From NCBI GenBank assembly GCA_031292235.1, contig JARLHM010000233.1, positions 1-39,397 on the forward strand: a stretch of 39,397 nucleotides of DNA, in the 5' to 3' direction. The DNA is from Syntrophaceae bacterium. Its GTDB lineage: Bacteria > Desulfobacterota > Desulfomonilia > Desulfomonilales > Desulfomonilaceae. This document shows positions 1 to 39,397 of this stretch, piece after piece. Numbering within the stretch: the first letter of the stretch is position 1; every line of letters begins with the position of its first letter. The position numbers and the translations under genes were made by a program. The notes beneath the pieces are model-generated. The model had not been told where the DNA came from. It did not search any database and worked only from the letters and a program-made list of their open reading frames with translations.

Positions 1-2
1 TC

Positions 3-242
3 TTAAATGACTGTAACCATCATGACCAACTGGACATGGTCATTGATGTGGGTTCTCAACAGAGCGAAGGCCTCCTGAACAACTTCCGACATGCTCTCAT
101 GGAAACGAAGGTATTAAAGAATGCGATCGACGACGGTAGTTTGTCCTTGGGTTCTGTGATCTTCGGCTCATTGAATCCATCTGAAACCAGCGCATTTAAG
201 AGGAGCGTCAATGATCGTAGAGGAGAAGCGAAGAAAAGATGA
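3..242 (+). CDS. C-terminal fragment of an unidentified protein (5' end outside window)
   Basis: Reading frame of the 36..242 ORF is open to the window edge; short gap to the next same-strand gene. Confidence 0.4.
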   Translation, partial: LNDCNHHDQLDMVIDVGSQQSEGLLNNFRHALMETKVLKNAIDDGSLSLGSVIFGSLNPSETSAFKRSVNDRRGEAKKR

Positions 243-293
243 AGACGCTAATGTGGCGTTAAGATTCTGCCTGTACAGGCTTAGGGCTTTGAA

Positions 294-1424
294 GTGAAAC
301 GCAAAAAGATGACCGCTATAATTCTCACTGCTGTTTTCTTCTCCAAGTCGGAGTTGTTTGATCCTCTGCTCAAGCTCGGTGGGACGACAGTATTGGACCG
401 GCAGGTCAATACTTTTCGTGACGCTGGTGTTAATGATATTGTAGTGGTCCTTAACGAAAGGACCGCTGAATTAGCCCCTGCGCTTGCACAGGCTGAAATC
501 CATTGGGTCATACATGACGAGGGCAGGGAAGGGATGATCTCTTCATTGAGAGCAGCCCTGGCATTCCTGGAAGCCAAGACTGAGTCTTTCTTTTTGTCCT
601 GCATTGAAATTCCACTGGTTAGGAGAACAACTCTTCGGGACATTATCCGTGCCTATGAGCTATCCGGTAAAGGTGTTGCATATCCGACATTTTTTGGCGA
701 GAGAGGGTTCCCAATCCTGATCACGGTCGAACACGCGGAAAAGCTCTCAAGGTGGAATGATTCCGGGGAGCTGAATGCTTTTCTTGAGCAGTTCGATTCT
801 GACGCTATCAATGTTAAGGTGTCCGACGAAAACATTTTCAGCTACAATGATTCCCAATCGACACAGGAAGCTTTGATCGAGAGGTGGAAAAACTACCACA
901 TCCCCTCATCTTCGGAATGTATCTCTCTGCTCACTGAAAAATTTGCGGTAAACGAGGAATTGATGGCCCATTCCAGGAAGGTAGCTAATTTGGCTGTTAC
1001 GATTGCCCGTGCTCTAAACACCAAGGGATACGGGTTGAATTTGAAACTGATAGAAGCTGCCGGTCTTTTGCACGATATAGCGAGGGGAAAACCGGATCAC
1101 GCTTCCATCGCAGCGAGTCTCCTCCGAGAAATTGATTATCCAGCCGTAGCAGAGATAGTTGAAGCCCACATGAATCCCATGGTTTCACAATCAGAGCAGA
1201 TTGGCGAACGGGATGTGGTTTGTTTTGCTGACAAGCTGGTTCAGGGCAATTGTGTCGTTCCGCTGGAAACTCGATTTCAAAGACGACTGGATCATTATGC
1301 CGACGATCCAAAGGCCAGGGCCGCTATTGAGAAGAAGCTGTCCAATGCCAAAAGATTGAGACGGCGAATTGAAACAGCGCTAGGCGAACCCATCGAGAGT
1401 TCCTTCTACGGATTTACAATATGA
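294..1424 (+). CDS. MobA-like NTP transferase domain fused to a C-terminal HD domain
   Basis: N-term AIILTAVFFSKSELFDPLLKLGGTTVLDRQV resembles the nucleotidyltransferase start; C-term HSRKVANLAVTIAR...AAGLLHDIARGKPDHA matches HD motif. Start could be the internal ATG at 309. Confidence 0.7.
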   Translation: MKRKKMTAIILTAVFFSKSELFDPLLKLGGTTVLDRQVNTFRDAGVNDIVVVLNERTAELAPALAQAEIHWVIHDEGREGMISSLRAALAFLEAKTESFFLSCIEIPLVRRTTLRDIIRAYELSGKGVAYPTFFGERGFPILITVEHAEKLSRWNDSGELNAFLEQFDSDAINVKVSDENIFSYNDSQSTQEALIERWKNYHIPSSSECISLLTEKFAVNEELMAHSRKVANLAVTIARALNTKGYGLNLKLIEAAGLLHDIARGKPDHASIAASLLREIDYPAVAEIVEAHMNPMVSQSEQIGERDVVCFADKLVQGNCVVPLETRFQRRLDHYADDPKARAAIEKKLSNAKRLRRRIETALGEPIESSFYGFTI

Positions 1425-1431
1425 GCGCTAC

Positions 1432-2070
1432 ATGTTGAAGCGTAAAATATATTTATTAAGGCACGGGGAGATTGACCAAAGCTATCGAGGGCGGTTTGTC
1501 GGTCAGACGGACCTGCCTCTTACGGATACGGGAGAGTTCCAGGCTCGATTTTGGGAACACGAACTTTGTGGGGAGCAATTTGGGGCTATCTATTGCAGCG
1601 ACCTCGTTCGGTCCCAAAATACAGCTAAAATAATTGCAGCACTAAGAGGGATTTCTATTGAGGTAACTCCTGAATTGCGTGAGATAAACCTGGGAGAATG
1701 GGATGGCCTGCCGGTTAGCGACATCAAAAGCCATTTTCCTGATGAATGGCGAATGCGTGGTGAAAACCTGGCGAGTTACCGACCGCCAGGAGGAGAAAGT
1801 TTCTCCGATCTTGCGTCCAGAGTTGTGCCTGTCTTTGGCTCAATAGTTAAGAATGCGGAGGGAAACTTGCTCATAGTTGCGCATGCAGGCGTTAACAGAG
1901 TGATCCTGTGTCATGCGCTTGGAATGCCTTTAGCAAATCTGTTCAATATTTGTCAGGACTACGGCTGCATGAATATCCTAGAACTCAGTGGTGATTCGTT
2001 TCGACTGAAAACGATGAACATTTTACCGAGTGTGCGAACCTGTAAATCCACAATTGCGGTTTGCCCGTAA
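1432..2070 (+). CDS. Histidine phosphatase family protein (phosphoglycerate mutase / alpha-ribazole phosphatase-like)
   Basis: YLLRHGEIDQSYRGRFVGQTDLPLTDTG RHG motif; second His in LLIVAHAGVNR. Confidence 0.85.
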   Translation: MLKRKIYLLRHGEIDQSYRGRFVGQTDLPLTDTGEFQARFWEHELCGEQFGAIYCSDLVRSQNTAKIIAALRGISIEVTPELREINLGEWDGLPVSDIKSHFPDEWRMRGENLASYRPPGGESFSDLASRVVPVFGSIVKNAEGNLLIVAHAGVNRVILCHALGMPLANLFNICQDYGCMNILELSGDSFRLKTMNILPSVRTCKSTIAVCP

Positions 2071-2169
2071 AATCCTCTGAAAAGCTTGTTTATCTGACAG
2101 GCCCTGTTTATCCTAAATTTCATGATTTCTGAATGTATGAAACCGCACACATCTTTAGCTGTGGTGTTG

Positions 2170-2185
2170 TGTCCACTTTGACCCC
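2170..2185. repeat. Intergenic motif TGTCCACTTTGACCCC (copy 1 of 3 related)
   Basis: Compare 7761-7776 TGTCCACATAAACCCC and 34662-34677 TGTCCGTTTTGACCCC. Confidence 0.5.
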
Positions 2186-3008
2186 ACCGCCACGATTTAG
2201 ACCAAACCTATAGTAAATATAGCTAGTTATAGCTGTCTGTAGCAAAGCTTAGATACCATATGACAAGTTTTGTTTGGGTGTTTTTATCAATTCCTTGGCG
2301 TGATCTTTCTGGCATGTCTACGGCCGACTAACTTATCTTCTGCTATCTGTCATTATATGATAGCGATAATACTATTGATCTGACCAGGGGCTGAACAAAT
2401 TTCTCGTAACCAGGACGTCCGGTACATGCCTTGCATACCTCATTAAGAAAAGAGAACGGTTTGACTGTCAACTTTTTTGAATGAAGGAAGCTAGTAACGC
2501 CATCAGATAGAAAAAATGGTTTCACAAAATCCAAGTCCGAAAGGGGGATGGTACGAATTATGTTTTTCGGAAAAAGAGCTGCCCAAAGGGCAATAGGCAA
2601 AGCTATCGTAGATAATAACGAGAGCTCGTATTCTAGAGAAAAAGCGGCGGAAATGAAATGCAGGGGAGCGCTTATGTTGAACGACCCAAAACTGAAGTTG
2701 ACTACGTTTAAACTGGAATCACTAGAGGGTTACATGAAAGATACGAAAGCTTTACCTGACAGGGGGAGCGAATTCTATCGACATGTGTCTTAAGAAATAC
2801 TCCAAAGTGAAGGGATCCCAACCTCAGTCATACGGTCTGTAAGCTCCCCCAGCCTAGGAATGGACCATCTAACATGCTGGCTCCAATCCGCCTCCGTTCA
2901 TGAAGTCGCTTTTTGCACCTCAAAAAACCGCTTGTGACGCGAACTGCCCTATCTTTTATGAGGCAAAGTGTCACAAACCATCTTCGTCCACCTAAAGGGG
3001 GATCAGAA

Positions 3009-3539
3009 ATGGCAATGCCACTGCTTATCGCTATTGGCGCGATGTGGTTATCCGTCGCAATATTCTTTCTGGGCAAAGGCGAGCCCAAAGGCACCGGCGC
3101 CATCACGGGCTTTGTAGGCGCTGTCACGGTTGTGGGCGCGATACTTCAGGCCGCCGTCTTCAAGGACCCGTTTGTTGCAGGGTTATTGTTTGCGCACGGC
3201 CTCCTTTATTGTGCGGTATCCTACGCGTTGCTGACAGGTCTGGAGGACCTGAGATCTGTTGGAAATGTAAGTCTTTATACGGCCCTAGTGTCAGTCATCT
3301 ATATGGTGCTTTTCTTTACCGGTGGTCCGGTTCTGGAGGGCGGCAAGCTCTTGGTGGTCAAAAGCAATTATCTTGCGTTCGCTTGCGCAGGGTACGCTGT
3401 CCTGACATTCGAGGTTTGGCTAAACGCCTATGGCAAGTTCCCCAGCTCGCTGCTCGCCTGGTCACTAATTGTCTGGGTCGTTTTTGGTTTATGGGTACCA
3501 TCGTTTTATATGATGGCCGGTGGATGTTTTCCATTCTAA
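3009..3539 (+). CDS. AmiS/UreI-type small membrane protein (amide/urea channel family)
   Basis: Multi-TM hydrophobic protein MAMPLLIAIGAMWLSVAIFFLGKGEPKGTGAITGFVGAVTVVG...; AAAGGGGG-like RBS before ATG 3009. Confidence 0.55.
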   Translation: MAMPLLIAIGAMWLSVAIFFLGKGEPKGTGAITGFVGAVTVVGAILQAAVFKDPFVAGLLFAHGLLYCAVSYALLTGLEDLRSVGNVSLYTALVSVIYMVLFFTGGPVLEGGKLLVVKSNYLAFACAGYAVLTFEVWLNAYGKFPSSLLAWSLIVWVVFGLWVPSFYMMAGGCFPF

Positions 3540-3572
3540 AAATGGACACCGAGGATCTAACAGAAGACTTTA

Positions 3573-3755
3573 GTGATAGTTTATGTCGTATATGGTTTCC
3601 TCGGCGTTGGGACGACCACCTTCATCCGTTACCTTTTGGAGAATTCCCCCATAGGACAGAAGGTGGTCATCCTTGTAAATGAATTTGGAGAAATTGGTCT
3701 TGATGGCTTGATCTTGGGCCGAAAGAGATTTCCGACGCCAAATGCCTTAACTTAG
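3573..3755 (+). pseudogene. Truncated CobW/HypB/UreG-type GTPase remnant
   Basis: VYGFLGVGTTTFIRYLLENSPIGQKVVILVNEFGEIGLDGLIL resembles CobW N-term but Walker A GxxGxGKT/S is altered (GVGTTT) and the protein stops after ~60 aa. Confidence 0.6.
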
Positions 3756-3933
3756 AGCGCTGAACCATTCCATGAATCTAATCTCGTCAATCCAGAACGG
3801 ATGTGGTATTTCTTTGTTCAATTGAGCTTTCGTCCTTTGCACGCTTTTGTTTCCAAAAAGCGGGTTTGCGCTGAAGGAAATCGCGTGTAGGCGGATCTTC
3901 CAACTTAGCTCAAAACTATAAAGGTGATCAAAA

Positions 3934-5091
3934 TTGAATCAAGACGACTCTCTTCTTAAATTCGAGGTCCCTGAGATCATTTACGGCCTTGGGGCTTTGG
4001 GTAAAATTGGCCAGTGCGCTAAACGCCTCGGTGGAGAGAAGGTGTTCCTTGTCACCGACCCAGGGATCCTTGCCGCAGGCTGGATAGATGAAACCATAAA
4101 ATATCTCGAACAAGAAGACTTAGAATATGTTTTATACGACAATGTGGTCACAAATCCTCGAGATTTTCAGGTGGAACAGGGCGTCCAGCTTTATCTACAA
4201 AAAGGTTGCGATGTCATAGTAGCTGTTGGTGGAGGCAGCCCGATTGACACGGCCAAGGGTGTTGCCATTCTTGCTTCAAACCACGGCTCAATTAGCGAAT
4301 ACGAAGGATGCAACAAAATTGATCAACCTATTCCACCCTTGGTATGCGCGCCCACAACGGCAGGCACTGGAGCTGATGTGACACAGTTCGCTGTCATTAC
4401 CGATACACGAAAAAGAATGAAGATGACCATCCTGAGTAGGGCCATTACACCGGACATTTCAGTTGTTGATCCGAATCTTTTGAAGACCAAACCTCCTGAA
4501 CTGATCGCCGCTACAGGTATGGACACCCTGACGCACGCTTTTGAAGCCTACGTCTCTTCACTATCCTGGTCAATGACAGACCCCCATGCGATTCATGCTG
4601 TTGAGCTTGTTGCGAAACATTTGGTCGATGCTGTGAAGTACAGGAGTCTGACGGCATTGGAGGGCATGTCAATAGCGTGTTTGGAGGCTGGCATCGCATT
4701 CTCCAACGCTATTTTAGGGGCCGTTCACGCCTTGGCCCATCCATTGGGCGGTTTTTATGACATTCATCATGGGGTTGCCAATGCTATACTTCTTCCTGCG
4801 GTTGTTCGCCGGAACATTGAACACTCTATTGAAAAATATGCCAGGCTGGCCATTGCAATGGGGAGTGACACCAGAGGAATGACACAGGAAGAAGCGGCGA
4901 TGAGTGTACTTGGTTGTATCGACCGCCTCACTGATGAGCTTCAATTACCTAAGAAGCTCTCAGAGGTAGGAGTTAGACGGAAAGATATTCCGTCAATGGC
5001 CGATCGAGCGCAGTACGATATTTGCATGTTAACCAATCCGTGTACCTACGAGGTGGACGAAATCAAAAATATATATGCTGAGGCTTGGTGA
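3934..5091 (+). CDS. Iron-containing alcohol dehydrogenase
   Basis: GGGSPIDTAKGVAIL, PTTAGTGADVTQFAVI, HALAHPLGGFYDIHHGVANAILLP motifs; TTG start with upstream AAAGGTGATC. Confidence 0.92.
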   Translation: MNQDDSLLKFEVPEIIYGLGALGKIGQCAKRLGGEKVFLVTDPGILAAGWIDETIKYLEQEDLEYVLYDNVVTNPRDFQVEQGVQLYLQKGCDVIVAVGGGSPIDTAKGVAILASNHGSISEYEGCNKIDQPIPPLVCAPTTAGTGADVTQFAVITDTRKRMKMTILSRAITPDISVVDPNLLKTKPPELIAATGMDTLTHAFEAYVSSLSWSMTDPHAIHAVELVAKHLVDAVKYRSLTALEGMSIACLEAGIAFSNAILGAVHALAHPLGGFYDIHHGVANAILLPAVVRRNIEHSIEKYARLAIAMGSDTRGMTQEEAAMSVLGCIDRLTDELQLPKKLSEVGVRRKDIPSMADRAQYDICMLTNPCTYEVDEIKNIYAEAW

Positions 5092-5100
5092 GGGTAATCC

Positions 5101-6306
5101 ATGGCGAAACAATCCAGTCCGGTCGAATACGATTTTAAAGGAATTGGATTCTCGAAGATCGGTTATTTCAAAGAAGTCCGTTCCAAGATAAAAGAATTGG
5201 AACAGCTAAACATGGAGTTGGCTCGTCGTCACAACAAGCTTGAAGCAATCATTGACAGCATGAACAGCGGTTTGACAATATTGGATAGTGACATGAATAT
5301 AGTGTTCGCAAATCGCCTTCAAATGCTAATGTTCCCGGAGGTTTCCCTGATTGGGGAAAAATGCCATCAGGCTTTTTTCCGAAGAAAAAAGATATGTAGC
5401 AATTGCCCTGCTTGTAAAACGCTCCAAAGCCAGGAGATATTTCGAGGGGAAATACGTATAAAGCATGGCGCCTTTGCTGGGCGTTATTATGAGTGGTCCA
5501 CTTCACCTGTTAAGAGTCCCCTTGGCCGTGTTGATGAGGTGGTTCTTCTTATGAGAGATATTACCAGGCGCAAAGAAGCTGAATTCAAGCTTTTGCAGTC
5601 TGATAGAATGGCTGCCATAGGATTACTCGCCGCCGGCATCGCCCATGAGATCAATAACCCTCTGACTTCAATAGCCGGTTTCTCTGAAGCGTTGCTTAAA
5701 AGGGTCAAAGGCCGGCAAAGGAGCGCTCCAGAAAATCTCGATATAGAATCTCTGCGGGAATATTTAGAAATCATATTTAACGAAGCTTATCGATGTAAAG
5801 ACATCATTCAGAACCTTCTCGAATACAGCCGAAAATCGACAGAAGACAAGGAAATACTCGAAATAGCAAAAACAATAAAGGCGACAGTTATGCTCGTCAG
5901 GAAACACGCAAAGGACCAAAAGATCAAAATTGTATTCAAGAATGTTTTAACGTCTGGTTTCAACCGAATTCTGGGTAACGAATCCCAAATACAACATTTG
6001 CTATTGAATTTGCTCAACCATTCTTTAAAATCGGCTGGGGGAGGTGGTGAACTCACCATACTGGCAAGAAATTTGGGGCATCTAATCGAAGTCCATCTTG
6101 CAATCAACGGATCAGGCGGATCAGATTTGTCGGTAGCTCAACAGAGCGAGATGTCCTGTGCGGCTGCAGCCTCTCCGGTTGTCTCAGAAATGGACCTTTC
6201 AATTTGTTACACAATTATGAAACAACACGACGGAGAGTTGAGATTTGAAGAAAATCAACGGAACCGGTTCAGCTTCACCTTGCGATTTCCGGCTGTCGTG
6301 GCTTAG
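5101..6306 (+). CDS. PAS-domain histidine kinase with atypical ATPase domain
   Basis: PAS with CSNCPAC; HisKA LLAAGIAHEINNPLTSIAGFSEAL; degenerate HATPase region; begins 9 nt after the ADH stop. Confidence 0.85.
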   Translation: MAKQSSPVEYDFKGIGFSKIGYFKEVRSKIKELEQLNMELARRHNKLEAIIDSMNSGLTILDSDMNIVFANRLQMLMFPEVSLIGEKCHQAFFRRKKICSNCPACKTLQSQEIFRGEIRIKHGAFAGRYYEWSTSPVKSPLGRVDEVVLLMRDITRRKEAEFKLLQSDRMAAIGLLAAGIAHEINNPLTSIAGFSEALLKRVKGRQRSAPENLDIESLREYLEIIFNEAYRCKDIIQNLLEYSRKSTEDKEILEIAKTIKATVMLVRKHAKDQKIKIVFKNVLTSGFNRILGNESQIQHLLLNLLNHSLKSAGGGGELTILARNLGHLIEVHLAINGSGGSDLSVAQQSEMSCAAAASPVVSEMDLSICYTIMKQHDGELRFEENQRNRFSFTLRFPAVVA

Positions 6307-6394
6307 CTTGTAAATATAATAGCTGTGAAGATGGCAAGCACCGAAGTCAAGTCAGAACATGCGTGTCTTAGCGATGTCTTACGGGAGCCAACAA

Positions 6395-7732
6395 ATGAAC
6401 CGAGGACGAATTTTAGTAATTGATGATGAAAAAAACATTCGACATTTACTGAAAAACGAACTCAGCGCCGAGGGGTTTGCGGTCTTTACAGCCAAGTCCG
6501 GAGAGGAGGGGCTTAAGCTCCTGACTGACAAGAATTTTGAAATTGTTTTCCTGGATATAAAGCTACCCAAGATGAGCGGTATGGATGTGCTCCGAAGCCT
6601 AAAACTAAAGACTTCTCGGACGGAAGTGATCATGATTACAGGCTATGGAGATATTGGAACAGCCGTTGAATCCATGAAACTCGGGGCCCAGGATTACATT
6701 ACAAAGCCTTTCAAATTAAGTGAACTACTTGCCCTGATCAATCAAATACTGATTCAAAATGGGAGAACCGAAGATATCTCGCCTCAAATGGACGGAAGAG
6801 TAGTTGCGCTTAATTCCGGGTTTGTAGGATGTCCGAGTCCTGCCATGAGAGAAGTCTATGATCTGGTAGAGAGAGTGGGCGCCACGGATGTTACGGTGTT
6901 GATACAGGGCGAAACAGGTGTGGGCAAAGATGTGATCGCTCGGTTGGTGCATAGCTGGAGTCCCAGAAAAAACAAGCCTTTTATTGTTGTAGACTGCGGT
7001 CTTCTAAATCAGAACCTGGCTGAAAGCGAGTTGTACGGCCATGGGAAAGGGGCCTTTTCAGGAGCTTCGGAAATGAAATTGGGACTCGTTGAAAAGAGCC
7101 ACGAAGGCGTCATCTTTTTCGATGAAATCGGAAATCTGGAGCAGGACATGCAAAAAAAGTTTCTTCGATTTCTAGAGACAAAGAAATTCAGGCGCGTTGG
7201 AGAAACCAAGGAACGTGAAGTGGACGCCCGAACAATCCTGGCGACCAATCTGGACTTGAAGGACGCTGCCCAGCGAGGAGTGTTACGCAGAGATCTTTTT
7301 TATCGCATGGATGTGATAACAGTCTATGTGCCGCCTCTGCGGGATCGTAAAGAGGACATTCCTCTCCTCGCGCTACATTTTGCAAATCGCAGCGGTTCAG
7401 GCAAAAAAGCCGATAGAATTTCCCGTGAAGCTATGGCCGCTCTCACGGAATACCCGTGGCCAGGCAACATAAGAGAATTGCGGTCCGTGATCACTAAGGC
7501 AACAATATTTCTTAAGTCGGATGAGATCGGGCTTCAAGATCTTCCACCTCATGTTGTTGGGAGCAGAAAAAACAGGATTTCAGCGCCGCAAAGCTTGGAA
7601 GACCTCGAAAAGGACCATATCATCAGGGTATTGCAACAAACTGGCGGTAACCAGAGTTCAGCGGCTCAAATCCTGGGTATAAACCGGAAGACCCTTTACA
7701 AGAAGATCCACAAGTACGGGCTGTTCAGTTAA
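6395..7732 (+). CDS. Sigma-54-dependent response regulator (NtrC family: REC-AAA+-Fis HTH)
   Basis: REC ILVIDDE...VFLDIKLPKMSG; AAA+ GETGVGKDVIARLVH, GAFSGA loop, FFDEIGNL, PWPGNIRELRSVI; C-term Fis-like NQSSAAQILGINRKTLYKKI. ORF extends to 6359, ATG 6395 has a better RBS. Confidence 0.95.
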   Translation: MNRGRILVIDDEKNIRHLLKNELSAEGFAVFTAKSGEEGLKLLTDKNFEIVFLDIKLPKMSGMDVLRSLKLKTSRTEVIMITGYGDIGTAVESMKLGAQDYITKPFKLSELLALINQILIQNGRTEDISPQMDGRVVALNSGFVGCPSPAMREVYDLVERVGATDVTVLIQGETGVGKDVIARLVHSWSPRKNKPFIVVDCGLLNQNLAESELYGHGKGAFSGASEMKLGLVEKSHEGVIFFDEIGNLEQDMQKKFLRFLETKKFRRVGETKEREVDARTILATNLDLKDAAQRGVLRRDLFYRMDVITVYVPPLRDRKEDIPLLALHFANRSGSGKKADRISREAMAALTEYPWPGNIRELRSVITKATIFLKSDEIGLQDLPPHVVGSRKNRISAPQSLEDLEKDHIIRVLQQTGGNQSSAAQILGINRKTLYKKIHKYGLFS

Positions 7733-7750
7733 TTCCTATTCCTCGATAAT

Positions 7751-7777
7751 TGGGGTCTGATGTCCACATAAACCCCA
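7751..7777. repeat. Related intergenic motif with flanking GGGG/CCCC dyad (copy 2)
   Basis: TGGGGTCTGATGTCCACATAAACCCCA. Confidence 0.45.
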
Positions 7778-7829
7778 CAATCCTAGAATTCCATCTTTAG
7801 TCATTTGAATCAATCAGTTAAGGCTGGGT

Positions 7830-7854
7830 AAGCGCCTGTGAGTCAGGCGCTTTT
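7830..7854 (+). terminator. Rho-independent terminator downstream of response regulator
   Basis: AGCGCCTG-TGAGT-CAGGCGCT stem-loop followed by TTT. Confidence 0.65.
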
Positions 7855-8026
7855 GCCTCACCGTGATGTAGTCCCATACTCTGTCTGTCTCCTTTTTGTC
7901 TACCTCCGGGCAGGAAACCAAATGGCCGGAGAGGTTATGGTTTGATCAGTCGCTGTTTCGAACCATTTCTAATTATGAAGGATTCTGGAAGCCCTGGTAG
8001 GCCCATAGGGATGTAGTTGAAACTGC

Positions 8027-8046
8027 TAGGGCATGGACCTTGCATA
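8027..8046 (+). promoter_or_regulatory. Candidate sigma-54 (-24/-12) promoter
   Basis: GGGCATGGACCTTGCAT versus TGGCACGNNNNTTGCW; GG (8030-8031) and GC (8042-8043) with exact 10-nt spacing. Confidence 0.55.
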
Positions 8047-8263
8047 GACGGAAACTCGAACAGACTAATGCGGACCCGGTTTCCCAATTATCTGGAAACG
8101 CATTGAAGCTTGGGGGTCGCTTCAGAGTCCGGAACGAAAGGGGTGATATCAAAGTAACGTTTTGAGCGAGAAATTTTGAGGAACAAGATAGAGAGAGCAA
8201 AAGATAAAAATGGAGATTTCAGAGTTTATCTATGTCGTAGTTATGAGCGAAAGGAGCAGTTAA

Positions 8264-9073
8264 GTGAAACTCGAGGCTAAAGTAGCCGTGGTCACAGGGG
8301 GAGCCAGAGGTAACGGATTGGCCACGGCAAAACTCCTGGCCGCTGAAGGGGCCGACCTTGTAATCGCGGATATCTGCGAAGATATGCCCACGATCCCATA
8401 TTGCATGTCCACGTTGAAAACAATGGAAGAAGCCGTTGAGACCATAAAGTCAACAGGACGAAATGCAATCGGCGTGAAATGCGACGTGAGGAAAACTTCT
8501 GATGTCGAGGGTATGGTAAAACAGGCCCTGGACAGGTTTGGCAAGGTCGATATCCTTGTGAATAACGCCGGCAACTCATCGATGATGGCTGTCGCCGACA
8601 TGAGTGAACAGGAGTGGGACGAGGTGCTTGATACTCACCTCAAAGGAACGTTTCTCTGCTGTAAGTATGTTGTCCCTCACATGATAAACCAGCATAGCGG
8701 CAAAGTGATCAACATATCATCGGTAGGTGGCATGCGAGGCTTTGGACTTGGAGCCCATTATTGCGCCGCCAAGCACGGTATCATAGGGTTTTCCAAATCC
8801 TTGGCGATGGAGGTGGCTGATCACAACGTGAATGTAAATGTGGTATGTCCCGGCACCGTTTGGACTCCTATGATGCAAGGGATCGCCGCATTTTTCGGCC
8901 TTGAGGATGAAGAAGCCAAAGAGCAGTTTTTGGCTGGTCATCTGTTCAAAGACCGTGAAATAACTCCTGAGGACATTGGAAGGGCAGTGTTGTGGCTGGC
9001 TACCGAAGACACGAGATGTATAACCGGCCAATGTGTAGTTGTTGACGCCGGTTGGACATGTAGGGCCCCATAG
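8264..9073 (+). CDS. Mycofactocin-coupled type SDR family oxidoreductase
   Basis: VVTGGARGNGLATAKLLA; insertion after VIADICEDMPTIPYCMSTLKTMEEAVETIKSTGRNAIGVKCDV typical of mycofactocin SDRs; YCAAKHG; GTG start. Confidence 0.9.
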   Translation: MKLEAKVAVVTGGARGNGLATAKLLAAEGADLVIADICEDMPTIPYCMSTLKTMEEAVETIKSTGRNAIGVKCDVRKTSDVEGMVKQALDRFGKVDILVNNAGNSSMMAVADMSEQEWDEVLDTHLKGTFLCCKYVVPHMINQHSGKVINISSVGGMRGFGLGAHYCAAKHGIIGFSKSLAMEVADHNVNVNVVCPGTVWTPMMQGIAAFFGLEDEEAKEQFLAGHLFKDREITPEDIGRAVLWLATEDTRCITGQCVVVDAGWTCRAP

Positions 9074-9192
9074 GAGCGGTACGACAACGCAAACCAAATT
9101 GTAGCAAAACCATTACGTAATTTTTTGCTTCGTGAAGTTGGACGCATGGCTTGCGTTGCAAAGGCAAAACGCACATGAAGGAGAATTTTGAG

Positions 9193-9324
9193 ATGGAAAA
9201 AGAAATAGTGAGACATGACCTTGAAGCGGAAGTATCCCAGTTGGGATGCGTGGAAGTCCCAGAGATATTGGAAGAGATTACCATTGAAGAAATGGCGGTA
9301 GATGGGATCTGCGGCATCTATTAG
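9193..9324 (+). CDS. mftA: Mycofactocin precursor peptide MftA (43 aa)
   Basis: Translated by hand: MEKEIVRHDLEAEVSQLGCVEVPEILEEITIEEMAVDGICGIY*; C-term DGICGIY matches the MftA tail; RBS AAGGAG; directly upstream of mftB/mftC. Confidence 0.93.
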   Translation: MEKEIVRHDLEAEVSQLGCVEVPEILEEITIEEMAVDGICGIY

Positions 9325-9339
9325 ATTTCTGACAAACGC

Positions 9340-9367
9340 CGGTTCCTGAATATCGCTTCAGGAACCG
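9340..9367. promoter_or_regulatory. Stem-loop between mftA and mftB
   Basis: CGGTTCCTGAA-TATCGC-TTCAGGAACCG, perfect 11-bp stem, 6-nt loop, no T-tract. Confidence 0.75.
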
Positions 9368-9378
9368 AAATCCATGGG

Positions 9379-9666
9379 GTGTTCGCAATGGTTTCGCAAT
9401 CATATATTTTGGCCTCTGGAGTTAATGTACGCCTGGAGAAGTTTGGACTCCTCTTTTATGACTACCGTGGACCACGATTGTATTTTCTGCCATCCAGGGA
9501 TTGGGTCCCGGCAGAGTTCTTTGATGGAAGAAAGAGTGCGGGTGAATTAGTCGAAACGCTATACACCAGGCACGGTTGGTCGAGGGACCTGATTAGTGAG
9601 CAGATTGGCAGAATTCTGCGGATGCTCGAGGTGAGGGGGCTAATCCATGAGCAATCGGTATGTTGA
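9379..9666 (+). CDS. mftB: Mycofactocin biosynthesis chaperone MftB
   Basis: Small protein VNVRLEKFGLLFYDYRGPRLYFLPSRDWVPAEFFDG between mftA and mftC. Confidence 0.88.
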   Translation: MFAMVSQSYILASGVNVRLEKFGLLFYDYRGPRLYFLPSRDWVPAEFFDGRKSAGELVETLYTRHGWSRDLISEQIGRILRMLEVRGLIHEQSVC

Positions 9667-10681
9667 AATGGGGCTTATGGCCCCTGTTAATGTGACATGG
9701 GAGGTCACATATTCCTGCAATCTCTCATGCGTTCATTGCCTTTCCGATTCTGGACCCAAAAGAAACGGTGAACTTACCACCCAACAATGTCGTCAAGTCA
9801 TAGATGAGATGGCAAAGAACCGGGTTTTCCAGTTCAGCATAGGTGGTGGAGAGCCTTTCTCCAGGCCTGATTTCCTCGATCTGATGGAATATGCTAATGA
9901 GAAGGGAATTGTAACCTGTATAAGCACCAATGGGACACTCATCAACGACGAAGTCGCCAAACGTCTGGACAGGAATCTAGTTTATATCCAGGTCAGTCTT
10001 GACGGCGCCACCCCGGAATCTAACGACGCCATCCGTGGTTCAGGGAGTTTCCACCGCGCTGTTCACGCCCTGGAATGCCTTGCCAAGAGAGAAATCGAAG
10101 TTAGCATAAATACCGTGCTCACAAGACTCAGCTTTTCCGGGCTGGATGACCTGGCATCGCTGGCAAGATCTTTAGGCGCCAAATTTAGGGTTTCGAGATT
10201 CAGACCCTCGGGCCGAGGTAAAAAGTCTTGGCGGGACCTCAATGTTTCCAAAAGCCAGATGCTTGAATTCTCGAATTGGCTTAGCGACCACAAGAACGTG
10301 TCTACGGGTGATTCATTCTTCTCGGTTACTCAAGAAGACCGAAAATCACTTGGTCTAAACATGTGTGGGGCTTGCAAGATGACCTGCTGTGTGTCCCCTA
10401 AAGGAGAAATATATCCCTGCGCATTCCTGCAGGAAAATGAATTCCTCGCCGGAAGGCTACCGGAAGAGGCTTTTGCTCCGATATGGAAAAATTCACCGGT
10501 TTTTGAATCATTTCGGGAGCTGGAAATTAAGTCATGTGAAAGTTGTGACAGATTTGACATGTGTCATGGTGGCTGCCCAGCAATAGCATATCACACACAA
10601 AAAAGGTTGGGGGTTCCTGACCCTGGTTGCCTCGTCAACTGTGTCTCGTTAAGATCTATCGGTTTAGCGGCAGGGACATGA
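9647..10681 (+). CDS. mftC: Mycofactocin radical SAM maturase MftC
   Basis: VTWEVTYSCNLSCVHCLSDSGP CxxxCxxC motif; C-terminal SPASM cysteines CGACKMTCC...CESCDRFDMCHGGCP. Confidence 0.95.
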   Translation: MSNRYVEMGLMAPVNVTWEVTYSCNLSCVHCLSDSGPKRNGELTTQQCRQVIDEMAKNRVFQFSIGGGEPFSRPDFLDLMEYANEKGIVTCISTNGTLINDEVAKRLDRNLVYIQVSLDGATPESNDAIRGSGSFHRAVHALECLAKREIEVSINTVLTRLSFSGLDDLASLARSLGAKFRVSRFRPSGRGKKSWRDLNVSKSQMLEFSNWLSDHKNVSTGDSFFSVTQEDRKSLGLNMCGACKMTCCVSPKGEIYPCAFLQENEFLAGRLPEEAFAPIWKNSPVFESFRELEIKSCESCDRFDMCHGGCPAIAYHTQKRLGVPDPGCLVNCVSLRSIGLAAGT

Positions 10682-12198
10682 CAAGGCCAGACATGAGGGG
10701 ACTTTACTGTCTAGCCTCGGGAATTCGTCTGATTCCGCAAAACGGGTATGGAGTCATCCTCAAGGATGATCCTTTTCGGGCTTTTCGAGTGAACCTCGGA
10801 GCGCTTCGCCTCCTCGAAAAGTGTAGAGCCGGCTTCTCCCCTGAAAGCGAAGCTCAATCCTGGAGTCCCGATTCTATAAAGGCGGCGCTAGCTGTTTTCG
10901 ACCGGTTTGTTGAAACCGGAGTTTTGGAATGGAAGCCTTCGGAAAGCGGCGTATTACCTTTCGTCAGCATTGTTATCCCGGTTTATAATAGAGCTGATGA
11001 TATTCGTTCATGCCTCGAGTCGTTGTTGGCGCTCGATTATCCAACCTCGCAATTTGAAATTATTGTAGTTGACGACAAATCCAGTGACAAAACCGCTAAC
11101 GTTGTCAAAAGCTATGGGGTCAAACTCATAGTTCAACTCAAAAATCTGGGGCAGTCGGCGGCAAGAAACGCAGGTGTCCTCGCCTCAAAAGGAGAAATTA
11201 TAGCCTTTATCGACAGTGACTGTATAGCGGGACCCTGCTGGTTGAGTGAACTGGTTCCATATTTTGAGGATCCACGTAACGCACTTGTTGGAGGCTACGT
11301 AGATTCATACTACAGGGAAACCTGGCTGGACAGATATGAAGAGGCGAACTCGCCGTTGAATATGGGCCAGAAATTCATAATGGGATTTGGACCTCAATCA
11401 GATTTCTATGTCCCTACATGTAACATGCTGGTCAGAAGAGGCGCCTATCTCAAGGTCCGGGGACTTGACGAGACAATGCGCGTTGGAGAGGACGTCGACC
11501 TTTGTTGGAGACTCAAGGAAAATGGATTTCGTCTAGTATATGTTCCAAAAGGCAGGATTGAGCACAAGCATAGAAATCGTTTTCTCGAAACTTTTGGGCG
11601 GCGTTTCGACTATGGTGCCTCTGAACCGGTCCTTTACAGCAAGCATAAGGATGTTGAAAAACGTTTTCCGTGGCAACCGGCTTGCATGGCCCTCCTTTTT
11701 ACATGCCTTTTCGGGTTGCTTTGGAGAAATATTATAGCGTTACCTTTGGCGACAGCAATTCTTGTTGCGGATTCCTTTTTAAAAAAAGCCAGGTACGAAA
11801 AACAGATCGGTATGCCGCTGCCATTTAAATACATTTTGAAAGCTACTGCTGAAAAGCACTTTAATCTTATATTTTATCTGACTCATCATGTGATTCGATA
11901 TTATCTTCTATTAATAACTGTGGTGGTTGTGATGTGTCCGTCTCTATTGCCCGCCGCCGTAACCGCCATTGTGTTTACTTCGCTGGTGGAGTTCATCCGC
12001 AAGAAACCCAGACTACTCTTTCCCGTATTCTTTTTCTATTTCGTAATTGAGCAGGCTTACTATCAAACCGGTGTTTTCGTTGGCTGCCTGAAGCGGAAGA
12101 GTTTCAGGCCATATAAATTGAATTTTATGCGGACACGTAAGGTGACAACTTTGGCTGGAAGTAGTTCCAGGACCGGCTCACTTTACGAAAAGGCGTGA
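10678..12198 (+). CDS. mftF: Mycofactocin glycosyltransferase MftF (GT2 family)
   Basis: FVSIVIPVYNRADDIRSCLESLLALDYP GT2 motif; C-terminal TM segments; ATGA overlap with mftC. Confidence 0.88.
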   Translation: MTRPDMRGLYCLASGIRLIPQNGYGVILKDDPFRAFRVNLGALRLLEKCRAGFSPESEAQSWSPDSIKAALAVFDRFVETGVLEWKPSESGVLPFVSIVIPVYNRADDIRSCLESLLALDYPTSQFEIIVVDDKSSDKTANVVKSYGVKLIVQLKNLGQSAARNAGVLASKGEIIAFIDSDCIAGPCWLSELVPYFEDPRNALVGGYVDSYYRETWLDRYEEANSPLNMGQKFIMGFGPQSDFYVPTCNMLVRRGAYLKVRGLDETMRVGEDVDLCWRLKENGFRLVYVPKGRIEHKHRNRFLETFGRRFDYGASEPVLYSKHKDVEKRFPWQPACMALLFTCLFGLLWRNIIALPLATAILVADSFLKKARYEKQIGMPLPFKYILKATAEKHFNLIFYLTHHVIRYYLLLITVVVVMCPSLLPAAVTAIVFTSLVEFIRKKPRLLFPVFFFYFVIEQAYYQTGVFVGCLKRKSFRPYKLNFMRTRKVTTLAGSSSRTGSLYEKA

Positions 12199-12309
12199 TA
12201 AATGTTCACCCGGCGCCATGATGAAAATTTAGGCGATTCTAATATTTTGAGCATGGCCTAGTTCCATTTTAGAACTCTCAGGTAAGTTCAGGAATCAAGG
12301 AAGTGAATC

Positions 12310-13128
12310 ATGGATGGAAATCTCTTGAAAAGCCTACTCGAAAATGTTCAAAACGGTAGCGTGGACTTGGATTCGGCAATGAAGCTGTTGAGGAAGTTGC
12401 CATTTGACGATCTGGGGTACGCCAAGGTTGATTATCACCGTTGCGTCCGCCAGGGAGTTCCGGAGGTAATATTTTGTCAGGGAAAGACTATTGCCCAGAT
12501 TCAGGGCATAGCCACACGCCTGGCCCAAAATTTTTGTAATGTTCTGGCGTCAAGGGCTGATTCGGAAGTTTTCAGGGCAATCAAAGAAGTTGTAAGCTCA
12601 TGCCATTATAACGAGTTGGCAAGGATGGTTGTGATTAATCCTAAAGAGGTAGAGAAGATCGGTAACATAGCTATTGTAAGCGCCGGAACTTCGGATATCC
12701 CCGTTGCGGAGGAATCCGCCATTACCGCAGAAACTCTTGGTAACAGAGTCAACAGAATTTACGACGTTGGGGTAGCTGGAATTCACCGTCTCCTGAACTG
12801 CTGCGAGGACCTTTTTGAAGCCAATGTCGTAGTTGTTGTCGCCGGCATGGAAGGCGCCCTCGCCAGCGTTGTAGGTGGCCTCGTTGCCAGTCCAGTGATC
12901 GCTGTTCCCACTAGCGTAGGCTACGGAGCAAGTTTTGGGGGTGTGGCTGCTCTGTTGAGCATGCTAAACTGTTGCGCTTCAGGAGTGTCTGTGGTCAACA
13001 TAGATAATGGTTTTGGCGCAGGTTTCCAGGCTGGCCTGATCAATAAACTGGCTGTCAAGCGCGATGAAAATGAATCCGTGCACAAGCCTGTAAGTAGCGG
13101 GTGCGGACTTCATTTGGCCAAAATGTGA
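12310..13128 (+). CDS. larB: LarB, nickel pincer cofactor biosynthesis protein
   Basis: DLGYAKVDYHRCVRQGVPEVIFCQGKT; IVSAGTSDIPVAEESAITAE; PVIAVPTSVGYGASFGG motifs. Confidence 0.93.
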   Translation: MDGNLLKSLLENVQNGSVDLDSAMKLLRKLPFDDLGYAKVDYHRCVRQGVPEVIFCQGKTIAQIQGIATRLAQNFCNVLASRADSEVFRAIKEVVSSCHYNELARMVVINPKEVEKIGNIAIVSAGTSDIPVAEESAITAETLGNRVNRIYDVGVAGIHRLLNCCEDLFEANVVVVVAGMEGALASVVGGLVASPVIAVPTSVGYGASFGGVAALLSMLNCCASGVSVVNIDNGFGAGFQAGLINKLAVKRDENESVHKPVSSGCGLHLAKM

Positions 13129-13174
13129 CGTTGGCTGTCGTGTCCAAACCACCAATTCTAGAAAGGATGGCATC

Positions 13175-14374
13175 ATGAAGGTCGCCTATTTTGATTGTTT
13201 CTCCGGCGCAAGCGGGGACATGATAATTGGGTCGCTTTTGGACGCAGGGCTTCCATTGGAACTTCTCAGAAGTGAACTTTCGAAACTGTCTCTTTCCCAC
13301 TATGAAATCGGAGTTAGAAAGGCAATAAAAAGAGGCCTAGCGGGAAGTCAGGTGATCATAAATATTGACGAAAGACACCATCATGACCATCATAGGCATC
13401 TGTATGATATAATTAGCATTGTTAAAAACAGTGACCTAGCCGAATCAGCTAAGGAGCAAGTCATCAAGATATTCTCCCGATTGGCTGAAGCGGAGGCCAA
13501 GGTTCACCAAACAACGGTGGACAAGATACACTTTCACGAAGTGGGCGCCATGGACGCCATAATTGACGTTACGGGGGCAGTCATAGGTCTTGAGGCGCTT
13601 GGCATAGAAAGGGTGTACTGTTCTCCTCTACATCTTGGCTCTGGGACCATAGAATGCGCCCATGGCGTCTTACCCGTTCCGGCCCCTGCTACGGCTGAAC
13701 TGATAAAAGGCAAACCGGTTTATTCGACGGGGGTTAAAGGCGAGCTACTAACCCCCACAGGAGCCGCCATCCTAACTACCCTCGCTTACGAGTTCGGGCC
13801 CATGCCAGCCATAATTCCCCAAAAGTTGGGATATGGGGCCGGCACGTCCGACCCCCCGATTCCCAACCTGCTGAGAGTGATTATTGGAGACTTGACTGAC
13901 GGTTTTGGAGACTATGAATTTGAGAGAGTCGCTGTGCTAGAAACAAATATTGATGATATGAATCCCCAGATCTACGACTACCTAATTCAGAAAATGTTAA
14001 AAGAGGGAGCGCTGGACGTGTTTCTAGCGCCGATTCAAATGAAAAAAAACCGTCCTGGCACAATGATGACTGTGATTTGTCAATTAGGCAAGTTGGAGGA
14101 ATTTTCCAATCTTATTCTACGTGAAACCACAACATTGGGGCTTCGATGGAGAATTGACAATCGGATCAAGGCCTTGAGATCATTTGAAGATATCAAAACA
14201 AACTATGGTCCGGTGACTGTTAAGATCGCGAAAGTGGGCGGCAAGATAACAAATTACTCAGTCGAGTACGACGACTGCAAGCGCTTGGCAATAGAAAACC
14301 AAGTTCCACTCAAGGAAGTTATGGATCACGCTAAGATTCAGGCTGCTAAGATCCTGAATACAAAACATGAATGA
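13175..14374 (+). CDS. larC: LarC, nickel insertion protein
   Basis: MKVAYFDCFSGASGDMIIGSLLDAGL; His-rich ERHHHDHHRHLYDI; HFHEVGAMDAIIDVTGA. Confidence 0.95.
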   Translation: MKVAYFDCFSGASGDMIIGSLLDAGLPLELLRSELSKLSLSHYEIGVRKAIKRGLAGSQVIINIDERHHHDHHRHLYDIISIVKNSDLAESAKEQVIKIFSRLAEAEAKVHQTTVDKIHFHEVGAMDAIIDVTGAVIGLEALGIERVYCSPLHLGSGTIECAHGVLPVPAPATAELIKGKPVYSTGVKGELLTPTGAAILTTLAYEFGPMPAIIPQKLGYGAGTSDPPIPNLLRVIIGDLTDGFGDYEFERVAVLETNIDDMNPQIYDYLIQKMLKEGALDVFLAPIQMKKNRPGTMMTVICQLGKLEEFSNLILRETTTLGLRWRIDNRIKALRSFEDIKTNYGPVTVKIAKVGGKITNYSVEYDDCKRLAIENQVPLKEVMDHAKIQAAKILNTKHE

Positions 14375-14528
14375 GATGATGTGATAATTTAAGTTCCCAT
14401 TTTTGTTTGTTCGTAGCGTCTAGTTATAAATCCCGTGTTCGCACACAATGGGATGTCTATCTTTTTTGGGTTTTGAAATAGCGTCTGATCTCTGTATAGC
14501 TCAAAACCCTGATTTTACGGTGTACCTG

Positions 14529-15689
14529 ATGTTCAAAGCCGCGACTGTAAGCACCGGCGCCACATTTTCCAGAAAATTGGGAAGGGAGCTAGGTGAATCC
14601 CTGATCCAAGAATTGGGCTCCGCTCCGATAGCCTGTTGGCTCTTTTGCTCTGTAAAAAGTGGCATGAGCGATCTGCTTCGAGGCATATGTGAGGCTGTTG
14701 GATCTAGCGCATTAGTCGGTTGCACTACTGATGGAGAAATTTCGTCCGAGGGATACAGCGTAGGTTCCGCCGTGTTAGGTGGGATAGTCTCAGACAAAAT
14801 CCAAGCTCAAGTGGTTTCTGTACAGGGCCTTGGTGAAGCTTCCGAGAAATCGGGGATAGAACTCGCTCGGCTTTTTGACCCCTATGTTCGCCACGTGCAG
14901 ATTTTCACGGATGGCCTCACGGAAAACGGCTGCGCAATTTTGCGAGGTCTCAGGTCTGAACTGGGAGACGAAGTCCCGATTTCAGGCGGCGCAGCCGGGG
15001 ACGGTGGAAAATTCCGGCAGACGTTCCAGTTTATTGGGCCTAAAGTCCTCTCTGACGCAATTGTCGGAATAGGATTCAGTGGGGAATTCAAGCTGGGGGC
15101 AGGTGTCAGGAGCGGGTGGTCCGCCATTGGTACGGCCAAGAAGGTAACCAGGGCTACCGGTAACGTGGTGTACGAACTCAATGGCCAGCCCGCTCTTGAA
15201 GTTTATGAACGCTTTCTCGGAAGGCATGCCGCCGATCTTCCTTCAGTTGGAGTAGAGTACCCTTTCGGTTTTCTAGACGCTACCGGTGAATGCGGAGATG
15301 TAGACCAGTACATCCTTCGGGCAACGATGTCCGTAAATCGTGACCAGGGATCCATAGTCTTTGCCGGCGAGATTCCTGAAGGGACTACTGTTCGTCTTAC
15401 TTGTGGTGACTATGGGTCAATCATTGAAGCGGCAGAGGAGGCTGCGACTCAAGCCCTTAAAGAACTTGGAACAGGTTCGCCATCTATGATCTTCTTTTAC
15501 TCTTGCATGGCGCGCAAGATCGTTCTCGGTAGACGTACCCATGAGGAAGTAGATCGGATTCGATCCGTATTCGGCCCCAAAGTCCCAATGATCGGGTTTT
15601 ATTCATACGGAGAATACTGTAGGCAGAGATGTGGCGGGCCCAGTCTTTTCCACAACGAAACGGCCACCGTTACAGTTATCGGGAACTGA
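14529..15689 (+). CDS. FIST domain-containing sensory protein
   Basis: GCTTDGEISSEGYSVGSAVLGGI; C-terminal FIST_C-like IFFYSCMARKIVLGRRTHEEVDRI...GFYSYGEYC; ORF may start at 14448. Confidence 0.85.
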   Translation: MFKAATVSTGATFSRKLGRELGESLIQELGSAPIACWLFCSVKSGMSDLLRGICEAVGSSALVGCTTDGEISSEGYSVGSAVLGGIVSDKIQAQVVSVQGLGEASEKSGIELARLFDPYVRHVQIFTDGLTENGCAILRGLRSELGDEVPISGGAAGDGGKFRQTFQFIGPKVLSDAIVGIGFSGEFKLGAGVRSGWSAIGTAKKVTRATGNVVYELNGQPALEVYERFLGRHAADLPSVGVEYPFGFLDATGECGDVDQYILRATMSVNRDQGSIVFAGEIPEGTTVRLTCGDYGSIIEAAEEAATQALKELGTGSPSMIFFYSCMARKIVLGRRTHEEVDRIRSVFGPKVPMIGFYSYGEYCRQRCGGPSLFHNETATVTVIGN

Positions 15690-15691
15690 CC

Positions 15692-17710
15692 ATGACGGAC
15701 ATGAAAAGCAGTGAACAGAAACTCAGCGAACTCGAAGAACTCCTGGACGTGGCAGAGAGAAAGTCCGACATCCTGACTAATTTGCTCAAAGAGGCAAACG
15801 CGGAGTTCGAAAGAGCGCTCAGTCTGGTCATGAAAACCGAGAGCAATTTTAGGGCAGTCTTTGAGAATGCGCCGGAAGCGATTTTAATAATTGACGCTCA
15901 CACACGTCGTATCCTTGACTGCAATCCGTTTGTCTGCGGATGGCTAGGATATTCGCGAGAAGAACTCCTTGAGAAGAGATTGGATGATCTAGTGGTTGGG
16001 GCTCCAAGCGATATTGAGGCCAACATCCAAAAAGCCATTGAAAATGGGCTAGTTAGAGTCATGGAGCGCCGGTACATGACAAAAGCTGGTTCCGTGGTGG
16101 ATGCGGAGGTTACCGGCACTGTACTTGAATACGAAGGAAGGGATTGCGTTGCAATTCTGGTTAGAGACGTCACGGAACGCAAAAAACTCGAGACCATTCT
16201 TAGATACAAAGAATTATTTGAAAATGTCAGCGATCCGGTTTTTATCAACGACTTTGACGGAAAATTTCTAGAAGTCAACGATGGGGCTTGTCGTTTGTTT
16301 AACTATTCCAGGAAACAACTCCTTTCAATGCGTCTCAATGAACTCGTAAAGCGGGAGCAGTTAAAAATACTATCCCAAAGCGCAAAAAAAATTAAAAAGG
16401 GCGAAACGGCGCAATTTGAGATCGAGTTGATTGCCAAAAAGGGTGAGCCGATTCTATTTGAACTTCACTCACGATCTATATCATTCATGGGCAAGTCGGC
16501 TGTTTTGAGCGTAGCACGTGACTTGAGCGTAAGAAAGAAACTTGAAGGCGCCCTTATCAAGACTGAACGTCTCACGGCAGTAGGGGAGATGGCCAGCGGG
16601 GTTGCACATAATTTCAACAACTTACTTCAAATGGTTATGGGATTTGCACAAGCGGCTCTAGCCGATTTGGAAGCCGGCCGAATGACGAAATGCCAAAAAT
16701 CTATAAGCGCCATCTTGCATTCTGCTGAGCGTGGCGCTGACATTGTTAGGCGTATAAAGGACTTTACAGACCACAGGTCTGACAAAACTGACGAATTCAA
16801 CCAATTTGAATTGTCCGAGATAGTTAAGGAAGCGGTAGATTTTACAATACCGCTTTGGAAGGGATTACCGGTTTTTAGAAAATACAGGTTAACCTGTGAG
16901 CATAAGGAAAAATGTTTTGTACTGGGTCGTCCATCCGAAATCTACGAAGTGCTGGTCAACCTCATCAAAAATGCCATAGAGGCCATGCCAAATGGGGGAT
17001 CACTGAGCATCCGAAACTGGAAACAAAACTCAAAGGTTTTCCTAACCGTCTCTGACACGGGACATGGGATTCCTAGAGAAAATGTTCAACGTATCTTCGA
17101 TCCTTTTTTTACAACCAAGGGCTGGAAGAGCAGCGGGTTGGGACTGTCTTCGAGTTATGGTCTTATTAAGAAGAATCGCGGTGAAATCCTTGTAGAAAGC
17201 AACATTGGAAAAGGGACGACATTTACTGTGGTTTTAATGGGCGCAAAGCAAACAGGGAAACATCTTAAGTTTAAGGAGAATGCCACGGCTTCAGGCCAAA
17301 GTATGAGATTTCTGGTGATCGATGACGAAATCAATCTTTTGACTGCAATGCGCATGTTTTTTGAAAACTCAGAGGTGGAAATAATTCCCGCAGTATCCGG
17401 TCGGGAAGGCATAGAGGCTTTTATGAAAGGAAACGTCGATGTAATCCTTTGTGACCTTGGCATGGATGATATGGACGGGTGGGAGGTAGGAGAAAGGATA
17501 AAAGGCTACTGCGAATCAGAGGGAATTCCAAAGCCGCCGTTCATCATTTATACCGGCTGGGACCAGAATTTCGATCAGAGGGACCTTTCAAAAAAAGGTG
17601 TGGATCTGGTTGTTACCAAACCCGTACCTTACGATAAACTACTTCGTATAGCGCAAGAAGCCGTACATAAGACCAAAACAGAAGTTTCCCAGGCATCCCA
17701 ACGCAGTTGA
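15692..17710 (+). CDS. PAS-PAS hybrid histidine kinase with C-terminal receiver
   Basis: HisKA VGEMASGVAHNFNNLLQMVMGFAQAA; HATPase VNLIKNAIEAM / DTGHGIP / SSGLGLSSSYG; REC FLVIDDEINLLTAM...VILCDLGMDDMDGWEV. Confidence 0.93.
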   Translation: MTDMKSSEQKLSELEELLDVAERKSDILTNLLKEANAEFERALSLVMKTESNFRAVFENAPEAILIIDAHTRRILDCNPFVCGWLGYSREELLEKRLDDLVVGAPSDIEANIQKAIENGLVRVMERRYMTKAGSVVDAEVTGTVLEYEGRDCVAILVRDVTERKKLETILRYKELFENVSDPVFINDFDGKFLEVNDGACRLFNYSRKQLLSMRLNELVKREQLKILSQSAKKIKKGETAQFEIELIAKKGEPILFELHSRSISFMGKSAVLSVARDLSVRKKLEGALIKTERLTAVGEMASGVAHNFNNLLQMVMGFAQAALADLEAGRMTKCQKSISAILHSAERGADIVRRIKDFTDHRSDKTDEFNQFELSEIVKEAVDFTIPLWKGLPVFRKYRLTCEHKEKCFVLGRPSEIYEVLVNLIKNAIEAMPNGGSLSIRNWKQNSKVFLTVSDTGHGIPRENVQRIFDPFFTTKGWKSSGLGLSSSYGLIKKNRGEILVESNIGKGTTFTVVLMGAKQTGKHLKFKENATASGQSMRFLVIDDEINLLTAMRMFFENSEVEIIPAVSGREGIEAFMKGNVDVILCDLGMDDMDGWEVGERIKGYCESEGIPKPPFIIYTGWDQNFDQRDLSKKGVDLVVTKPVPYDKLLRIAQEAVHKTKTEVSQASQRS

Positions 17711-17842
17711 AAAATTAAAACATACGCTTCTGTTGGCAAATTCCTTTGGAGTGGGGCAACTCTTGACGTGTTCCTTAACTTTTATGAATCAACGTTCTAG
17801 TCGAAGCGGACAAAAGTTGCCCCCGAAATCTGGCCATGGGTT

Positions 17843-18136
17843 CTAGCTAATCATCTCCCAAAGGCCAATCTCCACTGGTTCAGCAAGGATTTCCGCTGAA
17901 CGTCCCAGAAAATCTTGCAGATATGGCATAGCGAGATGCTCATCCAAGGCCTTTTTGCTAACCCAGTTTTCGTAGAATAAGAAAAGGGCCTTGTTGTCTG
18001 TGGACTGATGAAGGTCGTAATTTATGCAACCCGATTCCTTTCGTGTCGGTGGTACAAGCCCCATGAGAGTGCTTTTGACCACGTCCTCCATACCGGGTTT
18101 TGCGATGATCCTGGCTACAACGGTAACTTGCGCCAT
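17843..18136 (-). CDS. ABM-superfamily (putative quinol monooxygenase-like) protein
   Basis: VTVVARIIAKPGMEDVVKSTLMGLVPPTRKESGCINYDLHQSTDNKALFLFYENWVSKKALDEHLAMPYLQ. Confidence 0.88.
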   Translation of the reverse strand: MAQVTVVARIIAKPGMEDVVKSTLMGLVPPTRKESGCINYDLHQSTDNKALFLFYENWVSKKALDEHLAMPYLQDFLGRSAEILAEPVEIGLWEMIS

Positions 18137-18219
18137 TTAACCCTCCGTCGGTTTCTTGTCATTACCCGATGTCAAATTCTGGGTAGTCTTCAGAGAATCT
18201 TGAATCACTGCGCAAACAA

Positions 18220-18495
18220 TCAAGATTCTGCGGAAGTTGGATCGATCATCCTCTTTACCTCTGAGATTCGATTTGCTGGAAAGCCGCCTTCCTGCGCGTG
18301 TTTTGTAATTATGTCAGCGTTGGGCGCAATGTAAACGCAATAGATTTTATCATCCGTCACGTAGCTTTGTACCCACTGAATCTGAGGTCCCAGTTTCTCA
18401 AGCACTTCCCGGGACTTTTGAGAAATAGCCCGAACCTGATCGTTAGACAGGCTCCCCGCCCCCGGCAATTCGCGTTCGATAACATACTTCGGCAT
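18220..18495 (-). CDS. DUF4242 family protein
   Basis: MPKYVIERELPGAGSLSNDQV...WVQSYVTDDKIYCVYIAPNADIITKHAQEGGFPANRISEVKRMIDP. Confidence 0.85.
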   Translation of the reverse strand: MPKYVIERELPGAGSLSNDQVRAISQKSREVLEKLGPQIQWVQSYVTDDKIYCVYIAPNADIITKHAQEGGFPANRISEVKRMIDPTSAES

Positions 18496-18568
18496 GTAAG
18501 TTCTCCTTCCTGTTGTTCATTCAGACCAGAAACTTCCACATAGCTGGGCTATGTACAATTCAAAGAGT

Positions 18569-20464
18569 TTACTCTCTCTCAAGCACTTCGTCGGCTACGT
18601 CTTTCAGACCTAGTTCTTCTAGCTTTTCCCTCGTCGGGATACCGGTTTTCTTGTCCCAGCCTCGTAACTCATAATATTCGTTTTTCATTTCCTCGAATTT
18701 CTCGCGGTCGAGGACTTGCCCCTCGTATTTTCCCTTTTTGAGAGGTTGTTCGAAAAACTTCTTTGGAAGGGAATCATCCTCTCTTCTTAGTCCCTGACGC
18801 ACGTCGAACATCCGCTCGAGGTTCCTGATTCGCTCTGACACCTTGAGCATTCGATCGACTGGCCAGTCCTTTCCAGTGACCACATTGAAGAAGCGAGTGG
18901 CCATTTCAATATCCTGGAAGATAAAAAGCCCGTAGAGCCATTTGCATATACCGAGATTATCGGCGACACGTTCCATGTGCTCCGAAATAATGGTGGCGAG
19001 GGCTTTGCCTTTGTATTCTATAGGAATTGCCGCTTCTTCGCTTCCGAACTGTTCTTTAGCGACTTTTTGGAACCATTCAGGCGCATGATGCCAATCCACT
19101 TCCAGTAATGCGTTGCGTAACGGCAATGGGTCCCCTCGATGACCAACCGCTTGACCAAGCGCGGACCCGTGGTAAGCACGGAATTCGTATGCGTGAGGAG
19201 CCAATCCCTTTACTTGGTCCACTCGTTCCAGCGCTTCGGGACCGATGCTATTGGCGAACGATTTTTGTCCCTCAGCGAGAAGGTCTCCGTAGCCTTCTCT
19301 GTTTCCAATTTTGAGGATCGTGGAGAGGATTGCCTCCTTATTGCCTCGTTCCATAGGTATCCCGTCGGTATCCTTAGCAGTAATGACGCCCTCGTGATAG
19401 AGTTCCATGAGCAGCCCTATTGAAGCAGACGTCTCGGTACAATCTATACCCAGTTTGTTAACTAATAGTGTGGCTTCCCAGAAAACGTCCATATCGAGGT
19501 TCCAGATTCCGCCTGTGAATCCGCTAAATGGCTCACACGACGTGACGCCTTTTCCCAGTTTGGGAACGGAGATGAAATTCATGCAGCGATTAGGGCAGCA
19601 AAAACATCCCACATTTTTGGTCTGGTATTTCTCAATGTATGCTGGTCCTTGATAATTCTGAATAATCTCTTCCCAGTTCACGTCTTCGAAGTAACCCACT
19701 GGGAAGAAGCTGAAATCGTACATCATGGTCATTGAACGCGCGACACCCCAGTTGGAAAGCTCCTGGTAGGCTGGATGTTCTCGCATTTCCGTCACGACCT
19801 TAATAGAGAGGTCCAGCAGTTCCTGAGGCCTGGCGACCTTCACCGCTCCTCTTGCTCGTACTGCGACTGCCTTCAGGTTCTTGGACCCCATGACAGCGCC
19901 CATGCCTGTTCTGCCAGCCGCATCACCGGTCTCGGTAATGATGCAGGCAAAGCGGACGAGTTTTTCACCACCCGGACCAATGCATACGATTTTTATTTCG
20001 GGGTCTCCGAGTTCGTCCTGAATCGCCTTTTGGGTTTCATGAGTGTCCTTTCCCCAGAGATGCTCTGCGCTGAGAATCTCGACCTTTCCCTCGTTGATCA
20101 ATATGTAACAAGGTTTGTCGGCTTTCCCAACGATTACCACATGATCATATCCGGCGTATTTTAGTTCCGGCCCCCAATAGGCCCCAAAGTTAGATTTTGC
20201 CCGCAGGTTACTCATCGGGGACAGGGCAGTCACGTCGACCCGACCGGAACCCGGCATGGCCGTACCTGTAAGGGGTCCCGTGCTAAAGATGAGAGGATTC
20301 CCAGGATCCAAGGGGTCAGTTCCAGGGACATAATTGTCGTAGATCAACCTAACACCGATGCCCCGGCCACCAATATAATCTTCGATGTAGGCCTCTGTGG
20401 GTTCAGTTGTGAAAGCGCCGGAGCCGAGATCAATTTTAAGTATCTTGCCTGCCCATCCGTACAT
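18569..20464 (-). CDS. Aldehyde:ferredoxin oxidoreductase family (tungstopterin) enzyme
   Basis: MYGWAGKILKIDLGSG..., GRGIGVRLIYDN, GRTGMGAVMGSKNLKAVAVRG-like, CFCCPNRC (CxxCxxxC), NLGICKW. Confidence 0.95.
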   Translation of the reverse strand: MYGWAGKILKIDLGSGAFTTEPTEAYIEDYIGGRGIGVRLIYDNYVPGTDPLDPGNPLIFSTGPLTGTAMPGSGRVDVTALSPMSNLRAKSNFGAYWGPELKYAGYDHVVIVGKADKPCYILINEGKVEILSAEHLWGKDTHETQKAIQDELGDPEIKIVCIGPGGEKLVRFACIITETGDAAGRTGMGAVMGSKNLKAVAVRARGAVKVARPQELLDLSIKVVTEMREHPAYQELSNWGVARSMTMMYDFSFFPVGYFEDVNWEEIIQNYQGPAYIEKYQTKNVGCFCCPNRCMNFISVPKLGKGVTSCEPFSGFTGGIWNLDMDVFWEATLLVNKLGIDCTETSASIGLLMELYHEGVITAKDTDGIPMERGNKEAILSTILKIGNREGYGDLLAEGQKSFANSIGPEALERVDQVKGLAPHAYEFRAYHGSALGQAVGHRGDPLPLRNALLEVDWHHAPEWFQKVAKEQFGSEEAAIPIEYKGKALATIISEHMERVADNLGICKWLYGLFIFQDIEMATRFFNVVTGKDWPVDRMLKVSERIRNLERMFDVRQGLRREDDSLPKKFFEQPLKKGKYEGQVLDREKFEEMKNEYYELRGWDKKTGIPTREKLEELGLKDVADEVLERE

Positions 20465-20465
20465 G

Positions 20466-20954
20466 TTATTCCTCCCCCAGCGCTGTCCGCACCAGCGATG
20501 GAATTCGGTCCGCATTTTCAAGCAATTTTAGGTAAGCTTCCTTTGACATCTCCTCATAAGAAAGCGCCCCTGTAGGGCAAATCTTTACGCATGTTGGATC
20601 TCCATCGCAGAGGTCGCACTTCAAGACATGGCCAGTGTCTTGATCCACGAATGTGGCGCCGAAGGGACATGCAAATACGCAACTCAGGCAACCAATACAT
20701 CGAAAAGGATCAACCTCCATCGCCCCAGTGGAGAAGTTTCGGAACGTGGCGCGTTTGGGGCAAACCATTTCACAGGCTGGTTTTTCACATCTCATGCAAT
20801 TTATGGGGACATAGATCCCCTCCTGCTCCCACTTGACCACATGTATGCGGCCCTTGGAAGGACTACAGTATCCTTCATGTTTTAGGGAGCAGTAGTTTTC
20901 ACAAGCTCTGCAGCCCGAACATTTTTGAGCGTCAACAATTAAAGTCTTTATCAT
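20466..20954 (-). CDS. 4Fe-4S ferredoxin-type electron transfer subunit (DmsB/HycB-like)
   Basis: CSGCRACENYCSLKH, CMRCEKPACEMVCP, CIGCLSCVFACP, CDLCDGDPTCVKICP. Confidence 0.93.
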   Translation of the reverse strand: MIKTLIVDAQKCSGCRACENYCSLKHEGYCSPSKGRIHVVKWEQEGIYVPINCMRCEKPACEMVCPKRATFRNFSTGAMEVDPFRCIGCLSCVFACPFGATFVDQDTGHVLKCDLCDGDPTCVKICPTGALSYEEMSKEAYLKLLENADRIPSLVRTALGEE

Positions 20955-21031
20955 ATGTTGATCCCTCCTGTTTTATGGAGATCAGAGGGTTGTTTCATGC
21001 TAGCGCCAAGGTGGCGTCTTAGACTTACAAC

Positions 21032-22342
21032 TTAAAAAGGAAGCAATGCCTCTTCTATTCTTACCTTGGTAAGCTTAGGATCATGGTTCCAGTCAGCAGA
21101 CTCTTCCACGACCTTCTTCGCTATCAGGCACTTCAGGGCGTTATTCTGCGTCGCCGAATCGAGAATCTCTATTTCTTCTACTATGCCGCGACTATCAGTT
21201 TTGTAGCGGTGGGCAATTAATCCATCAGGAGACTCGATGGCCGCAAATCCTTCTCCTTTAATCTCAGTGGGAATGTTACGAATTACAGGGCCTGTAAGGC
21301 TTTCCTGCCGGTAAAGATCCACCATTCTCCCAGCAGCTTGGAAGATTTCCACTTGTAGGGCCCGATACGCGTTAGCTATGCCGAATGTTGGCGTACTGCC
21401 AAATGTGTCCTCAAAAGATTTCCAATTCTCCCCCGAGAGGGGGAACCCTATTTCTTTTTGGGATTTGAGTCTTGCCAGTGGTCCCACGAAATAGATACTG
21501 GTAACTTTCTCAGAGTCTAACGAATTCCATCCTTTTTCTTTCAGGAATGCAAAAGGTTTGTAGGTCCAGGGCTCTTTCTGAAAGCCTATTTTCTCAAAAA
21601 TCTGGTCCGCAGGGAATTGGCAAGTCAGTTCACCAGAGGAATCAGATACTTGTACTTCGTTGCTATTCCCGGGGATTGTTAGAGATAGAATAGGTTGAAT
21701 ATCAAAATCATAAAGCAGTTCCTCAGGTTTGAGATCGGCAAGGACCCTGGCCAGTTTAATAGAGAAACTTAAGCAACTTCGGCCTATCTCGGAAAGACGA
21801 TCATAATATGGCTGTTTCAGGAAACGGCTCACTCCGCCTGGTACCGCTGAAATAGGATGGTCCGCTCTCCCTCCCAGGATTTTTGTGGCCTCCTGCGCCA
21901 GCGCCACATGCCGCATGATCTGATCAATCAGGTCACGTGGAACAGAATGCTGATCAATGTTCCTTTGACTCAAGCTGAAATCTTCAAACGGGTTTGAATG
22001 TGAACTCAAGAAAAAATATAGTTTCCTCATGTGACGGACGAAAAATAGGGTTTGGAGTAACGCATCCCTCATATTTACCGCTAGGGGCGGAGGAGTCACG
22101 TTGAACAGCGAATCGAGGGCCATAGCAGAAACCAGATGATGCGCAGGAGACAGAATTGTCAGGATCCGAGGGAGTTCTTCAACCGGTCTACCAATGCACA
22201 TCCTAGAAAGATTCAGTTTGGTCATCACCTGGAGAAAGGTCTTTGGGGGCCCGCCGTTTTCGATTACCATCACGCGGGCGAGTTCTTCCATCCATCTCAG
22301 AGGCTCAAGAATTGTCCGGCGCATGCTTGGCTTCCTCCGCAT
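21032..22342 (-). CDS. NiFe-hydrogenase large-subunit-like protein lacking the metal-ligating cysteines
   Basis: CIGRPVEELPRILTILSPAHHLVSAMALDSLF aligns with the GRP..PRIVPRICGICPVSHHLA..KALD block; C-term VRIEEALLPF* where DPCxxC is expected; overlaps/follows the small-subunit-like ORF. Start could be 22324. Confidence 0.8.
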   Translation of the reverse strand: MRRKPSMRRTILEPLRWMEELARVMVIENGGPPKTFLQVMTKLNLSRMCIGRPVEELPRILTILSPAHHLVSAMALDSLFNVTPPPLAVNMRDALLQTLFFVRHMRKLYFFLSSHSNPFEDFSLSQRNIDQHSVPRDLIDQIMRHVALAQEATKILGGRADHPISAVPGGVSRFLKQPYYDRLSEIGRSCLSFSIKLARVLADLKPEELLYDFDIQPILSLTIPGNSNEVQVSDSSGELTCQFPADQIFEKIGFQKEPWTYKPFAFLKEKGWNSLDSEKVTSIYFVGPLARLKSQKEIGFPLSGENWKSFEDTFGSTPTFGIANAYRALQVEIFQAAGRMVDLYRQESLTGPVIRNIPTEIKGEGFAAIESPDGLIAHRYKTDSRGIVEEIEILDSATQNNALKCLIAKKVVEESADWNHDPKLTKVRIEEALLPF

Positions 22343-23306
22343 TAGGCGTCCTTAGCGCACACTGAGTGGCAAGAGTATATCTGTAGAATGTTCCAGCCAA
22401 ATCAACAAAAGTCTTTGTCAGTCCTTCAATTTCTGATGCTTCCGTGGAGTCGAATGTGGAGCTTACAGCGGACACCATCTTTGCGCCTGGATCAAAAACC
22501 GCTTCGGCTTTTCCAAAACAACCTCGGCATGCGGCGCCAACGGCAGTGCACAAACCACCGCATCCTTCACGGGTTGCAAGCCCCTGGCATAGGATGCCTT
22601 GTTCGAGGAGGCACCGACCGCTGTCAGGATCTATCTCATAAGGCCGATAGAAACCACGGAATTTCTTTTCTTCCTTGATTCTGGAACAACTCGCGCATAC
22701 CGCCTTTTCACCGGCAAAAACACTGCCTCGAGGTGGAACAATACCCGAAGTTATGGACTCTGCGAGCGCCATTGGCAGTCTGGATGCGGTGAAAGAAATC
22801 CTGGTAGGAGAATCTCCCATATAAACCAGTGATTGGATTGCGGCCCAAAGAAAATCTCGAGTAGGTGGACAACCTGGGACGAAGTAGTCGACATCTACAA
22901 TATGTTCGAGGGCAAAAACACGTGATTCCAATTTGGGGAGTAAGAACTCATTTCCCTCATCCAAATGTTCGGGTCGATTTTCAGGTGTTTCTGGATGAAG
23001 GTCGGTGAGACTAGGAAGACCTCCAAAAGCTGCGCAGGCCCCACAAGCTACCATCAATTTGGAATTGGAACGCAACCTGACGGCCGCTATCCGATCGGCC
23101 TCAGTCCTTATTGCTCCTGCGAAGAAACAGACGTCGACAGGTCCCTGCTCATTCAGACCATCCCATTGAGAACCCAGCACATAGGGCCAGAAGACTATAT
23201 CTGCGCTTCTGGTCAAGGATCCCAGATCATAGTGGATGTCCAGGATCGTGTTTTCGCAGGCGGCGCAACCGGTTGCGGTGTAAACGGCCAACTTCTTTTT
23301 GGGCAA
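22305..23306 (-). CDS. F420-non-reducing hydrogenase small-subunit-like (MvhG-type) Fe-S protein
   Basis: ATGCAACENTILDIH, VACGACAAFGGLPSL, VPGCPPTRDFLWAAI motifs and C-terminal cysteines. Confidence 0.88.
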   Translation of the reverse strand: MPKKKLAVYTATGCAACENTILDIHYDLGSLTRSADIVFWPYVLGSQWDGLNEQGPVDVCFFAGAIRTEADRIAAVRLRSNSKLMVACGACAAFGGLPSLTDLHPETPENRPEHLDEGNEFLLPKLESRVFALEHIVDVDYFVPGCPPTRDFLWAAIQSLVYMGDSPTRISFTASRLPMALAESITSGIVPPRGSVFAGEKAVCASCSRIKEEKKFRGFYRPYEIDPDSGRCLLEQGILCQGLATREGCGGLCTAVGAACRGCFGKAEAVFDPGAKMVSAVSSTFDSTEASEIEGLTKTFVDLAGTFYRYTLATQCALRTPNAEEAKHAPDNS

Positions 23307-23307
23307 C

Positions 23308-23742
23308 TCAGGCGACTCCCTTCAAAGGTTTTTGTGAACTAGGCATGCAAGGCCCCAAATTGCGGACATCTTCTATCATCTCATTCATTAGTTTCGCATA
23401 AAGCGGTGATTCGGATGCGGCTATCCATTCCAATCGGAAACGCTTTTCCTCAACGCCAAGCTCGGAAAGCAGTTTTCTTAGAAGAAACGAACGCCGTAGG
23501 GCCTTGATGTTCCCTGCCAGGTAATGACAGTCTCCGGGATGGCAACCGGCTACAAGAACTCCATCAGCTCCGGAAGCAAATGCTTTGATTACGTAACTTG
23601 GATCTACCATGCCGGAACAGAATACACGGATAACACGAACATTCGGCTTTTGAACGAAACGAGACACCCCTGCCGCATCAGCGGCTACGTAAGAACACCA
23701 ATTACAGAGGAACGCTATTATTTTCGGTTCAAATCTAGTCAT
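23308..23742 (-). CDS. Hydrogenase iron-sulfur subunit (MvhD/BamF-like)
   Basis: KIIAFLCNWCSYVAADAAGVSR...VRVIRVFCSGMVDPSYVIKAFASGADGVLVAGCHPGDCHYLAGN. Confidence 0.95.
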   Translation of the reverse strand: MTRFEPKIIAFLCNWCSYVAADAAGVSRFVQKPNVRVIRVFCSGMVDPSYVIKAFASGADGVLVAGCHPGDCHYLAGNIKALRRSFLLRKLLSELGVEEKRFRLEWIAASESPLYAKLMNEMIEDVRNLGPCMPSSQKPLKGVA

Positions 23743-26700
23743 GACGCCAGTATCCCTTCAATTTGAGCGAAAATTTGGTCTGGTGTGTAATGCTGCACTT
23801 CAATGGCGGCAACGGGGCAGGCCGCTGCGCATGTGCCACATCCCTGGCATAACGCCTGATTAATTGAAGCGACCTTCCTTTGTTCATCAAAAGAGATGGC
23901 ATTGTAAGCGCACATTCCGACACAAGTCCGGCAGCCGGTACAAAGTCTCTCGTCCAAATTTGCCACAGTAGGGTCAATTTCTACCTGGCCCATACTGAAC
24001 AACGCTAGGACCTCCGCCGCCGCGGCTCCACCCTGCGCGACTGATTCAGGGATGTCTTTGGGACCCTGGCAGCCCCCGGCAAGATAAATACCAGCAAGTG
24101 ATGTCTCTACCGGGCCGAGCTTGGGATGCAACTCCATAAAGAAGCCATAGCGGTCTGTCGAGAGATTAATTGCTCTGCCTACATTCATGTAGTCCTTCTG
24201 GGGGACTAGACCCGTAGCAAGCACGACAAGATCGGCCTCAACCTCAACAGGGTGTCCAACGAGGCTATTTTCACCCCGAACGATGAGTCGACCACCTTCC
24301 TCAAAAACCTTTGCTACCCGTCCACGTATGTATTGGGCTTCTTCTTGCTCGATAGCCCGGCGCAGGAATTCTTCGTACCCTTTTCCACCAGCCCGGTTGT
24401 CTATATAGAAAACATAAGCTTGCCCGTCTGGATTGTGATGCTTAAAGATGCTCAACTGCTTCGCGCTAATCATGCAGCAGACTTTGGAGCAATATTCGTA
24501 ACCCTTTGCCCTGTCACGAGACCCCACGCATTGGATGAAAACAACACTTTTTGGTACCTTGCCGTCGCTTGGGCGAACAACCTTGCCTCCGGTAGGACCT
24601 GATGCGTTACAGAGCCGTTCGAACTGAAGATTGGTAATAACATCGGGATACTTACCATGGCCATATTCAGGGTACTTGCCTGCATCAAAAATATCTATCC
24701 CAGTCGCGACGACTATGGCTCCTACTTCCAGTTCCCGTATCCGTTCGGTCTCACTAAGGTCAATAGCCTGAGGACCACACTTGCGAACACATTCTCCGCA
24801 TTGGCAGCACATTCCACATGCCAGGCACCGTTGGCCCTCGGTCATAGCCATTTCTGCAGTGAAACCCAATTCTATGGGTTCGAAAGATTTTTTGCGTTCT
24901 TCGGGAGGAAGAACCGGCATGGCGCTGCGCTCAATTGGTCTCGCTCTGTTCTTTTCCGCTTCGCCAATTTCAGGAGCTACCTTGCGCTCGGCGGGCCTAA
25001 TTTCTCTCAAACCACCGTGTTTGATATAGCTGTCGATAGACAGGGCGGCCTGTCGGCCATGGGCCACCGCCTGCACGAATGTTGCTGGACCAAGAGTGCA
25101 ATCCCCGCCGGCAAATACCCCGGGCCGGTTAGTCGACATGGTTTCGGTGTCAATTGAAACTGTCCCGCCAGGCCCTGTTTCAAGACCCAGGCTGTTTGTG
25201 AAATTGTTTTCCGGCGACTGGCCTATGGCTACGAACACCGTTTCACACTGCAATTCCACGGTTTCGTTTTCGTCGTAGGTAGGCTTGAAATTCCCATTTG
25301 CATCAAAAACAGATGTGCAACGTTTGAATTCAACCGCACATATTTTGCCATCTCTGTCGATAAAACGCTTAGGCCCTAATGAATTCTGGATTGTTACACC
25401 TTCTTCCAGAGCTTCATTTAATTCACGTTCCCATGCGGGCATTTCATGCCTGGCCTCAAGGCACAATAGATCAACCTTGGTCGCCCCAAGCCTAAGCGCT
25501 GTCCTCGCCACGTCCACTGCTACGTTGCCGCCACCGATTACAATTACACTTTTTCCTACATGAACCTGTTCATTCAGGGCAACTTTTCTAAGTAGGTCAA
25601 TCCCGCCCATAACGCCTTTGAGGTCTTCCCCCTCCAGATTGAGCTTACGACTCACGTGAAGACCAGTGGAAAGGAAGACGGCCCGAAATCCCTCATCTTC
25701 AAGGCTTTCGAAGGTGAGGTCTTTTCCGAAGGTTATCCCGGTCCTAATGGTGACCCCCATATCACGGATGTTTGCGATTTCCGCCTCAATGACGTCTCGC
25801 GGCAGACGGTACGCCGGGATCCCAACTGTCAGCATTCCACCTGCGACAGGCAACTTTTCGAATACCGTTACTTGATATCCTTCGATGGAAAGATAGTAAG
25901 CCGCAGAAAGTCCCGAGGGGCCAGAACCTATGACAGCGACCTTTTCTTCACGACTCTCCTTCATAGGGGGATTTGGCTGAAGGCCAGTTTCTTTCTCGTG
26001 GTCGCCCAGAAATCGCTTTGTGAAACAAATGGCAGTAGGGGCGTCAAGCTGACCTCTTTTGCAGGCGTCTTCGCAAGGTCGCACGCAAATTCTTCCACAG
26101 GCCGATGCGAAGGGCATGCGTTCCCTGACCAACGATAAAGCTTCGTCAAATTTTCCTACTCCGGTAAGAGTCATGTACCCCTGAACGTTTACTCCTGCCG
26201 GACAAGCCGATTGGCACGGAGGCATTCCTGCCCTCAGGATAGAGTAAGTGTTCGGTATTGCTTGGGGAAAGGGTCGGCTTATGGGATGTCGAGTAGTCAT
26301 CCCAAGTTCGAAGGGACTAGGGATATTTATAGGACAGACTTGTTGACAATCGCCGCAACCCGTGCACTTCTCGACACTGACGTAACGGGGACGTTGAAGC
26401 ACCCTAACCTTGAAGTTACCAACAAACCCGCTGACCTCAATAACTTCTGATTTGGTCATTGTCTCAATGTGCGGGTTTCGCCCAACTTCACTGGTCTTTG
26501 GGGTCAGAATGCAGCCTGAACAGTCAAGGGTAGGGAAGGTCTTATCAAATTGGGCCATTTTTCCGCCAATGATCTCTTCCTTTTCAACCATAAAGACCTG
26601 GTAACCTGCTTTGGCGATCTTCAGCGCCGCAGTTATACCGGCGATTCCTCCTCCTACAACCAAGGCTGTAGGGTTAACCGATTTCTTGGAACCCGTTAAC

Positions 26701-27095
26701 GGTTCATGATGTGTAACTCTGGCTATGCCGCCACGAATCAAATCCTTAGCCTTGTCCGTCGCCGCATCGGGGTTATCTGATACCCATGAACAATGTTCGC
26801 GAATATTTACCATTTCGAAAAGATAGGGGTTCATCCCGGCCGCTGAAACTGCATTCCTGAATGTCGGCTCATGCATTTTGGGAGAGCAGGAAGCCTCGAC
26901 CACATGATCAAGGCCAAGTTCGGCTATGTCGTCACGAATCATTTTTTGGCCGGGTTCGGAACACATGTATTTATAGTCGCGGCATACAGCGACCTCTCCA
27001 ATTTCGGACGATAGTTCCTCAGCTATTTTGTGGCAATCCACAGTTCCGCCGATGTTAGTTCCGCAATGGCAGATGTAAACTCCGACTTTTTTCAT
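23739..27095 (-). CDS. HdrA-like FAD/4Fe-4S protein with embedded GltD-like NAD(P)H oxidoreductase domain
   Basis: N-term VGVYICHCGTNIGGTVDC; TALVVGGGIAGITAALKIAKAGYQV; CTGCGDCQQVCP; internal GltD-like ACGRICVRPCEDACKRG...KVAVIGSGPSGLSAAYYLSIEGY; C-terminal ferredoxin motifs. Confidence 0.93.
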   Translation of the reverse strand: MKKVGVYICHCGTNIGGTVDCHKIAEELSSEIGEVAVCRDYKYMCSEPGQKMIRDDIAELGLDHVVEASCSPKMHEPTFRNAVSAAGMNPYLFEMVNIREHCSWVSDNPDAATDKAKDLIRGGIARVTHHEPLTGSKKSVNPTALVVGGGIAGITAALKIAKAGYQVFMVEKEEIIGGKMAQFDKTFPTLDCSGCILTPKTSEVGRNPHIETMTKSEVIEVSGFVGNFKVRVLQRPRYVSVEKCTGCGDCQQVCPINIPSPFELGMTTRHPISRPFPQAIPNTYSILRAGMPPCQSACPAGVNVQGYMTLTGVGKFDEALSLVRERMPFASACGRICVRPCEDACKRGQLDAPTAICFTKRFLGDHEKETGLQPNPPMKESREEKVAVIGSGPSGLSAAYYLSIEGYQVTVFEKLPVAGGMLTVGIPAYRLPRDVIEAEIANIRDMGVTIRTGITFGKDLTFESLEDEGFRAVFLSTGLHVSRKLNLEGEDLKGVMGGIDLLRKVALNEQVHVGKSVIVIGGGNVAVDVARTALRLGATKVDLLCLEARHEMPAWERELNEALEEGVTIQNSLGPKRFIDRDGKICAVEFKRCTSVFDANGNFKPTYDENETVELQCETVFVAIGQSPENNFTNSLGLETGPGGTVSIDTETMSTNRPGVFAGGDCTLGPATFVQAVAHGRQAALSIDSYIKHGGLREIRPAERKVAPEIGEAEKNRARPIERSAMPVLPPEERKKSFEPIELGFTAEMAMTEGQRCLACGMCCQCGECVRKCGPQAIDLSETERIRELEVGAIVVATGIDIFDAGKYPEYGHGKYPDVITNLQFERLCNASGPTGGKVVRPSDGKVPKSVVFIQCVGSRDRAKGYEYCSKVCCMISAKQLSIFKHHNPDGQAYVFYIDNRAGGKGYEEFLRRAIEQEEAQYIRGRVAKVFEEGGRLIVRGENSLVGHPVEVEADLVVLATGLVPQKDYMNVGRAINLSTDRYGFFMELHPKLGPVETSLAGIYLAGGCQGPKDIPESVAQGGAAAAEVLALFSMGQVEIDPTVANLDERLCTGCRTCVGMCAYNAISFDEQRKVASINQALCQGCGTCAAACPVAAIEVQHYTPDQIFAQIEGILAS

Positions 27096-27967
27096 GATGA
27101 AAAACCTTTTTGTCTCAGTACAGGAAGAGGATCAATTATGTGGTGGTTCAGTCCAAGTTCTGAGGGTGATAAACCAAAGGCCAGACCAATCAACTGTGTA
27201 AAGTAGACAATTGGGATTTCATACTTTTTGTTTTGTTTTGAACTGATATCACCCTGACGCATATCCAGGTTGGCTTGACAAAGCTGGCAGACAACCACAA
27301 TCATGTCGGCCCCTCGCCATGCAGCCTCTTTCAGCAGCCTTCCGCTAAGTTCAATTACCTTCTGAGTTTTGCTAAGAGCAAGCCCGGCTCCGCAGCATTC
27401 CGTTTTAAAATCCCAATCCAAGACGTCCGCTCCCAATGCCGCCATCACCTCATCTAGCGAGGTTGGAGATTCCGGGTTGTCAAACTGGGCCACACTAGGT
27501 GGTTTGACAACGTAACAGCCGTAGTAGGGGATTAACTTCAGACCTGTCAGAGGGGTTTTGACTTTGGATATAATTGGTTCCAACCCTATTTGTCGCCGGA
27601 TGAAACCCAATAAATTATGAATAGTCAATTTCCCCACTATTTCAGCCTCGATAACTTCCTGGGTCCTTCGTTTCAGTTCGGGGTCAGTCTTAATATCTTC
27701 ATTGGCGCTTTTAAGACGTCGAAAACAAAACGGACATGGGGCTACAACATCTGTAATGTCTGTTTTTTCTATCAACGCCAAATTTCGGGCTGAAAGAGCG
27801 GTCGATAGCAGACTGTTCATTTTGAGCGCAGGGGAAGCCCCACAACACGACCAGTCTTGCGACTCCTGAAGCTCGACGCCAAGACTGCGGCAAACATATC
27901 GGACCGAAACATCGTAAGGTCTGGCAGTTCCCTCGAGTGAACAACCGGGATAATAACTTACTTTCAT
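27092..27967 (-). CDS. HdrB-like (CCG-domain) subunit
   Basis: SYYPGCSLEGTARPYD, DWSCCGASPA, APCPFCFRRL, TECCGAGLALS. Confidence 0.95.
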   Translation of the reverse strand: MKVSYYPGCSLEGTARPYDVSVRYVCRSLGVELQESQDWSCCGASPALKMNSLLSTALSARNLALIEKTDITDVVAPCPFCFRRLKSANEDIKTDPELKRRTQEVIEAEIVGKLTIHNLLGFIRRQIGLEPIISKVKTPLTGLKLIPYYGCYVVKPPSVAQFDNPESPTSLDEVMAALGADVLDWDFKTECCGAGLALSKTQKVIELSGRLLKEAAWRGADMIVVVCQLCQANLDMRQGDISSKQNKKYEIPIVYFTQLIGLAFGLSPSELGLNHHIIDPLPVLRQKGFSS

Positions 27968-27970
27968 GGA

Positions 27971-28540
27971 CTATTCTCCCTGTCCGCCCTTTCTAACTTT
28001 CTCAAAAATTCGGGAAACACGCGGGTCCTTCTTCCAACCTTTCAGGAGTTCAAAGGGCGAAATTGCGCCTTTGCGCATCAAGATAATTCCCTTGTCCATG
28101 TCCTTCAAAAAGTGTCTGGTCCTAAAGTTGTAGGTGGCTACTGTTCGCAATTCTTTTACTCTGCCGTATTTCTCCACAGATTTTAGGAAAATTTCCTCAA
28201 ATAGGTGAATATCGGGTTCGGAAGGCTGGACGCCCTCCTTTTGAGCTATCTCGCATAAAGCTGTTGCGACCTCATACATGTTGATCTCTACTGGGCAACG
28301 AGTCATGCAAGTCCCACAACTGACGCAATACCACCATAGCGGGTTACTAAGGGCCTCGTCTTTTAAACCAGATAGAATCTCGGCCACTAATTGTCTTGGG
28401 CCGGGAACATTCTCAGAGGCGACAGGACAACTACCCGAGCATTTGCCACACTGGAGGCATTCCAAGAGGTTTTGGCCGCTCTTGTCGATTACCTGCCGCA
28501 AGAAATTTTTTTCCGAAGCGTCGCCTGTGAACCTGAACAT
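27971..28540 (-). CDS. HdrC-like 4Fe-4S subunit
   Basis: CLQCGKCSGSCPVA and CVSCGTCMTRCPVEINM. Confidence 0.95.
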   Translation of the reverse strand: MFRFTGDASEKNFLRQVIDKSGQNLLECLQCGKCSGSCPVASENVPGPRQLVAEILSGLKDEALSNPLWWYCVSCGTCMTRCPVEINMYEVATALCEIAQKEGVQPSEPDIHLFEEIFLKSVEKYGRVKELRTVATYNFRTRHFLKDMDKGIILMRKGAISPFELLKGWKKDPRVSRIFEKVRKGGQGE

Positions 28541-28548
28541 AAATTTTC

Positions 28549-29340
28549 CTATCTTATTTGGACCATTCTCAACAATCTGACGGCCTCACGATGTTGTCTG
28601 TCCTGAACTACTGTTTGGCAAGAGCCGAAAGTAATAGCTCCAGTGGGACATATAAGAGCGCACGCAGGCCACATGCCAAGTTCAACTCGTTCTTTGCACC
28701 CATCGCACTTCGCAATTTTTCCGATAGCCGGATTTAACACCGGTATTCCGTATGGACACGCTATTGAACAGGTCTGGCACCCTATACAGATTTCAAGATC
28801 AGAAAAAACTATGCCGTCCTCTCTCTTTTGCATGGCTCCGGTAGGACATTCGGCAACACATGCAGGCTTGTCGCAGTGAAAACAAGTTGTCGGCATGAAA
28901 GACATTGACAAATTGTCAGCATTTTCAATCGGCCCCAACCGAATAATTCTAAAGGTTAAAGGCCCCTCCGGGAGTTCATGTTCCAGGGTGCAAGCAGCCT
29001 GGCAAGCCCCGCAACCTATACAGAGGGATGCGTCGATCAGGAGCGCATTCTTATGCTTTTGCATTACTGAACCACTGGACTCAGAGTAATTTTCCTGAAA
29101 CTCTATCAGCGAACCCACGAGTTCCGTCCTCTCAAGCATGTCAAGACCGTGTGGGGCGGATCTGATTTCCTGAGTCAAATCCCTTCCGGCCCCGTGCATA
29201 TTCATATGTAGCCCTTTTCCCCATCTATTACTTTTTGAAACATCGTAAACTTTTCCGTTAACCGCTACGAGGACTTGGCCTCCATCGCTACCGTCAAATT
29301 TTTCGAGGTCTTGGGCCATATAAGTTTTCATTGAAATCAT
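28549..29340 (-). CDS. Cytochrome b5-like heme-binding domain fused to 4Fe-4S ferredoxin protein
   Basis: N-term YMAQDLEKFDGSDGGQVLVAVNGKVYDVSKSNRWGKGLHMNMHGAGRDLTQEIRSAPHG (cyt b5-like); C-term CIGCGACQAAC, CFHCDKPACVAECP, CIGCQTCSIACP. Confidence 0.85.
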   Translation of the reverse strand: MISMKTYMAQDLEKFDGSDGGQVLVAVNGKVYDVSKSNRWGKGLHMNMHGAGRDLTQEIRSAPHGLDMLERTELVGSLIEFQENYSESSGSVMQKHKNALLIDASLCIGCGACQAACTLEHELPEGPLTFRIIRLGPIENADNLSMSFMPTTCFHCDKPACVAECPTGAMQKREDGIVFSDLEICIGCQTCSIACPYGIPVLNPAIGKIAKCDGCKERVELGMWPACALICPTGAITFGSCQTVVQDRQHREAVRLLRMVQIR

Positions 29341-29385
29341 GCCTTTAATAATGTTTCAAAAGAGGAGCCCCACCGAGAATGAAGA

Positions 29386-31407
29386 TCATTTTAGAGCTAA
29401 CAGCTCTTTTAGAATTGACAGGGCAGCCTCGCTCGATTCGCCTTTTCGGTATACCAAAACTCTATTTTCGCCGATCGGACGATTAGAATAGACCATCCCC
29501 CTCGGTGTGGCGCGATTGATCCACGCGACGGCTTCCACTATTTTCCGAGCCCCGTGGACATAGATGATGTCTCCTGTATTGATTCCCAAACTTTCCGCTG
29601 TTTCCGGATTTAGCTGTAAGTTGTAAGTGGCGCCGGGTCTCTGACTGGAATATTGCTCAAAATCTGGCACAAGGCTGCGAGAGATCACGCTGGGAAATTC
29701 CAGATCAAGAGGGAATGAATACGAGTCATCCGGGTCTTTGTCCGGGATTTCACCAAAGGGCAAGGCAAAGGTAGGTTCCATTTGTCGTGGTACGGGTAAA
29801 GACTTCAATCGCTGGTCTTCCTGTGAATCATCTGCAACGTATGGCCATGTGATTAACCTGGCATCAGCGCTTCCAGATTCTAACAAATCCATATTGAAAG
29901 CCGATGTCAATGGACTCTGGCTCAGGACCCAATTGCAAAATGCTCTGTGGTCAGGTTGATTTTGATCCGTTTTCCAAGGAAAATGTTCTCCAAATCCCAA
30001 TCGATCGGCCAGTCCCATCCAGAAATACAGGCCGGATCGAAAGTTGTGCTTTGGCGATACGATTTTCTTTGCCCAGCAGACAACTCTATCATTGGTGAAA
30101 TAGAGATTGTCCCTTTCTGGCCACAGAGCCGCTGGAAAAGCTAGATGGGAAATGGAACAGGTTTGATTTTGAAAGGCCCCGAAATAGGCTACAAGTTCCA
30201 GGCTGTCAAAATACCGCTCAAGAGGGGCAAAGTAATCATCAATGCAATTTCCTGAACAAATGACTGCTTTGATAGGCGCTCCATGGCCAGAATCCGCTTT
30301 TGCCATGAGATTTTTGGCGTCTGAATAGCCGAAGATCGTGGTGGATGAGTCCGACTTTCCAGAGGACCGTATATCTTTCCCAACATCAATAAGGGGTCGA
30401 CCGGAGTCAAGCGGATACCATCCTCCGCCCGTAACGCGTGACCAGCCCATTGCTTCGACCATAGTTTCCCAAATCCCGTAACCTTTAAGAAATGCCAGCA
30501 TTTTCGAGGTAATCAATTGGACAGGTTGGGTCTTAACCATTAGACGGGCCAGTTCCTCGATTTTCTGATTCGATACTCCAGTTAACTCTATTGCAGTCGC
30601 AATATCCATCCGTTCGAAAGATTCTAACCAGGAGTCCGAGTCAAGAAATCTTTCCTGAATTAGGTCGGTCCGGTAACTTTCTTGATTCACAAGGATCTTC
30701 ATCAACGCCATACCGACGGCGTTCTCGCTCTCAGGTCTGATAGTGAAGGCAAAATCAGCTTTGGACATTGTCGCTGTGAAGCGTGTATCAACCACGGCAA
30801 TCTTTGTCCCACGTCTCTGGGCTTCCAATATCCAACCGAAGGCTACTGGATGAGTGGACGCCGGGTCTGCGCCAACCAGCAAAATGCAAGCGCTATTTAA
30901 CCACTCGTAACAGAGGCTGTTCGAGAAACTCCTCTCATGTATCCGGGGTGGCTCGTCCAATGGGTTAATTACATAAGGCGTTCCCCATAGTTCCGCAAAA
31001 CGTTTCGCTCCATAATAAAAGTCTAAACCAGCCTCGGGATCGCATCCAATAAGAAGCGCTTCCGGTCCATTAATATCACGGGTTCTCTTTAAACGTTCCG
31101 CCAATAGATCCAGGCCTGTTTCCCAATTTTCAAATTCCTCCGGATCGTGCTTGGGCGATTTCCTGTAAATAGGTTTCTCCAACCTTTCGTAGCTGTTCAA
31201 GAGACCGCTAAATGAAACGCCTCGAGCGCAGAGTCTTCCTCTACTGATGGGATGTCCCTCCTCACCTTGAATGTCGACAATTCGGCCTTGTTCAAGGTAT
31301 GCCACGAACCCGCAACCTACGCCGCATTCCTGACAGACAGAGTTTACTGCGTCATCGTAAGGCTTGCGGCTACCTGGAAATCTTTTCAAAGGCAAGTAAT
31401 CGATCAT
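29386..31407 (-). CDS. Molybdopterin oxidoreductase (formate dehydrogenase alpha-like)
   Basis: CQECGVGCGFVAYLEQGRIVDIQGEEGHPISRGRLCARG; VGADPASTHPVAFGWILEAQRRGTKIAVVDTR; C-terminal molydopterin-dinucleotide domain LNPETAESLGINTGDIIYV. Confidence 0.92.
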   Translation of the reverse strand: MIDYLPLKRFPGSRKPYDDAVNSVCQECGVGCGFVAYLEQGRIVDIQGEEGHPISRGRLCARGVSFSGLLNSYERLEKPIYRKSPKHDPEEFENWETGLDLLAERLKRTRDINGPEALLIGCDPEAGLDFYYGAKRFAELWGTPYVINPLDEPPRIHERSFSNSLCYEWLNSACILLVGADPASTHPVAFGWILEAQRRGTKIAVVDTRFTATMSKADFAFTIRPESENAVGMALMKILVNQESYRTDLIQERFLDSDSWLESFERMDIATAIELTGVSNQKIEELARLMVKTQPVQLITSKMLAFLKGYGIWETMVEAMGWSRVTGGGWYPLDSGRPLIDVGKDIRSSGKSDSSTTIFGYSDAKNLMAKADSGHGAPIKAVICSGNCIDDYFAPLERYFDSLELVAYFGAFQNQTCSISHLAFPAALWPERDNLYFTNDRVVCWAKKIVSPKHNFRSGLYFWMGLADRLGFGEHFPWKTDQNQPDHRAFCNWVLSQSPLTSAFNMDLLESGSADARLITWPYVADDSQEDQRLKSLPVPRQMEPTFALPFGEIPDKDPDDSYSFPLDLEFPSVISRSLVPDFEQYSSQRPGATYNLQLNPETAESLGINTGDIIYVHGARKIVEAVAWINRATPRGMVYSNRPIGENRVLVYRKGESSEAALSILKELLALK

Positions 31408-31465
31408 GATAGTTTGAGGCCTTCCATGTGTAGCCCATTCTTGAAAACAGTTGCTTGCGTTTATC

Positions 31466-31486
31466 AGAAGCAGGTTTTATGCCACT
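31466..31486 (-). promoter_or_regulatory. Candidate sigma-54 promoter for minus-strand redox operon
   Basis: Reverse complement reads TGGCATAAAACCTGCTT; GG/GC elements separated by exactly 10 nt; ~50 nt upstream of the MopB start. Confidence 0.5.
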
Positions 31487-31574
31487 GCTGGGATCGTGAG
31501 CCTGCAGTGTTGTATGGAAAAGCAATTTGGATGTTGGGGACCGAGGACTGGAAAATGTGCTTACGTTTTATATC

Positions 31575-31605
31575 TTTGAAGTGGGGACTTAGGCCCCACT
31601 TCAAA
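31575..31605. promoter_or_regulatory. Perfect 12-bp inverted repeat in divergent intergenic region
   Basis: TTTGAAGTGGGG-acttagg-CCCCACTTCAAA. Confidence 0.7.
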
Positions 31606-31828
31606 TGATTGTCCTTGCGATCAACTATTTGGAATGACAAGCAAAGATTTACAATGAGGTCAGGTGGGGCAAACAGGGTCGCATTTGGGGATGTTTATTT
31701 CCGATATGGCCTGAGATCGTCAAAATGGAGACATCATCCGGCTACAAATCAAAGTTTCCGGGGGCATTTGTATCAGAAATCTAGAGCCATAACATCGTAT
31801 AGCAACCAGTCAATTTGTTTCGAAATTA

Positions 31829-31849
31829 TTGGCACAAAACATGCAAATT
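31829..31849 (+). promoter_or_regulatory. Candidate sigma-54 promoter for amidohydrolase gene
   Basis: TTGGCACAAAACATGCAAA versus TGGCACGNNNNTTGCW; exact GG-N10-GC spacing. Confidence 0.65.
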
Positions 31850-31869
31850 CAATTGGGGCTCTTACAAAA

Positions 31870-33144
31870 ATGATACAAAAAAACTATTACATAGGTTTCG
31901 CACCGTTAGCTGATCTAGATCAGATGCTTGATGCTTTGGTCCATGATCCCCCAGATTTTCGATGGGGCTTGATCAGAGATCTCTGTAGATTGGGTGATCC
32001 AAAAGACAGATATGAATTGGCCCTGAAAATCGAGGATTGTCTTGGTGAGATTCAGGATTTCACGACACAGTCTCGGCTTTTTCTGGCGCTCAAAGCCCTG
32101 CGTAATACCACCGGAGCCGAAGGCTATGTCCTTGTTAAGGGTGTTGGGGCGTTTCGAGAGAGTGATCTAAAATCGGAAAAATTCGGAGGACCATATGAGC
32201 CTCCTCAGCCCAATCATGAAATGAATTTCCACCCGGTTGTCGATTTTCGTATTCATCCTCAAGTGCCAGATATGAAATTGTTTGTTGACATGAGGCGTGC
32301 AGGCGTTTCACGCGGGGTGATTTTGGCGACTGATACTGATCCTGCAGACTTGGATAGACCTTCAATCAAGGATAGCTTGTATAAGGATTATTCTAGTTGC
32401 GCTCAAAGTCGCTGGTTGAATTTTGAGCAAATCATGAAACACCTCAGGAGTAATCTCTATTCAAACACCCATGTTACCAATAAGGACGTCGCTGCCTGGT
32501 TAAAAGATTACCCAGAGATACTATTCGGTTTTGGTTCTGTAAACCTTTCCAAAGAAAGATACTATGTGGAAGAAAAACTTGATCAGATCGGCAAACTTGG
32601 CCTAAGAGGCGTCAACTTGACACCTTACTCTCAATTTTTCAATCCTGCCGAGAATCAGAACGTAGATCTACTATTCCAGTATTGTAGATCCGTGGAAGGT
32701 GTTGTGGTGTCTCACTCTGGTTGTGGCATGGGGCCATTTGACATCCTGGAACTGAGCCGAAACTCCAATCCAATTCTCTGGGAACCTATATTAAAGAAAT
32801 ATCCCGATGTGCCATTAGTCCTCGCTCATTGTGGTTCATATAGCGAGTTCCTGCCCGGAATATGGCTCCATGAGGCCCTTAGCTTGGGCAAGAATTTCCG
32901 GAACGTATATGGGGATTTCTCTGCTGTAGAGTGGATTCTAGATAGCGCCGCAATTGTGAAAGAGATCAGGAAAACCATTACATTTGACAGGATCTTGTTT
33001 GGCACTGATTATCCTTTTCCTTTGGCTTCAGGGATGCGGCCGGCTTGCCTGGTCAGTTCGGTACGAGCCAACCGCCATCTCACAGAAAAGGAGAAACACA
33101 AAGTGCTTGGTGAAAACGCCATTAAACTGTTGAGATCCGATTAA
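31870..33144 (+). CDS. Amidohydrolase-2-like metal-dependent hydrolase family protein
   Basis: VVDFRIHP, GLRGVNLTPYSQFFNP, VVSHSGCG, VPLVLAHCG, FDRILFGTDYPFPLA; start ATG 31870 preferred over ORF start 31609 because a promoter candidate lies at 31831. Confidence 0.75.
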   Translation: MIQKNYYIGFAPLADLDQMLDALVHDPPDFRWGLIRDLCRLGDPKDRYELALKIEDCLGEIQDFTTQSRLFLALKALRNTTGAEGYVLVKGVGAFRESDLKSEKFGGPYEPPQPNHEMNFHPVVDFRIHPQVPDMKLFVDMRRAGVSRGVILATDTDPADLDRPSIKDSLYKDYSSCAQSRWLNFEQIMKHLRSNLYSNTHVTNKDVAAWLKDYPEILFGFGSVNLSKERYYVEEKLDQIGKLGLRGVNLTPYSQFFNPAENQNVDLLFQYCRSVEGVVVSHSGCGMGPFDILELSRNSNPILWEPILKKYPDVPLVLAHCGSYSEFLPGIWLHEALSLGKNFRNVYGDFSAVEWILDSAAIVKEIRKTITFDRILFGTDYPFPLASGMRPACLVSSVRANRHLTEKEKHKVLGENAIKLLRSD

Positions 33145-33293
33145 ACTCAAAAACTTAGCGCTTTCGGTAACTGGTGACAAATTAGGCTGGCGGACTTATT
33201 GAATACTCACTCCCAGCATAGAACAATCTTGGACCGGTTCCAGAGGTCGATTGTGTCTACGGCTCAATTTATCAAAATTCCGGGGTTGAACCG

Positions 33294-34616
33294 ATGACTG
33301 TACAAAAGGTCGCTGTATTGAAATACGAGAAACCAGTGGAATCGGCGCGTCGCGCCGTAGAATTGTCAGATGGTCTGTGTCATTTACCCAAAAACGCGAA
33401 GGTATTTATTAAACCCAATATCGTGCTTTGGAGCGACATTAAACCTTTCCCAAAGTGGGGAATGATCACGACGTCCAGGATTGTGGATGACGTAGTAACT
33501 ATACTCGTGGATCACGGCGTCAAAGACATAAGCATAGGTGAGGGGCCAGTACTCTTGAATCCCAAGGACAAAAATGTGGCGATGCGCGCCTTCGATGGAC
33601 TTGGTTACACTGTATTAGCGAAACGCTATGGTGTAAATCTAATTAATGTACATAGCCGTCCTTATGAAACGATCGACTTGGGAGATGGTGTGCGGCTAAA
33701 TTTCAGCAAAGACTTTATTGAAAGCGATTTCGTCGTAAATGTCCCCGTTCTTAAAACCCACTCTCAAACTGTGGTAAGTCTCGGGATCAAAAACTTGAAG
33801 GGAGTGATTGACGTCAGTTCACGCAAGAAGTGCCATTCAGCGGACCCTGTCAAAAATCTTCACTACATGGTTGCCAGGCTAGTGCGAGCACTCCCTGCGT
33901 CATTGACCATTTTGGACGGGATTTATGCCAACGAACGCGGTCCCGGATTCGACGGAAAGATGCGAAGAACCGATCTTCTCGTCGCGTCTGGTGATGTGTT
34001 GGCTGCTGACATGGTTGGGGCCGCATTGCTGGGATACACCCCTACGGATGTCCCTTATCTTGTTCACGCTGCGGCGAACCAAAACAGGCCATTGGATTTT
34101 TCCGATATAGAAGTTAAAGGAGCGAGCATCAAAGACCTAAATTTAAAACTTAGCTACGAGTTTGATTACAATGATGATAAGAATTTACCTCTTTTCATGG
34201 CCAAAAAGGGAATTAGGGGAGTTTCTATCCCAAAGCCCGACACGAGCCTTTGTACATATTGTTTCACAATTACCGGTCTGATCATAGCTTCTATAGCACA
34301 GGCATGGAATGGAACGCCTTGGGATCAAGTGGAAGTGCTGACGGGAAAGATCATGAAACCATCGCCTGGAATGAATAAGACAATCCTGATAGGCAAATGC
34401 ATGTATCAAGCGAACAAGGATAACCCGGAGATCAGGAATGCCATAGCAATAAAGACCTGTCCACCTTCAAAGAAAGAACTTGTAAAAGCGCTTCACGAAG
34501 CTGGTATCCCGGTAGGCCCTTCGCTTATTGAGCATCCTGAGAAAGCGCCCAGTTTATCTTACAAAAAATATTTTGAAAAATCGGAATTCGATGAATCGTT
34601 TTTCACTGTTCAATAA
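33294..34616 (+). CDS. DUF362 domain-containing protein
   Basis: VFIKPNIVLWSD..., FVVNVPVLKTHSQTVVSLGIKNLKGVI. Confidence 0.85.
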   Translation: MTVQKVAVLKYEKPVESARRAVELSDGLCHLPKNAKVFIKPNIVLWSDIKPFPKWGMITTSRIVDDVVTILVDHGVKDISIGEGPVLLNPKDKNVAMRAFDGLGYTVLAKRYGVNLINVHSRPYETIDLGDGVRLNFSKDFIESDFVVNVPVLKTHSQTVVSLGIKNLKGVIDVSSRKKCHSADPVKNLHYMVARLVRALPASLTILDGIYANERGPGFDGKMRRTDLLVASGDVLAADMVGAALLGYTPTDVPYLVHAAANQNRPLDFSDIEVKGASIKDLNLKLSYEFDYNDDKNLPLFMAKKGIRGVSIPKPDTSLCTYCFTITGLIIASIAQAWNGTPWDQVEVLTGKIMKPSPGMNKTILIGKCMYQANKDNPEIRNAIAIKTCPPSKKELVKALHEAGIPVGPSLIEHPEKAPSLSYKKYFEKSEFDESFFTVQ

Positions 34617-34650
34617 ACTAATTTCCTAATTAGTTCTTTAATATGCTCAA

Positions 34651-34679
34651 TTGGGGCGAGGTGTCCGTTTTGACCCCAA
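34651..34679. repeat. Related intergenic motif with flanking GGGG/CCCC dyad (copy 3)
   Basis: TTGGGGCGAGGTGTCCGTTTTGACCCCAA. Confidence 0.5.
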
Positions 34680-34911
34680 TCGCTGCAATTGAGTATAATT
34701 TCAAACGACTTAGGAGGGTTATGGCTGTCTCCAAGAAAAACTATGAGGTCCTGTGACAACATCCCTCTGGGCGTTTTTCCGCTTTCTTCTATTTCACCAA
34801 CTGGATTCACGGTAAACAAATCTTCCTGCACACTCCTGTCTATGATTGTATCACATTGATAATACATCACAATATTGAGACTTTAAAGGGATCCTTGTGA
34901 AGTGCGACTAT

Positions 34912-34929
34912 CAGGTACGCGGTTTGCAA
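34912..34929 (+). promoter_or_regulatory. Weak candidate sigma-54 promoter
   Basis: AGGTACGCGGTTTGCAA; GG-N10-GC spacing; ~285 nt upstream of the next CDS. Confidence 0.3.
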
Positions 34930-35224
34930 GAGTGGTGTTTTGAAATGAGTGGGGCTACCGCAAAAAGTTGCGTAATTGGATAAACGGCAGAACTATAGAG
35001 TATTTTTTGCCACGATGAAGGCCAGAGCGCTTTCATGGAGGCTCGTACAGGCCTGAGTCAAAAAACGGATCAGGCAGTCCTTTCGCAAAATCCAAGCTTG
35101 AAAGGGGTGTGGTACGACTAAATTTTTTGGATAAAGAGGCTGATCCAAAGGACGAGCTTTAAGCCAGAATTTAACCTCTCGATTGGTGATTTTCATCACA
35201 ATAGTGATGAGGAAGGAGATTTTG

Positions 35225-36736
35225 ATGGCAGACTATAAGTGCGAGCCGACCAAATGGAACGAAATGAAAAAGCCTATAGATGGAGGCAGATCAACCTATC
35301 AGCTTAAGAGCTGGAACCCCACGAAGAAAAAATGGGGACCGTATACCAAAACCGGCCCTGCGCCGGTATGGTTCTCGGAGGCCAACGCTACAAACTGGAC
35401 TGAGTCCATGATCTGCAAGGCGAAAGATCTCTTCTATGAGGCTAAGCTTAATGAATGCTTTGAAAAAGGCGACGAGGTAGCCATAAAAATCCACTACGGA
35501 GAGTGGAACCGGACAGCGATCCTACGTCCAGAGTATATCGCCGCAATCTGTGAGGAAGTCAAGGCCTGTGGCGGGCACCCATACGTTGTAAACGACACTA
35601 CACTTTCATATCACACATTCGACAACATGGCCATTTCCCAGTACCAGTTGGAGGGAGCAATTCGTCACGGTTACACTGACGCCACATTTGGTTGCCCTGT
35701 AATCATCGCTGATGGGTATGCCGGTGAAGACGATTACAGGGTAGAGATTCCAGAGGGAAACATCCTGAAGGAAACATATATCGGTAGAGCTATTGCCGAA
35801 GCGGACGCCATGATAGTTCTGGCGCATGCTCGTGGCCATTCGATCACGATGTACGGCGGCATCCTCAAACAGTTGGGTATAGGCTGCCAATCGAAGCGAG
35901 GGAAATATATTACACACCTCGCTCATTGGGGTGACCCTCACGACGCCATCGGCTGGCCGAAATTTACCGATCAGTGCCCCGGGAAAGCCTGTAAGTTCCA
36001 TCAGATGTGCGATGACTCCTGTCCAAGACAGGCCCATCACGTGACCGAGCATGGAAAGGTCTTTTATCCCGAACGTTGCAGACTCTGTTACTCATGCCAG
36101 GTTACGTGCATATTCTCGGGAATGAGTGGAATCACCTTTGAGGAGAGTTATTTCCCCAACGCTATGATCGCTCATGCCGACGCCGCGCTGGGGGCCCTCA
36201 AATGCTTCGACCGTGGCAAGGTTGGTTTCATGAACTGTGCCATCGATGTGTGTCCTGAATGTGACTGTTTCCCGTGGGCTGGCTTGGCTGTCTGTCCAGA
36301 TGTCGGTATTTTCGCTGGTAAGGACTTGGTGGCTGTTGAAGAAGCTACGCTTGACGCCATCGACAACATGCCGATATCTCCGGGTTCAGTCGCTGAAGAG
36401 AAGGGATGTAAACCTGGGGACGACAAATTTCGCATGATTAATGGATTTAGCCCGCGGATCACAATGGCGGCGGCTGAGAAAATCGGCCTTGGAACACGCA
36501 AGTACAAACTAACCAATTATGAACCTACTCTCAATCCCGAGAACGCTGCCAAATGGCAGATCAGAAAGGGCGGCGAGGGTAATCACAAACCTGTGACAGT
36601 TCGGCTCAGGGACGTCTTTGCCAAGCACGACTTGGCGACGGAAGTAATGCCATTTCAAAGAACGGCGTATAATAAAGAATGGGTCTTTAATGAATGGAAA
36701 AAATATGACCCGTTCAAGGGAGAAACGCCCAAATAG
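35225..36736 (+). CDS. DUF362 protein with Fe-S cysteine motifs
   Basis: VAIKIHYGEWNRTAILRPEYIAAICEEVKACGGHPYVVNDT; CRLCYSCQVTC and CPECDCFPWAGLAVCPDVG; AGGAAGGAG RBS. Confidence 0.85.
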   Translation: MADYKCEPTKWNEMKKPIDGGRSTYQLKSWNPTKKKWGPYTKTGPAPVWFSEANATNWTESMICKAKDLFYEAKLNECFEKGDEVAIKIHYGEWNRTAILRPEYIAAICEEVKACGGHPYVVNDTTLSYHTFDNMAISQYQLEGAIRHGYTDATFGCPVIIADGYAGEDDYRVEIPEGNILKETYIGRAIAEADAMIVLAHARGHSITMYGGILKQLGIGCQSKRGKYITHLAHWGDPHDAIGWPKFTDQCPGKACKFHQMCDDSCPRQAHHVTEHGKVFYPERCRLCYSCQVTCIFSGMSGITFEESYFPNAMIAHADAALGALKCFDRGKVGFMNCAIDVCPECDCFPWAGLAVCPDVGIFAGKDLVAVEEATLDAIDNMPISPGSVAEEKGCKPGDDKFRMINGFSPRITMAAAEKIGLGTRKYKLTNYEPTLNPENAAKWQIRKGGEGNHKPVTVRLRDVFAKHDLATEVMPFQRTAYNKEWVFNEWKKYDPFKGETPK

Positions 36737-36812
36737 TCTATGATTGATTGCGGCGGAGAACGATCGAGTTCTCCGCCACCCTGAGACAAACTTGAACAAA
36801 GGCGCAACAGGA

Positions 36813-37793
36813 ATGGCTGACTTTAACGCGGCTGGAGAGAGTAAAGTGTTCTGGGTAGATGCCCATCCTATGGCGTTTGACAACAACGTCACCCACAAGC
36901 TTATCAAACTTATGAGAGAATCCGGCGCTACAAAAGGCCTGAGCGAAGGAATGGAAGCCGCATTGAAGGTCAATACCTCCGAGGACGGATACACGTATGG
37001 TCTCCGACCGGTGTTTGTACGACTGGTGGCTGAAGAAATTGGCCTTGTAACGAAAAATCATCCTGCTATTTGCGATGGTATTAAGTTGGTTGATTACTGG
37101 CGTGAAGCCAAGGGTAACGTCTTCCTGAAAACCGCTTATGCGGGAGGCTACTCAAACGATACTCTTGGCGGCAACTTCGTCATCAATGGTGGATTCAGCG
37201 GCGACGAAGGCAATCTTTATCAAATCGATTGTGATGACAATATCCTTGGAGGAGTAAAAGTCGGGACAGCAATTTGTAGGAGTGACGCTCTGTGGGTCCT
37301 CTCCCATGTGACCGCACACCCTTTGTTCGGTTTAAACGGGGCCCTTTTAAATGGCGGGTTTGAGTGTCTGGTCTGTAGTGAAAGGACTCGAGTCCTTCGC
37401 GGGCTGGATCCGTATCCGTTTAACGGTAACAGAACCTCAGTTCAAGATCTTGAAGGGTTTTGCCGTCGTGCCCTGGAAGGCCACGTGGGGGTTAGAAAAT
37501 CGGTTGGCGGACGGGTCTTTTATGTCAATTATATTTGGGATGTAACCCTTCAACCCGACTATTTCCCATTTAGTGAAGCACCCTTTGTAGAAAATTTGGG
37601 ATTTCTGGCCTCGAGTGACGCTGTGGCTCTCGACGCAGCCACGTACGCTTTATTGCAAGAAAGGCTTAATCCGAACGGCGGTGAGAGAAACTTCATTCAC
37701 GAGCAAACAAATGTGGAATTTGTAGATGTATTGAGACAAGCTGAGGCGCTCGGATTGGGCTCCTTAAATTATAAACTGAAACACGTTTTATGA
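36813..37793 (+). CDS. DUF362-like protein
   Basis: ICDGIKLVDYWREAKGNVFLKTAYAGGY...; SDALWVLSHVTAHPLFGLNGALLNGG; shares architecture and cluster with upstream DUF362 proteins. Confidence 0.65.
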   Translation: MADFNAAGESKVFWVDAHPMAFDNNVTHKLIKLMRESGATKGLSEGMEAALKVNTSEDGYTYGLRPVFVRLVAEEIGLVTKNHPAICDGIKLVDYWREAKGNVFLKTAYAGGYSNDTLGGNFVINGGFSGDEGNLYQIDCDDNILGGVKVGTAICRSDALWVLSHVTAHPLFGLNGALLNGGFECLVCSERTRVLRGLDPYPFNGNRTSVQDLEGFCRRALEGHVGVRKSVGGRVFYVNYIWDVTLQPDYFPFSEAPFVENLGFLASSDAVALDAATYALLQERLNPNGGERNFIHEQTNVEFVDVLRQAEALGLGSLNYKLKHVL

Positions 37794-38815
37794 TCGCTGG
37801 CGTAAGCCTCTCGGAGGAACAAATGGAATTGACGCGTAATGAGTTTGCGGAACGCCAAAAGGCGCAGCTTGTTCAGGAAGGAGCCATTTTCGAAGCGCTA
37901 AAGTACATCAAATATAAAATCGCCATCCTCTCTGGCAAGGGAGGAGTAGGTAAGACGGCTGCAACCGTTAATCTAGCGGCTGCATTGCAAAGTTCGGGCC
38001 AGCGCGTGGGCATATTTGACGCCGACCTTCATGGCCCAAGTGTTCCCAAGATGCTGGGCATCAAGAAAGAAGCCAAACTCGATGGCGCATTCTGGCTTGA
38101 ACCGGTTGTAACCGACTTTGGAATTAAGGCCCTGTCAGTTGCGCTATTTTGGCCGGGTGACATGACCCCTGTGATGTGGAGGGGCCAGGCAAAGAGTAGA
38201 ACGATCCGTCAACTCTTGTCAGCGGCAAAATGGGGGGGACTGGACTATCTTTTGGTAGATCTTCCTCCGGGAACCGGTGACGAGCCCATAGCAATCCTAA
38301 AATCTATTCCGGATCTTGATGGGGTGATAATTGTAACCACACCGCAAGAAGTTTCCGCAATGGTTTGTTCCAAAGCCATAAACGCCGCTGTAACACTTGG
38401 GGCGAACGTATTGGGCCTAATCGAAAACATGAGTTGCTATGTTTGCCGAACATGTGGTGATGTCGAGTATCTTTTTGGCAGAGACAAGGGCAAAGAACTG
38501 GCTAAGATGATGGAGATTCCTTTTCTGGGGTCTATTCCGATTGACCCACTGTTCTCAGAGGCAGCCGACACGGGCGTTCCGATAGTCAACCTTTATCCGG
38601 AAAGCATAACTGCGAGAGCCTTCAGTCAAATCGCCCACAAACTCAACAGCGAATTACCTCCTAAAGATGTACCTGACGCTCCATTCTCGGAAAGCTCCCC
38701 ATGCCCCGGATCAGGTGTGCATCACCACCATCATGATCATCAGCATGATATTCATCACCACGATTGCGAAAAATCAGGATGCGGACATGAACATGATCTG
38801 CATGTCCAAAAATAG
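37790..38815 (+). CDS. Mrp/NBP35-family ATP-binding protein with His-rich C-terminal tail
   Basis: IAILSGKGGVGKTAATVNLAAAL; FDADLHGPSVPKMLG; LLVDLPPGTGDEP; tail HHHHHDHQHDIHHHDCEKSGCGHEHDLH. Confidence 0.95.
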   Translation: MIAGVSLSEEQMELTRNEFAERQKAQLVQEGAIFEALKYIKYKIAILSGKGGVGKTAATVNLAAALQSSGQRVGIFDADLHGPSVPKMLGIKKEAKLDGAFWLEPVVTDFGIKALSVALFWPGDMTPVMWRGQAKSRTIRQLLSAAKWGGLDYLLVDLPPGTGDEPIAILKSIPDLDGVIIVTTPQEVSAMVCSKAINAAVTLGANVLGLIENMSCYVCRTCGDVEYLFGRDKGKELAKMMEIPFLGSIPIDPLFSEAADTGVPIVNLYPESITARAFSQIAHKLNSELPPKDVPDAPFSESSPCPGSGVHHHHHDHQHDIHHHDCEKSGCGHEHDLHVQK

Positions 38816-38876
38816 AAAGCACAGCTTTTTGTCCATGTAATTTTGGATACAAAAAACGATCAAAGGAGAAACAAAA

Positions 38877-39203
38877 GTGAGCGAACAGAAGATGGGCACA
38901 CAACATGCCAGGGAAATTTGTAGGATATTTAGGGAACTAGCTGAGAAAACGGGGTTTCCTGAAGTAAAGGAGAAGTTGTTGTTCCTAGCTAGCGATTTGG
39001 AGCCCATAGCGACGAAGATATATTTTAAGACACAGAAGGGAACGGAAGACATGGAGAGGCTGTCAATGGAAGCTGCTCTTCTCGAGGAAAAATTAACGGC
39101 CTGCGAGTTGGGCGAAGACGCTAAAGTCGTCTGTGATCCGTTTCTTGATCAGCTTCAAAAAGTCATGCACCATGCCAAAACACTGAAAGTTAGAATGACC
39201 TAA
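38877..39203 (+). CDS. Hypothetical protein (108 aa, predicted helical)
   Basis: ORF with upstream AAAGGAGAAAC RBS, GTG start, same direction as mrp. Confidence 0.65.
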   Translation: MSEQKMGTQHAREICRIFRELAEKTGFPEVKEKLLFLASDLEPIATKIYFKTQKGTEDMERLSMEAALLEEKLTACELGEDAKVVCDPFLDQLQKVMHHAKTLKVRMT

Positions 39204-39213
39204 GGAGTTCTTT

Positions 39214-39397
39214 ATGGACTTGACTCAGTCGGATCGCCAGATGATAGCGGACGTCACCCGTATGGGAATCCGCACCGCGGTGCTCCTAAGAGGAGTGATG
39301 CTCCAAAAAGTTGATGGTGAAACCCTGAAATGGGGACTCAGCGAACTTGCTGTATCAGACCTAATGAACAAGTATTTTCCATTTCTTGTGGACAAAA
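39214..39397 (+). CDS. Hypothetical protein, 3' end outside window
   Basis: TAAGGAG RBS then ATG; open frame to window end MDLTQSDRQMIADVTRMGIRTAVLLRG... Confidence 0.65.
   Translation, partial: MDLTQSDRQMIADVTRMGIRTAVLLRGVMLQKVDGETLKWGLSELAVSDLMNKYFPFLVDK

Follow-up and report, generated by a model that had tools for sequence, protein, structure and literature searches.

The canonical mycobacterial mftABCDEF locus (TIGR03969, TIGR03967, TIGR03962, TIGR03966, TIGR03964 and TIGR03965, respectively) encodes a precursor peptide, MftA, whose Cys-Gly-Val-Tyr C-terminus was called invariant in 2011 (PMC3023750), and a maturase, MftC, of known chemistry (PMC8728441). In M. smegmatis, another peptidase can take the place of MftE, but cells without MftD no longer form the redox-active products (PMC7491314). 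SDRs with an insertion over the NAD site hold non-exchangeable NAD and require an external redox partner (PMC5264612). Regarding the Lar system, approximately 15% of genomes have been reported to carry larB, larE and larC without larA, the client being not known, and users of the nickel-pincer nucleotide other than LarA are expected (PMC11796402).

The locus described here shares with the canonical mycobacterial one the mftA-mftB-mftC-mftF genes and a coupled nicotinoprotein-type SDR; it differs in having Ile for Val in the core, in lacking MftD and MftE, in its linkage to lar genes and in its regulators. As a whole, we consider it reasonably probable that the locus directs the synthesis of an Ile-type (ethyl-methyl) mycofactocin homologue for anaerobic alcohol oxidation, to which a nickel-pincer cofactor is linked. 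In a literature search restricted to papers available without subscription, we found no paper joining mycofactocin with the nickel pincer or lactate racemase, nor with Desulfobacterota. The mft-lar linkage was thus not found described in the searchable papers, the notes of the NF040489 model lying outside that search, and its priority is not proven.

The mftA gene and its neighbourhood

The window, i.e., the whole stretch of 39,397 nucleotides that was analysed, is a contig of an 83% complete MAG; therefore, single absences in its genome are weak evidence. On the + strand, at 9193..9324, we identified mftA, encoding a variant-type mycofactocin precursor of 43 aa with the core Ile-Tyr, MEKEIVRHDLEAEVSQLGCVEVPEILEEITIEEMAVDGICGIY, followed by a stop codon. 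The ORF is 57 aa long from TTG 9151 and 43 aa long from ATG 9193; based on the relatives and on an RBS (AAGGAG, 9178-9183) located 9 bases 5′ of the ATG, we favour the latter start. The first-pass annotation had proposed the same gene, with a variant tail, DGICGIY; our translation is identical to its peptide and ends in Cys-Gly-Ile-Tyr, the RBS is good, and the peptide matches NF040489, "variant-type mycofactocin precursor", with 53 bits (cut-off 30, E = 3e-14) over all 23 model positions. The expected match to the MftA HMM was therefore obtained with the variant-type model but not with the canonical one, TIGR03969, whose score of 22.1 bits lies below its cut-off of 25; Pfam gave no match to the peptide. 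Since NF040489 already covers mftA, the gene belongs to an existing family and not to a new one, and since its tail departs from Cys-Gly-Val-Tyr, it is a variant and not a canonical member.

The mftB gene (9379..9666, + strand), encoding the RiPP recognition chaperone (TIGR03967, 47 bits, cut-off 33), starts at GTG 9379 or ATG 9388. It is overlapped by 20 bases by mftC (9647..10681, + strand), the gene of the radical SAM/SPASM maturase (TIGR03962, 388 bits, cut-off 265). The earlier description of mftA as lying immediately upstream of MftB/MftC is correct, given the distance of 55-64 bases to the mftB start and the mftB-mftC overlap. The glycosyltransferase gene mftF (10678..12198, + strand; TIGR03965, 349 bits, cut-off 280) follows through an ATGA overlap with the mftC stop. 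The family model, the position, and the neighbouring MftB, MftC and MftF, all over cut-off, support the proposed identity as MftA, and the mftA product is very probably the precursor of an MftC-modified peptide. Three features go beyond the first-pass annotation: the effect of the penultimate Ile on the predicted product, the missing MftD and MftE, and the lar genes that follow. These are larB (12310..13128, + strand), for the pyridinium carboxylase of nickel-pincer nucleotide biosynthesis (NF033503, 288 bits, cut-off 175), found at the same place in relatives, and larC (13175..14374, + strand), for the nickel insertase of that nucleotide (TIGR00299, 227 bits, cut-off 90; NF052512), whose linkage is also conserved.

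Upstream of mftA, at 8264..9073 (+ strand), lies a mycofactocin-coupled SDR oxidoreductase gene (NF040490, 517 bits, cut-off 385). Its product, in addition to the model match, has an insertion over the NAD site that aligns with that of carveol dehydrogenase 3OEC, and it is predicted to be a nicotinoprotein. Scans for regulatory signals gave little: the sigma-54 promoter pattern TGGCAC-N5-TTGC, with one mismatch allowed, had four matches, no more than expected by chance and none 5′ of the SDR gene or mftA; sigma-70 sites were no commoner in the window than in shuffles; and terminators did not exceed shuffles, with a single weak terminator-like site, within mftF, in the mftA-larC interval of the + strand.

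The Ile-Tyr branch and the missing MftD and MftE

Matches to NF040489 were found in 18 of the 396 genomes of the phylum sample and in 5 of the 42 of the class, and in the phylum their tails read AVDGICGIY, as in the window's group, or AIDGICGVY. When 85,462 species genomes were scanned with the pattern DG[I/M]CGIY-stop, we obtained 29 stretches, 25 with mft or SDR neighbours, all from Desulfobacterota-type records, and four (L064, L077, L086 and L088) without mft neighbours, which were rejected as mftA and taken as chance. The resulting Ile-Tyr set comprises 26 genomes, the window and G087 included, and an mft gene and/or the SDR gene adjoins the peptide in 26/26 loci. The MftC proteins of 24 Ile-Tyr loci form one side of a branch with support 94/97. 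The reported invariance of the core dipeptide is thus contradicted. Some Ile-Tyr clusters, among them L043, L065, L074, L079, L084 and L085, are missing mftF; at least six loci without mftF in the cluster retain larEBC. Three mftA genes each are present in G087 (L041, L055 and L056), which carries both Ile-Tyr and Val-Tyr clusters, and in G316 (L048, L051 and L052); no mftB or mftC was found near the tails L056 and L051.

No MftE over cut-off was found in any of the 22 genomes searched, and the five genomes of the window's family gave no creatininase/MftE match of any score. MftD was absent from 21 of the 22, the sole exception being G408 (650 bits, cut-off 471). In this genome, which alone has a true MftD, a LarA homologue is encoded on the same contig, approximately 25 kb from mftA (G408:C22; L045, L109:14962-16200). 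The Val-Tyr clusters of Desulfobacterota have mftA-B-C and mftF in common with the Ile-Tyr clusters; G062, G257 and G335 also share the SDR and larEBC, and others have an aldehyde oxidoreductase. Between mftC and mftF, however, Val-Tyr clusters carry mycofact_OYE_2 (TIGR03997) and ETF-like genes, which may stand in for MftD; these genes were not found in Ile-Tyr clusters (L041 and L043, for example, lack OYE_2). No OYE_2 over cut-off was detected anywhere in the genomes of the window's family; in G325 it is located approximately 21 kb from the Ile-Tyr cluster, and in G087 within the separate Val-Tyr cluster. These absences raise the question of an MftD-independent route to the redox centre.

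Linkage to the nickel-pincer genes

Among the 22 Ile-Tyr clusters that could be assessed, i.e., those whose DNA reaches far enough, 21 have larE, larB and/or larC directly downstream of mftC or mftF (the window, G001, G011, G016, G087, G179, whose cluster continues on contig C150, G325 and 14 further records); four more were undecidable. In the exception, L067, no lar gene lies less than 5 kb away. LarE was found in 22/22 genomes; the mft clusters of G001, G087 and the window do not include larE. The window's genome thus has all of LarB, LarC and LarE, the last on G000:C73 (232 bits). This LarE (L098:8177-8953) and that of G001:C35 (L101:8774-9499) are divergent, approximately 38% identical, and lie away from larB/larC. 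As compared with the Lar system, LarB and LarC are over cut-off and LarE occurs in many clusters, but the clusters lack LarA; none is encoded in the window.

Among the Val-Tyr loci, those of G062, G257, G335 and G316 carry larEBC after mftF, and an NF040490-type SDR gene precedes mftA in the first three of these; nine other Val-Tyr loci have neither. With an SDR counted if it passed the NF040490 cut-off or had an identity of 64% or more, the SDR-lar co-occurrence was 24/1/0/9 (Fisher 2e-7, with related genomes treated as independent). No other cluster member follows the presence of lar as closely as the SDR gene upstream of mftA. The SDR of G122 was discarded as a counter-example, as it scores below the NF040490 cut-off. 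A tree of LarE places the Val-Tyr-linked proteins with the unlinked ones of their own genomes (100/100), apart from Ile-Tyr-linked LarE; judging from this tree, mft loci have probably acquired lar genes on two or more separate occasions. A functional tie between the mycofactocin-type cluster and the nickel-pincer cofactor seems to us somewhat favoured, and this is the least certain part of the proposal. The conserved linkage provides concrete candidates, in genomes without LarA, for the long-missing user of the nickel pincer other than LarA.

Predicted product and role

The genes, their families, the conserved linkage, the absences and the single clade were computed, and we infer every chemical step and which way the electrons flow. 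The mftA product would be the precursor of an Ile-type mycofactocin, presented by MftB to MftC, which would decarboxylate the last Tyr and join it to the penultimate Ile; our search returned no published work on MftC acting on Ile. The predicted product is a pyrrolidinone with an ethyl and a methyl group at C4 in place of the two methyls of mycofactocin, i.e., the 4-ethyl-4-methyl homologue of AHDP, 14.016 Da heavier. That an Ile-derived homologue of mycofactocin is formed is, in our judgement, likely, and a specific mass is predicted for it. Some host peptidase would free the core, MftF would add sugars to it, and the redox-active keto-amide would be made, or replaced, by some enzyme that is neither MftD nor OYE_2. 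This carrier may re-oxidise the NAD held by the adjacent SDR, and possibly also the iron-containing alcohol dehydrogenase (Fe-ADH), in anaerobic alcohol oxidation. LarB and LarC, with LarE encoded in or outside the cluster, would make the nickel-pincer nucleotide for a step involving the SDR branch. More tentatively, the cofactor made by the mft-linked LarE/LarB/LarC might serve a protein other than LarA, likeliest the NF040490 SDR or the missing MftD step, placing the peptide-derived carrier and the nickel-pincer cofactor in one hydride-transfer chain.

Other explanations have to be weighed against this proposal. The shortness of the ORF and the low score of the canonical MftA model could suggest a chance or decayed frame. 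This idea has a negligible probability and is refuted by the NF040489 match, by the tail DGxCG[V/I]Y-stop, present once in the window's six frames and in 0 of 200 shuffles, by the kept position in 26 genomes, and by pN values of 0.05-0.26 that are far under the pS values of 0.47-1.15 (last 24 codons, eight homologues); strong purifying selection acts on mftA. It is also conceivable that no free cofactor is produced, the modified core, without MftE and MftD, staying as the amine or on the peptide, as in a peptide-bound carrier or another RiPP. The genomes without MftE over cut-off (22/22) and without MftD (21/22) and the clusters devoid of mftF agree with this. We nevertheless hold it to be improbable: MftF, which in mycobacteria glycosylates the free core, is present in most clusters, mycobacteria tolerate the loss of MftE (PMC7491314), and the SDR and Fe-ADH neighbours suit a redox carrier.

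Alternatively, the product could be an ordinary mycofactocin save for one methylene, and the lar genes bystanders that provide the nickel-pincer nucleotide for LarA racemases encoded elsewhere. LarA homologues are indeed encoded elsewhere in most of the other genomes, and in the window's own, contigs C40 and C242 encode proteins with a LarA domain; as its examined LarA and LarE loci lack adjoining larB/larC, the mft-linked larBC may be its only set. However, no LarA domain was found in G001 (94% complete) or G016 (99%), both of which carry mft-clustered lar genes, and G325 has just a 28.6-bit partial match. In G062 and G335 a further lar set lies apart from mft, the linkage is maintained across several families, and the presence of lar follows that of the SDR. 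Taken together, we regard bystander lar genes as possible but doubtful.

A redox carrier for alcohol oxidation fits the rest of the neighbourhood, all on the + strand. Its upstream end is an ErcA-like Fe-ADH gene (3934..5091; PF00465), kept in relatives, which scores 482 bits against NF041833 ErcA, under the cut-off of 550. It is followed by a PAS sensor histidine kinase gene (5101..6306), kept beside it in relatives, and by a conserved sigma-54-type response regulator gene (NtrC/AtoC-like, 6359..7732). Downstream of larC lies a gene for a NosP-like FIST-domain sensor (14448..15689; NF041558, 88 bits, below the cut-off of 450; homologues PF08495/PF10442), which in relatives is kept after larC or after an aldehyde ferredoxin oxidoreductase (AOR)-like gene; a hybrid PAS histidine kinase/response regulator gene (15629..17710) follows it, in relatives too. 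The ErcA/ErcS/NosP-type alcohol regulation of Pseudomonas likewise brings an Fe-ADH together with PAS kinases and a FIST protein in a single neighbourhood, although here all are below the equivalog cut-offs and mycofactocin genes take the place of PQQ genes. Together with the AOR that follows larC in relatives, these genes fit an alcohol-to-acid oxidation, which the adjacent FIST, kinase and NtrC-type regulators may control, and they offer a model of the genes with which Desulfobacterota may oxidise alcohols anaerobically.

In most mft clusters of Desulfobacterota, the gene after larC or mftF belongs to the AOR-like family, whose members are 55-79% identical (e.g., L006:7294-9027, L041:2977-4716 and L080:142-1881, also L044-L047, L119 and L120). 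The family is absent from the window, whose own AOR (18572-20521) was rejected as its counterpart at only 24% identity. Between the AOR and FIST genes of L006, a 213-aa frame (9145-9783) has no Pfam or NCBIfam match. On the minus strand of the window, a reading of the ORFs at 18569-31407 points to a divergent gene block encoding an AOR-like protein, a ferredoxin, and hydrogenase-like, heterodisulfide-reductase-like and formate-dehydrogenase-like proteins.
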